Positions 1 through 64,000 of a stretch of 64,000 nucleotides of DNA are shown here, piece after piece; positions within the stretch are counted from its first letter, which is position 1, and the number at the start of each line of letters is the position of its first letter. The translations under genes and the position numbers were made by a program. The notes under the pieces were generated by a model. It was not told the DNA's origin. It searched no databases and was given only the letters and a program-made list of their open reading frames with translations. This stretch comes from Pseudovibrio sp. Alg231-02 (lineage in GTDB: Bacteria; Pseudomonadota; Alphaproteobacteria; Rhizobiales; Stappiaceae), in contig NZ_FREX01000002.1 of NCBI RefSeq assembly GCF_900143565.1, positions 496,001-560,000 of the forward strand, written 5' to 3'.

Positions 1-461
1 ACGATTGGACGCTGTTTTGCTTTGATCGTGTCGCCAGTCTCGTAAACAAAGAACTCCATACGATCCAGCTCCTGAAGCAGATCGTTTGGGAACTCAATGT
101 CAGCCTTATCAATCTCATCAATCAGAAGAACCGGGCGTTCATTCATTTCAAAAGCAGTCCAAAGTTTGCCTTTGCGAATGTAATTGCGAATGTCTTTTAC
201 GCGCTCATCGCCAAGCTGGCTGTCGCGGAGACGGGAAACCGCGTCATATTCGTAAAGGCCTTGCTGAGCCTTTGTGGTCGATTTGACGTTCCACTCAAGG
301 AAGGGGACGCCTAAGCTTTGGGCGATTTCCTGAGCTAGGACAGTTTTGCCGGTTCCAGGTTCGCCTTTTACAAGCAGGGGACGCTCAAGGGTAATAGCTG
401 CGTTGACTGCGATCCGGAGATCTTCTGTGGCAACGTATTGGGAGGTCCCTTGAAATTTCAT
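1..461 (-). CDS. MoxR/CbbQ-type AAA ATPase, 3' part outside window
   Basis: The reverse strand from 461 encodes at least 153 residues beginning MKFQGTSQYVA and runs off the window edge. A Walker A motif (GEPGTGKT, about residues 33-40) and a Walker B-like segment (VLLIDEID, about 109-116) are visible. Proteins of this family are chaperone-like AAA+ ATPases that usually act with a VWA-domain partner to mature metalloenzymes or remodel complexes; the partner would lie outside the window. The start ATG is at 461. The gene is transcribed away from the flagellar cluster and is probably unrelated to it. The family call is secure; the substrate cannot be inferred. Confidence 0.88.
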   Translation of the reverse strand, partial: MKFQGTSQYVATEDLRIAVNAAITLERPLLVKGEPGTGKTVLAQEIAQSLGVPFLEWNVKSTTKAQQGLYEYDAVSRLRDSQLGDERVKDIRNYIRKGKLWTAFEMNERPVLLIDEIDKADIEFPNDLLQELDRMEFFVYETGDTIKAKQRPI

Positions 462-654
462 CGCTAAATCCTGCTTGAGTATCGTGATTTGGCGAAAACA
501 GTAATCTCTCGTTAGACAATGGGCAATCCCTGCAGGGTTGCGCCATTGGGCTTATCTAGTGGTTTCGATCTTTGCTCGGTTTCTTTTGCTGCTCTGGGAA
601 TTATGTGCCGGGTAGGGCGAGCTATTTGCCGGGTTTAGGCAGGAATTCTTATGT

Positions 655-669
655 TTAACAATAGGTTAA
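655..669. promoter_or_regulatory. candidate CtrA box upstream of flgE
   Basis: The sequence shows TTAA at 655-658, a seven-base spacer, and TTAA at 666-669. This is the full alphaproteobacterial CtrA consensus TTAA-N7-TTAA. It lies 118 bases before the flgE start and 45 bases upstream of the sigma-54 promoter. Binding is inferred from the motif alone. Confidence 0.55.
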
Positions 670-714
670 AATTGTAAATTATTGAAATGGCTGAATAAAT
701 TGAATTTTTTAGTT

Positions 715-730
715 TGGCACGTAAGTTGCA
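715..730 (+). promoter_or_regulatory. sigma-54 promoter of flgE operon
   Basis: TGGCACG at 715-721 is followed by TTGCA at 726-730, with exactly ten bases between the GG and GC dinucleotides. This matches the -24/-12 consensus for RpoN almost perfectly. A transcript starting about 12 bases after the GC would have a leader of roughly 45 bases before the flgE ATG at 787. Confidence 0.8.
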
Positions 731-786
731 TTCAGTGTTCAAAGATCTGCGTAAGCATGAGCGAATTTGAATTCTAGGTGGGCTCG

Positions 787-2478
787 ATGAGTATTTATGG
801 TGCTATCAACGCTGCAACGACCGGTTTGGACGCACAGTCCAAGGCGTTGGAGAATATTTCCGGTAACGTGGCGAACTCTTCGACCACTGGCTATAAACGC
901 CTTGATACAAGCTTCTCCGACCTTGTTTCCAGTACAGGTAGTCGGCAGGCTGAACAGGTGTCCGGTACTGTAATTGCGACTTCTCGTGCCACTAACTACT
1001 TGTCTGGCGATGTCACATCCGCTGATCGCAACACCTATATGGCGATCAATGGTCCTGGGTATTTTCTGGTCACCAATAGGGATGGTTTAAATCAGGAGAC
1101 GCCTGAGAGTTACTATACGCGTGCTGGTGACTTTGAACTGGATACTGAGAGAAACCTGGTCAACTCCGCGGGCTATTTTCTGCAGGGGTACCCGATTAAC
1201 CCTGCAACGGGTGCTGTGAGTGATCGTGCAGTGCCAATTCAGGTGTCTGATGCCCCGATGCCAGCGCAACCATCGACGCAAATCAATTATCAGGCGAATT
1301 TGCCATCCAAGCCAACGACTGCGAACTATCAAAAAGCAGATGGTGCGGCGAACTCGCAGTATGTTGATTTGAGCGTGTTTTCCGATCCAGACGAACAATC
1401 AACACTCGCTTTGAATGATGACGGTGCACCTGCAACATTGCTTACAGCAGAGAGCAAGTTGTTGCCGTCAAACCAGTTTGAAGCTGATAGTGTGTTGACA
1501 TTGAAGGTGGGGCAGCATGACCCTGAAGTGTTGGATATTGATGCCAATACTACTGTTCAGGATCTGCTTGATAAGCTGAATGGGATGCATGGAGTAACAG
1601 CTCAGATCAATGCACTTGGCGAGATTGAGATCTCATCCTTCGAGACATTAACAATCGATCAGGCGGGAAGTGTACCTTCTTCAGGTAGCGTACTCGATAT
1701 GGACTTTGCTCCTCAGCCTTTACCCTCAACTGGTACCTATAATCCTGACGTTGTCACGGGTGATAAAGCTGATGATTTCATTAAGTCCTCTGTCGCTGGT
1801 GGGCAGGAAACTGTTTACGACGAGAATGGGACACCAGTTAACGTTGAACTACGCTGGGCGCTGAATGCAGAGAATAAGTGGTCACTTTTCTACAATACGA
1901 ACACTAATGCGTCTGGTGATGAAGTTGCGTGGAAAAAAGTCAGTGACATGTCATTCGACGCAGCTGGTCGTTTAACGTCACCTGCTTCAGGCTTAGTTGA
2001 TATTCCTGATCTTGAGGTGAATGGCGTCGGTATGGGCGACATTACCTTCAAGTTTGGTCTTGACGACTTAACCCAATATGAAGATGTAATTGGTGGTGCA
2101 TCCAATATTGGCACTTCACAGGACGGTTTCCCTTCCGGAAAACTTCAGGATGTTTCCATTGATGCTGAAGGTAATGTGATTGGGAAGTACTCCAACGATA
2201 AGTCCCAGAAGCTCTTTAAGATTCCAGTTGCGACTTTTGCTGCGGAGCAAGAGCTTCAGCGTGTTGACGGCGCTGCTTTTTCCGAGACCTCCACTTCTGG
2301 TGAGCCAGATTTCAGGAATGGAGGTACGATCCGTGCGAAAGCGCTAGAGAGCTCTAATGCTGATATCGCCAAGGAGTTCTCGAAGTTGATCATCACTCAA
2401 CAGGCCTACTCGGCGAACTCGAAAGTCTTGTCGACAGCAAACCAAATGCTGGATTCAGTTCTTAATATCGTTCGATAA
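787..2478 (+). CDS. flgE: flagellar hook protein FlgE
   Basis: FlgE polymerises outside the cell into the hook, the universal joint between rod and filament. The 563-residue product starts MSIYGAINAATTGLDAQ and carries the N-terminal rod/hook signature ISGNVANSSTTGYKR. It ends with the family's C-terminal heptad region (QQAYSANSKVLSTANQMLD). The middle (about 150-450) is a variable surface domain. The ATG at 787 is preferred to an in-frame GTG at 778 because an AGGTGGG ribosome site sits just before it. It is the first gene of a flgE-flgK-flgL run, with a 53-base gap to flgK. Confidence 0.95.
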   Translation: MSIYGAINAATTGLDAQSKALENISGNVANSSTTGYKRLDTSFSDLVSSTGSRQAEQVSGTVIATSRATNYLSGDVTSADRNTYMAINGPGYFLVTNRDGLNQETPESYYTRAGDFELDTERNLVNSAGYFLQGYPINPATGAVSDRAVPIQVSDAPMPAQPSTQINYQANLPSKPTTANYQKADGAANSQYVDLSVFSDPDEQSTLALNDDGAPATLLTAESKLLPSNQFEADSVLTLKVGQHDPEVLDIDANTTVQDLLDKLNGMHGVTAQINALGEIEISSFETLTIDQAGSVPSSGSVLDMDFAPQPLPSTGTYNPDVVTGDKADDFIKSSVAGGQETVYDENGTPVNVELRWALNAENKWSLFYNTNTNASGDEVAWKKVSDMSFDAAGRLTSPASGLVDIPDLEVNGVGMGDITFKFGLDDLTQYEDVIGGASNIGTSQDGFPSGKLQDVSIDAEGNVIGKYSNDKSQKLFKIPVATFAAEQELQRVDGAAFSETSTSGEPDFRNGGTIRAKALESSNADIAKEFSKLIITQQAYSANSKVLSTANQMLDSVLNIVR

Positions 2479-2531
2479 AGTGGTGTTGGGGTAGGCTATT
2501 GCCTGCCTCGTTGCCTTAGGGAGTATAGGGT

Positions 2532-4376
2532 ATGGGTCTCGGAGCAGCTTTGAATGCGGCTATGTCGGGATTGTCGCTTACGAAGGCGCAGCTTGCGGTT
2601 ACATCGAGGAATGTCGCCAATGCGAACGTTGACGGTTATACGCTTAAGACAATCGTGGGCACGGAAGTTCACAATACGTCGACGTCTTCATCCTCCGTTC
2701 TGACTAATCAAGTTCAACGGCAAGTTAATACCCAACTCCAGTCTGCTTATTGGGAAAGTCTGAGTGATACGGCTTATGCTACTCAATACAACGAATACAT
2801 CGCGCAGCTTGATCAGATGTTTGGGAAGGTTGGAGACCCAAGCTCTATTCCGAGTTTGATGAATAACTTCACCAATGCGCTGACGTCTTTAGCGACAGAT
2901 CCCAGTTCTCAAAGTGCGCAGGAAGTGGCTGTAAATGCTGCTGAAGAGCTTTCCAGAAGCATCAATAATTCAGCCAAGCAAGTGCAGGAAATGCGCCGCG
3001 ATGCTGATGCTGGAATTGCTGATGAAGTAACGCAGGTCAATTCCATTCTCAAAGAAATTGAGAGTCTGGAAGACACCATTGTTGTTGAGCGTTCTGCAGG
3101 CCGGGAAACGGCTCACTTGCATGACCAGATGGACCGGCAACTGGAAGCTTTGACTGAGAAGATGGATGTTGAAATCAAGCAAGACAACGATGGCTTGCTA
3201 CGGATATCAACTAAATCTGGAACCACGTTATACAATGATCGCGCATCAGAGTTACAGTTTACTCCGCGCCCTACGCTTGGTGTCGGTGTTGAAGGTAATC
3301 CGATTGAAGTAAAGTCGCAGTCTGGCGCTGTTATGGAGCTTTCATCATTTGACCTGAAGAGCGGTAGCATGGGTGCGCTCGTGGAGTTGCGGGATAATAC
3401 CCTTCCAGAGTCGCAGGCGCGCCTGGATGAGCTTGCAAGTCAGATGGCACTGTCTTTGTCTCAGCAAACGTCTGAAGGTGTTGCGGCTGATGATGGTGGA
3501 GCGCCATCTGCGGCAACGGGCTTCAGTGTTGATACGTCCAAACTGCAATCTTCTGGCGATACAATTGAGCTTGAGTTTGATGTTAACGGAGAAAGTCGTA
3601 AGGTTACATTTGTTGCAGTGACCGACCCAAGTTTGCTGCCGCTTTCTTCGGATGTAACTGCTGACTCCAATGATATCGTGCATGGTATTGTAATTCCAGC
3701 GACTTCGACTTCGCTGGAAAGTCAGATTTCCAGTGCTCTGGGTTCTGGGTTTGATGTTTCCGTTGATGCTGCTGGTGAGTTGAAAGTTTTATCTCCGATC
3801 AGCCCGGGTACTATTGAGATTACTGGTCTTACAGCGAAAAATACGCGGACTGTTACCGCTGCTGATGGTGCCGAGATCCCGCTCTTTGTAGACACAAAAG
3901 GGGACGGCGGACCTTATACTGGGGCGCTAGAAGATGGTGGCCAGAAGACCGGCTTTGCGCAACGGATGACTGTCAATAAAGCTATTGTTGATGATCCAAG
4001 TCTTTTAGCAGGTGAGCCAGATAAGCAGAGCTCCGAGCGTGCAAACCTCCTGAAAAGCCGCCTGACTGAGACCGAATATACGTATGCGCCAAGCTCGGGG
4101 ATCGGAGCAAAGAATGCTCCATATGTCGGGACGATTTCTGATTTTGGCATTGAGACTGTGGTCAAGCAAAGTCAGATTGCCAGCGCGGCGACATCAGCTG
4201 CGAGCAACTCAAAGGCTGTTACCAGTATTGCTAAGAATGCTTATGAAAACAGCTATAAGGTTGATGTAGACGAAGAGCTGGTGAAGCTGACTGAATTGCA
4301 GAATGCTTATGCTGCGAATGCTCGTGTCTTATCGGCTATCGACGAAATGTATGATACACTTTTTAGAATCGCATGA
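2532..4376 (+). CDS. flgK: flagellar hook-associated protein 1, FlgK
   Basis: FlgK forms the first hook-filament junction ring. The 614-residue protein opens MGLGAALNAAMSGLSLTKAQLAVTSRNVANANVDGYT, the FlgK form of the rod/hook N-terminal domain, and closes with a matching C-terminal helix (ELVKLTELQNAYAANARVLSAIDEMYDTLF). Predicted coiled-coil segments lie around residues 140-230, and the Ser/Asp/Gly-rich part around 300-480 is probably the exposed domain. It lies between flgE and flgL in one transcription unit, and the flgL start follows 28 bases after its stop. Confidence 0.95.
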   Translation: MGLGAALNAAMSGLSLTKAQLAVTSRNVANANVDGYTLKTIVGTEVHNTSTSSSSVLTNQVQRQVNTQLQSAYWESLSDTAYATQYNEYIAQLDQMFGKVGDPSSIPSLMNNFTNALTSLATDPSSQSAQEVAVNAAEELSRSINNSAKQVQEMRRDADAGIADEVTQVNSILKEIESLEDTIVVERSAGRETAHLHDQMDRQLEALTEKMDVEIKQDNDGLLRISTKSGTTLYNDRASELQFTPRPTLGVGVEGNPIEVKSQSGAVMELSSFDLKSGSMGALVELRDNTLPESQARLDELASQMALSLSQQTSEGVAADDGGAPSAATGFSVDTSKLQSSGDTIELEFDVNGESRKVTFVAVTDPSLLPLSSDVTADSNDIVHGIVIPATSTSLESQISSALGSGFDVSVDAAGELKVLSPISPGTIEITGLTAKNTRTVTAADGAEIPLFVDTKGDGGPYTGALEDGGQKTGFAQRMTVNKAIVDDPSLLAGEPDKQSSERANLLKSRLTETEYTYAPSSGIGAKNAPYVGTISDFGIETVVKQSQIASAATSAASNSKAVTSIAKNAYENSYKVDVDEELVKLTELQNAYAANARVLSAIDEMYDTLFRIA

Positions 4377-4403
4377 TGCTGCTTTAGGAATTGAGTTATT
4401 CAA

Positions 4404-5963
4404 ATGAATACAATCGGTTATTCTAAATCTCATAGCTATATGCTTGATCTCCTTATGCAGCAAAAGACGCAGCTGGAGAACAAGTCTATTCAGCTGACTT
4501 CCGGGCTGAAGTCTCAAACCTATGGTGGCATCAGTTCAGATTCTCGCATGGCACTGGAGTTGCGCCGCGAGATCTCAAATATTGAGGTTTATGAAGACTC
4601 TAACGCGATTGCCAGCATTCAGCTTGACCTTATGGGCAAGTCTCTTGAGCATATGGAGAAAATGCGCTCTGAGAGTGTGAGTGCGATTGATGAGAACAAC
4701 TATACGCTGACCACAGATGGCCAGACGACCAGTCAGCAAGCGACTGAGATTATGCTGAATGAGACGATCTCGCAGCTGAACTCTGAAGTGAACGGGTATT
4801 ATCTGTTCGGTGGTAAGGATGCGATTGAGCCACCGGTTGCCTCGCTTGATGCCATAATGGATGGGCAAGGCGGAAAGCTTGGGCTCAAGGAGCTCATGAA
4901 GCGTTATGAGAATGCTCATGTTGGTGCCTCTGAAAATGGTCGCATCGAATCCAGTGTGACAAATCCGCTTGGTGTTCCTACTCTGACACTTCAACAGGAC
5001 AATGTTGAGGGATTTGGCTTTGAGATCACTTCCGTTTCTGCGTCCTCTGCTGATGTTGCAACAGCGGTTACTCCTGAAGACCTGACTGATCCGCTTAATC
5101 CTGAAGGCAAAAAGGGGACCTTCGCGTTCAATGACACTCCGAGTGTTGGTGATACGATTGAGGTTGAGCTGGAACTTCCTGACGGGAGCAAATCAGTTGT
5201 TAAGCTCTCAGCAACCGATGACCCTGATGCAGGAGAGGGAACCTTCCTGATTGGGACGGGTGCTAATCCTGCTCTGGAGAGCGCTCAGAATGCTCAGGCA
5301 GCTTTTGATAAGGCAATAGGCGATATTGCAAAAACTGAGCTTCGAGCGGTTGCTGATGTGCAGGCTGGTGAGGAGTTTTTTGGTAATCACGGGCGGACCG
5401 ATCCGGCGCCGAAGGTACCAAAAGCGGATGGTTCTGGTTATGAGACCGCATCAGATCTTCTGGTTGACTGGTATACCGGTACCGAGAACTCTGATGATCC
5501 GCGCTCAGACAAGGTTGTTCAGATTGATGACAATGTGCGCGTGGAGTATGGCGCGCGCGCGAATGAGTCAGCGTTTTCCGAGCAGTTGCAAAACCTTGCT
5601 GTGTTTGTGGCGGCAGACTTTACAGCAGAAACTCCAGATGATGCTGAGAGTGAGGGGGTCGCAAAATCCTACTATGCTTCGTTGGCAGATAAGAGCGATG
5701 ACGCACTCTCTTTCGCGGGAGACCGGAATTCTGGCATCCAAAGCGTAGCCTCAGAGATGTCTGTGGTGAACACAACTGTGAAACGTACTGCTGAGAGGCA
5801 AAAGCAAGCGTCTCTGACCTATCATAATACGTTGACCGGGCTCGAGAACGTTGACAAGACTGAAGTTGGAACTGAGATAGCCGTGCTAAAGACGGATTTA
5901 GACGCGTCGTTTCAGGCAACGTCTATACTGTTAAATCTAACAATTACTGACTTCTTAAGATAA
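4404..5963 (+). CDS. flgL: flagellar hook-associated protein 3, FlgL
   Basis: FlgL is the second junction protein that adapts the hook to the flagellin filament. The N-terminal helix (MNTIGYSKSHSYMLDLLMQQKTQLE, then LTSGLKS) and the C-terminal flagellin-like helix (EIAVLKTDLDASFQATSILLNLTITDFLR) identify it. At 519 residues it is long for an alphaproteobacterial FlgL; the extra length is an acidic central insertion at about 190-400. It is the last gene of the flgE operon and ends at a strong palindromic terminator shared with flaF. Confidence 0.92.
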   Translation: MNTIGYSKSHSYMLDLLMQQKTQLENKSIQLTSGLKSQTYGGISSDSRMALELRREISNIEVYEDSNAIASIQLDLMGKSLEHMEKMRSESVSAIDENNYTLTTDGQTTSQQATEIMLNETISQLNSEVNGYYLFGGKDAIEPPVASLDAIMDGQGGKLGLKELMKRYENAHVGASENGRIESSVTNPLGVPTLTLQQDNVEGFGFEITSVSASSADVATAVTPEDLTDPLNPEGKKGTFAFNDTPSVGDTIEVELELPDGSKSVVKLSATDDPDAGEGTFLIGTGANPALESAQNAQAAFDKAIGDIAKTELRAVADVQAGEEFFGNHGRTDPAPKVPKADGSGYETASDLLVDWYTGTENSDDPRSDKVVQIDDNVRVEYGARANESAFSEQLQNLAVFVAADFTAETPDDAESEGVAKSYYASLADKSDDALSFAGDRNSGIQSVASEMSVVNTTVKRTAERQKQASLTYHNTLTGLENVDKTEVGTEIAVLKTDLDASFQATSILLNLTITDFLR

Positions 5964-5996
5964 CAAAAAGCCTCCGTAAATCGGAGGCTTTTTGTT
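5962..5996. terminator. bidirectional terminator between flgL and flaF
   Basis: Two perfect 15-base arms (5962-5976 and 5982-5996) enclose a five-base loop, with A-runs on one side and T-runs on the other. The hairpin can therefore stop both the flgL transcript and the convergent flbT-flaF transcript. The flgL stop codon lies in its left edge and the flaF stop is two bases beyond its right edge. Confidence 0.92.
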
Positions 5997-5997
5997 A

Positions 5998-6384
5998 TTA
6001 TACGTTTGCCTTTTGGCCTCTTAATCCAGATGCTAGAGACTTGTTGATGTTGATCATTGTCTCTAGTGCTTCTGGTTCCGCACCGCCCATCATTTCCATG
6101 GTTCTGTTGAACATAAACAGGGCCAGATTTGCGATGTTATTTTGAAGCTCCAGAGGCAGCTCGCTGTATTCTGCGGTGGCCTCAGTTACAAAAATTGTCC
6201 AGAGCGTGCGATTGAATATGAGTGTTTCATTCCGTTCTTCGCGTGAAACTGTATCCCACTCACGTTGCAGCACAGAAAGGCGCGCTGCAGCTTTCATCAG
6301 AGCTTCAGCTTCCAGAGCCCTCGGATCCGCTGAGGCCGAGGTGTTTGCGGACTGCTGATATGCCTGAGTTGCTTGTTGATACAT
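5998..6384 (-). CDS. flaF: flagellar biosynthesis regulator FlaF
   Basis: FlaF works with FlbT in alphaproteobacteria to couple flagellin synthesis to assembly, and is needed for flagellin production or secretion. The 128-residue product begins MYQQATQAYQQSA and contains the family's helical core (RLSVLQREWDTVSREERNETLIFNRTLWTIF). The ORF overlaps the 3' end of flbT by 80 bases in another frame, so the two are almost certainly translated from one mRNA. The MYQ start is canonical for the family, which argues that the overlap is real. Confidence 0.93.
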   Translation of the reverse strand: MYQQATQAYQQSANTSASADPRALEAEALMKAAARLSVLQREWDTVSREERNETLIFNRTLWTIFVTEATAEYSELPLELQNNIANLALFMFNRTMEMMGGAEPEALETMININKSLASGLRGQKANV

Positions 6385-6760
6385 GACTTATCAAAGTCCT
6401 TTCATATTCAATCAATTTCTTGGCGAGCTTCAGGGCGCGATAGAGCTCTTCTCGCAAAATTGCGGTGCTAATCTCGCTGATAAGGTCGCGTGTGCTTGGT
6501 GCGGCCTGCAGGATCTTTCCGATCACATCGAAATACTCTTTCTGAGTGACCGTGATATCCTGCTTTAAATACATGACCTGCACTGCAAGGTAGACCTGCT
6601 GTGCCATGGTGCTGGCGTCTTCCGGCAGAAGGATATCCTTCTCTCGGAGAATAGGTGCATCTCCCTGAATGAAAAATCGTGCACGTTGCTTATCGTTAGT
6701 GATAAGTGTCTCACCAACAATCAATTTTTCTCCGGGTTTTAATTCGACCTTCAGTGCCAT
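6305..6760 (-). CDS. flbT: flagellin translational regulator FlbT
   Basis: In Caulobacter FlbT binds the 5' untranslated leader of flagellin mRNA and promotes its decay until the hook is complete. This 151-residue protein starts MALKVELKPGEKLIVGE and has the family core (AQQVYLAVQVMYLKQD, then LISEISTAILREELYRALKLAKKLIEYE). A strong AAGGAGG ribosome site precedes the ATG at 6760. The last 20 or so residues are a Ser/Gly-rich tail encoded in the region shared with flaF. It lies directly upstream of, and divergent from, the flagellin gene. Confidence 0.94.
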   Translation of the reverse strand: MALKVELKPGEKLIVGETLITNDKQRARFFIQGDAPILREKDILLPEDASTMAQQVYLAVQVMYLKQDITVTQKEYFDVIGKILQAAPSTRDLISEISTAILREELYRALKLAKKLIEYERTLISHVSTSNSGISAVRKHLGLSGSEGSGS

Positions 6761-7077
6761 GCAGCCTCCTTCAAAGCACTCTTAACTATGATGGCAACCA
6801 AAAGGTTAATCTAGTTAATTCTTACAAGTTATTCAGCGATTTATTTCTAATTTTTCTTAAGTTTAGAGTGCTTCTGAATTGAGTACGTAGAGTCGCCAGT
6901 TAATGCTTGGCAGCTTAAGCCATTGGTTGGGCTTTGAAATTACAGGTCGGTGGAAATATGCACAGACAATATTGCGTAGCTGTCTAGCTACCGTTGTTGA
7001 GTAAGTTTTTGACTTAATTATATAAAATTGAATTTATTCGTGAGCTGATGAGTGTGGCTGCCGCAATCCCTGATTTA

Positions 7078-7093
7078 TTAAGCGCTTGTTAAC
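7078..7093. promoter_or_regulatory. candidate CtrA box upstream of flagellin gene
   Basis: TTAA at 7078-7081, spacer GCGCTTG, then TTAAC at 7089-7093 gives a perfect CtrA consensus. It lies 115 bases before the flagellin ATG. Function is inferred from the motif. Confidence 0.5.
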
Positions 7094-7117
7094 ACGTTCC
7101 CCCTTTACTCGCAGGAC

Positions 7118-7180
7118 GGGTAATTGTACCCAATTAAAACTCAGTAATTATTTGCTGCGTTTGTGACCCAGGAAGGGTCA
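7118..7180 (+). promoter_or_regulatory. structured flagellin 5' leader
   Basis: Three hairpins can be drawn: GGGTA/TACCC (7118-7131), TAATTG/CAATTA (7121-7136), and TGACCC/GGGTCA (7164-7180). The first two share bases and cannot form together. FlbT regulates flagellin mRNA through its leader in relatives, so this is a plausible target. No binding evidence exists here. Confidence 0.4.
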
Positions 7181-7207
7181 TTCATTATCCTAGAAGGGAC
7201 ATATAAA

Positions 7208-8389
7208 ATGGCTGATATTACACTCACCGCTGCGGTTCGCTCAAACCTTGGTACTCTGCAGAATACAGCTAATCTGATTTCTCAGACTCAAGAGCGTCTT
7301 TCTACCGGTAAGAAAGTTAACTCTGCTCTCGATAACCCAAATTCTTTCTTCACATCTGAGTCTCTAAACTCACGCGCATCTGATCTTAGCAACCTTCAGG
7401 ATGATATTGGTCAGTCTGTATCTACCATTGAAGCCGCTGATAAGGGTATCTCAGCGATTTCGAAGCTTGTAGATGCTGCAAAAGGTAAAGCAAACCAGGC
7501 TCTTCAAACTGAAGATGTTAAAGAACGCGCTACTTACGAGCAGCAATATAACGAACTTCGGACACAGATCGAAGATCTGGCTAAGGATTCTGGCTATAAA
7601 GGCAAGAACCTTCTTGGCGGTGACGGTAACGATCTAAACGTGAAGTTCAACGAAGATGGTTCCTCTAACCTTGATGTTAAATCAGTAGATTACACTGATC
7701 TTGGGAATACAGACAACGATCTGACGATTGCTAAGTTGGAAGAGGGATCGTACAGCTTTACCGAGTTAGATTTTGGTTCTGATGTTAAAGGTAGTACTAA
7801 GTTAGCAAGCCTAGCAGGATTTGCCGATGGTGGTAGTCTTGAGATTGCAGTAGATGGCGATGATGATTCCACTACTGCGACAGATGATACTACCTTCGCT
7901 ATTACTGCTGACACAACAGTTGATGATTTGCGTGCTGCTTTAGATACTGCAAGTGGTGGTGGTTCAACATTTGAAGATGGAGAACTTAAATCATATGCTG
8001 CTCATGAAACTACATTAACCTACACAGCGACCGCTGCCAGTGAAACTGGTGCTCCAGTAGAGGGTGTGACAGTTGCTAAAAGTGATGTTGGGACTTGGGC
8101 AAGTGATTCAGCGATTGAAGACTCGCTTGATGAAATCCGCGATGCGCAGCTTAACCTGCGTGCGCAGGCATCTACTTTTGGTACAAACCTCTCTGTTGTG
8201 ACCAATCGCCAAGACTTCACCGCTGACCTGGTCAATACGCTTGAGACTGGTGCTGGTAAGTTGACTTTGGCAGACACCAACCTTGAGGGTGCGAACTTGG
8301 CGGCTCTGAACACTCAGAACTCTATCGCGACGACAACTCTTAGCCTGGCAACGCAGGCTAGCCAGTCTGTGCTGCAGCTTATCCGATAA
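7208..8389 (+). CDS. flagellin
   Basis: The 393-residue filament subunit starts MADITLTAAVRSNLGTLQNT, has the flagellin N-terminal helix (SQTQERLSTGKKVNSALDNP) and the C-terminal helix pair ending QASQSVLQLIR. The central 170-300 region, rich in Asp, Thr and Ser, is the variable exposed domain. The ATG at 7208 follows a GAAGGGA ribosome site; an upstream in-frame GTG at 7163 adds a non-conserved extension and is rejected. Only one flagellin gene is in the window. Expression is probably controlled by the neighbouring flbT and flaF products and possibly by CtrA. Confidence 0.96.
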   Translation: MADITLTAAVRSNLGTLQNTANLISQTQERLSTGKKVNSALDNPNSFFTSESLNSRASDLSNLQDDIGQSVSTIEAADKGISAISKLVDAAKGKANQALQTEDVKERATYEQQYNELRTQIEDLAKDSGYKGKNLLGGDGNDLNVKFNEDGSSNLDVKSVDYTDLGNTDNDLTIAKLEEGSYSFTELDFGSDVKGSTKLASLAGFADGGSLEIAVDGDDDSTTATDDTTFAITADTTVDDLRAALDTASGGGSTFEDGELKSYAAHETTLTYTATAASETGAPVEGVTVAKSDVGTWASDSAIEDSLDEIRDAQLNLRAQASTFGTNLSVVTNRQDFTADLVNTLETGAGKLTLADTNLEGANLAALNTQNSIATTTLSLATQASQSVLQLIR

Positions 8390-8416
8390 GCTTTGTTTCA
8401 GATTTAGATTTTGGAG

Positions 8417-8446
8417 AACGCGCTCTTTTGGGGCGCGTTTTTCTTT
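8417..8446 (+). terminator. flagellin gene terminator
   Basis: Arms AACGCGC (8417-8423) and GCGCGTT (8433-8439) form a stem followed directly by a T-rich tract. It lies 28 bases after the flagellin stop codon. Confidence 0.85.
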
Positions 8447-8540
8447 TGTCTGGGTTGGGGCACCGTTTGCGTTGATATGTGCGTTGCTTTGCGTTTTTGT
8501 GGTGGTGGGCGCGTTGTTATGTGGTGGTCACTGGACAGAC

Positions 8541-8575
8541 AAAAAAAGAGCCATGCTGCGGGGGCGGCATAGCTC
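8541..8575 (-). terminator. terminator of FlaG-like gene
   Basis: Read on the reverse strand, GAGCTATGC (8575-8567) pairs with GCATGGCTC (8556-8548) and is followed by seven T residues (8547-8541). It lies 46 bases after the stop of the gene at 8621-9085. Confidence 0.85.
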
Positions 8576-8620
8576 AAGGGGGATAAGTCTGGTTTGCAGG
8601 GAGGATAAAGCCTGTGTGGC

Positions 8621-9085
8621 TTAGGCCTGCTTTGCTTGCGTTGGCTCGACCTGCTTTGCTTCGTAGATCGCAGGATCAATCTCTTTTGCCTCACCGCCCA
8701 GGCTGCGCTTTTCTTGTGCCTGAAGGACTTCATCCAGGAATGCACGAATGCGGCGAGCTGTCTTGGAGGGCAGTTCGTAGATGACGTCGCCTTCTGGCTC
8801 TTGCGTCATCGAATAGATGAGCTCATCTGACTCTTCATCATAAATGTAACCGCGCTCAATGCGGCTCTGGTCGTCCTTAGGTTTGCTAGGAATGACGCCG
8901 AGACGGGAGTCTGAGAGGTATGACTTTTCGGTGGCGGTTGAGTTATCCTCTGACTCAGAGGATGCAGTTACGGCCCGGGCGCCGGAGAGTTCGGTTTTGA
9001 CCTGTTCGGTCTCCGATTTTACCGGTGCTGCCTGTGTTGTCAGTGCCTGATGTAAGAGCGTTGGTCTTTGTGTGACTATTTCCAT
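8621..9085 (-). CDS. FlaG-like flagellar protein
   Basis: The 154-residue product begins MEIVTQRPTLLHQ. Its second half (ERGYIYDEESDELIYSM, then VIYELPSKTARRIRAFLDEV) resembles the FlaG domain pattern of a tyrosine- and acid-rich strand followed by an I-x-x-(I/L)-P turn and helix. FlaG proteins influence filament length in other bacteria; that role is only family-level knowledge. The first half is low-complexity Thr/Ser/Glu. The ATG at 9085 has a GGGGGA ribosome site six bases upstream and is preferred to an earlier TTG at 9115. Position next to the flagellin gene supports the call. Confidence 0.6.
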   Translation of the reverse strand: MEIVTQRPTLLHQALTTQAAPVKSETEQVKTELSGARAVTASSESEDNSTATEKSYLSDSRLGVIPSKPKDDQSRIERGYIYDEESDELIYSMTQEPEGDVIYELPSKTARRIRAFLDEVLQAQEKRSLGGEAKEIDPAIYEAKQVEPTQAKQA

Positions 9086-9277
9086 AATGTCCCCCACGTG
9101 TTCAATCTCGGACAACTTTATGGGGAATGTTCTTAAATAAAATTAATCTTAACGCTCGGAATTTATTAAATATTTAGAGAAATGCGACTGAAAACCGCCA
9201 AATACCCCTATTTCTCAGGGAGGCTCCGGGCGGTCTTCAGGCTATTTCGTTAATATGCACGCTTAATATCGCGCTGT

Positions 9278-9778
9278 TCAGAGGGTTTGGTTAACGGCGA
9301 TGCCCTGAGCGGATCTCTGGGGCGAACTCATCATGCCGTTTGCGCCGTAACCTCTTGTCTTCATTTGAGAACCAACGGCCTTGGCAACGGTCTCGATGAC
9401 GTTGTCTGTTACTGAACGTGCCGTAGAGACCACTTGCAGGTTGGTTTGAAGAATTGGCCGCAGATTACCGTGACGTTCGCGCATACGTTGAATGGACAGC
9501 GGAGCGAGGTTTCCAAGCGCGATGGCGTTTGCACTCGCCACACGGATGCCAGAGAGATATGACTCGATGGCTGCATGTTTTTTGGGGGCAACGGTTGGCA
9601 GCTCAGAAATTTGCCCCTCGCGTAGCAGCTCTGTTTCGGCCTCGATGATATCTACGAGGTTGTCCATTGCCGTCTCAAAATTTTCGCAGAAGACCTCGGC
9701 TTGCATCCGTGTCTGGATAGGTTCTTCTTCAAACGATACTGTACTTGGAACAGTTTCAGCGTCGTACTGGTTGGTCAT
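9278..9778 (-). CDS. flgN: FlgN/FlbY-type flagellar export chaperone
   Basis: The 166-residue helical protein starts MTNQYDAETVPS. Its core (DNLVDIIEAETELLREGQ, KKHAAIESYLSG) has the FlgN pattern of a long N-terminal helix with E-x-x-L-L-R followed by a lysine-marked second helix. FlgN keeps FlgK and FlgL unfolded and delivers them to the export gate. The tail (TRGYGANGMMSS, ending VNQTL) is typical of alphaproteobacterial members. The ATG at 9778 overlaps the stop of the preceding gene as ATGA, so translation is coupled. In Caulobacter the gene after flgI-cheL is flbY, the same arrangement. Confidence 0.75.
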   Translation of the reverse strand: MTNQYDAETVPSTVSFEEEPIQTRMQAEVFCENFETAMDNLVDIIEAETELLREGQISELPTVAPKKHAAIESYLSGIRVASANAIALGNLAPLSIQRMRERHGNLRPILQTNLQVVSTARSVTDNVIETVAKAVGSQMKTRGYGANGMMSSPQRSAQGIAVNQTL

Positions 9779-10104
9779 ACTGCGTTCTCTTGAAGTTGTA
9801 ATAATTGCGAGTGAACTGAAGCTGCAATACCAATGCCGCCAGATTGAGACATTGTGTTGGCGTACTCGTTGATCAGCATGGATTTCCACGCTTCTGAGCC
9901 TTCGCCGTTGCCATAGGTCCCGCCTTCATCAAGGCCGGTGAACATGTTTTGCAACATTTCATTGAGGAATACGGTTTCAAATTCCTTGGCCTTTTCCATC
10001 AGCGGATCTTTGGCGGCTGGTGGTTTGCCTGCCTGATTGGCGCCCGCGATCAGGTCTGCTGAGCTTGTCAGGGCAGGTGAGGGCAGTTGTGCTTGTTGGA
10101 GCAT
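9775..10104 (-). CDS. rod-binding protein (FlgJ N-terminal type / CheL)
   Basis: The 109-residue protein contains one rod-binding domain (KAKEFETVFLNEMLQNMF, EAWKSMLINEYANTMSQSGGIGIA). This corresponds to the N-terminal half of enterobacterial FlgJ, which caps the growing rod; the muramidase half is absent, as is usual in alphaproteobacteria, where the protein is also called CheL. Its ATG shares one base with the flgI stop (TAATG), and its own stop overlaps the flgN start, so the three genes form a tightly coupled operon. Confidence 0.9.
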   Translation of the reverse strand: MLQQAQLPSPALTSSADLIAGANQAGKPPAAKDPLMEKAKEFETVFLNEMLQNMFTGLDEGGTYGNGEGSEAWKSMLINEYANTMSQSGGIGIAASVHSQLLQLQENAV

Positions 10105-11222
10105 TAGAGGACCTCAATTTCTGCCTGAAGGGCGCCAGCGGCTTTGATAGCCTGTAAGATGGAGATCAGGTCTCTTGGGCCAATGCCCAGAGCGTTTAAT
10201 CCGTCAACAAGCTGCTGCAGTGTGATTGTTTCGTTGACGAGTGCCAGCTGGCTATTGTCTTCAGTCACCTGCACGTCTGTGCGAGGCACAGCAGCGGTTT
10301 GGCCCTGTGCGAATGGCAGCGGCTGAACCACCTCTGGTGATTCTGCGATGGTGACTGTGAGATTGCCCTGGGCGACTGCGACGGTGGAGACTTTTACCTG
10401 CTGACCCATGACGATGATGCCGGAGCTTTCGTCAATCACGATCTTGGCCGGTAAGTCAGGCTCTACGATCAGCTGCTCGATGTCAGTGATCAGATCGACA
10501 ATGTTGCCATCGAACTGTTTTGGAAGTGTGAGGCGAACGGTGGATGGGTCGAGTGGTTCTGCAGTTGGCAGGCCAATCAGCTCGTTAATTGCCACAGCAA
10601 TACGACGGGATGTGGTCAGGTCCGGATTGCGCAGGGCCAGACGAATGGTGCTGAGAGAAGAGAGTTTGAACTCAACCTCCCGCTCCACAAGAGCACCGTT
10701 TGGAATGCGGCCAGATGTTGGGACGCCGCGTACAACGGAAGCTGCGTCGCCCTGTGCTGCAAAGCCTGCGATTGCCACCGGGCCTTGCGCAATGGCGTAG
10801 GCTTCTCCGTCTGCGCCCATCAGTGGGGTCACCAGCAGTGTGCCGCCCTGAAGGTTCTTTGCATCGCCAAGTGCACTCACGGTTACGTCGATGCGGGTGC
10901 CTTGTGTTGAGAACGCTGGCAGGTTGGCAGTCACCATCACGGCGGCGGTGTTTTTTGTGTTCAGGTCTGCTTCGTTGGTGTTGACGCCAAGGCGTTCCAA
11001 CATTGCCTGCAAAGATTGCCGGGTGAATGGTGAGGCATTGAGAGAGTCACCAGTGCCCTGAAGGCCGACGACGAGACCGTAACCAATGAGCTGGTTGTCC
11101 CGGATGCCTTCAAAGTCAGTGATGTCTTTGATCCTTGAGGCTGCGTTTCCCTGAAGGGTCGCGCCCATAAGGACGATCAGTGCCGCTGCGGCGATTCTAC
11201 GTAAGTTTGCGAAAGAGCGCAT
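10104..11222 (-). CDS. flgI: flagellar P-ring protein FlgI
   Basis: FlgI forms the periplasmic P-ring bushing around the rod. The 372-residue precursor begins MRSFANLRRIAAAALIVLMG, a Sec signal peptide with likely cleavage near QGNA, followed by the mature family motif (RIKDITDFEGIRDNQLIGYGLVVGL). The C-terminal segment (LQQLVDGLNALGIGPRDLISILQAIK) is highly characteristic. The ATG at 11222 is preferred to one at 11249 because the predicted sigma-54 transcript begins near 11249. First gene of flgI-rod-binding-flgN. Confidence 0.95.
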   Translation of the reverse strand: MRSFANLRRIAAAALIVLMGATLQGNAASRIKDITDFEGIRDNQLIGYGLVVGLQGTGDSLNASPFTRQSLQAMLERLGVNTNEADLNTKNTAAVMVTANLPAFSTQGTRIDVTVSALGDAKNLQGGTLLVTPLMGADGEAYAIAQGPVAIAGFAAQGDAASVVRGVPTSGRIPNGALVEREVEFKLSSLSTIRLALRNPDLTTSRRIAVAINELIGLPTAEPLDPSTVRLTLPKQFDGNIVDLITDIEQLIVEPDLPAKIVIDESSGIIVMGQQVKVSTVAVAQGNLTVTIAESPEVVQPLPFAQGQTAAVPRTDVQVTEDNSQLALVNETITLQQLVDGLNALGIGPRDLISILQAIKAAGALQAEIEVL

Positions 11223-11259
11223 TGGTACCCGGCTGTTCAGTTCACACATGCCGGAAATA

Positions 11260-11275
11260 TGCGAATTTTGTGCCA
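11260..11275 (-). promoter_or_regulatory. sigma-54 promoter of flgI operon
   Basis: On the reverse strand TGGCAC (11275-11270) is followed by TCGCA (11264-11260), with exactly ten bases between GG and GC. The -24 element is perfect and the -12 differs from TTGCA at one base. Transcription would start near 11249, leaving about 27 bases before the flgI ATG. Confidence 0.72.
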
Positions 11276-11471
11276 GTTTCAGTGTTGCGTTTGCTAATTT
11301 TTAACCTGCTGAATTTACTGGGTATTTTTAGTAGAGGGTGGATAAAAGTTAAAGCACTGCAAATTTTAATGCGGCAATTGTTGCCTGCTTGGTAAAGTTT
11401 TACGTGATCAGCTCGGCAAATGCATTCGGGTTTAAGCTTTTGTCCAGTTCCATAGCTCTGAGGGTAAGGTC

Positions 11472-11909
11472 TTGCTTGTACGCAGCACTCCAGTTTCTGG
11501 TTTGAACTCCACGAGTAAAGTGGGTACGAAACGTCGCAAAGGTTCCGAAGGCGAGCAGGCGGGTGCGTTTGCTGTTGAGGAGGAGACCACCAGCGTTGCG
11601 CAGTCGCAGGCTGGTGTTCCAACACCGTCGCTGCAGGGTGTGGATTCTTTGCTGGCCCTTCAGCAGATGGAAGTTCAGGTCGATGACAAGCAGCGCGCTG
11701 TGCAGCATGGAAATAAACTTCTGGATCAACTAGATGCGCTGCGGATCGATTTGCTGCAAGGCAAAGTGCAGCCAGAGCGCCTTGAGCGGCTTGTTGGTAA
11801 CCTGTCCATGCAGGTCAAAAGTGGTAACCCCGGTCTCGACAGAGTGGTCGAAGATATTGAATTGCGTGCAAGAATCGAGCTCGCAAAGCTGGGTCATTAC
11901 GTAGAATAG
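11472..11909 (+). CDS. fliX: flagellar assembly regulator FliX
   Basis: FliX is an alphaproteobacterial protein that, in Caulobacter, couples basal-body completion to sigma-54 dependent transcription through FlbD. The 145-residue product has a variable basic/Gln-rich N-terminus and a conserved helical C-terminal half (VDSLLALQQMEVQVDDKQRAVQHG, LLDQLDALRIDLLQGKV, then ARIELAKLGHYVE). The start is a TTG at 11472 with GAGGG seven bases upstream; no ATG gives a full-length product. It faces away from flgI and precedes dksA. Confidence 0.85.
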   Translation: MLVRSTPVSGLNSTSKVGTKRRKGSEGEQAGAFAVEEETTSVAQSQAGVPTPSLQGVDSLLALQQMEVQVDDKQRAVQHGNKLLDQLDALRIDLLQGKVQPERLERLVGNLSMQVKSGNPGLDRVVEDIELRARIELAKLGHYVE

Positions 11910-12067
11910 CCTATCCATTTACGATAGTATCAAAGGTTTCCAACCGTATAAGTTGCTGAATACACTGAATAATTGTGTTCTTAGACAATTTCATCTTTTT
12001 AGTAGATTGTTGTTTCAGGTTCCTCTCGCTATATTCCAGCCGCCCATATAAATAGGCGGAGTTTCAG

Positions 12068-12484
12068 ATGGCAGTTGATGTCGCAATTGATTATCGTCCA
12101 ACACAGGATGAACCATTCATGAACGACCAACAGCGCGAGTACTTTCGTAGAAAGCTTCTTGCGTGGAAGGAAGATATTCTGAAAGAGAGCAAGGAGACCC
12201 TTGCTGCGCTTCAAGAAGAAAGCACTAATCACCCAGATCTGGCTGACCGTGCTTCTTCTGAAACCGATCGGTCGATTGAATTACGTGCGCGTGACCGGCA
12301 GAGAAAGTTGATTTCCAAAATCGACGCTGCTCTTGCTCGCATTGAAGACAAATCCTACGGCTACTGCGAAGAGACTGGCGAGCCAATCTCTGTTCGTCGT
12401 TTGGATGCACGACCTATCGCAACGCTTTCTATTGAAGCCCAAGAGGCTCATGAGCGGCGCGAGAAAATCTATCGGGATGACTGA
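12068..12484 (+). CDS. dksA: RNA polymerase-binding transcription factor DksA
   Basis: DksA inserts a coiled coil into the RNA polymerase secondary channel and, with ppGpp, tunes initiation. The 138-residue protein has the coiled coil at about 20-100, with the tip motif DLADRAS preserving the acidic and alanine tip residues. The C-terminal region (YGYCEETGEPISVRRLDARP) retains only one of the four cysteines of the classical zinc finger. Loss of cysteines is common in alphaproteobacterial DksA. The gene lies between fliX and the flgH end, an adjacency seen in relatives. Confidence 0.92.
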   Translation: MAVDVAIDYRPTQDEPFMNDQQREYFRRKLLAWKEDILKESKETLAALQEESTNHPDLADRASSETDRSIELRARDRQRKLISKIDAALARIEDKSYGYCEETGEPISVRRLDARPIATLSIEAQEAHERREKIYRDD

Positions 12485-12564
12485 TCCTCAGGGAGACAGG
12501 ATATCGCCTTTCAAGCTGTGGTCCTAAGTTTTTAGGCTCTAGTACTTGAAGTATGACTTTACGA

Positions 12565-12600
12565 GGGAAGCACGGCTTAGCTGTGCTTCCCTTGTTTTGT
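12565..12600 (+). terminator. dksA terminator
   Basis: GGGAAGCAC (12565-12573) and GTGCTTCCC (12583-12591) form a perfect nine-pair stem followed by TTGTTTTG. It lies 80 bases after the dksA stop. Confidence 0.85.
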
Positions 12601-12639
12601 TTTGGCCGGACGTCGGTGGGTGATGTTCTGGTGCACGAA

Positions 12640-12682
12640 AGAAAACGAGCCCGGCATGCTGGGGAGCATGTTGCCGAGCTCG
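12640..12682 (-). terminator. probable terminator of flgF-flgG-flgA-flgH operon
   Basis: On the reverse strand an imperfect stem (arms 12682-12665 and 12660-12646, with a bulge) with a four-base loop is followed by GTTTTCTTTC. Orientation and T-rich tail fit termination of the flgH-side transcript. Confidence 0.6.
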
Positions 12683-12770
12683 CTTTATGTACCGCTCAAG
12701 CTGGGGAGCTTATTAAGCGGTTTTGGGTTCTTTGATTTCTTTTTGAGCACGCCGCGTTCATTTACAGTCA

Positions 12771-12850
12771 CGCATCGCGCTCTAACATCTTTGTTGGAGC
12801 GAATTCTTGTCGTTTGATTGAAACCAATCAAACGGAACACGCTCTAAAAC
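12771..12850. repeat. palindromic intergenic element at flgH 3' end
   Basis: Two palindromes lie in tandem: CGCTCTAACA/TGTTGGAGCG (12778-12801, one G-T pair) and CGTTTGATTG/CAATCAAACG (12811-12834, perfect). The outer segment GCTCTAA recurs at the right end, where it supplies the flgH stop codon (12844-12846). The build resembles dispersed palindromic elements found in Hyphomicrobiales genomes. Only one copy is in this window, so repetitiveness is not shown here. Confidence 0.5.
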
Positions 12851-13605
12851 GGAAGCACGATGTCCAGTACCTGACTGCCGTATTTAGGTTGTTGGGCAAC
12901 GGAGATCTGGCCGCGTCCGCCATAGCCGATGCGCGCCTCTGCGATCTTGGTGCTCTCAACTGTGTTGTCGGATGCAATGTCCTGCGGACGTACGACGCCC
13001 GCTACGATCAGCTCGCGAACTTCGTGGTTCACACGCACTTCCTGACGGCCCTCGATGACGAGGTTGGAGTTGGGCAGTACCTGTGTCACGACAGCTGCAA
13101 CGGTGGTCTTCAGGCTTTCTGTGCGGTCAATAGAGCCGGTGCCCTGAAAGTTGTCGGAGCTGTTGATTGATGCCAGAGCGTCAGCTGAAGCGCTGGCAGG
13201 AAGTGCCAGTGTGTTGATCGCGCCGCCGAGAGCGCCACCAGCTCCGGAATTCTTAGCATCACTGCGCGAGCTCTTCGAGGTGTTCTCAAAAGCTGCTTTG
13301 TCGGAAATAGTGACGTTTACCGTTACGATGTCGCCAACACGTTTTGCGCGCTGGTCCTGAAAGAAGGCTCTGTTGCCGGTGCGCCAAAGAGAGTTCGCGT
13401 TGTAGCGCTCCACTTCCTTAATTGGCATTGGCATTTGTACCGGGCGATAGCCTGGCTGCGTGCGTGGGTCCTGAATCGCGGTCAGAACAGGTTCTTGGCC
13501 AACCTTGGAAAGTTTGTCGGCTGTCTCGCAGCCAACGAGTGCAAGCAGGCCAATCGTGAGCGCAGCATATTGCTTGATTTTGGTTGCTGAAGATATTCTC
13601 GGCAT
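12844..13605 (-). CDS. flgH: flagellar L-ring lipoprotein FlgH
   Basis: FlgH forms the outer-membrane L-ring. The 253-residue precursor has a lipoprotein signal peptide with lipobox LVGC (cysteine near residue 26). Family motifs include SLWRTGNRAFFQDQRAKRVGDIVTV, the Ser/Gly-rich loop, and the C-terminal beta segment (LVIEGRQEVRVNHEVRELIVAGVVRPQDI). Its start shares one base with the flgA stop (TGATG). It is the last gene of flgF-flgG-flgA-flgH, and its stop codon lies inside a palindromic element. Confidence 0.95.
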   Translation of the reverse strand: MPRISSATKIKQYAALTIGLLALVGCETADKLSKVGQEPVLTAIQDPRTQPGYRPVQMPMPIKEVERYNANSLWRTGNRAFFQDQRAKRVGDIVTVNVTISDKAAFENTSKSSRSDAKNSGAGGALGGAINTLALPASASADALASINSSDNFQGTGSIDRTESLKTTVAAVVTQVLPNSNLVIEGRQEVRVNHEVRELIVAGVVRPQDIASDNTVESTKIAEARIGYGGRGQISVAQQPKYGSQVLDIVLPF

Positions 13606-14573
13606 CAGCGGTTCTCCAATATGGCTGCGACCTGCGTTTTTGCGGTGGTCACGATGGCGATGTCTCTGCCGATGACTTCAGCGAGGATCGTTTTCTTTGA
13701 AATTGGGTTCACAATCTCAATCAGGTCATTTTTGCCGCCTTCAGACTTGGCTTTGCCCTGAGTTGTGATGTTCATGCCGGGGATCTTGTAGATCACAGTC
13801 ACTTTAGCGCCGCGCTTGACGAGGATCGGTGCGCTTACATCCCTTGGGGTGATGGTTGAGCCAGAGCGCATGTTACGGCGCACTTCCATTCCAACAAGAT
13901 CAGCAGCTGCAAGAAACTCACGTCCGGCATAGCGGGAGGCTGGCTTGCGCTCCTCGCGAATGTCCTTGGCTGTGATGACGGTGCCGCGTTCCAGATTGCG
14001 TGCCAGAGTGGTGATGGACACCATCTGAGAGGCGTTGCCAATGACAGAGATTGGCTTGCTTTGGCCTTCCTGCACCACATTGAGGATGGCTTTGAAGCGT
14101 GCGGTGCGCGGTGACCAGTTGATGTGCCCGATGGTTAGCGGAGAAATGGAGTTGGCGTCTGCCTGCATGTTCACCGGAAGTGGTGAATGGTAGGAGATTT
14201 CAATCTCGTCCGGCTGCACGCTTGCGCGCTCTGCAAATGCATTGCGCAGGATGTCAGAGATGAGTGTTTCATCTACCGGGATGGAAAGGCGGTGCACACT
14301 CACAGTTGTCAGGCCGTTGGTGTCGGCCTGAATAAAGCCAGCGGCTTGTGCCTGCTGTGCGATGATCAATGCAGAAACGTTGCCAGTGGTGCCAAGGTCC
14401 GGGCTGCGAAAGATTGGTGTTTGAGCCAGTTCTCCCGCTTCGGTGTAGAAGTCCCCAATGGTGACAACTGGTCCGGTTACATTGACCGTTGGGCGCAGGA
14501 TTGAGGCCGCAAATGCGCTGCTGGCTGTCAGGGCCAGTAGTCCTGCAATGAGTGTGGTTGCCAACTTTCTCAT
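13605..14573 (-). CDS. flgA: flagellar P-ring assembly chaperone FlgA
   Basis: FlgA is a periplasmic chaperone that helps FlgI assemble into the P-ring. The 322-residue precursor starts MRKLATTLIAGLLALTASSAFA, a clear Sec signal peptide. The C-terminal half has the SAF-like region (LARNLERGTVITAKDI, VGMEVRRNMRSGSTITPRDV, VKRGAKVTVIYKIPGMNI) characteristic of FlgA. The ATG at 14573 has AAGGAG upstream; the TTG one codon earlier is not favoured. Translationally coupled to flgH and 12 bases after flgG. Confidence 0.94.
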   Translation of the reverse strand: MRKLATTLIAGLLALTASSAFAASILRPTVNVTGPVVTIGDFYTEAGELAQTPIFRSPDLGTTGNVSALIIAQQAQAAGFIQADTNGLTTVSVHRLSIPVDETLISDILRNAFAERASVQPDEIEISYHSPLPVNMQADANSISPLTIGHINWSPRTARFKAILNVVQEGQSKPISVIGNASQMVSITTLARNLERGTVITAKDIREERKPASRYAGREFLAAADLVGMEVRRNMRSGSTITPRDVSAPILVKRGAKVTVIYKIPGMNITTQGKAKSEGGKNDLIEIVNPISKKTILAEVIGRDIAIVTTAKTQVAAILENR

Positions 14574-14585
14574 CAACTCAACTCC

Positions 14586-15368
14586 TTAGCGAAGATTCGT
14601 TGTGGTGGAGTACATCTCATCGGCTGCTTTGATGATCTTGGAGTTCATCTCATAAGCACGCTGAGCTGAAATCAGATTGGAAAGCTCTGTCACGGCATCG
14701 ACGTTGGATGATTCAAGATGGCGCTGAAGGATGTTGCCGAAGCCTGCGTTACCCGGGTTGTCGGTCTGTGGCGGGCCGCTTGCCGGAGTTTCCAGGAAGA
14801 GGTTGTCGCCGATTGCCTCAAGGCCAGCTTTGTTTGTGAAACGGGCGATTTCGAGCTGCCCGAGGTTCAGAACCTGATCGTTGTCGTCCATGGCCTGCAC
14901 GAGGCCTTGTACGTTGATTGTCAGATCGCGGGCGTTGTCCGGAATTGTGATTCCAGGCTGAACTGTATAGCCGTCTTTGGTGACGAGTTGGCCGGTCTGG
15001 GAGCGGGCGAAAGAGCCGTCACGGGTGAAGCCGGTTGTGCCGTCCGGACGCTGGATCTGGAAGAAACCTTCACCGCGAATTGTTATGTCGTACTCGTTGC
15101 CCGTTTGGGTCACGGAGCCCGGTGACATGATGCGCGTGGTTGCTGCTGTGCGTACACCGGAGCCGATTTGCACGCCGTTTGGAACGATTGTGCCTGCATC
15201 GGATGTTTCGGTGCCCATGCGGCGCTGGTTTTCGTAGAGCAGATCCTGAAAGTCTGCGCGCTGGCGCTTGTAGCCAGTGGTGCGCATGTTGGCCACGTTG
15301 TTCGAAATAACTTCGACGTTCAGTTCCTGAGCTTTCATGCCGGTTGCGGCGATGTGAAGGGCTTTCAT
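14586..15368 (-). CDS. flgG: flagellar distal rod protein FlgG
   Basis: FlgG builds the distal rod that crosses the P- and L-rings. The 260-residue sequence begins MKALHIAATGMKAQELNVEVISNNVANMRTTGYKR, the rod/hook N-terminal signature, and contains the FlgG-specific FQDLLYENQRRMGTETSDAG segment. It ends with VTELSNLISAQRAYEMNSKIIKAADEM. No signal peptide is present, as expected for a type III flagellar export substrate. It lies 11 bases after flgF in the same operon. Confidence 0.96.
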   Translation of the reverse strand: MKALHIAATGMKAQELNVEVISNNVANMRTTGYKRQRADFQDLLYENQRRMGTETSDAGTIVPNGVQIGSGVRTAATTRIMSPGSVTQTGNEYDITIRGEGFFQIQRPDGTTGFTRDGSFARSQTGQLVTKDGYTVQPGITIPDNARDLTINVQGLVQAMDDNDQVLNLGQLEIARFTNKAGLEAIGDNLFLETPASGPPQTDNPGNAGFGNILQRHLESSNVDAVTELSNLISAQRAYEMNSKIIKAADEMYSTTTNLR

Positions 15369-15379
15369 TGGGCTGTTCC

Positions 15380-16120
15380 TTAAGCTTCAACCGATCCAAG
15401 TTCGCGGATGGAGCGCTGACGAAGTTCGTTGCGCTGCGACATCATCTTGGACACGCTTTTGTATTGACGGGTGATTTCAATCATGCGGGAGATTTCCTGA
15501 ATGCCTTCCACGTTGGAGCCTTCAAGGGCGCCCTGGACGACAGTCGGGTTATTTGCTGGGATTGGGTTCAAGCCGGAAAACAGGTTTGTGCCAACGTGCA
15601 AAAGCTCTTGGCGGTTGTCGAAGGTGTAAACATCCAATCGGCCAAGTTGAGCCTGTGGGGTGGAGATCACGCCTTCTTTGGTGATGGTGATTTCACCATC
15701 TTCTGGATTAATTTGGATTGGAGCGCCGTCAGCGAGAACTGGCAGGCCTGCGTCTGTTACGAGCGTGCCCTCAGGATCAATGGCAAGGCTGCCTGAGCGA
15801 GTGTAAAGCTGCTCACCGCCTGCGCCAGTCACAGCCAGATAGCCGTCACCTTCGATTGCGACGTCGAGCGGATTGCCTGTCAGTTGGATCGAGCCCTGTG
15901 TCAGAACTGTTGCTGTCCCTACATCCTGCGTAAAGGACAAAGGGCGGTCCGGGCGCTGAAATTCAGTCGCCTGCGCGGTTGGCATCAAGAACTCTTCAAA
16001 GATAAGCCTTTGAGCCTTGTAGCCAGTCGTATTGATGTTAGCCAGATTGTTGGCCACCACATCCAAGTTCCGACGAAGGGCACTTTGGCGTGATAAGCCG
16101 ATCAGCTGTGCGTTTTCCAT
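15380..16120 (-). CDS. flgF: flagellar proximal rod protein FlgF
   Basis: FlgF is a rod subunit between the MS-ring and FlgG. The 246-residue product has the rod signature (LDVVANNLANINTTGYKAQR), a FlgF-type middle (FTQDVGTATVLTQGSIQLTG) and the C-terminal IQEISRMIEITRQYKSVSKMM segment. A GGGGAG ribosome site precedes the ATG at 16120. It heads the flgF-flgG-flgA-flgH operon and has a sigma-54 promoter 56-71 bases upstream. Confidence 0.95.
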   Translation of the reverse strand: MENAQLIGLSRQSALRRNLDVVANNLANINTTGYKAQRLIFEEFLMPTAQATEFQRPDRPLSFTQDVGTATVLTQGSIQLTGNPLDVAIEGDGYLAVTGAGGEQLYTRSGSLAIDPEGTLVTDAGLPVLADGAPIQINPEDGEITITKEGVISTPQAQLGRLDVYTFDNRQELLHVGTNLFSGLNPIPANNPTVVQGALEGSNVEGIQEISRMIEITRQYKSVSKMMSQRNELRQRSIRELGSVEA

Positions 16121-16175
16121 TTTATGCTCCCCAGCATTGCAACAGGTCTCCCCAGACCCGCAGCGCCAAGGTTCT

Positions 16176-16191
16176 TGCAGGAGTTGTGCCA
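16176..16191 (-). promoter_or_regulatory. sigma-54 promoter of flgF operon
   Basis: On the reverse strand TGGCAC (16191-16186) and CTGCA (16180-16176) are separated so that GG and GC are exactly ten bases apart. The -24 element is perfect and the -12 differs from TTGCA at one position. Transcription would begin about 45 bases before the flgF ATG. Confidence 0.75.
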
Positions 16192-16315
16192 GTTTGAAAC
16201 TTTGGCTGAATTCTGCTGTTTTGACGGAGGGAAGCGCAAATTATCTGTTAAGTATTTGATAAAATATGCCTACTTTAATTTCCTGGTGGGCAAAAATTGC
16301 TTAGTAATGACGGTA

Positions 16316-16330
16316 TTAACCATTCGGTAA
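16316..16330. promoter_or_regulatory. degenerate CtrA-like box upstream of fliL
   Basis: TTAACCAT begins at 16316, and a second half-site GTAA lies seven bases after the first TTAA (16327-16330). One half-site deviates from consensus. It sits 70 bases before the fliL start, on the opposite side of the gap from the flgF sigma-54 promoter. Confidence 0.35.
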
Positions 16331-16399
16331 TCAGTGTTAACCAACTAGGTTGCATTAATAGTTACTAAACTTTTAATTGCGATTCACCGGGGCGCAAAA

Positions 16400-16897
16400 A
16401 TGGCAGATGCGGAACTGCAAAATACTGAGGATGACGGTAAGTCCGGCAAACGCAAGATCGTTATCGGAGCGATTGCTGGCGTCTTGCTGTTAACCCTTGG
16501 TGTGGGCGGTGCATATGTAATGGACTGGATCAATCTGGGCGACACAGCCACCGTCAAGCGGGCGGATGGCACTGTTGAGCAGATCCAAACCAAGCCTGTC
16601 GTTTTTTACGATCTGCCAGAAATGACGGTGAACCTTTCTACCCAAGGCCGCACGACCTACCTGAAAGTCCGCATCGCTCTTGAAGTTGAGAGCGACAGCA
16701 TGGTTTCTCAGGTGGAGCCTTATCTTCCGCGCATTCTTGATGCTTTCCAGATTTATCTGCGTGAGTTGCGCCCTGCTGATCTGGAAGGATCTGCTGGACT
16801 GTTCCGCTTGAAGGAGCAACTTCTGCGCCGCATCAACTCTGCAATCTATCCAGCCAAGGTTGAAGGGGTTCTCTTTAAAGAGATCCTGATCCAGTAG
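16400..16897 (+). CDS. fliL: flagellar basal body-associated protein FliL
   Basis: FliL is a single-span inner-membrane protein that surrounds the stator and supports torque generation. Of 165 residues, 1-18 are cytoplasmic, 20-41 form the membrane helix, and the periplasmic domain follows (VVFYDLPEMTVNLSTQGRTTYLKVRIALEV). The C-terminal FKEILIQ motif is typical. It is the first gene of fliL-fliM-DUF6468-motE, the usual alphaproteobacterial order. The fliM start follows after 11 bases. Confidence 0.95.
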   Translation: MADAELQNTEDDGKSGKRKIVIGAIAGVLLLTLGVGGAYVMDWINLGDTATVKRADGTVEQIQTKPVVFYDLPEMTVNLSTQGRTTYLKVRIALEVESDSMVSQVEPYLPRILDAFQIYLRELRPADLEGSAGLFRLKEQLLRRINSAIYPAKVEGVLFKEILIQ

Positions 16898-16908
16898 GGG
16901 AGCGGCAT

Positions 16909-18132
16909 ATGTCAGATACCGATACTCTCCCTGAAAATATGGATGATGCCTGGGACACCGCTCTTTCTGAAGCTGAGGGTGGTGACAGCGATGAGGATCT
17001 TGCCGCGGCGTGGGGCGCTGCGCTTCAGGAGCAAGGCGTAGAAGGCGGTGAAGAGGCCGCAGCTCAATGGGCTGCGATGATCGACGACAGCGAGCCGGAT
17101 GTAGAGAGCGCGTCTCGTGGTGCTGACCGTATTCTGAATCAGGAAGAGATCGACAACCTTCTGGGCTTTACGCTGGATGGGTCTCTGGCTGGTGATGAAG
17201 GCGGTATTCGTGCGCTGATCAATTCGGCAATGGTGTCTTATGAGCGCCTGCCGATGCTGGAGATCGTGTTTGACCGTCTCGTACGTCTCACAACGACATC
17301 TCTGCGTAATTTCACATCGGACAATGTTGAAGTCTCCTTGGACTCCATGACCAATGTGCGTTTTGGTGACTACCTGAACTCAATTCCACTTCCAGCGATC
17401 CTTGGTGTGTTCAAGGCTAAGGAATGGGATGGCTTTGGACTTGTTACCGTTGAGAGCTCTCTGATCTATTCCATCATTGATGTGTTGCTTGGTGGTGGCC
17501 GTGGGTCTTCGCCTACACGCGTTGAAGGGCGGCCATATACCACGATTGAGAGCAATCTGGTGCGCCGGATGATCGAGATTATTCTGCTGGATGCTGAGCA
17601 GGCTTTTGGCCCGCTGTCTCCGGTGAGCTTCCCGCTTGAGCGCCTTGAGACGAATCCACGCTTTGCCGCGATTTCTCGTCCTGCGAATGCTGCCATCATG
17701 GTTGAGCTGCGCATCGATATGGAAGATCGCGGCGGTAAAGTTGAGATTGTGCTGCCTTACGCGACCCTTGAACCAATCCGTGAACTGCTTCTGCAGATGT
17801 TCATGGGTGAGAAGTTCGGGCGTGATCCTATTTGGGAAGAGCACCTTGCCACTGAGGTTTATTCCTCAGAAGTGCAGGTTGATGCTGTCCTTTATGAAAA
17901 CACCATCCCGCTCCAGCGGGTGTTGAATCTGGAAGTTGGTCAAACCTTGCTGTTTGATACCGGCCCGCGTGATCCTGTTCAGGTGAAATGCGGGGGAGTG
18001 GCTTTGACAGAGGGCCTTATGGGCCATGTTGATGACCGAATTTCCATCGAAATTTCAAAGAAGCTGAAGCAACCGAAAATGACGCTCGCCGCTTTTGAAA
18101 AGTCCCTGCAAAGCGAACTGGAGACAAACTAG
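16909..18132 (+). CDS. fliM: flagellar motor switch protein FliM
   Basis: FliM is the C-ring protein that binds CheY and sets rotation. The 407-residue product has the canonical EIDNLLGF motif at 80-87 rather than at the extreme N-terminus. Before it lies an acidic extension with three imperfect Trp repeats (W15, W35, W54, each in a context like AAWGAAL). The middle domain (YERLPMLEIVFDRLVRL) and C-terminal SpoA-like domain are normal. Whether the extension or the EIDNLL motif contacts CheY here is unknown. The stop is directly followed by the next ATG. Confidence 0.95.
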   Translation: MSDTDTLPENMDDAWDTALSEAEGGDSDEDLAAAWGAALQEQGVEGGEEAAAQWAAMIDDSEPDVESASRGADRILNQEEIDNLLGFTLDGSLAGDEGGIRALINSAMVSYERLPMLEIVFDRLVRLTTTSLRNFTSDNVEVSLDSMTNVRFGDYLNSIPLPAILGVFKAKEWDGFGLVTVESSLIYSIIDVLLGGGRGSSPTRVEGRPYTTIESNLVRRMIEIILLDAEQAFGPLSPVSFPLERLETNPRFAAISRPANAAIMVELRIDMEDRGGKVEIVLPYATLEPIRELLLQMFMGEKFGRDPIWEEHLATEVYSSEVQVDAVLYENTIPLQRVLNLEVGQTLLFDTGPRDPVQVKCGGVALTEGLMGHVDDRISIEISKKLKQPKMTLAAFEKSLQSELETN

Positions 18133-18699
18133 ATGTCCCTAGGTCTTATTATTGAATGCATCGTTGCGGTTCTTCTTGTGATTACCATTGGGTATTGCTG
18201 GACACTTAACCGTCGCTTAAGTCGTCTCCGCTCTGACGAAGAGTCCTTGCGTGCAACTATTTCTGAGCTGATTACAGCGACTGAAATTGCAGAGCGTGCG
18301 ATCATGGGTCTCAAGTCGACCTGCGGAAATGCAGACCGTACTCTTGGTGTGCGTCTGGGCGAAGCTGAGGCGGTTTCCCGCAAACTGACCAATCAGTTGG
18401 GTGCCGGTGAAGATGTGCTGGACCGCATTGGCGGTGTTGCAGATCGTGCACTTGCTGATCGTGACACCCGTGTGGCCGCGCCAGCAGCTCCGGTATCCCG
18501 CACTTATGAAACCGCAGCGGAGGGACTTGCTGCCGGGATCATTGCGGAACAGGAAACGATGCATCCGGCTGAAACACGTAGCGCTCCAGCCCCTAAAGCT
18601 GCGACCCGCTCCGTGACCCGTGACATTCGTGAAGCTGCAAATGAATCAGCTGCGCGCCTTGAGCGCTTCCGTAGACAAGCGCAGGACCGCGTAGCATGA
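18133..18699 (+). CDS. DUF6468 membrane protein in flagellar operon
   Basis: The 188-residue protein starts MSLGLIIECIVAVLLVITIGYCW, a membrane helix at about 4-24, then a basic NRRLSRLRSDEESLRATI segment and a helical region of DUF6468 type. The C-terminal half is Ala/Pro/Glu-rich with a final basic helix (ARLERFRRQAQDRVA). The biochemical function is unknown; genes of this family sit between fliM and motE in many alphaproteobacteria. It starts immediately after the fliM stop and overlaps the motE start by four bases, so it is co-translated with motor genes. Confidence 0.75.
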   Translation: MSLGLIIECIVAVLLVITIGYCWTLNRRLSRLRSDEESLRATISELITATEIAERAIMGLKSTCGNADRTLGVRLGEAEAVSRKLTNQLGAGEDVLDRIGGVADRALADRDTRVAAPAAPVSRTYETAAEGLAAGIIAEQETMHPAETRSAPAPKAATRSVTRDIREAANESAARLERFRRQAQDRVA

Positions 18700-19394
18700 A
18701 ACTAAGGCTCCTTCCGATTGTCGTATTTGCTGGTAGCGCCCTTCTGGTTTTGAAGCTGCTTGGTTTGTTTCTGGGTGATACTTATCCAATTGGTGCTGTT
18801 CGGGTTGCTGATGCGCAGCAGTCGGAAGTGGCGAAGGCTGAGGAAGAGGCACCTGCTACTCCAAACGTTCTTCCCAATCCATCTGGCGCACGGAAGATCC
18901 AGGTCGCTCAAAATACAAGTGGTGTGAAAGAAAGTGGTGTTCCAACGAACTCCGTTTCTGAACTTGCCGTTCTCAATAGTCTTGGCAATCGCCGCGATGT
19001 GCTGAACCAGCGTGAAAGTGATCTGGAGCTCCGCGAGCAGGTTCTTGCAGCTGCTGAGGCGCGTTTTAATAAGCGTTTTCAGGAACTTAAGGCGCTTGAA
19101 GCGAAGATCAATTCTGAAGTTGAGCGCAAAGAAAAACAGGCTGCAGAAGAGATCCTGGATCTGGTGAAGATCTATGAAAGCATGAAGGCCAAGAATGCAG
19201 CACGGATCTTCAACCGTCTGGACCTGGATATCATGTTGAAGGTGGTGAAGGAGATGCAGCCGCGGAAGATGGCGGATGTGCTTTCTGAGATGGATCCGGA
19301 AATGGCAGAGCAGCTGACAATTGCACTGGCAGCAGGTGAGAGCCGCAATGTGAAGACGACTTCCACAATTCTTCCGAAGATTCAGGGGAATTAA
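18696..19394 (+). CDS. motE: MotE-family periplasmic motility chaperone
   Basis: In Sinorhizobium MotE is a periplasmic chaperone that stabilises MotC, a stator-associated protein. The 232-residue product has a signal or anchor segment at 7-27, a Pro/Ser linker, a long coiled coil (about 95-165, LRESDLELREQ-like heptads and KEKQAAEEILDLVKIYESM) and a C-terminal MgtE-N-like domain (MKAKNAARIFNRLDLDIMLKVVKEM, KMADVLSEMDPEMAEQLT). It overlaps the DUF6468 gene by ATGA and precedes the giant TPR gene by 105 bases. Confidence 0.85.
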   Translation: MKLRLLPIVVFAGSALLVLKLLGLFLGDTYPIGAVRVADAQQSEVAKAEEEAPATPNVLPNPSGARKIQVAQNTSGVKESGVPTNSVSELAVLNSLGNRRDVLNQRESDLELREQVLAAAEARFNKRFQELKALEAKINSEVERKEKQAAEEILDLVKIYESMKAKNAARIFNRLDLDIMLKVVKEMQPRKMADVLSEMDPEMAEQLTIALAAGESRNVKTTSTILPKIQGN

Positions 19395-19499
19395 CTGAGC
19401 AAATTGGCGGTTTTTCGCTCTTGGCTCAGGAGTCTGTAAGCTTGCGTTAATAGCCAATTGTTACAGATACCTAATTAATTTTAGGAGTAAGAATCGGGC

Positions 19500-22400
19500 A
19501 TGGGCGATTTTGGGGGCGACCTTAAAGATAAGCAGAAGCGTTCCGTTCTGCGCGCCACTTTACCTTTTGTGCCGCGCCGTGCATTGCATGGAGCACGCAT
19601 TGTGAGGGTAAAGGGTAAGGCTTGGCTTGTCTCCTTCATGCTCGCCACAACTGCCTTAGGGGGCAGTGTTTTAAGTGCCTGGGCCGAGCCAGCTTCTGCT
19701 GTTCTTGAGGTTGAAGACACCGGCAACTTTGCCCGCATGGTAATCACGTTCCCGGATCGCTCGTTGTTGCCACCCTATGAAGCTTCCATTTCCACCAGTG
19801 TCCTGCGCATCTCCTTTCCTGATGGCATTGCAGCGGATGTTGATGATGTGCCGGAAGCTTTGATGGACTACATCTCCATTGCCCGTGCTGATCCTGATGG
19901 TGCTGCGCTGCGTTTTGCATTGCGGCAGCCGGTTAACATCAACAGTATGGAAGCTGGCGAGAAGCTCTTTATCGACCTGCTTCCTGCCAATTACGAGGGC
20001 CGGCCTCCGTCCTTGCCTCAGGATGTGGTTGATGAGCTCGCCCGACGGGCTGCGGAGGCGCTTGAGCGTATTCGTGTGTTGGAAGAAGCGAATGCGCTTG
20101 AAGATCAGGAGATCAAGGTCAAGCTGCGGATTGGTACGCATCCAACATTTACGCGCCTGATCTTCGATTGGAATGTGAAGGTTGGCAGTGCGTTTGAGCG
20201 CAACGGAAACAATATTCGCGTCAAGTTTGATCAGGCTGCTGATCTGGATTTGTCTCAGTTTAAAGCAAGTCTACCGGGTACTGTGCTGGATGTTGGCTCG
20301 CAAACCCGTGACAATGATCTGATCTTCAACATGATTGTTGATCCGAGTGTTGATGTGCGATCTTTTCAGGAGGGGAAGCAGCTTATTGTTGATGTCACGC
20401 CTGAAGACATCGGCCAGTTGGATCCTCGGGTTTCTGAAGTTCGCGATGAGCTTTTTGGCGATGGAGATGTGCCACAAGGCGCTTCGAATGTCATAAACAC
20501 GCTTGGTAATAAAGATGCGGCACCCGCTGCAATTGCACCTGCCGTGTCTGCTGCTGTTGATCAGGCTCGGGTTGCTGCTCCGGGCAGTCTGTTTCCGACG
20601 CCTCAACCTGTTCAGACCGCTCAAACCAGTGTGAATGATGGCCTTGATTTTCCGCAGATGCCGTTGCCAGTTGCGAAGCCGGAGTTGGAACGCATTGGTG
20701 ATCCGGTTGACCGGCCTGCTCCAGCTGACATTCCTCAATCCAAGCCTTCGGAAGAAGACTTGCAGGCTGAGGTTGGCAAAGAGCCAGAGCCCGTTGAAGC
20801 TGTTGTTGTAAAGGCGCAACCTGTTCGCCGTGTGAAACCTGAGCCTGCGCCTGAAACTGATGTGGCACCTGTTGCTGAGATCATTCCGGAAACCGATCTC
20901 ATTGCCGAGGTTGTGAATGCAGGTGGGCAGACCTCGATACCAGTGACGCTTGCATCTGAACAAGGCGCGGGCGCTGATGGTGTTCCGGCTGCTGCAGCGG
21001 TTGTTGCTGATGCAGACGAGGAGTTGCCGATTGCGCGTCGTGCTTCTGCTGAAACAATTATTCAGGAAGAGAACGACGCTGCAGCGCGTGTTGTTGGCGT
21101 TGAGACGTATCGCATTGGTGATACCGTTCGTCTGGTGTTTCCGTTTGAGAACGAGGTTGGTGCTGCTGTTTTCCGCCGTGATGAAAAAGTCTGGGCGGTG
21201 TTCGACAGTGAGGAGCATCTGGACGGGCGCGGTATTCCGGCCGTTTTGAGTGATCTTGCGCGCAAGGTGGAGCTTGATGAAGTTGACGGTGCGCAGGTGC
21301 TGCGGTTTGACCTGAAGCGGACCACGTTGATCTCCATCGAGTATCAGGATGACGCCTGGGCGATTACTTTGGGGCCGTCGATCTCGACAAAGACTGATCC
21401 GGTTGATGTTGAGCGGAATGTGCAGGGTGATGGCTCGAATGTTCTGCGTTTGCCGTTTGGTGCAAGTGGACGATTGCATGTGCTAACTGACAAAAGCGTT
21501 GGCGACCGGATTTATGTGGTCAGTGGTCCTGCGCCTGTTCGTGGCATTTTGAAATCGCACCGGTTCCCTCAGGTTCAGATTCTGCGCAGCTCTCAGGGAC
21601 TTGCGGTGGTTCCGAGTGCAGATGGTATTGATGTTGAGTTATCGGGCGAAGATCTTGTGATCTCCAGACCTGACGGATTGAAGATTTCGAATCGTGGTCT
21701 TTCCAAAGGTACGACGATTGGCGCTCATGTTAAGGACCCGACACAGCCGGGCCTGATTGAATTTGCGCAGCTGGACCAGCAAAAGCCTGAGGATTACATG
21801 CAAGGCCTTCGGGCGCATGAGGATGCGATTGCGAAGGCTGATCCGGAGCAGTTGAGTGGTCCACGTCTGGATATGGCGCGGTTTTTTCTCTCCAGTGGGT
21901 TTGCGCAGGAAGCTATTGGCACCTTGCGCATCATGGAAGAAGATGATCCTCTCATCGAGAAAGATGCCACCTTCAACGTAATGATGGGTGCTGCGCAGAT
22001 GTTAGCGTCGCGACCGGGTGAAGCGCTTGAGTATCTTGCTGCTCCCGAACTTGCCAGCAGCCCTGATGCTGCGGTGTGGCGGACCTTTGCGCATTCCTCT
22101 TTAGGGGACTGGCAGGGCGCTCATGCAAATCTTGGGCGCGGGCTGGCTGTTATGGCCAATTATCCGGTGATGTTGCAGGTGTATTTCAACCTTGCGGCTG
22201 CCAAGACGCATTTGGCTCTTGGCAACTATGGTCGGGCGCTGGGGGCTTTGTCGCAGATTGAGCCTTCTGATGTGAATGAAGAGCAGGCCATTCAGTATGA
22301 CTTGCTGCGCGGACGGATTGCCGATGCTTCTGGCCGCTCACAGGAAGCGCTGGATGTGTATGATCTGGTGGTACGCTCCAGTGATGGGCCGGAGGCTGCA

Positions 22401-23504
22401 GAAGCCAAGTTCCTGAGTGTGAAGCTGCGGTACCGGGATGGTTTGATTGATGCGGATGAAGCTCTCTCCGAACTGGAGGGACTTGCTGCGTCGTGGCGCG
22501 GTGATGAAACTGAGCTGAAGACACTGCGGCTGATGGCTCAGCTGCATGCGCAGGAAGGCAATTACCGCCGGGCCTTTGAGGCGATGTCTCAGGCTGTGCA
22601 ATCTGATGCAGGCGCGGAAATCACTTCGAACATTCAGCAGGAAATGGGATCTGTCTTTGCAACCCTGTTCCTTGAAGGCAGGGCGCAAGCTCTGGAGCCT
22701 GTGAAGGCGCTTGCGCTGTTTTATGATTTCCGTGAGTTGGTGCCTGCTGGTCGTCAAGGTGATGAGATGGCGCGGATGCTGGCCAGTCGTCTGATTGATA
22801 TGGACCTGCTGGATCAGGCTGCTTCTGTTTTGCGACATCAGATCGACAAGCGTCTGAAAGGTGCTGCGCGGGCGCAGATCGCTGCTGATCTGGCTGTTGT
22901 TTATCTGCTGAACCGGAAGCCTGAAGAAGCGCTGCGGGTGCTTTCGCAAACGCGTCAGGGGCAGTTGCCGGCTGCTTTGCAGCGTCAGCGAAATATTGTT
23001 GAGGCGCGTGCTTTGAGTGAGAGCGGGCGTCCTGATCTTGCTCTGGAGCTGGTGCGTAACATGTCTGGCTCTGACGTGGATCGTTTGCGGGCTGATACGC
23101 TTTGGTCGGCACGATCCTGGCGGAAGGCTGGTGAGCAGCTGGAACAGATGAACGGCAGTCGCTGGTCTGATGAAGTGCCGCTTGCTGACCATGAGCGTGT
23201 TGATGTCATCCGCGCGGCGATTGCCTATACGCTGGCTGAAGATAGCTTAGGTCTTGAGCGGCTGCGGCAGAAATACTCGCAGAAAATGAGCGAGTCTCCT
23301 CAGGCTGAAACATTTGAGATTGTGACGCGGCCTATTGATGACCGCGGCGTTGAGTTCCTGAATGTCGCCAAATCGATTGGTGGCGGGGATAGTCTGGTGT
23401 CCTTCCTTGAGGAGTACAGACGTCAATATCTCTCAGCAACGCCGATTATTCCGACTGAGGAAGCTTTCCTCTATCCCGAAGATGCCAAAGAGGGAGCTGC
23501 TTAA
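19500..23504 (+). CDS. giant secreted TPR protein in flagellar cluster
   Basis: A 1334-residue protein of unknown function. A hydrophobic segment at 41-61 ending SAWA looks like a signal peptide. Two regions with AMIN-like beta patterns follow (about 65-300 and 540-640), separated by a Pro/Val/Glu-rich linker at about 330-510. From about 750 to the end there are many helical pairs of TPR character (EALEYLAAPELA, GRALGALSQIEPSDVNEEQAIQYDLLRGRI, QEALDVYDLV). A GTG at 19602 with GGAG upstream would give a much more typical signal peptide and may be the true start. Position after motE suggests it could be the MotC-like client, but no direct similarity was seen. Confidence 0.7.
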   Translation: MGDFGGDLKDKQKRSVLRATLPFVPRRALHGARIVRVKGKAWLVSFMLATTALGGSVLSAWAEPASAVLEVEDTGNFARMVITFPDRSLLPPYEASISTSVLRISFPDGIAADVDDVPEALMDYISIARADPDGAALRFALRQPVNINSMEAGEKLFIDLLPANYEGRPPSLPQDVVDELARRAAEALERIRVLEEANALEDQEIKVKLRIGTHPTFTRLIFDWNVKVGSAFERNGNNIRVKFDQAADLDLSQFKASLPGTVLDVGSQTRDNDLIFNMIVDPSVDVRSFQEGKQLIVDVTPEDIGQLDPRVSEVRDELFGDGDVPQGASNVINTLGNKDAAPAAIAPAVSAAVDQARVAAPGSLFPTPQPVQTAQTSVNDGLDFPQMPLPVAKPELERIGDPVDRPAPADIPQSKPSEEDLQAEVGKEPEPVEAVVVKAQPVRRVKPEPAPETDVAPVAEIIPETDLIAEVVNAGGQTSIPVTLASEQGAGADGVPAAAAVVADADEELPIARRASAETIIQEENDAAARVVGVETYRIGDTVRLVFPFENEVGAAVFRRDEKVWAVFDSEEHLDGRGIPAVLSDLARKVELDEVDGAQVLRFDLKRTTLISIEYQDDAWAITLGPSISTKTDPVDVERNVQGDGSNVLRLPFGASGRLHVLTDKSVGDRIYVVSGPAPVRGILKSHRFPQVQILRSSQGLAVVPSADGIDVELSGEDLVISRPDGLKISNRGLSKGTTIGAHVKDPTQPGLIEFAQLDQQKPEDYMQGLRAHEDAIAKADPEQLSGPRLDMARFFLSSGFAQEAIGTLRIMEEDDPLIEKDATFNVMMGAAQMLASRPGEALEYLAAPELASSPDAAVWRTFAHSSLGDWQGAHANLGRGLAVMANYPVMLQVYFNLAAAKTHLALGNYGRALGALSQIEPSDVNEEQAIQYDLLRGRIADASGRSQEALDVYDLVVRSSDGPEAAEAKFLSVKLRYRDGLIDADEALSELEGLAASWRGDETELKTLRLMAQLHAQEGNYRRAFEAMSQAVQSDAGAEITSNIQQEMGSVFATLFLEGRAQALEPVKALALFYDFRELVPAGRQGDEMARMLASRLIDMDLLDQAASVLRHQIDKRLKGAARAQIAADLAVVYLLNRKPEEALRVLSQTRQGQLPAALQRQRNIVEARALSESGRPDLALELVRNMSGSDVDRLRADTLWSARSWRKAGEQLEQMNGSRWSDEVPLADHERVDVIRAAIAYTLAEDSLGLERLRQKYSQKMSESPQAETFEIVTRPIDDRGVEFLNVAKSIGGGDSLVSFLEEYRRQYLSATPIIPTEEAFLYPEDAKEGAA

Positions 23505-23528
23505 GCAGCCTCGTCGTGAAGCAGTTTT

Positions 23529-23559
23529 AACACCGCATGATCTTTCATGCGGTGTTTTT
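23529..23559 (+). terminator. terminator after giant TPR gene
   Basis: AACACCGCATGA pairs with TCATGCGGTGTT around a CTT-type loop (23529-23556), and a T-run follows. It ends the fliL-fliM operon and the TPR gene transcript before the convergent fliP gene. Confidence 0.88.
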
Positions 23560-23588
23560 GTTTGGTGTCTGACTGATCGGGGAAGTGG

Positions 23589-24350
23589 CTAACCGCCGAA
23601 ACTTCGGACCAGGCTGCCTGCGATCAGTTGCCAGCCGTCTACGAGCACAAAGAAGATGAGCTTGAATGGCAGCGAGATCACGATTGGTGGCAGCATCATC
23701 ATACCCATGGACATCAGGACTGATGCAATCACGAGATCGATGATGAGGAACGGCAGGTAGAGCAGGAAGCCGATTTCAAAGGCGCGGCGCAACTCGCTGA
23801 TCATGAAGGCTGGCACGAGAACGCGCAGGCTCAGCTCTTCAGGAGTTTCCGGGGCAGGGGCCTTTGCGAGTTCCTGAAAGAGCAGGAGATCAGTTTCGCG
23901 TACTTGTTGACGCATGAACTCGTGAAAGGGTTCGGATGCCCGATTGAATGCTTCTTGCGGGTCGATGGTGCCTTCAATCATGGGCTTTGCGCCCAGATCC
24001 CACGCCGTTTCAAAGGCTGGGGCCATGACGAAGGCTGTCAGGAACATGGCAAGGGATAGCATGACCGCGTTTGGTGGTGCAGTCTGAAGCCCGATTGCAG
24101 AGCGGAGCAGTGAAAGAACCACAACGATACGTGTGAAGCTTGTCACCATAATCAGGATGCTCGGCGCCAGTGAGAGCACCGTGAGCAGCATGACCAACTG
24201 AACAGCACGCTCTGTTACCGAGTTGCCTTCTCCGCCTCCAAAATCAATTGAAATGCTTTGAGCAGCAGCAGGACCGAACCAGAAAAGCAAGAGAGCGAAA
24301 CCCAAAAGCCCCAATCGGCCTTTGTTTTCGCTCAGCTTTGCTTTCACCAT
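23589..24350 (-). CDS. fliP: flagellar export gate protein FliP
   Basis: FliP forms, with FliQ and FliR, the core of the flagellar type III export gate. The precursor begins MVKAKLSENKGRLGLLGFALLLFW, a cleavable signal peptide ending PAAA, as is normal for FliP. Family blocks include MVTSFTRIVVVLSLLRSAIG, NRASEPFHEFMRQQVRE, LVPAFMISELRRAFEIGF and VISLPFKLIFFVLVDGW. The ATG at 24350 gives the most normal signal peptide; an in-frame ATG at 24386 overlaps the fliO end and cannot be excluded. It is cotranscribed with fliO. Confidence 0.95.
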   Translation of the reverse strand: MVKAKLSENKGRLGLLGFALLLFWFGPAAAQSISIDFGGGEGNSVTERAVQLVMLLTVLSLAPSILIMVTSFTRIVVVLSLLRSAIGLQTAPPNAVMLSLAMFLTAFVMAPAFETAWDLGAKPMIEGTIDPQEAFNRASEPFHEFMRQQVRETDLLLFQELAKAPAPETPEELSLRVLVPAFMISELRRAFEIGFLLYLPFLIIDLVIASVLMSMGMMMLPPIVISLPFKLIFFVLVDGWQLIAGSLVRSFGG

Positions 24351-24360
24351 TCCTGCTAAA

Positions 24361-25815
24361 TTATTTTGTGTTGGCCTCAATGTCATCTAGCAGGTCTGCC
24401 ATTTCCTTTGCGATGCCATCTACAGCTTCGCTGGGATCATCTTTAGGTGATGTTTTCTCTGCTTTTTTAGGAGCAGTTTCGGAAGCTACCGGCTTTTCTG
24501 CCTTCTCTTCCTGCTTTGCTGGTTTCTCAGCTTCAGGTGCCTTTTCCGGCTTAGCTGGCTTCTTGGCTTTTGCTTTGCTGGCGGCTTTTTCCTTTGCCTT
24601 GGCTGGCTCAGGCTTCTTCTCTGCAGCAGGAGTTGGCGCGGCCTCTGCTTTTTCAGCTGGAATAGCTGCTGGTGCTGCGTCAGCTTTTGTCTCTTCTTGC
24701 TTCAGCGCGGGCTTTTCAGCGGCAGCTTCAGGTTTTTCGGCAGCAGCCTCAGGTTTTGGCGCGTCTTTCTTTTCGTCCTGCACTTTGGCTGGCGTCTCAG
24801 TTACCCGAGGGCGCATGAAAGCACTTGCTGCATTTGCTGCCGGACCGTTCAAAGGCGGTTTCATTGCCGCTTTTGGAATAGGCTTGGATGCTGCCGGTGC
24901 TTCTGGCTGTGGCGTTTCCGGTTTAGGTGCAGGCTTTTCTGCAGTTTTCTCTGGTACTGGCGCGATCGGCTCTGCCTGCTTCACAGCTGGGCTTGGCTGT
25001 GACGGGCTGAGTGAGCGTGGCGAGGCCGGACGCGCTGGAGACGGCCGTGCTGTTATTGGGCGTGCCGCTACTTTTTGAACACCACGTGCGCCGCCAATGG
25101 TTGGCGTCTGCAAAGCAGCTGGTCTACCTGCTGGCGTCGCTGCTGATGCTGGTGCTGCTGCTGGGGCAGCTGGTCTTACTGGGCGCGCAGATGCCATGTG
25201 CCCTGCTGCTGCAGCTTGTGGGATTGGCGCTGCCTGAGGCACAGTAGCAATTTTTTCTTTGATTGCTGCTGGCGCCGGGGCAGGTGCTGTCGCGAGAGAT
25301 TGTACAGGTGCCTTTACTTCAGGCTGCTGCTTTGGAGCAGGGCGACTTGCAGGTGCAGGTTTGACCTCTGCCGTTACTGGTGCGGTGTCTTCACCCCAGT
25401 TCAGGCGTGCTGTTGGTTCTTCTGAAGAGGGCGTTTGTTCTGGTGTTGCCGGTGTGGTGCCGACTTGCCCATTGCCTGTAAACATCTGTCCGCGAGGCGG
25501 GGCCGAGACCGGCATGCCACGAATGATGCCTTGCTCAACAACAACGTCATTAGCGCCCCCAATCATGATGAGGTGCTCAACATTGTCTCGGCGGACAAGC
25601 AGTAATCTGCGCCGCGCATCGATATCGGTCGCATCCATGATTGCAAGACGAGGTTGGCGACTTCGCGACCCCTTGTAACTGGTTCTTGCTAAGCGCTTCA
25701 AAAGCGGAATGCAGACCGCGATGAGAACCGCGATAATCAACATCGCCAGTACGACAGCAAGAAGCTGTGCGCTTCCCTGCGACATACCAGTGGTTTGGGC
25801 CAGCCAGTCAGGCAT
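24361..25815 (-). CDS. fliO: FliO-type flagellar export protein with long low-complexity tail
   Basis: FliO assists assembly of the FliP ring. The first 110 residues are FliO-like: a membrane helix at about 17-40 (AVVLAMLIIAVLIAVCIPLLKRL) and the beta domain (LAIMDATDIDARRRLLLVRRDNVEHLIMIGG). The remaining 370 residues are a disordered Ala/Pro/Lys/Glu tail with short repeats such as PEAAAEK. The tail is far longer than in enteric FliO (about 120 residues) and is probably cytoplasmic. The gene lies directly upstream of fliP, which fixes its identity. Confidence 0.85.
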   Translation of the reverse strand: MPDWLAQTTGMSQGSAQLLAVVLAMLIIAVLIAVCIPLLKRLARTSYKGSRSRQPRLAIMDATDIDARRRLLLVRRDNVEHLIMIGGANDVVVEQGIIRGMPVSAPPRGQMFTGNGQVGTTPATPEQTPSSEEPTARLNWGEDTAPVTAEVKPAPASRPAPKQQPEVKAPVQSLATAPAPAPAAIKEKIATVPQAAPIPQAAAAGHMASARPVRPAAPAAAPASAATPAGRPAALQTPTIGGARGVQKVAARPITARPSPARPASPRSLSPSQPSPAVKQAEPIAPVPEKTAEKPAPKPETPQPEAPAASKPIPKAAMKPPLNGPAANAASAFMRPRVTETPAKVQDEKKDAPKPEAAAEKPEAAAEKPALKQEETKADAAPAAIPAEKAEAAPTPAAEKKPEPAKAKEKAASKAKAKKPAKPEKAPEAEKPAKQEEKAEKPVASETAPKKAEKTSPKDDPSEAVDGIAKEMADLLDDIEANTK

Positions 25816-26260
25816 GAATGTTCCTCAACTCGTATTCAGCATTCAGCGGACTGCTCTTTTGATAAAACAGCCCGGAATTGGGGTACGAATCCCCGCATTA
25901 ACTCATGCGCGCATTTGTAACCTATAGTTTATGTAGAATGAACAGTTCACAGGGATGAAGTTGGTGGCGTTACCCGTGTTTTTACGCGAAAATCACGAAA
26001 TTGCACTTTTGGACGGGTGAATTTTGCTGGCTCGGCAAAATTTTCCACTTCTCAGGCCACAATTCTTAATAGGTGCTAAAGCCCATGATTCTTTTCAGTG
26101 CTCTGATGTGCTCGGAATTTCGGTAGTGCTCTGCTTTTTAAGGATTCTTCGGTGCGTAAATATTAATAGAACCTTAATGTTAACTTTTTGTTAACCATTG
26201 CCTAGGCACTTTCTACCTAGTTTAATTTACCAAATCTGTTCTCATAGGTTGTGCTGTCAG
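25816..26260. other. 445-base divergent fliO / flgB regulatory region
   Basis: No coding ORF was found. A perfect CtrA-type box lies at 26180-26195. A GG-N10-GC coincidence near 26141 lacks the other promoter bases and was not accepted. The rest is AT-rich without recognisable structure. Confidence 0.55.
26180..26195. promoter_or_regulatory. candidate CtrA box upstream of flgB operon
   Basis: TTAA (26180-26183), spacer CTTTTTG, then TTAAC (26191-26195) is a perfect CtrA consensus. It lies 66 bases before the flgB ATG, a typical distance for CtrA-activated class II flagellar promoters. Confidence 0.65.
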
Positions 26261-26668
26261 ATGGCCTTAACTGATCTTCCGATGTTTCAGGCGTTGCGCC
26301 AAAAGATGCAATGGCACCAACAACGTCAGGGTGTACTGGCTGAAAATGTTGCCAATGCAGATACGCCTGGTTACCGCAGCAAGGACCTGAAGGATCTGAG
26401 CTTTGGTGACATGGTCCAGGCCGAGGCTGGATCCGGTGCGTTGCGTCCTGTAGCGACAAATGCCGGGCACATTACAACTGGCGGGATCAGCGCTGGTGTC
26501 GGGACGAAAGTAAGCAAGGCTTCCAGCTTTGAAAGAACTCCAGACGGCAACAGTGTGGTTCTTGAAGAGCAGATGATGAAGGTTGCCGAGAACCAGATCG
26601 ACTATCAGACAGCAACAAGCCTTTATACGCGCAGCCTTGGCATGTTCAAGACCGCGCTGAGACGATGA
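26261..26668 (+). CDS. flgB: flagellar proximal rod protein FlgB
   Basis: FlgB is the most proximal rod subunit. The 135-residue product begins MALTDLPMFQALRQKMQWHQQRQGVLAENVANADTPGY, where LAENVANADTPGY is the rod signature. The C-terminus (QMMKVAENQIDYQTATSLYTRSLGMFKTAL) is typical. The ATG at 26261 is chosen because an upstream in-frame extension has no family match. It is the first gene of an operon running to flhB and probably cckA. Confidence 0.95.
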   Translation: MALTDLPMFQALRQKMQWHQQRQGVLAENVANADTPGYRSKDLKDLSFGDMVQAEAGSGALRPVATNAGHITTGGISAGVGTKVSKASSFERTPDGNSVVLEEQMMKVAENQIDYQTATSLYTRSLGMFKTALRR

Positions 26669-26722
26669 GTGAGAGCAGTTGCCTTGGTGTGATGAGCACT
26701 GAGGTTAATGTGGGAGGAACCC

Positions 26723-27133
26723 ATGGATTTTATTAAGTCGATGTTTATCGCGGCGTCCGGGCTGAAGGCTCAGACAGGTCGCATGCGGGTGATCGCGGAG
26801 AACATTGCCAACGCTGATTCCACCGGCCAGACACCGGGTGAGGATCCGTATCGCCGTAAGGTTCCCACATTCACAAACAGTTTTGACAGCAAGGTGGAAG
26901 CTGAGCTGGTGAAGCTTGGCAAGGTGCGTGAAGACCAGAGCGAGTTCAAGCTTCGGTATGAACCGGACCACCCGGCTGCGAATGACAAAGGCTACGTGAA
27001 GATGCCGAATGTGAGTACGCTGGTTGAGATGGCGGATATGCAGGAAGCGACCCGCTCTTATGAAGCGAACCTGAATGTGGTGAAGTCTTCACGTTCCATG
27101 ATGCAGAAAACACTCGATATTCTTAGAGGTTGA
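26723..27133 (+). CDS. flgC: flagellar proximal rod protein FlgC
   Basis: A rod subunit exported by the flagellar type III system. The 136-residue product starts MDFIKSMFIAASGLKAQTGRMRVIAENIANADST and ends RSYEANLNVVKSSRSMMQKTLDILRG, both FlgC hallmarks. A GGGAGG ribosome site precedes the ATG at 26723, which rules out the GTG at 26708. It lies between flgB and fliE, the standard order. Confidence 0.95.
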   Translation: MDFIKSMFIAASGLKAQTGRMRVIAENIANADSTGQTPGEDPYRRKVPTFTNSFDSKVEAELVKLGKVREDQSEFKLRYEPDHPAANDKGYVKMPNVSTLVEMADMQEATRSYEANLNVVKSSRSMMQKTLDILRG

Positions 27134-27168
27134 TGACCGGTTGGCTGACACCGGAAGGAGATACAATC

Positions 27169-27477
27169 ATGTCTAATGCTTCTATTGCTGCAAGTGCTTA
27201 TGCAAACACAGCAAAACTGAGTAATCCACTTGAAGCTGCCAGTGAGGCCGGTGACAAAAGCGGTGCTTTTGGCAATATGGTGCAGTCTGCGATCAGCGAG
27301 ATCAACGAGGGCGGTCAGGTTGCTGACGTGCAGTCCCTTAACCTGTTGCAGGGCAAAGCCAATGTGGTGGATGTGGTGACAGCGGTTGCCGAGACTGAGC
27401 TTGCTCTGGAGACCGTTGTTTCGGTTCGTGACCGCGTTATTTCTGCGTATGAAGAAATTATGCGGATGCCAATCTAA
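27169..27477 (+). CDS. fliE: MS-ring/rod adaptor FliE
   Basis: FliE links the MS-ring to the rod and is exported early. The 102-residue protein ends with the conserved helix-loop (ADVQSLNLLQGKANVVDVVTAVAETELALETVVSVRDRVISAYEEIMRMPI). A GGAAGGAGA site lies seven bases before the ATG at 27169, deciding this start over an upstream ATG at 27133. Confidence 0.95.
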   Translation: MSNASIAASAYANTAKLSNPLEAASEAGDKSGAFGNMVQSAISEINEGGQVADVQSLNLLQGKANVVDVVTAVAETELALETVVSVRDRVISAYEEIMRMPI

Positions 27478-27534
27478 CAGCTTGGCTATATGTGTCAGTG
27501 CCAAGGTGATGAGCGAGAGGGTGGTTAAAGCAGG

Positions 27535-27801
27535 ATGAGCGGAGCAGAAGTGCTGGATATTGCCAGCGAGGGCATATGGACGCTTATTCTGGTGTCGTCT
27601 CCTGTGATGCTTATCGGGCTTCTGGTTGGTGTGATTGTGGCGCTGTTTCAGGCGCTGACACAAATTCAGGAACAGACGCTGGTGTTTGTTCCTAAGATCC
27701 TGAGTATCTTTATTGCGTTGCTCGTGACACTTCCTTTCATGGGGGAGTTGATGAATTCTTTTACAAACCGCATTGCCGGGTTGATTATCTCCGGATATTG
27801 A
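27535..27801 (+). CDS. fliQ: flagellar export gate protein FliQ
   Basis: An 88-residue integral membrane protein with two long helices (about 15-42 and 52-75) and the family motif LVGVIVALFQALTQIQEQTL. It assembles with FliP and FliR into the export pore. It is followed by fliR after 43 bases, as in most flagellated bacteria. Confidence 0.95.
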   Translation: MSGAEVLDIASEGIWTLILVSSPVMLIGLLVGVIVALFQALTQIQEQTLVFVPKILSIFIALLVTLPFMGELMNSFTNRIAGLIISGY

Positions 27802-27844
27802 GCGAGATACAGCGCAGGGTGGCGCGCATTCTGGGGGCAAATTT

Positions 27845-28618
27845 GTGACGGTCAATCTGGATTTTCTACCGGTGATCGTTATGGGTTTCCTGCTGATGTT
27901 TGCGCGCATCGGCACAATGTTTATGCTCGTGCCTGCCTTTGGCGAATCCTTCATTCCAGTCCGAGTCCGTTTGACCATCGCGCTTTTGATGACCTACGTG
28001 CTGGCGCCCATCAATGCTGATCTTTATCCACCAGATGCCATGAGCAGTCTGCCGCGCCTGCTGGGGTTGCTGGGCGGGGAGCTTTTGGTGGGGTTCTTCA
28101 TCGGTCTGTCGATGAAGCTGATTTCCTACGCCCTTTCTACTGCTGGTACGATCATGGCCAACCAATCCGGCCTTGCCTTTGCGATGGGCGGCGATGCGAC
28201 GAACTCTGGTCAACAGGGCGCGTTGATGGGCAACTTCCTGAACGTGCTTGGCATCTGCATGGTGTTTGTGACCAACCTGCATTACGTGATGATTGCGGCC
28301 ATGCAGGACAGTTTCACGCTGTTTCCTCCCGGTAATCCGTTGCCGGTTGGGGACCTCTCAGCGCAGGCAATCGCGACGGTGTCGCACATGTTCTCTGTCG
28401 CCCTTCGTATGGGGGCGCCGTTCATTGTTGTCGGGATCGTGTTTTACTTCAGTCTGGGCCTGCTGAATAAGCTGATGCCACAGATGCAAATCTTCTTCAT
28501 CGCCATGCCGGTCAATATTCTGATCGGGTTTGGTATCTTCCTATTGCTGCTTTCAACGCTGATGGGTTTTTACCTGACGGAGTTCCGAAATGCGCTTCAG
28601 CCGTTCCTGCTGAATTAA
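27845..28618 (+). CDS. fliR: flagellar export gate protein FliR
   Basis: A 257-residue multi-span export gate component. Family features are the N-terminal FMLVPAFGESFIPVRVRLTIALLM segment, GELLVGFFIGL, and the C-terminal LLNKLMPQMQIFFIAMPVNILIGF block. The start is a GTG at 27845. The stop at 28618 precedes flhB by 11 bases. In Caulobacter fliQ-fliR-flhB is a CtrA-controlled unit; the same set here sits downstream of a CtrA-type box. Confidence 0.95.
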   Translation: MTVNLDFLPVIVMGFLLMFARIGTMFMLVPAFGESFIPVRVRLTIALLMTYVLAPINADLYPPDAMSSLPRLLGLLGGELLVGFFIGLSMKLISYALSTAGTIMANQSGLAFAMGGDATNSGQQGALMGNFLNVLGICMVFVTNLHYVMIAAMQDSFTLFPPGNPLPVGDLSAQAIATVSHMFSVALRMGAPFIVVGIVFYFSLGLLNKLMPQMQIFFIAMPVNILIGFGIFLLLLSTLMGFYLTEFRNALQPFLLN

Positions 28619-28629
28619 CGAGGGATGTG

Positions 28630-29706
28630 ATGGCTGAAGATACCGACGATTCGGAGAAAACCGAGGACCCCACCCAAAAACGGCTCGATGATGCATTCGA
28701 GAAAGGGGACATACCGAAATCGCAGGAAGTGAGTGCCTGGTTCTCGTTGTTGGGGACCGCTTTGGTGATTTCTTTCCTCGCGCCTGCGATGGTTGGGGGC
28801 ATTTCTACCATTTTAAAGGGCTTTTTTGCCCACGCAGACACGATTGCTGTTGATCCGGGTGCTCTTGTTTTCCTTTTAGAAATAACTGGGCCTGAAATAC
28901 TTGGTGTGGTGGCACTGCCGTTGCTCACACTTCTGGTGCTCGCCGTTGTTGGCAATGTGGTTCAACACAAACCACTTTGGACAGCTGAACGGTTGAAGCC
29001 GAAGTTGAACAAGATCTCGCCGCTTTCAGGAATGAAGAGGTTGTTCTCTAAAGACAGCCTTGCGAACTTTCTGAAAGGGCTCGTAAAGATCATTGCGGTT
29101 GCTGTGGTTGTCTTTCTGGTGCTGTGGCCGGAAAGAGACCGTCTGGATACAGTGGTGTTCAGAGAAACGGGCCTTGTGCTGGAGGAGGTCCGCGAACTTG
29201 CTATTATGGTGATTGGAGCAATTCTTGCGCTTATGACTGTTGTTGCCGGAGCCGATTTGGTGTGGCAACGGAAAAAATGGTTCGAAAAGCAAAAGATGAC
29301 CCAGCAGGAAGTGAAAGAGGAATACAAGCAATCTGAGGGTGATCCCAAGATTAAAGCCAAAATTCGAGAGTTGCGCCTTCAGCGTTCACGCAACAGAATG
29401 ATGGCAAGTGTGCCGGATGCGACGGTTGTTATTACAAACCCGACCCACTACGCGGTTGCCCTGAGTTATGAAGAGGGCATGGGAGCACCGCAATGTGTTG
29501 CGCTTGGGGTGGATGAACTGGCGCTCCGCATACGAGAGGTTGCTAAGGAATCTGATGTGCCGATCGTGGAGAACCCACCATTGGCACGTGCGTTGTATGC
29601 AACGATAGAATTGAATGATTATGTGCCTGAGGAGCACTACGCCGCGGTTGCTAAGGTGATTGGTTATGTCATGCAACTGCGTAAAAAGAAGAGCTGGCGG
29701 TCTTAA
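28630..29706 (+). CDS. flhB: flagellar export switch protein FlhB
   Basis: FlhB sets export substrate specificity by self-cleavage. The 358-residue product has an N-terminal cytoplasmic TEDPTQKRLDDAFEKGDIPKS segment, four membrane helices, and the autocleavage motif NPTH at 270-273 (cleavage between N and P). The ATG at 28630, after GAGGGA, is preferred to the adjoining GTG at 28627. It is followed after 95 bases by cckA on the same strand with no terminator seen between them. Confidence 0.96.
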   Translation: MAEDTDDSEKTEDPTQKRLDDAFEKGDIPKSQEVSAWFSLLGTALVISFLAPAMVGGISTILKGFFAHADTIAVDPGALVFLLEITGPEILGVVALPLLTLLVLAVVGNVVQHKPLWTAERLKPKLNKISPLSGMKRLFSKDSLANFLKGLVKIIAVAVVVFLVLWPERDRLDTVVFRETGLVLEEVRELAIMVIGAILALMTVVAGADLVWQRKKWFEKQKMTQQEVKEEYKQSEGDPKIKAKIRELRLQRSRNRMMASVPDATVVITNPTHYAVALSYEEGMGAPQCVALGVDELALRIREVAKESDVPIVENPPLARALYATIELNDYVPEEHYAAVAKVIGYVMQLRKKKSWRS

Positions 29707-29801
29707 CGGCATTTACGTGTCGGAGTGTCGGCTTTGGAGCGGACTATTCTCATGGCGCGATGGAGTCAAATCGTCTGCGGGGCAGCCGTAGAGAGGGTAA
29801 G

Positions 29802-32366
29802 ATGACGAAGACCGAAGCGCGGCGACCTGAGCCGGTGATAGACAGGACAGACAAGGGCGGCAGCCTTGGGGCCTTGATGCTGCTTGCATTAGGCCTTGTC
29901 GCAGCGACAGCCGCCTTTGCGTTGATGCGCAAGGAACAGGCAGAGCCCTATATTTTGGGGCTCCTGGGTGTTCTGGCCGTTGTCGGGGTGTTCTCTTTAT
30001 TCGCCATGGCCATTGGCCTTTTACGGTTCATCTCCAAAACCCATCGCAATCCACTTGCTGAATCCTTCATGAATTCGCTGGATGATGGTGTTCTGCTGGC
30101 TGATCATAATGGCCGTATCATCTATGCCAACCAGTCCTATGCTGAGTTGACGGGTGCGCGTGGACCTGCGGATGTGCGCACGGTGGAGCGGGTGTTTTCG
30201 TCAGACCCGGATGCTGCTGATGCCATATTCCGGCTGTCGCAAGCGGTGCGGAGTGGACGATATGCAACAGAAGAAGTGCGTCTGCCGAATGCGGTTGGTG
30301 AGGTTGCCAGCGGAGCGCGTTGGTATCGCATCAGTGTTCGGCCACTGGATCAGGATGCAGCGGTTGGCGTTGAAAGCGGCATTACCATCTGGCAGGTATC
30401 CGATATCACCCGTGACCGAACCGAACAGGAAAACTCCTTCCAGGAGCTGCAGAGAGTTATCAACTTCCTTGACCATGCGCCCTGCGGGTTCTTTTCCTCT
30501 GACAGCACTGGCAAGCTGGTCTACCTGAATGCGACACTTGCTGACTGGCTTGGCTATGATCTGACCCAATTCATCTCCGGCGAACTGTCTTTGAAAGACA
30601 TCGTGCGCGGAGAAGGGGCGGCTCTTGTTGAGGCGCTGCTGGGCTCTGAGGGTGAAGTTAAGACCGAGAGCTTTGATATTGATCTGGTGACCCGCAATGG
30701 CACCGGTCTGCCTGTGCGCCTTGTACACCGTGTGCCGTTTGGAGCTGATGGGCTTGCTGGCGACAGCCGTACGCTTGTGATCAATCGCTCTGCAGGCAAT
30801 GATGATGAAGAAGCGCTGCGGGCTGCAGAAGTGCGCTTCTCACGCTTCTTCAACAACACACCTGTCGCGATTGCCTCCATTGACAAGAACGGTCTTGTTG
30901 AACGTACCAACGGCCCGTTCATGCGTTTGTTCGAGCAAGGTGAGGGCCTTGGCAAAGATGTGAAGCTCACCGAGTTTGTCGTTGAAACTGATCGCGTTGC
31001 TTTGCAAAGTGCGCTGGAAGAAGCGGCGCTGGGCAAGAGTGAGATTGCGCCGCTTGATGTCTCGCTTAAAGGCAATGGTGATCCGCGCTCCGCGACCTTC
31101 TACGTTTCTGCAGTGCAGGACAGTCAGGCCGGTGAAGATGCTGCGGTGATTTATGTTCTGGAAACCACGCAGCAGCGTGCTCTTGAAGCGCAGTTTGCCC
31201 AGAGCCAGAAGATGCAGGCGATTGGTCAGCTGGCTGGCGGTGTTGCGCATGACTTCAACAACGTTCTGACCGCGATTATCGGGTTCTCTGATCTGTTGCT
31301 GGCAAGTCACCGTCCAACAGATCCGGCGTTCCAGGACATCATGAACATCAAGCAGAACGCGAACAGGGCCGCCGGTCTTGTGCGTCAGTTGCTCGCGTTC
31401 TCCCGCCGTCAGACCTTGCGCCCGCAGGAGCTCGCACTTGCTGATGTGCTTGCTGATGTTTCTATTCTTCTGGACCGTCTGCTTGGCGAGAAGATTGAGC
31501 TGAAGTTGGTACATGGCCGGGAGCTATGGCCTGTGATGGCGGATGTGAACCAGCTTGAGCAGGTGATTGTCAACCTTGCTGTGAACGCCCGTGATGCGAT
31601 GGAAGGTGGAGGCGAAGTCTCCATTCGTACGCTCAACGTGGAAGAGGCTGTTTCCAAAACCTATGAGAATACGCGCGGTATGCCACCGGGTGAGTATGTG
31701 CTCATTGAAGTTGCCGATAATGGCCATGGCATGTCGCAGGACGTGATGGACAAGATCTTTGAGCCGTTCTTCTCGACCAAAGATGTTGGTAAAGGAACGG
31801 GTCTTGGGCTTTCCACTGTTTATGGCATTGTGAAGCAGACTGGTGGCTATGTGTTCTGCACCAGTGAAGTTGGTGTGGGTACCACGTTCCGCATCTTCCT
31901 GCCGCGTCACATCTCCACTGAGAAGGAAGAGGTGGTTGAGGTTAAGCCGGAACAGGAAGTAACAGAGGCTGACCTGACTGGTTCTGCAACCATTCTTCTT
32001 GTTGAGGATGAGGAGGCTGTGCGAGCCTTTGCTGCGCGTGCATTAGGTGGCCGCGGTTATGAGGTTTATGAAGCAGGTTCCGGCACTGAGGCATTGGAAG
32101 TGATGGAAGAAACAGGCGGGGCGATTGACCTTGTGGTTTCTGACGTGGTGATGCCGGAAATGGATGGGCCAAGCCTGCTTATTGAGCTGCGCAAGACGCG
32201 TCCAGACCTGAAGATCATCTTTATCTCTGGCTATGCTGAGGATGCGTTTGAGAAGAACTTACCTGCTGAGGAGAGTTTCACCTTCTTGCCGAAGCCGTTC
32301 ACACTCAAGCAGCTTGCAACAACCGTGAAAGAAACTCTGGAAGCTAAGACGCAAGAACGCGCCTAA
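29802..32366 (+). CDS. cckA: cell-cycle hybrid histidine kinase CckA
   Basis: CckA is the bifunctional kinase/phosphatase that, through ChpT, controls phosphorylation of CtrA. The 854-residue product has two membrane helices (about 25-42 and 51-77), PAS-like domains (about 90-200, 218-330 and 345-455), a HisKA domain with H483 in [20 protein letters not shown], an HATPase domain ([20 protein letters not shown]), and a C-terminal receiver with D781 in [12 protein letters not shown]. The ATG at 29802 follows GAGAGGG; an earlier ATG at 29760 has no ribosome site. It appears to be the last gene of the flgB-flhB transcript and ends at a palindromic element. Confidence 0.93.
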
Positions 32367-32462
32367 AGCAGTTCGCATTTAAGTTGAAACACCTGAACTG
32401 CTTTAGCCTTTGTTTTTGCGTATCTTTATCCGAAAGCCGGTTTCCACTTTTCGGAGATACGC
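32365..32462. repeat. RIME1-like intergenic palindromic element
   Basis: Two palindromes in 98 bases: AAAGCAGTTC/GAACTGCTTT (32365-32404) and GCGTATCT/AGATACGC (32418-32462), the latter with nested CCGAAA/TTTCGG around CCGGTTTCCACTT. This closely resembles the roughly 106-base, two-palindrome intergenic mosaic elements of rhizobia. The left arm begins inside the cckA stop codon. Only this copy is in the window. Confidence 0.6.
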
Positions 32463-32485
32463 TGTAGTTTCTTACTCTTTAATGC

Positions 32486-32524
32486 AAAAGGCCGGAGAGC
32501 TGTGAAGCTTTCCGGCCTTTTTTT
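32486..32524. terminator. terminator between cckA and lipoprotein gene
   Basis: AAAGGCCGGAGAGCT (32487-32501) and AGCTTTCCGGCCTTT (32506-32520) form a stem with one mismatch and a GTGA loop, then a seven-T run. It primarily ends the cckA transcript, but A residues on the left allow weaker action on the convergent gene. Confidence 0.9.
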
Positions 32525-32537
32525 GAATTTTGGATGC

Positions 32538-33005
32538 TTAGCAGCCCGCAGATGATTCCGCATTGGACTTCAAGCGTTGAAGACTCTGCATGGATCCTGG
32601 ATTTCCTGGAAGTTGGAAAGACTGTTCTTGCGGGGTGTAGATGTTGTTGACCAGTGCAAGGTCCTGAACAACATTTGTACGGCACTGTGCGCCAGAGAAA
32701 CGCACACGAATGCGGTAGGCGCGCTCACCGGAGTCAGAGGCGCCGAACTCGTTATCTAAAACAGCGTTTTCGCCGCGCACATAGCTTTCCATCACCACCA
32801 TGTTTGGTTCGTTCTGCTGCACGATGGTGCCGCGTGCGCTTGCGCTATCGACCAGTGTTTTGCGAACAGTTTCAGGAGACGCGTTGATCTGAATGGTTTG
32901 AGAATCTGCGTCTGCGCGAATAGTTGGCTGACCACTGCGATTGGATGGGCCGCTTTGGCAAGCCGCGAGAGCTGCAGTTAATCCGATAAAAATGAGTTTC
33001 TTCAT
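32538..33005 (-). CDS. small lipoprotein of unknown function
   Basis: The 155-residue precursor starts MKKLIFIGLTAALAACQSG, with lipobox LAAC placing the lipidated cysteine at residue 16. The mature part has a beta-rich region (ETVRKTLVDSASARGTIV, VVMESYVRG, AYRIRVRFSGAQC) and cysteines near the middle and at the C-terminus that might pair. No family was recognised. The ATG at 33005 has AGGA upstream and gives a perfect lipoprotein signal, so earlier in-frame starts are rejected. It is a single-gene unit convergent with cckA. Confidence 0.75.
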   Translation of the reverse strand: MKKLIFIGLTAALAACQSGPSNRSGQPTIRADADSQTIQINASPETVRKTLVDSASARGTIVQQNEPNMVVMESYVRGENAVLDNEFGASDSGERAYRIRVRFSGAQCRTNVVQDLALVNNIYTPQEQSFQLPGNPGSMQSLQRLKSNAESSAGC

Positions 33006-33398
33006 AGCGTAAATCCTGCGGGTGACAAAAACAGAAGCAGCTGCCGCCAACCGCGCAATTCTGTTTGGCGTGATTTCAATGGAGCCACCCATTAAATGGG
33101 ATCGGCCTTTCTCGCATATGCCCGCCTGATGGCGTTTTGATGAGCACTATATGACCACAAGATGCAGATGCGCCAATAGAAACACAGAGATGTAAAATTC
33201 TATAGCTTTAGAACACCTAAAATAATCGGGACCGAAAAACAACGGAATCTTTCGATCAAAGAGATGTGAAAGTCTCTGCATGATTTGAGTTGACTAAACG
33301 TGTCGGGGTGCTTTTGAAAAATGGTGCTGATCGTACATAAAAAATCCGGGCTGGAAGGACCAGCCCGGATTTGCATCATTACTTAATTTGAAAGCTGC
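33006..33398. other. 393-base gap upstream of lipoprotein gene
   Basis: The gap holds the psuG terminator (33338-33371) and presumably the lipoprotein promoter. Between 33093 and 33337 nothing recognisable was seen and no ORF has coding character. Confidence 0.5.
33338..33371 (-). terminator. psuG terminator
   Basis: On the reverse strand AATCCGGGCTGG (33371-33360) pairs perfectly with CCAGCCCGGATT (33354-33343), and a T-run follows. It lies 28 bases after the psuG stop. Confidence 0.93.
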
Positions 33399-34313
33399 TT
33401 ACGCAGTCAAACCGCAAGCGATTTTCGTAGCAAGCTTTGCGTTGTTTTTAACAAGCGCAATGTTGGTTGCGAGGCTGCGGCCCTTGGTGCGCTCGAAAAT
33501 GTCTTGCAGCACGAATGGGGTGACTTCCTTGCCGGTGATGTTCTGCTCTTCTGCTGCCTGAATGGAGGCATCAATGAACACCTGCATTTCGTCAGACGGG
33601 ATTTCATCTTCAACAGGTACCGGGTTGGTGACGAGCATGCCGCCGTGGTCGCCAAATGTTTCGCGGAACTTGATGAGCTTGGAGATGTCTGAAGCATCGT
33701 CCAGGCTGTAAGGCGCTTTGATCTTTGAATCGCGGGACCAGAAAGCAGGCACGTTTTCACAATTGAAACCAATGACCGGCACGCCGCGTGTTTCCAGAAC
33801 TTCCAGTGTCTTTGGAATGTCGAGCAGGGCTTTTGCACCTGCGGAAACAACACAAACTGGAGTGCGGGACAGTTCATCCAGATCAGCTGAGATATCGAAG
33901 CTGGTTTCTGCGCCTTTATGGACACCGCCGATGCCGCCGGTTGCGAACACGCGGATGCCAGCTGCGTGTGCTGCCATCATGGTTGCAGCTACGGTTGTGG
34001 AGCCGTTTTTACCCAGTGCCATAGCGAAGGAAAGGTCTGCGCGGGAGCACTTCATGACGTCTTTGGCGTTTGCCAGTTCTTCCAGAGTGCTGTCTTCCAG
34101 ACCCACGTGAAGCTCGCCGTTCAACACAGCGATTGTCGCAGGGACTGCGCCACCGTCACGGATGATCTGTTCTACTTCGCGGGCAGTTTCAACGTTTTGT
34201 GGGTACGGCATGCCATGGGTAATGATGGTGGACTCCAGCGCAACAATAGGGGCGCCATTGCTCAGAGCATCTGCAACTTCTTTTGAATGATGGATTTTAA
34301 TTGAACTTCCCAT
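33399..34313 (-). CDS. psuG: pseudouridine-5'-phosphate glycosidase
   Basis: PsuG reversibly cleaves the C-C bond of pseudouridine 5'-phosphate to uracil and ribose 5-phosphate. The 304-residue protein has the family blocks PIVALESTIITHGMPYPQNVETA, TVAATMMAAHAAGIRVFATGGIGGVH and LPSGAKALLDIPKTLEVLET-type sequence. It follows the PfkB kinase gene after 32 bases; together they make a complete pseudouridine degradation pair. No nucleoside transporter is adjacent. Confidence 0.95.
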   Translation of the reverse strand: MGSSIKIHHSKEVADALSNGAPIVALESTIITHGMPYPQNVETAREVEQIIRDGGAVPATIAVLNGELHVGLEDSTLEELANAKDVMKCSRADLSFAMALGKNGSTTVAATMMAAHAAGIRVFATGGIGGVHKGAETSFDISADLDELSRTPVCVVSAGAKALLDIPKTLEVLETRGVPVIGFNCENVPAFWSRDSKIKAPYSLDDASDISKLIKFRETFGDHGGMLVTNPVPVEDEIPSDEMQVFIDASIQAAEEQNITGKEVTPFVLQDIFERTKGRSLATNIALVKNNAKLATKIACGLTA

Positions 34314-34345
34314 GGTTTTCCCAGTCTTTCGTATGTTGTTGGTGC

Positions 34346-35269
34346 TTAGGCATGTTCTAATAAACGAGCTTTAAGCGATTGGGGTGAAAGCGTTTCTGGC
34401 GCAGCGCCGGTCGCTTCCACTGTAATTGATGCAGAGGCAAGACCGCTTTGTACTGCTGAAACCGGGGCTTCATTGAGGCAACTTGCATAAAGAAAGCCTG
34501 CAATGAAGGCATCACCGGCACCGGTGACATCTACGGGAACAACAGAAAATGGAGTGTGCGAGCTTGTGCTGCCTGCACAGTGAAGAGCCAGTGGCTTGTT
34601 GGAATTGCTGACCAGAACAATTGGAATGCCCGCAGTTGCCAGCTTTTGAGCTAGTTCTTCTGCTGAGAATTCTCCTGGTTTGCACTCCAAAAGAGCTGTG
34701 GCTTCATCTGTGTTGGTAAAAAGAATGTCGATTTTTGAGAGGAGGGGACGCAGTTTTGGCGCTTTCGCAATCGAGACAGTGTCTGCTGCGAGAAGGCGAT
34801 GCTCCTTGGCATTGGCAAGTGAGAAAAGCGTTGCTTCTTCCAGATTGGTTTCACAGAGCCAGATATCGCAGTCCAGCAGAGCCTGCGGGATTGGATTTGC
34901 TTGTGAGAAACTTACCTTTGCTGTGATCTCACTGTCCGAAATAGCGGAGAACAATGTGCCATCCGGATTGTGAAGCGCCAGATAGGATCCTGTTCGACCG
35001 TCTGCGACAGTGGTGATACTGGAAGTATCAATCCCGCAGTCTGTCAGGCTTTTTGCGAGGAATGCTCCGTCTGCATCGTCCCCCAGACATCCATGCATTG
35101 TTGGTTGCATGCCCAGCCGGGCCATTGCGCGTGCAATGTTTGCTCCAACACCTCCAGCACGGGACATAATTTTCCCGGGTGTTGAGGTGTCCGGCTTGAA
35201 TGGTCGATCTGCATGGGCAATCCTGTCCAGATGGATTGCTCCGATTACTCCGACCTTTTTAGTGGACAT
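34346..35269 (-). CDS. psuK: PfkB-family kinase, probable pseudouridine kinase
   Basis: PsuK phosphorylates pseudouridine to the 5'-phosphate used by PsuG. The 307-residue protein has PfkB features: N-terminal GAIHLDRIAHADRP, RAGGVGANIARAMARLG, and the C-terminal signature PVDVTGAGDAFIAGFLYA with catalytic Asp in GAGD. The ATG at 35269 has GGAGGAG eight bases upstream; an upstream extension of 32 residues is rejected. Substrate is inferred from pairing with psuG, as PfkB kinases are hard to tell apart by sequence. Confidence 0.85.
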   Translation of the reverse strand: MSTKKVGVIGAIHLDRIAHADRPFKPDTSTPGKIMSRAGGVGANIARAMARLGMQPTMHGCLGDDADGAFLAKSLTDCGIDTSSITTVADGRTGSYLALHNPDGTLFSAISDSEITAKVSFSQANPIPQALLDCDIWLCETNLEEATLFSLANAKEHRLLAADTVSIAKAPKLRPLLSKIDILFTNTDEATALLECKPGEFSAEELAQKLATAGIPIVLVSNSNKPLALHCAGSTSSHTPFSVVPVDVTGAGDAFIAGFLYASCLNEAPVSAVQSGLASASITVEATGAAPETLSPQSLKARLLEHA

Positions 35270-35570
35270 AACCAATTCTCCTCCCGACATCGAAAGACAG
35301 TTGATATGCAATGTGGTTGGCCAAAGCAAGCTACGAGCAAATACAGACTGTGGGTGATGTATCAAAAGTGCATTTTGCTGTTTGATTCCAGAAGCGGTCC
35401 TCCAATCAGGTGTCGGGAAAAGTTATCTACATGTTGAACAATAGGAGAACGCATTGAAATTAATCTATTTTTATTAGTTAGTTATCAGGTATTGCGAAGT
35501 TGGAACAAAATGAGTACAAATAACTGACTTTGAAACTACGCGTCCATCGTGGAATAAGGGATGAGAACGT
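35270..35570. other. divergent psuK / recA promoter region
   Basis: This 301-base gap contains an SOS-like box (35503-35517) on the recA side. It is AT-rich near 35440-35500. No ORF or RNA gene was recognised. Confidence 0.55.
35503..35517. promoter_or_regulatory. LexA (SOS) box of recA
   Basis: GAAC, seven bases, GTAC. The alphaproteobacterial LexA site is GTTC-N7-GTTC, read on the other strand as GAAC-N7-GAAC, so this has one mismatch in eight specified bases. It lies 54 bases before the recA ATG, where autoregulated recA genes of relatives carry theirs. Confidence 0.6.
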
Positions 35571-36635
35571 ATGGCACAAACTTCACTTCGCCTTGTTGAG
35601 GGCAATCAGATGGACAAGAATAAAGCACTGGATGCAGCGCTTTCCCAAATTGAACGAGCCTTTGGTAAAGGCTCCATTATGCGCATGGGCCAGGGGCAGG
35701 CCGTAGAAATCCAGAGCGTCTCGACTGGTTCTCTCAGTCTTGATATCGGTCTTGGAATCGGCGGACTGCCAAAAGGGCGTATCGTTGAGATCTATGGACC
35801 TGAAAGCTCCGGTAAAACCACGCTGGCTTTGCACACAGTTGCCTGTGCGCAGCAAGGAGGCGGAATTTGCGCCTTTATTGATGCTGAACATGCGCTGGAC
35901 CCGATTTATGCACGCAAGCTCGGTGTGAATATTGATGACCTGCTCATCTCTCAACCGGATGCTGGTGAACAAGCGCTTGAGATCGCTGATACGCTGGTTC
36001 GCTCTGGTGCGATTGATGTGCTGGTGATCGATTCCGTTGCTGCGCTGACGCCAAAAGCTGAACTTGAAGGTGAGATGGGCGATTCGCTCCCTGGCCTGCA
36101 GGCTCGTTTGATGAGTCAGGCACTGCGCAAGCTGACCGCTTCCATTTCCAAATCCAACACCATGGTGATCTTCATCAACCAGATCCGCATGAAGATCGGT
36201 GTGATGTTTGGTTCGCCTGAGACGACAACTGGTGGTAACGCGCTCAAGTTCTATGCTTCTGTGCGTTTGGATATCCGCCGTATCGGTGCGATTAAAGATC
36301 GTGACGAAATTGTTGGTAACCAGACCCGCGTGAAAGTGGTGAAAAATAAGCTGGCGCCTCCATTCAAGCAGGTTGAGTTTGACATCATCTACGGTGAAGG
36401 CATCTCCAAAATGGGAGAATTGCTGGATCTTGGTGTGAAAGGCGGCATTGTTGAGAAGTCAGGTGCGTGGTTCTCCTACAACAGCCAGCGGCTGGGGCAG
36501 GGGCGAGAGAACTCGAAAACCTTCCTGAAAGAGAATCCTGAACTGGCGGATGAGATTGAACTTGCTATCCGACAGAATGCAGGTTTGATCGCTGAAGCGA
36601 TTGATGATCCGGAAAAAGCTGCGGAAAACCAATAG
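35571..36635 (+). CDS. recA: recombinase RecA
   Basis: RecA forms filaments on single-stranded DNA, catalyses strand exchange and triggers LexA self-cleavage. The 354-residue product has Walker [10 protein letters not shown], the [10 protein letters not shown] strand, loop L1/L2 segments ([32 protein letters not shown]) and the acidic C-terminal tail. The ATG at 35571 gives a normal N-terminus ([24 protein letters not shown]). It is monocistronic, with an SOS-like box upstream and a strong terminator after the stop. Confidence 0.98.
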
Positions 36636-36640
36636 AGTTT

Positions 36641-36672
36641 AGAGGGGCTGGATTTATCCAGCCTCTTTTTTT
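36641..36672 (+). terminator. recA terminator
   Basis: AGAGGGGCTGGAT pairs with ATCCAGCCTCT (36641-36665) with one bulge region, followed by seven T residues, immediately after the recA stop. Confidence 0.92.
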
Positions 36673-36825
36673 GTAGGGTTTTATGGACAGATTTGCTGCA
36701 TATGGCTAAAACGCGGCAGATACTAATTTTTTGTTGCATCGTTTTTGATGCGCATACCCTGCAATTTGGCGGCTGTGATTGTTGAAGTAGCTGCCCACTA
36801 GAAAACGAGACGGACATCAATACCT

Positions 36826-39486
36826 ATGAGTGGCGTCAACGAAATTCGGTCGGCTTTTCTCGACTACTTTGCAAAGAACGGACACGAAGTTGTTCCTTCC
36901 AGTCCACTGGTGCCACGCAATGATCCGACATTGATGTTTACAAATGCGGGTATGGTGCCATTCAAGAACGTATTCACCGGTTTGGAAAAACGGGATTACG
37001 TGCGTGCAACATCTTCGCAAAAATGTGTCCGCGCTGGCGGTAAGCACAACGATCTGGACAATGTTGGCTACACTGCGCGCCATCACACCTTCTTTGAAAT
37101 GCTGGGCAACTTTTCCTTTGGAGATTACTTCAAGGAAAACGCTATTGAGCTGGCATGGAATCTGATCACCAAAGAATACGGGCTGCCGGCTGACAAGCTG
37201 CTGATCACCGTTTATTCCGAGGATGATGAAGCCTTCAGGATCTGGAAGAAGCTGACCGGATTTGCTGATGAGAAGATCATCCGCATTCCAACCTCAGATA
37301 ACTTCTGGGCTATGGGTGATACAGGTCCTTGTGGCCCATGCTCCGAGATCTTCTACGATCACGGCGAACATATCTGGGGTGGCCCTCCAGGATCTCCTGA
37401 AGAAGATGGTGACCGCTTTATCGAGATTTGGAATCTCGTGTTCATGCAGTACGAGCAGCTGCCAGAAAAGCGCATTGATCTGCCTCGTCCGTCCATCGAT
37501 ACGGGCATGGGACTTGAGCGTTTTGCTGCGATTATGCAGGGCGTGCATAACAACTATGAGATCGACCTCTTCAAGGCGTTGATTGCGAGCTCTGAGCATC
37601 TCACTGGTGTTGAAGCTGTTGGCAAAGCGCAGGCGAGCCACCGGGTGATTGCAGATCACTTGCGGTCCATGGCCTTCCTGATTGCTGATGGTGTTCTGCC
37701 GTCCAATGAAGGCCGTGGTTACGTATTGCGCCGCATCATGCGCCGCGCGATGCGCCATGCAAACCTTTTGGGTGCACAAGAGCCGGTCATCTTCAAGATG
37801 CTGCCTACTCTGGTTCGTGAAATGGGTCAGGCGTTCCCTGAACTTCCACGTGCTGAAAAGCTCATTGAAGAGACAGTTCAGCTGGAAGAAAAGCGTTTCA
37901 TCAAAACTCTTGAGCGCGGCCTTGGCTTGCTGGAAGATGCAACCAGTTCTTTGGGCTCCGGTGATCAGCTTGATGGTGAAACAGCGTTTAAGCTGTATGA
38001 CACCTTCGGCTTCCCGCTCGATCTGACACAGGATGCATTGCGCAGCCGTGAGATTGCGGTTGATACCGATGGATTTAACACCGCCATGGAACGCCAGCGT
38101 GCTGAAGCGCGTGCGGCGTGGTCAGGTTCTGGCGATGCTGCAACTGATGCCATCTGGTTCTCCATCAAGGAGAAAGCAGGCGCGACTGAGTTCCTCGGTT
38201 ATGAGACTGAGAAGGCAGAAGGCGTTGTTTTGAACCTTGTGAAGGATGGCGAAGAAGTTACTTCTCTGAAGCAAGGTGAAGAGGGGTCTTTGATCCTTAA
38301 CCAGACACCGTTCTACGGCGAATCCGGTGGTCAGGTTGGCGACTGTGGTACCATGGTTGCAGATGGTGTTTCCCTTGCTGTCACCAACACGCAGAAGAAA
38401 GCTGACGGCCTGTTCGTCCATTTTGTTCGTGTTGAGAGCGGTGAAGTTAAGGTGGACGATGCGCTTGAGTTGGTTGTTGACCATTCTCGCCGCAGTGCTA
38501 TTCGTTCCAACCACTCCGCAACGCACCTGGTTCACGAAGCTTTGCGTGAAGTGCTTGGTACTCACGTTGCTCAGAAGGGCTCTCTGGTTACGCCAGAACG
38601 TCTGCGTTTTGACTTTTCGCATCCAAAGCCTGTCAGCGCTGAAGAAACGGTACGGGTTGAGGCTCTAGCCAACGAGATCGTGCTGCAAAACGGTGTCGTT
38701 GAGACTTCTTTGATGGAAGTTGATGAGGCGATCGAAGCTGGTGCGATGGCTCTCTTCGGTGAGAAGTATGGCGATGAAGTTCGTGTGGTTTCCATGGGTA
38801 CGGCAACCACTGGCGAGAAAGCTGGAAAGTCTTACTCCGTGGAACTTTGCGGTGGTACGCATGTGAAACGCACTGGCGACATTGGTCTTGTGACCGTTGT
38901 TTCTGAAGGTGCTGTTGCTGCTGGTGTTCGCCGTATCGAAGCGCTTACTGGTGATGAAGCACGTAAGTATCTGGCAGAGCAGGATGCGCTGATGCGTGAG
39001 AGTGCTGGTTTGCTTAAGGTTGCTGCAGCTGACGTTCCTGCTCGCATTGCAAGCTTGCTGGATGAGCGCAAGAAGCTTGAGCGTGAACTGACGGATGCGA
39101 AGAAGAAACTTGCGATGGGCGGTGGCAGCTCCGATGGGGATGCCGGTGTTACTGAAGCGGGTAAGTTCAAGCTTATGGCTCGTGTTCTTGAAGGCATCAA
39201 TCCGAAGGATCTCAAGTCTGTTGCCGATGAAGGCAAGACTGCGATTGGTTCCGGTGTTGTTGTGCTGATCAGCAAAGCGGAAGATGGAAAAGCTGCGATC
39301 GTTGTTGGCTCGACCAAGGATGTGAGTGAGACAGCCAGTGCGGTTGAGCTTGTTCGCATTGGTTCTGCTGCTCTTGGCGGGCGTGGCGGCGGTGGTCGTC
39401 CGGACATGGCGCAGGCTGGTGGCCCGGATGCAAGCAAGGCTGATGAGGCGATTGCTGCGATCAAGGCTCACCTTGAAACGCTTTAA
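36826..39486 (+). CDS. alaS: alanyl-tRNA synthetase
   Basis: AlaS charges tRNA-Ala and edits mischarged Ser/Gly. The 886-residue length is typical. Visible features are motif 1 region ([23 protein letters not shown]), motif 2/3 regions, the editing-site zinc ligands [13 protein letters not shown] (HxxxH) and [10 protein letters not shown], and the C-terminal DHHA1-like glycine-rich segment ([18 protein letters not shown]). It follows recA by 190 bases, a common alphaproteobacterial adjacency, and has its own terminator. Confidence 0.98.
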
Positions 39487-39512
39487 TACCGAACCAAAGA
39501 TCTAAGAGTTGC

Positions 39513-39545
39513 AAAGGGGGGATTTAATCTCCCCTTTATTTTTTG
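39513..39545 (+). terminator. alaS terminator
   Basis: AAAGGGGGGAT and ATCTCCCCTTT arms (39513-39537) form a hairpin followed by ATTTTTT, 26 bases after the alaS stop. Confidence 0.9.
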
Positions 39546-39675
39546 CCAGTTACTTTCGCAGGGTGCCTCTTTTTGCGGTTTGCGTGGGCCTGCAAAATGG
39601 TGAAGGGAGGTTTGTTGCTGTTGGGATTGCTTTATCTGTTTCTTCAAGTGCCCGGGAATTTTATTGGGGGCGTTG

Positions 39676-40851
39676 GTGGCACACTCCATCAAGTTGAAAG
39701 TTTATAATCTGCTGGAGCGCAGCAGTGCCGGTAACCGGCTTGCCAAGCAGATTGATGCGATTCTCATCATTTTTATTGTTGTGAATGTGGGACTTGCAGT
39801 CCTTGAGACGGAGCCAAGCATCGGAGAGGTGTATGTCTGGCAGATCTTTCTGCTGGACTTTATTGCAGGCTCAATCTTTGCCGTTGAATACCTGTTGCGG
39901 CTTTGGGTTTCAGACCTGCATCCTCCTTTAAGGAAATATGGTCCGCTCAAAGCACGTGCTGTTTATGCGATGCAGCCGCTCTCGCTGGTTGATTTTGTGG
40001 CTGTTCTGCCCTTCTGGCTTTCGTTGTTCTTCACCAGTATCAGTTGGAAATCGCTTGTTATTTTGCGTCTGTTGCGATTCTTGAAGATCGCGCGATACTC
40101 ACCTGCTGTACGCTCTCTTATTTCTGCAGTTGTTGCTGAGCAGAGGGCGATTGTTGGCAGTCTTGTGCTGATTTTCGGCGTTGCTCTCGTGTCTGCAACG
40201 CTGCTTTACAGCGTTGAACATGCCGCGCAGCCGGAGCATTTTGGTACTATTCCGAGTGCGTTGTGGTGGGCGTTTTCAACTCTCACTACGGTTGGTTATG
40301 GTGATGTTGTGCCTGTCACAGCGATGGGTAAAACCATTGCCAGTCTGGTGATGTTGATGGGGTACTGCCTGTTTGCGCTGCCAGTTGGAATTGTTGGCAC
40401 TGCGTTTGCGCGTGAGATCCATAGCAGAGATTTTGTGATCACCTGGGGTATGGTGGCCACCATACCGCTGTTTGAGCGCCTGTCTGCGATTGAGATCGCT
40501 GCAGTGACGGAGCTTTTACATTCGCACAGTGTACCTGCTGGACAAACCATTTGTGAGAAGGGCGAGGATGGAGACAGCCTTTACCTGATTGCATCTGGTG
40601 AAGTGGAAGAAGTGTTTTCTGACCACCGTATTTTACATGGTGAGGGTGAGCATTTTGGCGAGGCATCGTTGTTTGCTCACCGTAAGCGAACGGCCAGCGC
40701 TGTTGCGCGAACACCCGTTCAGCTCATGGTCCTCAAGATGGAAGACCTGCGCCGCTTCATGGACCGTAAACCGGCTATAGCAAAGAAGATCATTGATGAA
40801 GCCATTGATGAGCGGAAGAGCCGTCATACGGATGTGGAGTTCACTTCGTAA
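39676..40851 (+). CDS. cyclic-nucleotide-gated voltage-sensor K+ channel
   Basis: The 391-residue inner-membrane protein has six helices, an S4 with R/K every third position (RLLRFLKIARY, about 131-141), the K+ selectivity filter TTVGYGD (about 204-210), and a C-terminal cyclic nucleotide-binding domain with FGEASLFAHRKRTASA, including the phosphate-binding arginine region. It resembles the Mesorhizobium MloK1 type of channel. The GTG at 39676 is preceded by GGGGG at suitable spacing and is preferred to the TTG at 39664. Its 3' end overlaps the convergent phosphodiesterase gene by 11 bases. Confidence 0.9.
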   Translation: MAHSIKLKVYNLLERSSAGNRLAKQIDAILIIFIVVNVGLAVLETEPSIGEVYVWQIFLLDFIAGSIFAVEYLLRLWVSDLHPPLRKYGPLKARAVYAMQPLSLVDFVAVLPFWLSLFFTSISWKSLVILRLLRFLKIARYSPAVRSLISAVVAEQRAIVGSLVLIFGVALVSATLLYSVEHAAQPEHFGTIPSALWWAFSTLTTVGYGDVVPVTAMGKTIASLVMLMGYCLFALPVGIVGTAFAREIHSRDFVITWGMVATIPLFERLSAIEIAAVTELLHSHSVPAGQTICEKGEDGDSLYLIASGEVEEVFSDHRILHGEGEHFGEASLFAHRKRTASAVARTPVQLMVLKMEDLRRFMDRKPAIAKKIIDEAIDERKSRHTDVEFTS

Positions 40852-41821
40852 TCTGGCCTTGGATGTACGGTGCGAGCACTTCGATTTTGTCCGTCCAGAT
40901 GTATCCGTCGAAGTTATCTGGCACCGCAGCAAGTTGTTCCGGTGTGTCTATGCCGCCACCGACACCCTGTAATGTGAATGGGCCGGATGCGATGACCTCG
41001 CTGCCATATTCCTTGAGCCTTTGCTGGAACTTATGCGGCCAGCCCCAAATAGCCCATGTGTAATTTGAGGGAACGCCGATGACGGTGCCTCTACACTCTT
41101 GCGGGACGTAACCACTCCAGCCGAGAGCAATGTATGCTTTTAAGCAGGCTTTGGTTTGGCGTTTGTCGAAGCCTACGATTTCCTCCGCGCTGTCTGCAAT
41201 ACTCCAGGTGGGTACGGATGCCCCATAGACGCCCCAGACTTGCGCTTTCCACTCAGGGTGCTTGTCAAGCTTCTCCTGCAGGAGTTCTGCCGAGAGCAGT
41301 TCTTTCTCTTTGAAGTTGATCAGGAATTTCTTGCCGGGAAGAGCACGGAAAACCTCTTCAAGTTCTGGCATTGCACCTATGCCGGTTCCTCTTAGAGGGT
41401 AGGTTTCTCCGCCATCTGCGGTGTAGCCATAGGCGATGTCCAGTGCTTTGAGTTTTGCAAGTGAATGAGATCTGGTGATGCCCAGTCCATTGGTGCGGCA
41501 ATCCAGTGTCCAGTCATGAAAGACGGTAAGTTTGTTATCTGCGGTTGGATGTACATCCAGCTCGACAATATCTGCGCCAGCTTCGAATGCAGCCCGCATG
41601 GAGGCAATCGTATTTTCCAGAAAGGAATGGGTAGGCGTGTTAATGCGCTCTGCTGTGCACGTCTGGTTGGTCAACTCGTTGCGATGATAGGTCTGATGGA
41701 CCCCACGATGAGCAATGAATCTGGGTTTGCCGGATGGAGTTTGGCCTGAAAGCCATGAAGCGTTGTAGAGATAGACCCCAGCAAATGCGAGGAGGAGCAG
41801 CAGAACAATCTTTTTAAACAT
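40841..41821 (-). CDS. glycerophosphodiester phosphodiesterase
   Basis: The 326-residue protein hydrolyses glycerophosphodiesters to glycerol 3-phosphate and an alcohol. It has an N-terminal membrane or signal helix (FKKIVLLLLLAFAGVYLYNAS), the catalytic HRG (AHRGVHQ), the metal-binding ELDVHPT, and FHDWTLDCRTNG. It is probably periplasmic or membrane-anchored. The ATG at 41821 begins the hydrophobic helix directly; the upstream extension is rejected. Its stop lies inside the end of the K+ channel gene on the other strand. Confidence 0.9.
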   Translation of the reverse strand: MFKKIVLLLLLAFAGVYLYNASWLSGQTPSGKPRFIAHRGVHQTYHRNELTNQTCTAERINTPTHSFLENTIASMRAAFEAGADIVELDVHPTADNKLTVFHDWTLDCRTNGLGITRSHSLAKLKALDIAYGYTADGGETYPLRGTGIGAMPELEEVFRALPGKKFLINFKEKELLSAELLQEKLDKHPEWKAQVWGVYGASVPTWSIADSAEEIVGFDKRQTKACLKAYIALGWSGYVPQECRGTVIGVPSNYTWAIWGWPHKFQQRLKEYGSEVIASGPFTLQGVGGGIDTPEQLAAVPDNFDGYIWTDKIEVLAPYIQGQITK

Positions 41822-42034
41822 AAGAGGCGCCGGATTGGAAACAGTGACCGTCCGCCTAGGTTGAAAGCGTAATGTGTTCTCACTTAGGCGTTGTTTTGGC
41901 GTACTCAAGATTTCGGCATCGAGGGGCCGGTGAAGTCATGGAGAGCTTTGCGGCAATCAGGCAGATGCATGTTGAGATCTGGCGGGTCTGTTCGTCAGGG
42001 AACGCCAGAGTAACTGTTCCGCTCCCTGTGAGCC

Positions 42035-43156
42035 TTATTGGTCTGAAGCGCAGCTTAGGGTCACTTGCTTATCCGCGGGGGAGTAGAAGTAGTTGCAGTG
42101 TTCGAAAAACAGTTGACCGCTGTTAAATAGCATCGGACTAACTTCCTTATGCCCTAAGGACCATCTGGCGGATTGGCCAAGAGCCTGATCGTTCCCATAG
42201 CTTAGTGTCACCAGCGGTTCTTTGTTTTGCTTATTTACGTAAAGCTGCATCTCATAGTCTGACGTTTCAATCTGTCTGCTGGTAGGGCTGGTAGTGCAAC
42301 ACGGAGGCGTGGTCTCAGCTACTGAGACTATTCCATATGAAATACCAGTATCGGGGAGAACGCGGGCTGGTTGGGGACCGGTTGGCGGATAAACAACCTC
42401 GCCGTTGGACTTGCTTGTGATTGCAAAGGGGAGGACAGGTGCCACCAAAGCCGTTGGATTTGTTGGTGAGGCCGATAATGGAAGCGTAAGCGTGTTGCCC
42501 AGATTGGGGAGCGGGTTTTCAGTGGATGCCAGATAGACATCAATACTGCTGCTGTTTGAGTGCGTGCTTGTGAGGGCGTAATTCTGGTTCTCGAAAGGGA
42601 CGCCATTGTCGTCTACCAGATTTAGGAATGGGTTTGTGGGATTGGCTTGATCTGCATCCACCTGGGAAATGCCATGGGGACTGTCAAAACCAACACCCAT
42701 CATGAAAACCTTAGGATCGTGGTTACAGGCGGGAGCGGGTGTCTTTGAGCAGGTGGGCTTGTTCTTACTGTTTGGGCAATGCTGTACGGCGGCAAAGACC
42801 GGAAAGTTTTTGAGGTGTTTTGTAGGGGGCTTGCCGGGCGTTCCAAACGAGAGATCGCGATTGATTATGTATCCAGCATAAGTGTTCCCTGAGCTGGAGT
42901 AGGACAGGGTTGAGCAGGTGGAGCTGGCTTGTTCTTCAGCTGTGGGAATAAAAAAGCCAGCGGAGCCAACGATGCCAGTTGACCCTGTATCCATGACAAA
43001 GATCGAGTTCTTTTCTTCACCAGACAGGGTTGTGGTTTGTATTTCCAGCTGGAAGTACGACCCAATTTTCTTGGCGGTTATGGCGTCATTATCCTGAGCT
43101 TGAGAAAAGTCTGCCAATCCCGTGCCGAGCAGTAGCAGTAAGAGTTGTGGTTTCAT
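42035..43156 (-). CDS. secreted pepsin-like aspartic protease
   Basis: The 373-residue precursor has a signal peptide (MKPQLLLLLLGTGLADFSQA) and two catalytic Asp motifs: FVMDTGSTG with D56 and LPDTGISYG with D269. A FMMGVGFDSP segment (151-160) matches the position of the pepsin G-L-G motif, and the C-terminal QLFFEHCNYFYSPADKQVTL matches the pepsin family's final strand pattern. Ten or so cysteines suggest disulfides. Two-lobed pepsin-type enzymes are uncommon in bacteria. Activity is inferred from motif architecture. It is monocistronic, 184 bases upstream of the icd 3' end. Confidence 0.72.
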   Translation of the reverse strand: MKPQLLLLLLGTGLADFSQAQDNDAITAKKIGSYFQLEIQTTTLSGEEKNSIFVMDTGSTGIVGSAGFFIPTAEEQASSTCSTLSYSSSGNTYAGYIINRDLSFGTPGKPPTKHLKNFPVFAAVQHCPNSKNKPTCSKTPAPACNHDPKVFMMGVGFDSPHGISQVDADQANPTNPFLNLVDDNGVPFENQNYALTSTHSNSSSIDVYLASTENPLPNLGNTLTLPLSASPTNPTALVAPVLPFAITSKSNGEVVYPPTGPQPARVLPDTGISYGIVSVAETTPPCCTTSPTSRQIETSDYEMQLYVNKQNKEPLVTLSYGNDQALGQSARWSLGHKEVSPMLFNSGQLFFEHCNYFYSPADKQVTLSCASDQ

Positions 43157-43289
43157 CGACTGGATCCTTTTTGATTACGGTAGGGCCGTATTCGTGAAGG
43201 ATGCATTGTTCGGTACTCCCTTGATTTAAAGGGATCACTGGAATTTCAATCGGGTTGGCTGACTGGCCTACGCAATTGTTTCGCCCACA

Positions 43290-43316
43290 AAAAAAGGGTG
43301 CCCGGAGGCACCCTTT
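43290..43316 (-). terminator. icd terminator
   Basis: AAAAGGGTGCC and GGCACCCTTTT form a perfect stem with a four-base loop; on the reverse strand a run of T residues follows. It lies 26 bases after the icd stop. Confidence 0.93.
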
Positions 43317-43341
43317 TCATAAATCAGCGCTTTGACAGTAC

Positions 43342-44559
43342 TTATGCAGCAGCCATAGCTTTCTGAAGGTTTTCGTCGACTTTGTCGAGGAAGCCAGTTG
43401 TGGTGAGCCACTTCTGTTCTGGACCTACGAGAAGAGCCAGATCTTTGGTCATGTGACCGCTTTCAACTGTATCGATACATACCTGCTCAAGAGTTTCAGC
43501 AAACTTCTTCAGCTCAGCGTTGTCGTCGAGTTTCGCGCGGTGCGCCAGGCCACGGGTCCATGCAAAGATAGATGCGATGGAGTTTGTGGAAGTGTCTTCA
43601 CCTTTTTCATGCTGACGGAAGTGACGGGTCACTGTGCCGTGTGCAGCTTCTGCTTCAACGGTTTTGCCGTCTGGTGACATGAGAACGGAAGTCATCAGGC
43701 CAAGGGAACCGAAGCCCTGTGCAACGGTGTCGGACTGAACGTCGCCGTCGTAGTTCTTACAAGCCCAAACGTAACCACCGGACCACTTCATGGATGCAGC
43801 AACCATGTCATCGATGAGACGGTGCTCGTACCAGATTTTTTCTGCTTCGTACTTCTCTTTGAACTCAGCGTCATAGATTTCCTGGAAGATATCTTTGAAG
43901 CGACCATCGTATACTTTGAGGATGGTGTTCTTGGTGGACAGGTAACAAGGTACCTTACGACCAAGAGCGTAGTTCATGGAAGCACGGGCGAAGTCACGGA
44001 TGGAATCATCCAGGTTGTACATCGCCATTGCGATACCCGCTGAAGGAGCATCGAATACTTCGTGTTCAATCTCAGCGCCGTCGTCACCAACGAATTTGAT
44101 GGACAGCTTGCCTTTGCCAGGGAATTTGAAGTCAGTCGCGCGGTACTGATCACCAAATGCGTGACGGCCAACGATGATTGGCTGAGTCCAACCTGGAACC
44201 AGACGTGGAACGTTGGACATGATGATTGGTTCGCGGAAGATAACGCCACCCAGGATGTTACGGATGGTGCCGTTTGGAGAGCGGTACATGCGCTTCAGGT
44301 CGAATTCTTCAACGCGTGCTTCATCTGGAGTGATGGTTGCACACTTAACGCCAACGCCGTGTTCTTTGATTGCGTTTGCAGCATCAACCGTGATCTGATC
44401 GTCTGTTGCGTCGCGGGACTCAATGCCGAGGTCGTAGTACTTCAGATCGATGTCCAGGTAAGGATGGATCAGCTTGTCCTTGATGAACTGCCAAATGATG
44501 CGAGTCATCTCATCGCCGTCGAGCTCGACGACTGGATTTGCTACCTTGATCTTCGCCAT
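43342..44559 (-). CDS. icd: NADP-dependent isocitrate dehydrogenase
   Basis: Icd decarboxylates isocitrate to 2-oxoglutarate in the TCA cycle. The 405-residue dimeric eukaryote-like form is shown by the start ([23 protein letters not shown]) and the substrate-binding block [14 protein letters not shown]. The metal-binding [22 protein letters not shown] segment and [13 protein letters not shown] are present. The ATG at 44559 has GAGG nine bases upstream; the longer ORF start at 44631 is rejected. A 16-base perfect palindrome lies 60 bases upstream. Confidence 0.97.
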
Positions 44560-45018
44560 ATTAGTAGACCTCGTGTTTTTAGGTACATGAAAATGGAGCC
44601 TGAAGCGGCTCGAATTGCCATGTGTATACACATGTGCGCAATTTAATGCCAGTGGAAATGCTAGCTCGGTTGGCTTGTAATACCAAATTCGTATGCTGCA
44701 CAGAAGTGGTGTTTGCTAACAAACTGCAATTTCAACTGTATTTGCTCTCATGCATGGTGTGAGATGCTGTCTATAATCTTGCTGTACCTTTCTCCTTTCC
44801 GAGTGGATTGTCGATCATTCTGCTTAGGGCGCAAAAACTGATTACTCCGCAATCCCAAGATGTTATCCACTATGAGTTGCAATTGTGCAGTTTGTTCTTA
44901 ACTCTCAAAACATATCCAATTACTCTGGCGACCTGATGGCGTCATAATTGGGACGCGAGCATTTTGTAGAGCGCGCAGGAGTCGGTTGCTGCGTTCTTTG
45001 ACTTAGGAGTAAGGGAAG
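44560..45018. other. 459-base divergent icd / fabF-like promoter region
   Basis: The gap contains the 16-base palindrome at 44619-44634. The remainder (44640-45000) is non-coding with no recognised promoter or RNA gene. A GGAGTAAGG ribosome site ends it, just before the ketosynthase ATG. Confidence 0.55.
44619..44634. promoter_or_regulatory. 16-base perfect palindrome upstream of icd
   Basis: CATGTGTATACACATG reads identically on both strands. It lies 60 bases upstream of the icd ATG. The central TGTATACA is the kind of core bound by several GntR-family regulators, but the cognate protein is unknown. Confidence 0.5.
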
Positions 45019-46281
45019 ATGCGGATTGTTGTAACCGGTATGGGGGTTGTTTCGCCCCTAGGTGTTGGGATCAACCCGTTTTGGAAGAGACTGGTAGCTT
45101 CTGAAAGTGGTATTCGCGCTCTTACCAGATTTGATGGAAGCGAGCATGCTTGTCAGGTGGCAGGACAGGTTCCAACCATCGACGAAGATGAATTTGGCTT
45201 TGATGCCAGTGTTGCTATTCCTTTTAAAGATCAGAAGAAGATGGATTTGTTTATCCATTATGCTCTGGTTGCAGCCAAAGAAGCCGTTGAACAGGCTGGC
45301 TGGCGTCCTGAAACGGACGAAGAGAAGGAGAGCACCGCGACGATCATTGCATCCGGAGTTGGTGGCTTTCCAGCGATGACCGGAGCTACACGCACCGTGG
45401 AGACCAAAGGTCCGCGGCGTTTGTCACCGTTTATTGTGCCAAGCTTTCTGGCAAACCTTGCAGCGGGTCAGGTTTCGATTGCCAATGGGTTTAAGGGCCC
45501 GTTGGGAACGCCTGTGACCGCATGTGCTGCAAGTGTGCAGGCCATTGGTGATGCGGTACGCATGATCAAGAGCGGTGAAGCAAACGTCGCCCTTGCTGGC
45601 GGTGCTGAGGCTTGCATTGACGCTGTCTCGTTTGCCGGCTTTTCTGCTGCCCGTGCGCTGTCGAGCGGGTTTAATGATGAGCCTAGCAAAGCCTCTCGTC
45701 CCTTTGATAAAAACCGTGATGGATTTGTCATGGGTGAGGGGGCTGCGATGTTGGTGATTGAGACGCTTGAACATGCCCTGGCTCGCGGTGCGACGCCGCT
45801 TGCTGAGATCCTGGGGTATGGCACGTCAGCTGATGCCCACCATGTGACGGCTTCTCCTCCGGATGGTGCAGGTGGGCAAGCTGCGATGCGTAAAGCCTTG
45901 AAGCAGGCAGGGATTAATCCTGACGACATTGATTATATCAATGCCCACAGTACATCCACACCAGTTGGGGACGCTGCAGAGATTGCAGGCATTCAGGCTG
46001 TCTTTGGAGATCGTGGGAAGGATCTGGCTGTTTCATCAACCAAGTCGGCGACGGGGCACCTTTTGGGGGCTGCCGGTGCTCTTGAGGCAATCGCTTCTAT
46101 TATGGCACTGCGGGAAGGTGTGCTTCCTCCGACACTGAATCTGGAAGAGCCTGATGATGAGGCTTCCCAGTTTGATCTGGTTGCGAATGCGTCCAAAGAG
46201 AAAGACCTGAAATATGTCATGTCCAATGGCTTTGGTTTTGGCGGGGTGAATGCCTCTGTGATCTTTGGAAAGCCGAGCTGA
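45019..46281 (+). CDS. fabF: beta-ketoacyl-ACP synthase II (FabF type)
   Basis: FabF condenses malonyl-ACP with acyl-ACP in fatty acid elongation. The 420-residue protein has the catalytic triad motifs: Cys in TPVTACAASVQ, His in INAHSTSTPVGD, and His in KSATGHLLGAAG. The gene stands alone, without fabG or acpP neighbours, so it may be a second FabF-like enzyme of the cell. The symbol denotes the family. A terminator follows. Confidence 0.93.
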   Translation: MRIVVTGMGVVSPLGVGINPFWKRLVASESGIRALTRFDGSEHACQVAGQVPTIDEDEFGFDASVAIPFKDQKKMDLFIHYALVAAKEAVEQAGWRPETDEEKESTATIIASGVGGFPAMTGATRTVETKGPRRLSPFIVPSFLANLAAGQVSIANGFKGPLGTPVTACAASVQAIGDAVRMIKSGEANVALAGGAEACIDAVSFAGFSAARALSSGFNDEPSKASRPFDKNRDGFVMGEGAAMLVIETLEHALARGATPLAEILGYGTSADAHHVTASPPDGAGGQAAMRKALKQAGINPDDIDYINAHSTSTPVGDAAEIAGIQAVFGDRGKDLAVSSTKSATGHLLGAAGALEAIASIMALREGVLPPTLNLEEPDDEASQFDLVANASKEKDLKYVMSNGFGFGGVNASVIFGKPS

Positions 46282-46305
46282 CAGCTGGCGACAACATAGT
46301 TCTGG

Positions 46306-46340
46306 AAAAGGCTCAGGGGTTCTCTGAGCCTTTTCTTTTT
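46306..46340 (+). terminator. fabF terminator
   Basis: AAAAGGCTCAG (46306-46316) and CTGAGCCTTTT (46324-46334) make a perfect eleven-pair stem followed by CTTTTT. Confidence 0.93.
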
Positions 46341-46507
46341 GCCACATTGTTCTTTTAGCTGCACCTTACTGACTTAATTCAACTCACGTTTCTTGTAGTT
46401 TTCGTTGATTGATTTAGGCGTTGCTTATATACGCAGGCTTGTTTGAAGGTCCTGTTCATCCTTCGCGGATAAGATTTTAGTTCCTGCTCATTTTGAAAGT
46501 TTGATTG

Positions 46508-47098
46508 ATGCTCAACCGTTTGAACAACAAGCACTATGCTTTGATCACCGTTTTGTTGCTGATCGCGACTGCCGCTATCCTTCTTGCTATGGGGCGGGAA
46601 CCAATCTGCAAATGTGGGGTGATCAAACTTTGGGCGGGCAATGCCAACAGTGCTGATAGCAGCCAGCATATATCTGATTGGTACACGCCGTCACACATCA
46701 TCCACGGCATGCTGTTTTATGCTTTGTTCTGGTGGATGGGCCGTCTCTTTACGGGTGGGGCAGGCTGGCCAATGGGCTTTCGGCTGGTTCTGTCGGTTAT
46801 TGTTGAGGCGACATGGGAGCTTGTCGAGAACTCCAGCTACATTATCAATCGTTACCGCGAAGCGACCATCGCCCTCGATTACTTTGGCGACAGTGTTCTG
46901 AATTCCGTTTTTGATATTATCTGGATGATGTTCGGGTTCTGGCTTGCTGCACGGTTGCCGGTCTGGCTGACTGTTGTGCTCATTCTTGCCATGGAACTGA
47001 TTGTTGGGGCGATTATCAGGGATAACCTCACACTCAATGTGATCATGCTGGTTTATCCGTTGGATGCCATCAAAGAATGGCAGATGCAGGCCTATTGA
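46508..47098 (+). CDS. DUF2585 (UPF0314) membrane protein
   Basis: The 196-residue protein has about five membrane helices and the strongly conserved family blocks PICKCGVIKLWAG, SSQHISDWYTPSHIIHG, EATWELVENSSYIINRYREATIALDYFGDSVLNS. The family is restricted mainly to alphaproteobacteria and its function is unknown; the conserved Cys, His, Asp and Glu residues suggest metal binding or an enzyme site in the membrane. The ATG at 46508 directly follows an in-frame TTG. No operon partner. Confidence 0.85.
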   Translation: MLNRLNNKHYALITVLLLIATAAILLAMGREPICKCGVIKLWAGNANSADSSQHISDWYTPSHIIHGMLFYALFWWMGRLFTGGAGWPMGFRLVLSVIVEATWELVENSSYIINRYREATIALDYFGDSVLNSVFDIIWMMFGFWLAARLPVWLTVVLILAMELIVGAIIRDNLTLNVIMLVYPLDAIKEWQMQAY

Positions 47099-47108
47099 TT
47101 ACAAAATT

Positions 47109-47139
47109 GTGCCGCGCTCACTTTTAGATTGCGCGGCAC
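47109..47139 (+). terminator. hairpin after DUF2585 gene
   Basis: GTGCCGCGC (47109-47117) and GCGCGGCAC (47131-47139) form a perfect nine-pair stem with a 13-base loop. The downstream T content is modest (GCTGTCTTTCC), so termination strength is uncertain. It lies between two convergent genes. Confidence 0.55.
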
Positions 47140-47188
47140 GCTGTCTTTCCGAATTCACTCTTCCGGTCAAGCTTTCATTTGAAGCGCA

Positions 47189-47773
47189 TTATGCTTTCTT
47201 ATGCGCGGCGAGTGCTATGGCCACATAACTCCAACCGTTGAACATGATGGAAATGCCGGCCACAAGGCCCAGAGCCCAACCGGTTGAAGCAGGGAAGTCG
47301 AGCAGGATCATCAAGCCAGCTGCGATTGCTATGACACCAGAGGCCAGAATCCAGCCCCAACTGGTGTGAGGTCGCAAACGGAATGAGAACAGCGCCTGTG
47401 CAATGCCTTGCGCTATGAAAACAGCGGAGAGCACGAGTGTCAGCGCTTCTGTGCCGGCGACAGGGTTATAATAGATTGCTACCCCACCAACCAGCGCGAT
47501 GATGCCGACCAGTGATTGCCCGAGGAAGCCTCCCCATTCTTTTACCTGCATGGCGTGCCAAAGTTGAAGAACCCCGACGACTATCAGAACCAATCCAATT
47601 ACCAGTGCTACTGCGATGGAGGACGCGTATGGTATGACCAACACAATCGTACCACCAATCACCATCAGTACTCCGAGCACCAGAAACTTCAACCAGTTGT
47701 CACGCACTAACTGCGTGAGGTCCGGGACATTTGGAGGCGGGGTGCCACCTGCGTTGGGTTCTTGTCCAGACAT
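47189..47773 (-). CDS. HdeD-family membrane protein
   Basis: The 194-residue protein has six predicted membrane helices in three pairs, each with a small-residue pattern (VLGVLMVIGGTIVLVIPYAS, ALVIGLVLIVVGVLQLWHAM, VSGVIAIAAGLMILL). In E. coli HdeD supports acid resistance at high cell density; the role in marine alphaproteobacteria is not established. A cytoplasmic Pro-rich N-terminus precedes the first helix. Monocistronic and divergent from trmJ. Confidence 0.85.
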   Translation of the reverse strand: MSGQEPNAGGTPPPNVPDLTQLVRDNWLKFLVLGVLMVIGGTIVLVIPYASSIAVALVIGLVLIVVGVLQLWHAMQVKEWGGFLGQSLVGIIALVGGVAIYYNPVAGTEALTLVLSAVFIAQGIAQALFSFRLRPHTSWGWILASGVIAIAAGLMILLDFPASTGWALGLVAGISIMFNGWSYVAIALAAHKKA

Positions 47774-48067
47774 TGTCGTCGGGGTCTCCTTCGTAGAGGG
47801 TCATGCCATTCAGAGGCTGCATTGAAATGGCTAACACTCTAGGTAACAGCAAAACACAGCTTTACTCTTGATTGAATTCGCCGAATTTTACCCTCTTTAC
47901 GTGATTGGTCAGAGTTCCTACGCCATATCATGTGACTGAGGTGCAGGTGGTGAGTTGTCGCCGAGGGAAAACAGCAGGCTTATTCTGATAGGAATATGCG
48001 TTTGCTGAGACTGCTGGGAGGCAAAACGGCTCTGGTAATTTCCGGTGTGATCGGCTAGAGGATCCGC

Positions 48068-48838
48068 ATGTCTGAAAGCACTCCTGAAACAAACAATGCC
48101 ATTCCTCCTGTTGTCGTTCTTTGTGAACCTCAACTTGGCGAAAACATCGGTATGGTTGCTCGTGCTATGGCCAATTTTGGTCTGCACGACCTGCGCCTGA
48201 TCAACCCACGCGACGGTTGGCCGAGTGAAAAAGCACGCTCAGCTTCCAGCCGGGCACATCATGTTATTGATGCAGCACGGGTTTTCGACAGTGTTGAAGA
48301 AGCTGTTGCCGATCTGAAACTCGTTTTTGCAACGACCGCACGTAGCCGTGATATTCCAAAACCTGTTGTAGGACCTGATGAGGCCGCGACTGAGAGTGTT
48401 GCTCAGGGCGTGCGGGGGATCCCGTCCGGTTACATGTTTGGCCGTGAACGCTGGGGCCTGAACAATGACGAAGTGGCGCTTGCAAATAAGATTGTGACCC
48501 TTCCGGTTGATCCGACTTATGCATCCTTGAATATTGCCCAGGCTGTTTTGGTATGTGCCTATGAATGGCGCCGCGTAGCGACAGCTGGTGCACTGCCTTT
48601 CTCCTTGGATGATTATGATGGTGAACTGGCAACACAAGAGTCTATTCAACGGATGTTTGAACATCTGGAAGCAGGGTTGGATTCTCGTGGGTTCTTCCGT
48701 CCTATTGAAAAGAAGCCAGTAACAATTCGTAGGCTGCGCAACATCTTTCAGAAAGCAGATCTCACCGAAAATGAAGTGCGTATCATGCGTGGTGTGATTT
48801 CCTGCTTTGAGAAGTATGGTGTGAAGGACAAAGATTGA
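48068..48838 (+). CDS. trmJ: tRNA (cytidine/uridine-2'-O)-methyltransferase TrmJ
   Basis: TrmJ is a SPOUT-class enzyme methylating the ribose at position 32 of certain tRNAs. The 256-residue protein shows the knot motifs VVVLCEPQLGENIGMVARAMANFGLHDLRL, MFGRERWGLNNDEVALAN and PVDPTYASLNIAQAVLVCAYEW. The C-terminal helical domain completes the family length. The stop overlaps the murI start (TGATG), so the two are co-expressed. Confidence 0.92.
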   Translation: MSESTPETNNAIPPVVVLCEPQLGENIGMVARAMANFGLHDLRLINPRDGWPSEKARSASSRAHHVIDAARVFDSVEEAVADLKLVFATTARSRDIPKPVVGPDEAATESVAQGVRGIPSGYMFGRERWGLNNDEVALANKIVTLPVDPTYASLNIAQAVLVCAYEWRRVATAGALPFSLDDYDGELATQESIQRMFEHLEAGLDSRGFFRPIEKKPVTIRRLRNIFQKADLTENEVRIMRGVISCFEKYGVKDKD

Positions 48839-49611
48839 TGCTGACCGGCTCCCCAGTAGTTCCATTTCAGCAAATGCATATGCAGGCGGATATGTCTGGT
48901 CGTGTGTTGGTGTTGGATAGTGGTGTCGGGGGGCTGTCGGTGCAGCGTGAGATCAAGCGAATGCTTCCTGATGCTGCACTGCTGTATCTGGCGGATCGTG
49001 CTGCTTTCCCTTATGGCGACTGGGATGCGGCGGCACTGCGTGAGCACATCTGCGCATTGGTGCAGACTGTCAGTGAGGCGTGGCAACCGAGCGCGGTTGT
49101 GGTGGCTTGCAATACGGCCTCGACGCTTGTGCTCAAGAGCTTACGAGAGATTCTGAGCGTTCCTGTGGTTGGGACTGTTCCTGCTATAAAGCCGGCTGCT
49201 GAGCAAACACGAAGCGGCGTTTTTGCAGTGCTTGCAACGCCGGGGACTGTGAAGCGCGACTACACGCAGGATCTGATCATCGAGTTTGCGGCTGAGCACC
49301 ATATTGCACTTGTTGGGGCAACTGGTCTTGCTGCACTTGCAGAAGACAAGCTGGCAGGCCGCGCAGTTGACCTTGATCGCTTGCGGCAGGAAATTGCTCC
49401 TTGCTTTGTCGAGAAAGACGGCCAACGCACCGACTGCGTTGTGCTTGGATGCACGCACTATCCTTTTTTGCAGGAAGAAATGGAGCAAGTGGCTCCTTGG
49501 CCGGTAACGTGGATTGACCCTGCACCTGCGATCGCCAGACGGCTGGTTCAGGTCGTAGAGCCGAAATCTGTGGCGACGGGGTGCGACGATCTGTTTTTCC
49601 TGACCAACTGA
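48838..49611 (+). CDS. murI: glutamate racemase
   Basis: MurI makes D-glutamate for peptidoglycan. The 257-residue protein has the active-site motifs LDSGVGGLSV, VACNTAST (first catalytic Cys) and LGCTHYPFL (second catalytic Cys). The ATG at 48838 overlaps the trmJ stop and has AAGGA upstream; an internal ATG at 48892 (MSGRVLVLD) is an alternative that would match the usual N-terminus more closely. No terminator was seen after it. Confidence 0.93.
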   Translation: MLTGSPVVPFQQMHMQADMSGRVLVLDSGVGGLSVQREIKRMLPDAALLYLADRAAFPYGDWDAAALREHICALVQTVSEAWQPSAVVVACNTASTLVLKSLREILSVPVVGTVPAIKPAAEQTRSGVFAVLATPGTVKRDYTQDLIIEFAAEHHIALVGATGLAALAEDKLAGRAVDLDRLRQEIAPCFVEKDGQRTDCVVLGCTHYPFLQEEMEQVAPWPVTWIDPAPAIARRLVQVVEPKSVATGCDDLFFLTN

Positions 49612-49754
49612 GGTTCTCTCTTGTAAGCGTATAGGTTGCTGGAGTGTTGCCTGCCTTGGCTCAAATCCTCTCTTATTTAATTGGTTGTTCTAGGCGGATC
49701 TTGAATTTGTTTTGATACCCAGTCGGCACCTGCGGATTTGCTGGAGTCGAAGCC

Positions 49755-51209
49755 TTGGATATCATCAATACTGTTGTCGATTACACCAATACCATCCTCT
49801 GGAATTATGTTCTGCTTTATGGCTTGCTTGCCGTTGGTGTGTTTTTCACGTTCCGATTAGGCTTTATCCAGTTTCGTTATTTTGGGCAGTGTTTCAGCGT
49901 TCTTCTCAAATCGAGGCATGAAGATCGCAACGGGATCAGCCCGTTTCAGGCTTTATGTACCAGTCTGGCGTCCCGTGTTGGCACCGGCAACATCGCAGGG
50001 GTTGCAGTTGCGCTGACGCTGGGCGGGCCGGGGGCGATCTTCTGGATGTGGATGGTTGCTTTGGTTGGTATGGCGACAGCTTATGCAGAAAGCGCGTTGG
50101 CCCAGCTTTATAAGGTTGAAGATGACGACGGCCAGTTTCGCGGTGGTCCGGCGGTTTACATGGCAGCTGGTCTTAAAAGCAAATTGCTTGGTCATATCTT
50201 TGCAATCGCTTTGATTTTTGCTTTTGGCATCGTGTTTTCCGCCGTGCAGTCCAACTCCATTGCAGATGCTATGAACAGTGCATTTGATATGCCGGAAATC
50301 GTCACTGGTGTTGTGCTCGTTTTAGCCGCTGGGCTGGTCATCTTTGGTGGCCTGCGCAAGATCGCGCACTTTGCTGAGGTCGTCGTTCCGTTTATGGCGA
50401 TTGCTTATGTGGTGATCGCGTTTGGTATTCTGGCTGCGAATTATGAAGAAGTGCCAGGCGTTCTGTGGAGTATTGTCGCGCATGCCTTTGGCCTTGAAGA
50501 AGCGGTTGGCGGGATATCTGGTGGTGTGATGGCAGCGCTGCTGAACGGTGTCCGCCGTGGTCTTTACTCCAACGAAGCTGGCATGGGGTCTGCGCCAAAC
50601 ATTGCTGCGTCAGCTGTTCCTGATCCGCATCATCCAGCTTCTCAGGGCTTTGTGCAGGCGCTGGGCGTTTTCATTGATACGATCGTGATCTGTACTGCGA
50701 CCGCATTGATTATCCTGCTCTCCGGTATCTATGATCCAACAACTGGTGTGACGGGTATATCGCTGACACAATCTGCGGCAGAGGCGCATGTGGGCGACTT
50801 TGGTGTCTACTTCATCGCTGTTGCGATCCTATTCTTTGCATTCACCTCGATTGTGGCGAATTACTCGTATGCGGAAAATGCCATGATTTATCTGGAGCAT
50901 GGCTGGAAGCCGGGGCTCACAATCCTTCGTGTTCTTTCGCTGGCAATGGTGTTTTGGGGTACTTTGCAGACAGTCGATACTGTATTCAACGCAGCGGATG
51001 CCGCTATGGCTGTGATGGCGACAATCAACCTGATTGCGATTGTGCTTCTGGCGCCAAAGGTGTCCTTGATTACCAAGGATTACATTAAGCAGCTTAAGGA
51101 AGGGAAGGAGCCTATGTTTGATATTGCCGAACATCCTGAACTTGCAGATGGTGTTGATGCTACGATCTGGAGCAAAGAGCGCGGTGAAGAAGCGCAAAGG
51201 CGCTATTGA
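49755..51209 (+). CDS. AGCS-family sodium:amino acid symporter
   Basis: The 484-residue protein belongs to the alanine/glycine:cation symporters. Family signatures include PFQALCTSLASRVGTGNIAGVAVALTLGGPGAIFWMW, GGISGGVMAALLNGVRRGLYSNEAGMGSAPN and about ten membrane helices. The start is TTG at 49755 with GGAG eight bases upstream. Substrate is probably alanine or glycine, by family. No operon partner. Confidence 0.93.
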   Translation: MDIINTVVDYTNTILWNYVLLYGLLAVGVFFTFRLGFIQFRYFGQCFSVLLKSRHEDRNGISPFQALCTSLASRVGTGNIAGVAVALTLGGPGAIFWMWMVALVGMATAYAESALAQLYKVEDDDGQFRGGPAVYMAAGLKSKLLGHIFAIALIFAFGIVFSAVQSNSIADAMNSAFDMPEIVTGVVLVLAAGLVIFGGLRKIAHFAEVVVPFMAIAYVVIAFGILAANYEEVPGVLWSIVAHAFGLEEAVGGISGGVMAALLNGVRRGLYSNEAGMGSAPNIAASAVPDPHHPASQGFVQALGVFIDTIVICTATALIILLSGIYDPTTGVTGISLTQSAAEAHVGDFGVYFIAVAILFFAFTSIVANYSYAENAMIYLEHGWKPGLTILRVLSLAMVFWGTLQTVDTVFNAADAAMAVMATINLIAIVLLAPKVSLITKDYIKQLKEGKEPMFDIAEHPELADGVDATIWSKERGEEAQRRY

Positions 51210-51248
51210 TAGTGCTCTTATTTCTCAGGTGCTTGCTGTCATATTCCG

Positions 51249-51277
51249 TTGACTCTTGCGTGTAATTTCAATAGGAA
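51249..51277 (+). promoter_or_regulatory. possible sigma-70 promoter upstream of rpsD
   Basis: TTGACT (51249-51254), a 17-base spacer and TAGGAA (51272-51277). The -35 is good and the -10 weak. It would give a leader of about 165 bases before the rpsD ATG. Confidence 0.3.
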
Positions 51278-51447
51278 TGCGCTGTTCATGGCGGTTCCTA
51301 TGGAGCCGCTTTGATTTTACGCACCCGTGTGGTTCGGCATGCGCTATTTGCCAGGACCGCTGTCAATCTTTATGAGCCTTTGGGTTTGTGAAGGAAAAGG
51401 AGGGCGCGTTTCCTTTAAAATTACAGATAAACGCTAAGGAAACTGCG

Positions 51448-52065
51448 ATGTCTAAGCGCCAGAGCGCCAAGTATAAACTAGACCGTCGGATGGGTGAAAA
51501 CATCTGGGGTCGTCCTAAAAGCCCTGCGAACCGTCGTGAATATGGCCCAGGCCAGCACGGTCAGCGTCGTAAGGGTAAGCTTTCTGACTTTGGTGTGCAG
51601 CTGCGCGCTAAGCAGAAGCTGAAAGGCTACTACGGCAACATCTCTGAGAAACAGTTCCGTAAGACTTATGATGAAGCTTCCCGTCAGCGCGGTGATACTT
51701 CTGAAAACCTTATCGGTCTTCTCGAGTGCCGTCTTGACGCAGTTGTTTACCGCGCAAAATTCGTTCTCACTGTGTTTGCTGCTCGTCAGTTCATCAACCA
51801 CGGTCATGTGAACGTAAACGGTCGCCGCGTAAACATCGGTTCTTACATGTGTAAGCCTGGTGACGTTATTGAAGTTCGTGAAAAGTCCAAGCAGCTGGCA
51901 ATCGTACTGGAAGCAGTACAGTCCGCTGAGCGCGACGTTCCTGACTACCTTGACGTTGACACCAACAAGCTGACCGCGACATTTGCTCGTGTTCCTGCTT
52001 TTGGCGACGTGCCTTACCCAGTTCAGATGGAACCAAACCTGGTTGTGGAATTCTATTCCCGCTAA
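51448..52065 (+). CDS. rpsD: 30S ribosomal protein S4
   Basis: S4 binds 16S rRNA early in 30S assembly. The 205-residue protein shows [21 protein letters not shown], the [29 protein letters not shown] block and the S4 RNA-binding domain ([29 protein letters not shown]). The ATG at 51448 with AAGGA upstream is chosen over an upstream in-frame start. The long leader could allow autoregulation, but no S4-type pseudoknot was recognised. Confidence 0.98.
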
Positions 52066-52092
52066 TAGGTTTGATCCTGAAGGATTTGATTT

Positions 52093-52122
52093 GGGCTGCC
52101 CTTTGGGTGGCCCTTTTCTTTT
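52093..52122 (+). terminator. rpsD terminator
   Basis: GGGCTGCC (52093-52100) pairs with GGTGGCCC (52106-52113), including two G-T pairs, followed by TTTTCTTTT. Confidence 0.8.
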
Positions 52123-52197
52123 GGTGGTGCTATTCCTCCCGCAGCATATTGCATTCGCCTTTGTTTGATTGAGAACGAGTGAAGATAAGATAACGCC

Positions 52198-53163
52198 ATG
52201 AGCCAGTTAAGCGCAGAACACGCCACTGATACAGCCGCTGAGGACAAGAGTTTCGATTCACAGTGTCATCCACTTTTCCGTGAGGTGCCAAGTTCGGTTG
52301 AGTTCAAAAAACTGCGTAAACGGTTGCTGCGTGAAACTCGTCAGGCAATTTCTGACTATAAGATGGTTCCGGATGGGGCGAGCCCGGAGAAAACCAAATG
52401 GCTGATCTGCCTTTCTGGCGGTAAAGACAGCTACACTCTGCTTGCTGTTCTGATGGATTTGAAGTGGCGCGGTCTTCTTCCTGTTGATCTGATCGCCTGC
52501 AATCTTGACCAGTCCCAGCCGGATTTCCCGCAACACATCCTGCCCGAGTTCTTTGAGCGCTACCAGATCCCGAACAAGATTGTGCGCGAGAACACCTACG
52601 GTATTGTGACCGACAAGCTGCCTGAAACGTCTACTTATTGCTCCCTGTGCTCTCGCCTGCGCCGCGGTATTTTATATCGTACTGCGCGTGAGCTGGGTTG
52701 TGAGGCAATTGTGCTGGGTCATCACCGGGACGATGCTTTGGAAACCTTTATGATGAACATGTTCTTTGGTGGCCGCATGGCGTCGATGCCGCCAAAGCTG
52801 GTGAATGATGAAGGGGACCTGATGGTGCTGCGTCCGCTGATGAACTCCTCTGAAGTGGATATCGAGAAGTTTTCCAAGGCAATGGATTTCCCAATCATTC
52901 CTTGTAACCTGTGTGGCTCACAGGATGGCTTGCAGCGTGTTCAGGTGAAGAAGATGTTACAGCAGTGGGAGAAGGAGACGCCGGGTCGGCTGGGCATTAT
53001 GGCTCGGGCTTTGGCGCATGTGCGTCCATCTCATTTACATGATGCACAGGCGTTTGATTTTGTTGGCCTGCGTCCTAATACAGGTGAGCAGGGAGAGAGT
53101 GATCAGGAACCTTGCTCCGCTGCTGCTGCGATGACTGAGAAACTGTTTGGCAATGAGTTTTAG
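52198..53163 (+). CDS. ttcA: tRNA 2-thiocytidine biosynthesis protein TtcA
   Basis: TtcA thiolates cytidine 32 of tRNAs using an iron-sulfur cluster and ATP. The 321-residue protein has the PP-loop [10 protein letters not shown], the cluster-binding [11 protein letters not shown] (CxxC) and a further Cys in [13 protein letters not shown], and the [20 protein letters not shown] block. It is longer at the N-terminus than the enteric form. TtcA and TrmJ both modify tRNA position 32, though the genes here are separate units. Confidence 0.95.
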
Positions 53164-53262
53164 TCATTTGGCTTAACTGCTGTAATTCTAAACCGCTGCA
53201 TCCTTTGATGGAGCGGTTTTTGCTTTTTTCCGATAGATTGATCGGTTGGATTGGATAGAGAC

Positions 53263-53760
53263 ATGACACCACTTCGATTTCGGGCACGCAACACGGCTTT
53301 GGTTCTGCAGAACGTCTTTACCGCACTGATGTTTGTGGTGTTCTCACAGTTGCGAGGATTTGCAGATCTCTCTCCGTTGCTTGAAGAGGTGTTTGGCATA
53401 AGCATCACCACGTTCTTTCTGATTGGCATTACCATTGCACTTGGCACTGCCTGCATCTTTCATCTTCCTTCGCTCAATTATACCGAGATTGGAAAAGACG
53501 GAATTGTTTATCACCGTGCTCTCATTAAGCGCAGATTGGCCTGGAATGAGATTGAGAGTGTGGATGTAAAGCAACTCAGCTTTATGGGGTTTAAGCTGGC
53601 CAAACGCGTTGTGCTGGATTTGAAGGGGAAACGAAAATTTCCCTATGCTCAAGCCGTGCGTGGATTGGGCGTTGATGGGGTGTTGCCAGGCACCTACAAG
53701 CAATCTCCAGAAGAAATGTCTGAGCAAATCAACCAGTTTCGCCGTCTCAATGGTGTTTGA
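53263..53760 (+). CDS. two-helix membrane protein with bacterial PH-like domain
   Basis: The 165-residue protein has two membrane helices (about 12-32 and 44-64) followed by a soluble domain (YTEIGKDGIVYHRALIKRRLAWNEIESVDVKQLSFMGFKLAKRVVLDLKG) with the G-I-x-x-(H/R)...W-x-E-I-x-x-(I/V) pattern of bacterial PH domains. Function is unknown. The ATG at 53263 is preferred to a TTG at 53251. It follows ttcA by 99 bases. Confidence 0.65.
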   Translation: MTPLRFRARNTALVLQNVFTALMFVVFSQLRGFADLSPLLEEVFGISITTFFLIGITIALGTACIFHLPSLNYTEIGKDGIVYHRALIKRRLAWNEIESVDVKQLSFMGFKLAKRVVLDLKGKRKFPYAQAVRGLGVDGVLPGTYKQSPEEMSEQINQFRRLNGV

Positions 53761-53931
53761 TTTTCAGTGTTGCCGGAGATTCCCTGCTGTATTTTAAATT
53801 CTTGTTAGGTAATAAAAATACGTAAACGGCGAGAATTAATTGCAGAAACTACGCGATTTTACCTATTCAATAAAGATTGTATCCAGATCCTGTAACTAAA
53901 GTCGAATTAAGACAGAATTTCAGCGATCAAG

Positions 53932-53959
53932 CCACGGTTTAACGTGGTGATTTTTTTTT
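53932..53959 (+). terminator. orphan intrinsic terminator
   Basis: CCACG/CGTGG arms around GTTTAA (53932-53947), extended by a flanking A-T pair, are followed by GA and nine T residues. It lies 172 bases beyond the preceding stop codon and 45 bases before the next gene. It could end the upstream transcript or an unannotated short RNA. Confidence 0.75.
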
Positions 53960-54003
53960 AGTTTCTCGATGTGAATTTTCCACGAAAGGCATTGGAGGTA
54001 ACT

Positions 54004-54309
54004 ATGAATATGGTCATTGATGGCTTGAACGGTATTGGATGGAAGAAGCAGAGAGATACTGCTGATCAATCCTGTCGGTGCGGTTCCTGGAAGTTGCACT
54101 GGATCAGGCATTCAAAACGTGACTGGCCATCTACCTGCAGCAATGCAGATTGTCATAAAAAACCCACCCAAGGATCACACCTGAGATGGCTGAGCGGAAG
54201 TCGGGCTCAGATCGTTCCGCTGTGTGATAGCTGTAGCAAGCTGACTGAACGCTTCAACTTACGAGACGGTGTTATCACCGTGGTGAAGCAGCAGTATGAG
54301 TGCAGTTGA
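54004..54309 (+). CDS. cysteine-rich zinc-binding protein, HNH-like
   Basis: The 101-residue protein has six cysteines: C24 and C26 in SCRCGSW, C45 and C50, and C74 and C77 in VPLCDSCSK. Histidine 59 lies in GSHLRW. The spacing (C..C, G-x-H-L, V-P-L-C-x-x-C) recalls the zinc-binding skeleton of HNH-type treble-clef proteins, but the catalytic pattern is incomplete. A GGAGGT ribosome site precedes the ATG at 54004, so expression is likely. Function unknown. Confidence 0.65.
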   Translation: MNMVIDGLNGIGWKKQRDTADQSCRCGSWKLHWIRHSKRDWPSTCSNADCHKKPTQGSHLRWLSGSRAQIVPLCDSCSKLTERFNLRDGVITVVKQQYECS

Positions 54310-54313
54310 GTTC

Positions 54314-54505
54314 TCACTTCATCCCCCCATAGTACTTACAGGCGTCAGGGCCGTTCAGTAGAGACGGCTTTTGGAAAACGGTTATGTGGTTGCACTCGTA
54401 GCGAGCCAACCCTTCCTTCGTGGTTGGCGTAATAGCTGCGGCGACTGCACCCATCGTGGTGCCTGTGATTATGCCAAGGAGCAAAACTCTCAGATAAACT
54501 TGCAT
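54314..54505 (-). CDS. small exported protein, 63 residues
   Basis: The product starts MQVYLRVLLLGIITGTTMGAVAAAITP, a convincing Sec signal peptide with cleavage near VAAA. The mature peptide of about 38 residues has two cysteines (YECNHITVF and DACKYYG) that could form a disulfide. GGGGGA six bases before the ATG supports translation. No family was recognised. It is convergent with the cysteine-rich gene. Confidence 0.55.
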   Translation of the reverse strand: MQVYLRVLLLGIITGTTMGAVAAAITPTTKEGLARYECNHITVFQKPSLLNGPDACKYYGGMK

Positions 54506-54598
54506 CTCTCATCCCCCGATGAACTGTTGATGAGACTGTTTTAGCAAGGGGAATGTGAGAGAGCTCTGAGAGGTGTGTTCATTCAGCGTTCAGGAAGG

Positions 54599-55261
54599 TT
54601 AAGCGGTCAGGCTACTCCAGTTAACCTCTAAGCTCTCTGCCTGCGCTATTGCTTCTGTGAAGTTTTTGAGGGGTAGGGCATCTGCTTTTTGATCGTGGGG
54701 AGCAACATGGAGTGCACTCCAACCTGCTTCGCGGGCGGGCTTGATGTCTTTTTCCAGATTATCGCCAATAAACAGAGCTGTTTCCGCGATAAAGTCGTGT
54801 TTGTTCTCAAGCTTGCGAAGAAGGGACACGCTTGGTTTGCACTCTGCTGGGAATGTATCACCACTGGCGTACGCAAAGTCGACGTGATCCAGAATTCCAA
54901 GTTTGTTCATGACAGCCCATTGGAAATTTGAAGGGCCATTTGTCATGACACCAATCTGGCAGTCAAAGTTTGCCTTCAAAAGTGCGATTGCTTCAAAAAT
55001 GCCAGAGAAAGGAGTTTGTGCCTCCGCCCACCTCTGGGTGAACGTTGCCAGTGCATGCTCCTGTTCGTCAGCCCGCATGTCTGGGAAACAGGACTGCACA
55101 GCCTCCAACCCGGTGTGCTCGCCATTGTGCAGTATGTGGCGTAGCCAAGTGTCGCTGTGCTTGTTGAACTGCTCACCAAAAATTTCAAAGAACATTTTGG
55201 AGTAGGATGCTTTGTGGTGGCAAATAGTGCCATCCAAATCGAAAACAATAGTCTTAAACAT
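54599..55261 (-). CDS. HAD-superfamily phosphatase
   Basis: The 220-residue protein has all HAD motifs: FDLDGTICH (nucleophile Asp8), GVMTNGPS (motif II), a lysine in ECKPS (motif III) and FIGDNLEKDI (motif IV). An alpha-helical C1 cap lies at about 15-85. It most resembles YjjG/phosphoglycolate-like members; the substrate cannot be assigned. It lies downstream of the AT-rich methyltransferase gene, with a terminator between. Confidence 0.88.
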   Translation of the reverse strand: MFKTIVFDLDGTICHHKASYSKMFFEIFGEQFNKHSDTWLRHILHNGEHTGLEAVQSCFPDMRADEQEHALATFTQRWAEAQTPFSGIFEAIALLKANFDCQIGVMTNGPSNFQWAVMNKLGILDHVDFAYASGDTFPAECKPSVSLLRKLENKHDFIAETALFIGDNLEKDIKPAREAGWSALHVAPHDQKADALPLKNFTEAIAQAESLEVNWSSLTA

Positions 55262-55323
55262 ATGCTGCCTGCTTTGGAGGAATGCTTGCAGAATAACCTA
55301 ATGGTTTTCGAGTGCCTGACAAC

Positions 55324-55356
55324 AAAAAACGGGCCTCCGTGTGAAGGCCCGTTTTA
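55324..55356 (-). terminator. terminator copy A, after methyltransferase gene
   Basis: AACGGGCCT/AGGCCCGTT stem around CCGTGTGA, with a T-run on the reverse strand. The 33-base segment is identical but for one base to that at 56385-56417. Confidence 0.9.
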
Positions 55357-55408
55357 AAGGGCTTTGTAGGAAAATACTTTATCAAGCCGATACTCAGATG
55401 AGAGGATT

Positions 55409-56287
55409 TTAAGGCGCTTTTTCTTTATCCTGTGTTGCGAATGCAAAGCGCCCATCCGCCTTCCATTTTCGATATTCCGGTGGCAATACTTGTATATTGT
55501 CGTCTTTTATTTCGTAATGCTTCCACGGATGATGGGTTCTTCCAGCTAAGAAAAGATGACCATCATAAGTCATAAGAATATGAGTGGTTTTATCCTCCAA
55601 GAAATGCATTGCTTTCGGAGAATTGTCTAAAATCTCAAATTTATCAAAATCATTGCGATCAACAAAGAATGCATTTAGTTGAGTTGTTGCAACTAGTTCA
55701 TAGCCCATATCTTTTGCTTCTTCGCAGATAGCGAGTAAGGAATTTCCTTGATTCACTGAAAGATCTCGCGCTTGCAGGAAATAAATGTCCAAAGATATGC
55801 AGGGATTAAACTCAATGCAGACAACACGCGGACGATATCGCTTTACATCTGCCCAGATGTGGACGTCACAGCCGTCAATATCGATTGACAAAAAATCAAA
55901 ATTTCTTGGGATCTTCTCGCGAAGTTGGTCGAGATGAAAATCCAGATCAGTGTGTTTATCTAGGCCTATGTACTCAAATAGGGGGAGTACTTGTTCGTTT
56001 TCTTTGTATAATTCTTTGAGCAATTTATAACGTTGTTTTGTTGGCTCAAATAAGACGCCTCTCCAACCTTTATTCTTTAACAGGTTATATGTGTTGCTGT
56101 GATGTTTTCCATCGGCTGCACCCACGTCGCATAAAACTTTGTTTTCCACTCCAATAACATCAAAAATCTTATCGATGATGCCATCTTCGCCATATTTGGT
56201 GACGATATTTTTTTTGTATTTTTGCAACCAAGTTGAATGTGTGTTGCGTAAGTCTTCGGGAAGAAATTTAATGGTTGGCTCGGTCAT
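55409..56287 (-). CDS. FkbM-like SAM-dependent methyltransferase, AT-rich
   Basis: The 292-residue protein has a Rossmann methyltransferase core: KVLCDVGAADGKHHSNT (SAM-binding glycine motif), GVLFEPTKQRYKLLKELY (acidic residue after strand 2), DFLSIDIDGCDVHIWAD and RPRVVCIEFNPCI. The Asp-rich central motif suggests FkbM-like O-methyltransferases. Its base composition is visibly lower in G+C than its neighbours, and it lies between two nearly identical terminators, both consistent with recent acquisition. Substrate unknown. Confidence 0.7.
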   Translation of the reverse strand: MTEPTIKFLPEDLRNTHSTWLQKYKKNIVTKYGEDGIIDKIFDVIGVENKVLCDVGAADGKHHSNTYNLLKNKGWRGVLFEPTKQRYKLLKELYKENEQVLPLFEYIGLDKHTDLDFHLDQLREKIPRNFDFLSIDIDGCDVHIWADVKRYRPRVVCIEFNPCISLDIYFLQARDLSVNQGNSLLAICEEAKDMGYELVATTQLNAFFVDRNDFDKFEILDNSPKAMHFLEDKTTHILMTYDGHLFLAGRTHHPWKHYEIKDDNIQVLPPEYRKWKADGRFAFATQDKEKAP

Positions 56288-56384
56288 AGTGCGCTCCGAA
56301 AAGAATAATAACTAGAGCTAGCACAGTGAGATGGGCACCTAAACCTCACAAATGGGATGGAGTAAGGGTTCGTGAGCGAAAACG

Positions 56385-56417
56385 AAAAAACGGACCTCCG
56401 TGTGAAGGCCCGTTTTA
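56385..56417 (-). terminator. terminator copy B, after grxD
   Basis: ACGGACCT/AGGCCCGT stem around CCGTGTGA (one G-T pair), with six T residues following on the reverse strand. It lies 23 bases after the grxD stop and ends the purL-bolA-grxD unit. Confidence 0.88.
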
Positions 56418-56440
56418 TAAACTTTATGGTCAGCAGAGAT

Positions 56441-56776
56441 TTATGCAGCTGGTGCGATCTCGATGCCTTTTTCTGACAGAAGTGCCTGGAGTTCCTGAGA
56501 CTGGAACATCTCACGGATAATATCACAGCCACCAACGAACTCGCCTTTGACGTAGAGCTGTGGAATTGTTGGCCACTGGCTGTAGTCTTTGATGCCCTGA
56601 CGGAGGCTATCGTCTTCCAGAACGTTATGACCGACGTATTTTACGCCAATGTAGTCCAAAATCTGCACAGACTGGCCGGAGAAGCCACACTGTGGGAAGT
56701 TTGGAGTGCCTTTCATGAAGAGCACTACATCGTTGTTTTCTACTTCGTGTTTGATCCAGCTTTGGATATCGCTCAT
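56441..56776 (-). CDS. grxD: monothiol glutaredoxin Grx4/GrxD
   Basis: GrxD carries and delivers [2Fe-2S] clusters, usually with a BolA partner. The 111-residue protein has the monothiol active site CGFS in PNFPQCGFSGQ and the glutathione-binding QWPTIPQLYVKGEFVGGCDII block. The ATG at 56776 gives the standard N-terminus MSDIQSWIK. It follows bolA by 130 bases on the same strand. Confidence 0.96.
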   Translation of the reverse strand: MSDIQSWIKHEVENNDVVLFMKGTPNFPQCGFSGQSVQILDYIGVKYVGHNVLEDDSLRQGIKDYSQWPTIPQLYVKGEFVGGCDIIREMFQSQELQALLSEKGIEIAPAA

Positions 56777-56906
56777 GTCATCGAGTTCCTTTCGCTCGAC
56801 CGGGGTCAAAGCCCGGTGACCGTGATTGTATATTGTTCGTAGTGCGGCACTCATATGGGAACTTGCAGGGATAATGCAAGAGAAAGGTCGCACTGCCTTA
56901 GTTTTG

Positions 56907-57140
56907 TTATTCCGGAGCAGAGGTCTGCAACGCCAATGCGTGCAAATCGTCGCCCATTTTACCCTTAAGAGCCTGATACACCAACTGGTGCTGCTGTACG
57001 CGGGATTTGCCGCGGAAACTCTCTGAGATAACGACAGCGGCATAATGGTCGCCGTCACCTGCCAGATCTCTGATTTCCACGTGTGCGTCTGGCAAAGCCT
57101 CTTTGATAAGGTTTTGTAGTTCGCCTGCGTCCATGGCCAT
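56907..57140 (-). CDS. bolA: BolA-family protein
   Basis: The 77-residue protein matches the IbaG/BolA2 group: LIKEALPDAHVEIRDLAGDGDHYAAVVISESFRGKSRVQQHQLVYQALKG, with the invariant His in RVQQHQLVY. It probably forms a cluster-bridged complex with the adjacent monothiol glutaredoxin. It sits between purL and grxD in an order widely conserved in alphaproteobacteria. Confidence 0.93.
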   Translation of the reverse strand: MAMDAGELQNLIKEALPDAHVEIRDLAGDGDHYAAVVISESFRGKSRVQQHQLVYQALKGKMGDDLHALALQTSAPE

Positions 57141-57253
57141 GGGTATGCCTCCTTGCCCGACTGGGTTACTTCTGTTTGGCTGCTTCCCTCACCCAAATGA
57201 GGAGGGAAGCGAATCTTATTTAGAACTCAGTTTAGCAGTTCGGTGGACGAGTA

Positions 57254-59455
57254 TCAGCTCGCCTGCATAAAATGCGGGAACCATCCCTCGAAAGCATTGT
57301 TCAGCTCTTCAACTGATGCACTGATTTTATCACCAAGAACGAGAGTATCACCTCCAGTCTTACCGATTTCTTCCGTGCTGATACCAGCGTCGATCGCATC
57401 TTCCAAGAAGGCAGCGAGCTTTTCCTCTGCCACAGTCACAACATAGCGACTTTGATCTTCGCCAAACAGAATGGCATGAGGATGTTCGCCGGTGATTTTT
57501 ACCGTAGCACCGAGCTTGCCTTTGATGGCCATTTCCGCAAGAGCAACAGCCAGACCGCCAGACGAGATGTCATGAGCTGCTGTGATACGGCCCGCGGTGA
57601 TAGCTTCACGTACGAACGTTCCGGTGAGCTTTTCAGCTTCCAAGTCCACTGAAGGAGGGGCACCTTCATCGCTGCCCAGAACTTCCTGCAGGTACTGAGA
57701 TGAACCGAGGTGCTTGCCTTTGCCGCCCAGCACAATGATGGTTTCACCAGTGCTAACGAATGCACTGCCAACGCGCTTGGTCACGTCTTTGAGCAGGCCA
57801 ACGCCGCCGATTGCAGGTGTTGGCAGAATGCCCTCGCCGTAGGTTTCGTTGTACAAAGACACGTTACCGGAGACGATCGGAGTTTCCAGCACTTCGCATG
57901 CTTCACCGATGCCTTTCAAGCAGCCAACGAACTGGCCCATGATCTCAGGCTTTTCGGGATTGCCGAAGTTCAGGTTGTCGGTGATCGCCAGCGGAAGGGA
58001 CCCAACTGCGGACAGGTTGCGGTAGGTTTCTGCAACTGCCTGCTTGCCGCCTTCATATGGGTTTGCGTAGCAATAGCGCGGGTTGACGTCTACGGAGAAT
58101 GCCAGACCCTTGTCTGTTCCGTCCACGCGGATGACGCCAGCATCACCGCCCGGAGTTGCTGCGGAGTTGCCCTGAATGAGGGTGTCGTATTGCTCATAGA
58201 CCCAGCGACGGGAGGATCCGTTAGCGCCACCTATAAGCTTCAGCAGAGCTTCTTTGTAGTCTGCTGGCTCTTCAACATTGGCTGCTGCAATTTCTTCCGG
58301 CTCAGCCCATTGTGTCCAAGGACGATCATACTCAGGAGCTTCGTCGCCGAGTTCCTTGATTGGCAGATCGGCCATGATTTCGCCGTGCTGCTTCACAACA
58401 AAGCGCAGGGTATCTGTGGTTACACCGCAGATTGCGAAGTCCAGTCCCCACTTGGTGAAGATGGCTTCGGCTTCTTTTTCCTTGGATGGCTCTAGAACCA
58501 TGAGCATACGCTCCTGGCTTTCAGAGAGCATCATCTCATAGGCACTCATGTTCTCTTCGCGGGCTGGGACTTTGTCGAGATCCAGATCGATGCCGAGGTT
58601 ACCCTTTGCGCCCATTTCAACGGCTGAACAGGTGAGGCCAGCTGCGCCCATGTCCTGAATGGCGATGACTGCGCCGGTCTTCATCAGTTCAAGGCAGGCT
58701 TCCATCAGGCACTTTTCAGTGAATGGATCACCAACCTGAACAGTTGGACGTTTCTCTTCAATGGAATCATCAAACTCAGCGGATGCCATTGTGGCGCCGC
58801 CCACGCCGTCGCGGCCTGTTTTGGCACCAAGGTATACGACCGGTAGGCCAACCCCTTTTGCTTCGGACAGGAAGATCTTGTCGGAATCGGCAAGGCCCGC
58901 TGCAAATGCGTTGACCAGGCAGTTTCCGTTGTAGGATTTGTGGAACTCAACTTCGCCGCCCACTGTCGGGACACCGAAGGAGTTGCCGTATCCACCCACA
59001 CCAGAAACAACGCCGGATACGAGGTGGCGGGTGCGCGGATGATCTGGCTCACCGAAGCGCAGAGCGTTCATGGCTGCGACCGGACGTGCCCCCATGGTGA
59101 ACACGTCGCGCAGAATACCACCAACGCCAGTTGCTGCGCCCTGATATGGTTCGATGTAAGACGGATGGTTGTGGCTTTCCATCTTAAAGACGACTGCCTG
59201 CCCGTCATCGATGTCGACAACGCCTGCATTCTCGCCCGGTCCCTGAATAACACGAGGTCCGGTGGTTGGGAGTGTCTTCAACCATTTCTTGGAGGATTTG
59301 TAAGAGCAATGCTCGTTCCACATTGCGGAGAAAATTCCGAGCTCGGTGAAGGTTGGCTCTCTGCCAATCAGCTCCAGGATGCGAGCATATTCATCTTCCT
59401 TAAGACCGTGGGCCTCAATGAGTTCGGGGGTGATCTTGACGCTATTTTGGATCAT
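57254..59455 (-). CDS. purL: phosphoribosylformylglycinamidine synthase II
   Basis: PurL converts FGAR to FGAM in purine synthesis with PurQ and PurS. The 733-residue small-type enzyme starts [19 protein letters not shown] and shows [51 protein letters not shown] and the C-terminal [14 protein letters not shown] block. The ATG at 59455 is the conserved start; an earlier in-frame ATG at 59575 is rejected. It begins a unit with bolA and grxD. purQ and purS are not in the window. Confidence 0.96.
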
Positions 59456-59682
59456 CACACTCAGAAAATTTGGGCGCAGTGCGCCGGGGCCAAATGTCAC
59501 GGGCTGCTTAACAGGATTCATAGGAAAATGGAAACTGTCGACACCGTTTTTTTGGTTTTTTTGCTGCCAAGGCATGGTTTTTTGCAGCTTAACGTCAAGT
59601 CGCTTTGTTGGAAAGTAAGTAGGCTGTAATTTCTTGAATTGACTGAAAAAATTTTCACCTCTGATTGGCGATTTGGGGGTTG

Positions 59683-60195
59683 TCAGAAGGTTATTTCGCC
59701 CTGAATTGTGGTGACGGACATGGACTTATTGGGAAGAGCCATTCTGCTCCATGTGCCGCTGCCTTTGGCTGTGTCCCATTTTTGATCACCACCAAGGATT
59801 GCCCAGTTGCCGGAGTAGGTTCCACTCTTAACTGTCGTGATTTCATAACTGAGAGCAAAGGGTGTCCCATTCTTATCTTTCAAACTGCAGACGCCACCGC
59901 CTTGGACCTGCATGTTTTTGACGACAGCACCTCCGAAGCAACTGCCTGATACAAAGTCAAAAGGGTCCTCTGGGTTATCGCTTAAGAAGATATAATCAGC
60001 GTTGATGCGCTTAAGATTGAGCTGATCCGTCACGATTGCGTTGTTGTAGAGGCCAAAGGTGGCCAACTGGCCTGTGTGGGAGAAGCTTGCGGCTCGAGCA
60101 TTAACCTGTGCTGCATTGACGTTGAGCGTTGTCGCTGCAAACGTGGTGGCGAAAACGGTTCCGAGGACGGCAATTCTTTTCGCGAGGGGGGGCAT
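59683..60195 (-). CDS. secreted protein with calycin-like barrel motif
   Basis: The 170-residue precursor has a signal peptide ([29 protein letters not shown]). The mature part is beta-rich, with two cysteines (GSCFGGAV and GGGVCSLKD) likely bridged, and a repeated Gly pattern ([26 protein letters not shown]) reminiscent of allene-oxide-cyclase-like or other calycin barrels. Function unknown. AAGGA lies upstream of the ATG. It is divergent from the efflux pair and convergent with nothing. Confidence 0.6.
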
Positions 60196-60554
60196 CACAG
60201 ATAGTCCTTTGCAGGTTTGCCTGACAACTGGGCCAAGCCTATGCGTTTTCGCGATGCAACCACACCTGCTGATCTCGTTTCAACGACGACCTTTTGAACT
60301 GGTTAGGTTTTTGTTTCGCGTTCTGCAACGAGCACGTGTAAAAACTTCACATTTCAGAAATCTTCGTTAACTTACTGTATTTACTACCTACTTTGAATTT
60401 AGAGGGATGGTTTTCACGATTTTAAAACCCTCATTTGCGATGCTTTCTCGTGCCTCCAAATAGGCGCCTTTTGCCAGTTTTTGACGCTGGTTTGTCTAAC
60501 AAGAATTCGCCGATACTTATGTTTTGCGTAGTGTCAGGTGAGCGGAGATAAAGG
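60196..60554. other. 359-base divergent promoter region
   Basis: The gap separates the secreted-protein gene from the efflux genes. No operator, hairpin or ORF with coding character was recognised. The 60360-60540 part is AT-rich. Confidence 0.5.
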
Positions 60555-61538
60555 GTGCCTGGAGGCATTTATCATATAAGTGGTCCGATCAAGGTGATCT
60601 TAGGCGCATGCGCCTTGATCGGCGCTTATGTGGTACAGGATTATTACATCACTTACACTGCTGATGCTTATGTTTCCGCTGATGTTGTGCGCGTTGCTCC
60701 AGAAATTTCCGGGTTTGTTACCGAAGTACCAGTTGCCCGAAACACGAAAATTGGGGCTGGAGAACTCCTCCTGCAAATTGATCCTGAACCCTTTGCATTA
60801 GCTGTTCAGGAAGCACGAGCAGAAGAAGCAAAGGCACTGGCCAGTCTCCGCCGGTCTGAGGCGGAAGTTCAGGTTGCCGAAGCTTCTGTGACTGCTGCCG
60901 TTGCCAAGGTTGCTAATCTGTCTGCGCAGCAGCAACGCTTTGAAGAATTGACCGATAATGGGTTTGTGACACAGCAGCGCCTCGATAACATTACGCTCTC
61001 GTTGGAAGAGGCTAACGCAGAAACGGATTCTGCACGTGATACCTTGAGAGCGGCCACGCATTCGGTTGAGGTGATGCGCTCCACTTATGAGGCGGCTCAA
61101 TCAGCTACGGCTCTTGCGCAATACAATCTTCGTAAATCGTCTCTTTTATCGCCTGTCGATGGTGTGGTCAGCGAATACACGGTTAACCCGGGTAATTATG
61201 TGCTGGAAGGGATTCCTCAACTGGCTTTGATCACGAATACAAACTGGAGAATTATAGCCAATTTGGTGGAACGGCATGCATCGCGATTAAAGCCGGGACA
61301 AACAGTTTGGTTTCAGGTCTCCAGTGACCCCTATCGTGTTCACAAAGGTACAGTCCGTTCGATAGGGCGAGGTGTTTCGCGTGCGATAACTGATCCTCGT
61401 GTTCTACCGTTTATACCTCTGACGACAGCTTGGATCCGATTGTCCCAAAGGTTTCCTGTCGAAATTGATATGGGAGAGTTTCTAGAAGGTTATCAACCAA
61501 TGCATGGCGGCGATGCCCGCATACTCCTCATTCACTAA
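60555..61538 (+). CDS. HlyD/AaeA-type efflux periplasmic adaptor
   Basis: The 327-residue protein has a membrane anchor (about 11-32), a barrel-sandwich half (ADAYVSADVVRVAPEISGFVTEVPVARNTKIGAGELLLQIDP), a long coiled-coil hairpin (about 80-185) and the second half (SLLSPVDGVVSEYTVNPGNYV). Such adaptors work with FUSC-type transporters to export aromatic acids or similar compounds. The start is a GTG at 60555. The FUSC gene follows after 23 bases. Confidence 0.9.
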   Translation: MPGGIYHISGPIKVILGACALIGAYVVQDYYITYTADAYVSADVVRVAPEISGFVTEVPVARNTKIGAGELLLQIDPEPFALAVQEARAEEAKALASLRRSEAEVQVAEASVTAAVAKVANLSAQQQRFEELTDNGFVTQQRLDNITLSLEEANAETDSARDTLRAATHSVEVMRSTYEAAQSATALAQYNLRKSSLLSPVDGVVSEYTVNPGNYVLEGIPQLALITNTNWRIIANLVERHASRLKPGQTVWFQVSSDPYRVHKGTVRSIGRGVSRAITDPRVLPFIPLTTAWIRLSQRFPVEIDMGEFLEGYQPMHGGDARILLIH

Positions 61539-61561
61539 GTCGCATATTGGAGTAGAGTTAC

Positions 61562-62626
61562 GTGGAACAGCAAGTCTTTTTTGATTTCAAATATGGTTTC
61601 CGGACCAGCTTGATTGTGACACTTGCTGCTGTTGCTGCACTTATTGTTGATGCTGATGCTCCCTGGTTGGCTGGTTTATCAGCTCTGACAGTTGCGAATT
61701 CTGACTGGACCAATGTTTGGCGCAAGGGAGCCCAACGAGTTCTGGGAACGATCATTGGTGCAGTTGTAGGCTATATATTTGTGATTTTATTCGTAGAAGA
61801 ACAACCTTTGCAGATGATTGCTGTGGCGGGTTTAGCGATATTGGCTATCTATAAGCGGTTGGCCAGTCCGAATTTTGGTTATGCGTGGTTGTTGGGAGCC
61901 GTGACAGCTTTGTTGGCGATCTATATATCTATCGCAGAACTTGGGCAGTTGTTTCCTTTACTTTTTGATCGGGCATTGAACCTGGCGCTCGGTGTGGCCG
62001 TTGCTGCTGCTGTCACTCATGTTTTCATTAAAAATGATGGATTTTCTCTTGGAATTGCACCATTCGGGAAACCCACCATTGAGAATCTAGATAAGGATTG
62101 GGTCGTTGCATTGTGCGTCAGCGGTGCAGTTGTGGCTGTTACCGCACCCATTATTTATGACCGCCACGACCTTACTGGAACGGTGCAAATTGCGATCACA
62201 TCTATGGTTGTTCTTTGTGGGCCAGTCGAGTCAGTTAAGAAAGTTGCACTTAATCGAGCCGTTGGATGTTTTGTCGGCGGCGTAATGGGGCTTGCGCTTG
62301 CAGCCATAGCTTTTCAGGAATTTTTCTGGTGGCTTATCGCGATGTGGGCAGGCCTATGGATTCTGACCTCGGTCCATCATGGTAACAGTTATTGGGCATA
62401 TGCTGGCACTCAGGCTGGTTATGCATTTGTTATTGCAGCATTAGCGTCATCAGGACCAATTAGTGACATCCAATTGGTGTTGGATCGACTTGTAGGAGTT
62501 GTTCTTGGGGCAATTATTGGTGGGGCTGCGCTATTTGTGGTGCGTGTCTGGCAGGGTGCAGACCTGAGCCATATTGATCACCTTGCAAAAGAAAAGACCA
62601 AGCAAGAACCAGATGGAGACCAATAA
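61562..62626 (+). CDS. FUSC-family membrane transporter (AaeB-like)
   Basis: The 354-residue protein has about ten membrane helices in two sets with the FUSC pattern (ALTVANSDWTNVWRKGAQRVLGTIIGAVVGYIF; second set IAITSMVVLCGPVESVKKVALNRAVGCFVGGVMGLAL). At about half the length of E. coli AaeB it lacks the large soluble domain. The start is GTG at 61562. It pairs with the upstream HlyD-type adaptor. Substrate is unknown. Confidence 0.85.
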   Translation: MEQQVFFDFKYGFRTSLIVTLAAVAALIVDADAPWLAGLSALTVANSDWTNVWRKGAQRVLGTIIGAVVGYIFVILFVEEQPLQMIAVAGLAILAIYKRLASPNFGYAWLLGAVTALLAIYISIAELGQLFPLLFDRALNLALGVAVAAAVTHVFIKNDGFSLGIAPFGKPTIENLDKDWVVALCVSGAVVAVTAPIIYDRHDLTGTVQIAITSMVVLCGPVESVKKVALNRAVGCFVGGVMGLALAAIAFQEFFWWLIAMWAGLWILTSVHHGNSYWAYAGTQAGYAFVIAALASSGPISDIQLVLDRLVGVVLGAIIGGAALFVVRVWQGADLSHIDHLAKEKTKQEPDGDQ

Positions 62627-62655
62627 AAAGAGAGGCTGTGAAATCACAGCCTCTC
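62625..62655 (-). terminator. terminator of peroxiredoxin-like gene
   Basis: GAGAGGCTGTG/CACAGCCTCTC (62630-62655) is a perfect eleven-pair stem with a four-base loop. On the reverse strand TTTTTA follows, so it ends the gene at 62690; it may also slow the convergent FUSC transcript. Confidence 0.85.
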
Positions 62656-62689
62656 CGTGCATCAAGAAAAGTGTTTGTGGTACAATTGA

Positions 62690-63226
62690 TTAAAGAGCCC
62701 CGGTGTATTCACCGCGAGCGGGATAATCATTCTTGATGCAGAAGTCGAGAGCACCGAGCATTGGTTTAAAGTCAGGGCGTGCAAATGGCATAGTCTGCAC
62801 ATTCCCGAAGTAGAGAGTGCCGTCAGGCTTTACAAAGAACAGGCCTGGTTCAGCAAAGAGGCCTGGTTCTTCGATACCGATAGACGTTTTTCCGCGGCCT
62901 GCTGAAATGAACAGACCCCATTCACGTGCTTTTGTCAGAGTAACGCCATAACCAACGCGCAGTTTGTCTGCTTTAATCGCATTGGAAAATGTTTGGGCAC
63001 GGTCCTCTGTATCGGTTGAGAGGGCGATGGTTTTCACACCACGTTCCTCAAACTCTGGTGTCAGGCGTTCCAGTTCTTTCAGGTAGGTCGCACAAATGGG
63101 ACAGTGCAGACCACGGTAAAAAACGACCAGAGTGGCAAAGTCAGAAGCATCGGCTGACAGATCGAATGTACCACCACCAAGAAGGTTCACAGATAAGCTT
63201 GGGACTGGCTTGCGAGGGATAAGCAT
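62690..63226 (-). CDS. AhpC/TSA-type peroxiredoxin-like protein
   Basis: The 178-residue thioredoxin-fold protein has YRGLHCPICATYLKEL, with the CxxC motif at about residues 42-45 in the peroxidatic position, and the GLFAEPGLFFVKPDGTLYF block. Members of this subfamily (AhpC/TSA, DUF-like) are presumed to reduce peroxides or act as oxidoreductases. It is divergent, with a 147-base gap, from an AraC-type regulator that may control it. Confidence 0.87.
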   Translation of the reverse strand: MLIPRKPVPSLSVNLLGGGTFDLSADASDFATLVVFYRGLHCPICATYLKELERLTPEFEERGVKTIALSTDTEDRAQTFSNAIKADKLRVGYGVTLTKAREWGLFISAGRGKTSIGIEEPGLFAEPGLFFVKPDGTLYFGNVQTMPFARPDFKPMLGALDFCIKNDYPARGEYTGAL

Positions 63227-63373
63227 TATTATTCTCCTGAGCTAAATTTTCTTTTTGTAGCTTTGCTCAATTCGATTTTTTGAAAGGGCAATTAGCAGTG
63301 GTCGATTTCTATTTGATATGATATTGAACGTTTAATTGCTTTTTGTTCGAAATAACTGACTGAGAGTTCGGAT

Positions 63374-64000
63374 ATGGCCACTGCACTTGCTGAGGTGAAA
63401 CCGAGAGAGCTGCGATACGATCGCCTTTCTTCGCTTATTGAACGCTTTAAAGTGGAGGCACATATTCTTAAAAACACTGAGGATGAGGTGCTTCAGGGCA
63501 ACTTTTTTATTCTTCGGTGTATGCAAGGTTTCCGGAAGCTTGTGTTTCTTCCTGCCAGTCCCAATAACCCCACTGAAGTTAAGCGTATATGCCAGGATAC
63601 TGTTGTTCTTGCCGGAGCTCGAGTTGAGTTTGGCGGGCCGGGATCTCAGCTGAGCACTGCTTTGCCAGATTACGTGGAGATCTATCTCAAGGATGCACCA
63701 GAGCTGGAGAGCCTTGCTGCATTGGTGGTGGAAGAAGTGCTTTCGCCTCGGTGCGGAAGTGCTGCTGTGATCAATCGCTTGTGTGAAGTGGTGGTGATCC
63801 GGTTGCTGCGTCATGCGGTGCGGTCTGGTGTTGCCTGCAGCGGTCTGATTGCCGGATTGGCTCATCCTAATCTAGCGCAAGCGCTTGTTGCCATTCATGA
63901 AGCCCCTTCCAAGCAGTGGCGTCTGGAAAGTCTTGCAGAAGTTGCTGGTATGTCGCGCACACAGTTTGCTGTGCACTTCAAGGAAGTCATGGGGGAGACG
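63374..64000 (+). CDS. AraC-family transcriptional regulator, 3' end outside window
   Basis: At least 209 residues beginning MATALAEVKPRELRYDRLSSLIERF run to the window edge. The N-terminal half matches the cupin-type effector domain common in AraC regulators (LQGNFFILRCMQGFRKLVFL, VEFGGPGSQLSTALPDYVEI). The first helix-turn-helix of the DNA-binding domain (WRLESLAEVAGMSRTQFAVHFKEVMGET) is visible at the end. Its divergent position suggests regulation of the peroxiredoxin-like gene; the inducer is unknown. Confidence 0.88.
   Translation, partial: MATALAEVKPRELRYDRLSSLIERFKVEAHILKNTEDEVLQGNFFILRCMQGFRKLVFLPASPNNPTEVKRICQDTVVLAGARVEFGGPGSQLSTALPDYVEIYLKDAPELESLAALVVEEVLSPRCGSAAVINRLCEVVVIRLLRHAVRSGVACSGLIAGLAHPNLAQALVAIHEAPSKQWRLESLAEVAGMSRTQFAVHFKEVMGET

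Follow-up and report, generated by a model that had tools for sequence, protein, structure and literature searches.

The closest described relatives of the locus analysed here are scaffold proteins of the flagellar motor. The operon fliL2-pflI-motE-motA2-motK of Cereibacter sphaeroides encodes two periplasmic proteins, MotE and MotK, which are both reported to be essential for rotation and to bind each other and MotB2 (PMC10954123). MotK is described as having an AMIN-like N-terminus and a TPR-like remainder; MotE depends on MotK, but not the reverse; and PflI, whose gene stands in the order fliL-pflI-motE, is implicated in flagellar positioning (PMC10954123). The same paper proposes CC_2058 of Caulobacter crescentus as a distant MotK homologue, with BLAST similarity absent. 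Deletion of CC_2058 (fssB) leaves cells that keep their filaments but are immotile, as in a motB mutant (PMC7885107). Two further papers regard MotE as homologous to FlgY, the protein of the E-ring, describe both MotC and MotK as PflA-like, and identify CC_2059/CC_2058 as a FlgY/PflA pair (PMC13023049, PMC11870540). PflA itself is reported to form 17 spokes, by which PflB and the stators are positioned (PMC12222027).

The window, a stretch of 64,000 nucleotides of Pseudovibrio sp. Alg231-02, sits on a contig of 847 kb in a genome of 5.96 Mb that is rated 99.95% complete. It contains a flagellar operon with the following genes and flank:

16400..16897, + strand: fliL, the first gene of the operon, for a stator-associated membrane protein (Pfam FliL, 3.9e-21)
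16909..18132, + strand: fliM, for the C-ring switch protein (Pfam FliM, 3.2e-63)
18133..18699, + strand: a DUF6468 gene, 188 aa (Pfam DUF6468, 1.7e-23), with zero gap to fliM
18696..19394, + strand: motE (FlgY/E-ring type), 232 aa (MgtE_N, 2.6e-6; 28.3 bits against a cut-off of 25.9)
19500..23504, + strand: gene for a large protein of 1334 aa, the candidate MotK/PflA-type motor scaffold, starting 105 bases after motE
23589..25815, - strand: fliP and fliO, flanking the operon and outside it (by Pfam; FliO is under its Pfam cut-off)

The first-pass annotation of this DNA called the genes after fliM genes of unknown function, but each of the three has a counterpart in the literature (PflI, MotE and MotK/FssB). 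The DUF6468 protein has a hydrophobic helix at its N-terminus followed by a probable coiled coil, and judged by its family and its position between fliL/fliM and motE it is probably PflI. The DUF6468 family is also present in the Caulobacter control genome. The start of motE overlaps the end of the DUF6468 gene by 4 bases (ATGA). Its product has the features of MotE/FlgY proteins–an N-terminal hydrophobic stretch, here without a clear cleavage site, a C-terminal MgtE_N domain and a place in a flagellar operon–together with zero cysteines and a weak match to the NCBIfam FlbB collar model (2.4e-4).

The large protein is divided as follows:

19500..19685, + strand: signal peptide with a long n-region (hydrophobic stretch at residues 41-53, then AWA-EP; putative cleavage near residue 62)
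19692..19994, + strand: AMIN-like domain 1, about residues 65-165 (AlphaFold model; AMIN2 profile match, probability 96.4%)
20109..20405, + strand: AMIN-like domain 2, about residues 204-302
20490..21083, + strand: linker rich in Ala, Pro, Val and Glu, residues 331-528 (by composition)
21090..21374, + strand: AMIN-like domain 3, about residues 531-625 (AMIN2 profile 96.2%, AMIN1 76.7%; beta in the model)
21411..21665, + strand: extra beta domain, about residues 638-722 (in the model; its profile is unlike the AMIN repeats)
21786..23432, + strand: TPR-type alpha-solenoid, residues 763-1311 (32 helices of at least 4 residues in the model)

The first-pass annotation had read a signal peptide, AMIN-like beta regions and a long TPR array from the sequence, and each of these held up. 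Of the 79 orthologous ORFs, 77 were put through a simple hydropathy test (all but two shorter than 1150 aa), and 74 of these show a hydrophobic stretch and an AxA-like site. Structure prediction, one of the checks that had been proposed, modelled both the AMIN-like sandwiches and the TPR-type solenoid. Profile searches, another, were divided in their outcome: AMIN was recovered by profile comparison and by structure and TPR weakly by Pfam, and the MotC and FimV models of Pfam and NCBIfam gave nothing at E <= 1. Pfam's matches to the large protein were confined to weak TPR hits, with no AMIN domain by sequence at E <= 1. The AlphaFold model of residues 61-330 has a pLDDT of 91, and its second sandwich (AMIN-like domain 2) matches the structures of AmiC, PilQ and Campylobacter PflA. 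The linker is probably disordered, as its composition and a pLDDT of around 35 in its modelled stretch (residues 500-529) suggest. Many of the invariant positions of the family fall at about 1049-1131, within the solenoid, in conservation alignments of which one has 29 of 30 loci of the order (L017 is out, and the rows of L023 and L028 are wrong-frame ORFs) and the other omits L023, L028 and L010.

In a Foldseek search with residues 500-1334, the match of lowest E-value was 9hmf_K, which comes from the motor scaffold of C. jejuni and which we infer from its length to be the PflA chain; the superposition was poor (TM-scores 0.19-0.20, rmsd 40 Å). In a finer structural alignment of the same model, TPR and similar solenoids filled the 50 matches listed, and PflA was not among these. 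With the C-terminal part, a PDB sequence search gave TPR proteins along with a few others, and with the N-terminal part a single chance-level match; PflA was not among the matches of the PDB sequence and profile searches with the large protein. The structure alignments comprised 76 of 79 ORFs (those above 1150 aa, without L087), thinned to 43.

The large protein combines a signal peptide and an AMIN-like N-terminus with TPRs at the C-terminus, as proteins of the MotK/FssB type do, and its N-terminal AMIN-like sandwich is also a feature of PflA. Like MotK, it is an exported protein with an AMIN-like N-terminus and a TPR-like rest, encoded in an operon of the fliL-pflI-motE type (PMC10954123). 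MotK has 652 aa and one AMIN-like domain, against 1334 aa and three in the window protein, a comparison made by description, and motA stands between motE and motK in Cereibacter, whereas it is elsewhere in the Pseudovibrio genome (PMC10954123). CC_2058/FssB shares with the window protein a signal peptide, an AMIN-like N-terminus (residues 36-132 of CC_2058), a TPR region and a MotE-type neighbour, CC_2059 (PMC7885107, PMC10954123, PMC13023049); its gene is shorter, at a published range of 2,000 to 3,000 bp compared by description with 4,005 in the window. C. jejuni PflA likewise consists of an AMIN-like sandwich, a flexible linker and a TPR superhelix, and works with an E-ring protein and the stators, its partner PflB forming a rim; it has one sandwich and 16-17 TPRs, against three AMIN-like sandwiches in the window protein (PMC12222027, PMC11870540). 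Position, architecture and the published descriptions thus suggest kinship of the window protein with MotK and CC_2058. It is longer than the published alphaproteobacterial scaffolds and has three AMIN domains.

We therefore think it very probable that the large protein is an alphaproteobacterial motor scaffold of the MotK/FssB type, a working counterpart of Campylobacter PflA. The direct basis is the operon, the export signal, the domain folds, the conservation of the family, its neighbourhood and its genome-wide co-occurrence. In relatives, others have shown that flagella are paralysed in the absence of MotK, MotE or FssB, and that MotK, MotE and MotB2 bind one another. The first-pass annotation had proposed a periplasmic scaffold of the motor beside MotE. 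The AMIN and TPR layout, the MotE neighbour, the PflA fold matches and the MotK and CC_2058/FssB phenotypes all favour this, so that the idea was right in outline and already published for relatives. What is new is the size of the family, its gene order in Azospirillum, and a split into two sets of motor parts that goes with MotB length, as described below.

Under the MotK/FssB reading, the large protein would be exported to the periplasm, where MotE, tethered to the inner membrane, would encircle the MS-ring as an E-ring. The large protein would dock on MotE with the TPR solenoid at its C-terminus, which would extend outward as a spoke, and the AMIN domains, two of them beyond the long flexible linker, would bind peptidoglycan, rim partner proteins, or both. 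Spoke and E-ring together would keep the stators at the right radius and help to open them, so that the flagellum turns. The stators of the window motor are probably the short MotA/MotB pair encoded elsewhere, as an isolated pair at C16:179863-181518. Spoke geometry, peptidoglycan binding, stator choice and a polar flagellum for the window cluster are parts of this model that we infer.

The family to which the large protein belongs is widespread. We found it in 15 of 16 Pseudovibrio genomes, in 89 of the 150 order genomes and, with a 26-sequence profile, in 212 of 387 genomes of the class. The present reading ties this class-wide family to the E-ring and spoke part of the motor. The closest named genome is Pseudovibrio ascidiaceicola, at 98% identity across the full 1334 residues, and Stappia, Roseibium, Cohaesibacter, Pleomorphomonas and Bradyrhizobium are represented among the 80 best-matching named loci. 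One of the 80 (L119) has no matching ORF. The first-pass annotation had noted the coupling of these genes to fliL-fliM by a zero gap and an ATGA overlap, with which the coordinates agree, and the order fliL-fliM-DUF6468-motE-large gene is kept on the same strand in 73 of the 79 remaining loci, an arrangement that is therefore beyond chance. Among the six exceptions, three loci (L114, L127 and L132) begin close upstream, one is reordered by best hits, and in L116 and L123 only the large gene was recognised. The spacing between motE and the large gene is 56-251 bases in 71 of the 77 loci where both were recognised, and DUF6468 and motE overlap by four bases in 62 of 76; these gaps are rough, as each ORF was started at its first possible start codon. 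In most named relatives fliP, too, lies downstream of the large gene. At genome level, DUF6468 scores above its family cut-off in 88 of the 89 order genomes with the large-protein family, whereas the 61 genomes lacking the family have no such match; the lone large-protein genome without it is 61% complete.

A search of plasmids with the large protein found 17 records, 11 of them from Azospirillum and none from Rhodobacterales by organism name. Where these records name the family, they call it only 'hypothetical protein' or 'tetratricopeptide repeat protein'. Plasmid p5 of Azospirillum lipoferum encodes an 831-aa homologue (25% identity, 2e-22) immediately before motA and motB; after fliM, it has genes for a DUF6468 protein and for a MotE-like protein (31% identity, 4e-14). 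A 794-aa homologue on a plasmid of A. brasilense also stands immediately before motA and motB. The gene order on these two plasmids ties the large-protein family to stator genes. An Erythrobacter plasmid carries fliL-fliM-DUF6468-MotE together with a form of 548 aa close by, whose annotated sequence aligns with the TPR part only. As the shorter Azospirillum and TPR-only Erythrobacter forms show, AMIN domains vary in number, and the constant core of the family is apparently the TPR part.

Genome searches with MgtE_N and MotB located a second flagellar cluster in the source genome, at C8:460-495 kb. By Pfam it encodes FlgI, FlgH, FliL, FliM, FliN, FliG, FliF, FlhA-type, FlhB and FliI-type proteins, as well as a hook protein, flagellin, MotA, MotB and FliK; its FliP was found in a separate genome search. 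Two of its genes concern us here:

C8:481647-482198: a second motE, between flgI and flgH
C8:472526-473767: a MotC-family gene, 413 aa, directly after a long motB (587 aa) and followed by fliK

The second MotE scores 25.7 bits for MgtE_N as a protein (cut-off 25.9) and 26.5 in the genome search, and has one cysteine outside its signal-like N-terminus, against none in the window MotE. The order flgI-motE-flgH-fliL-fliP is given as the Rhizobiaceae order around motE (PMC10954123), as in the C8 cluster. The MotC-family protein has a signal-like N-terminus and matches NCBIfam NF009441 (1.2e-74) and NF009442 (5e-55), in both cases under the strict cut-offs of the models. A MotC match is present in 16 of 16 Pseudovibrio genomes, 15 of which carry both it and the large-protein family. 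The four other members of the taxonomic family of the source genome that were drawn have no MotC match and one FliP each. Each motE lies in its own flagellar cluster, so the window MotE and the large protein belong with one cluster and the second MotE and MotC with another.

These results bear on the proposal that the window protein stands in for MotC functionally, with MotE as its chaperone, and regulates motor speed. The first-pass annotation had reported MotC as absent, which is true of the window but not of the genome, and had the window protein take the position next to MotE; as a replacement of MotC this does not hold given a MotC with its own MotE in the second cluster. It had also named such a motC-motE pair elsewhere as grounds against its idea; the pair is there at C8, but the motor role survives because each motE belongs to its own flagellar cluster. 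Sinorhizobium-type MotC is, like the window protein, an exported partner of MotE that is reported to be TPR-rich (PMC13023049), and a profile comparison between MotC (an alignment of 12 of 21 sequences) and the window family gave a weak match (159 columns, probability 23.7%, E = 8.5e-4). Against this, no MotC model (PRK12798) of NCBIfam matches the window protein at E <= 1, whereas the C8 protein does match; four further genomes of the order carry both the window family and MotC; and the dependence in Cereibacter is the opposite of a chaperone's, MotE needing MotK (PMC10954123). We regard a MotC stand-in as quite improbable.

Two other readings would move the protein away from the motor core. 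FimV-type proteins are marked by LysM and FimV domains. Searches of Pfam and NCBIfam find neither in the window protein at E <= 1, and it is very improbable that it is a polar landmark of this kind, organising the pole and not the motor. Its neighbour is indeed of the PflI type, with the implied link to flagellar positioning (PMC10954123), but deletion of FssB stops motility while filaments remain (PMC7885107), and the Azospirillum homologues adjoin motAB. A separate outer-membrane disk or cage, forming a new ring, seems very improbable too: large size and three AMIN domains could form a lattice, and PilQ, whose AMIN domains match, is part of an outer-membrane machine, but the protein lacks cysteine and therefore a lipoprotein anchor, the models of residues 61-330 and 500-1334 contain no barrel, and the family is placed by published accounts at the E-ring and stators (PMC10954123, PMC12222027, PMC11870540). 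For the outer-membrane location or new cage that the first-pass annotation had entertained we found nothing; the published model of the class has an E-ring and spokes near the inner membrane.

Across the 150 genomes of the order, the large-protein family and MotC are almost mutually exclusive: 84 genomes have the family only, 22 MotC only, 5 both and 39 neither, where the MotC matches are under the strict cut-off of the model in 26 of 27 genomes. FliP is present in 3 of the 39 genomes with neither, and every one of the five double genomes shows two or more FliP matches. FliP went unmatched in five genomes with the family, of which one is rated 100% complete. In the 109 genomes with a FliP match, a count that takes in type III secretion relatives, the numbers with both, family only, MotC only and neither are 5, 79, 22 and 3 (Fisher P = 2.6e-15, ignoring kinship). 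MotB length follows the same division, taking open frames as called. In family-only genomes 81 of 84 MotB frames are below 340 aa (median 293) and 3 exceed it, with no MotB match in 4 of the 84 genomes. In MotC-only genomes 22 of 23 frames are at least 342 aa (median 452), the other being a 61-aa piece. Both lengths occur together in all five double genomes, with one short MotB (282-298) and one long (421-596) in each.

We tentatively suggest, as a possibility that falls somewhat short of even, that alphaproteobacterial flagella are built from two coupled kits. Kit A would consist of DUF6468/PflI, MotE, an AMIN-TPR spoke of the MotK type and a short MotB, and kit B of MotE, MotC and a long MotB, with Pseudovibrio and a few others holding both. 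Kit A powers polar flagella in Caulobacter and Cereibacter. The MotC motors of Sinorhizobium and Agrobacterium are reported to be speed-regulated without reversal, and the lateral cluster of Bradyrhizobium, whose flagella are one-directional, has motC and motE (PMC8429497). The Azospirillum plasmid clusters may encode lateral flagella, so kit A need not mean polar, and for the same reason the two-kit reading becomes somewhat less likely. A limited literature search gave no report of MotC alongside a MotK-type protein within one cell, and a paper on the Rhodobacterales flagellum mentions none of six names sought in it. If the suggestion is true, the split and its MotB lengths give a simple testable rule for scaffold-stator pairing. 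Pseudovibrio, the genus where both kits usually coexist, would then have two MotE rings per cell that must each select their own spoke and stator, making E-ring partner specificity testable within a single cell. One observation goes against a clean split. At E <= 0.001, DUF6468 is found in 94 genomes of the order, six more than at the cut-off; of these six, five (G023, G028, G045, G107 and G138) are MotC-only, with weak matches below the cut-off; a diverged DUF6468 relative may be part of kit B as well.

The genome of Pseudovibrio sp. Alg231-02 (G000) carries a second flagellar cluster on contig C8, within which its own MotA, a long MotB and MotC are encoded. The following genes outside the window are considered here:

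G000:C8:460001-500000 (loci L046 and L047), second flagellar cluster
L047:9139-9789 (C8:489139-489789), 216-residue protein encoded between that cluster's fliM and fliN, with a hydrophobic stretch at its N-terminus
G000:C24:230978-231568, third FliP-family gene, 217 residues
L184:1566-2336 and 8125-10620, MotE-like and MotK-like genes in a flagellar cluster of Azospirillum lipoferum plasmid p5

In the second cluster motE is flanked by flgI and flgH, the arrangement known from Rhizobiaceae. The 216-residue protein, whose match to DUF6468 is very weak (E = 0.024), is perhaps the counterpart of the positioning protein PflI for the second motor. The third FliP-family gene is perhaps not flagellar but part of a type III secretion system. 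A FliP match is absent from G112, a 7.5-Mb genome rated 100% complete in which the window family is present.

Searches within the genus found one genome (G534) that matches MotC while lacking any match to the 1334-residue window protein, possibly a natural loss. The large gene is shortened or divided into two frames in two relatives (L057:8010-10394 and G535:C2:175933-179852), through either an assembly error or a real break. The A. lipoferum p5 cluster has MotE-like and MotK-like genes, whereas the lateral cluster of A. brasilense is described in a review as lacking motC and motE.

Two other reading frames lie in the window:

11242-11625, 127-residue frame overlapping the start of flgI, for which no Pfam match was found
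29760-32366, 868-residue PAS-histidine kinase-receiver protein, directly after flhB

The layout of the latter is CckA-like.
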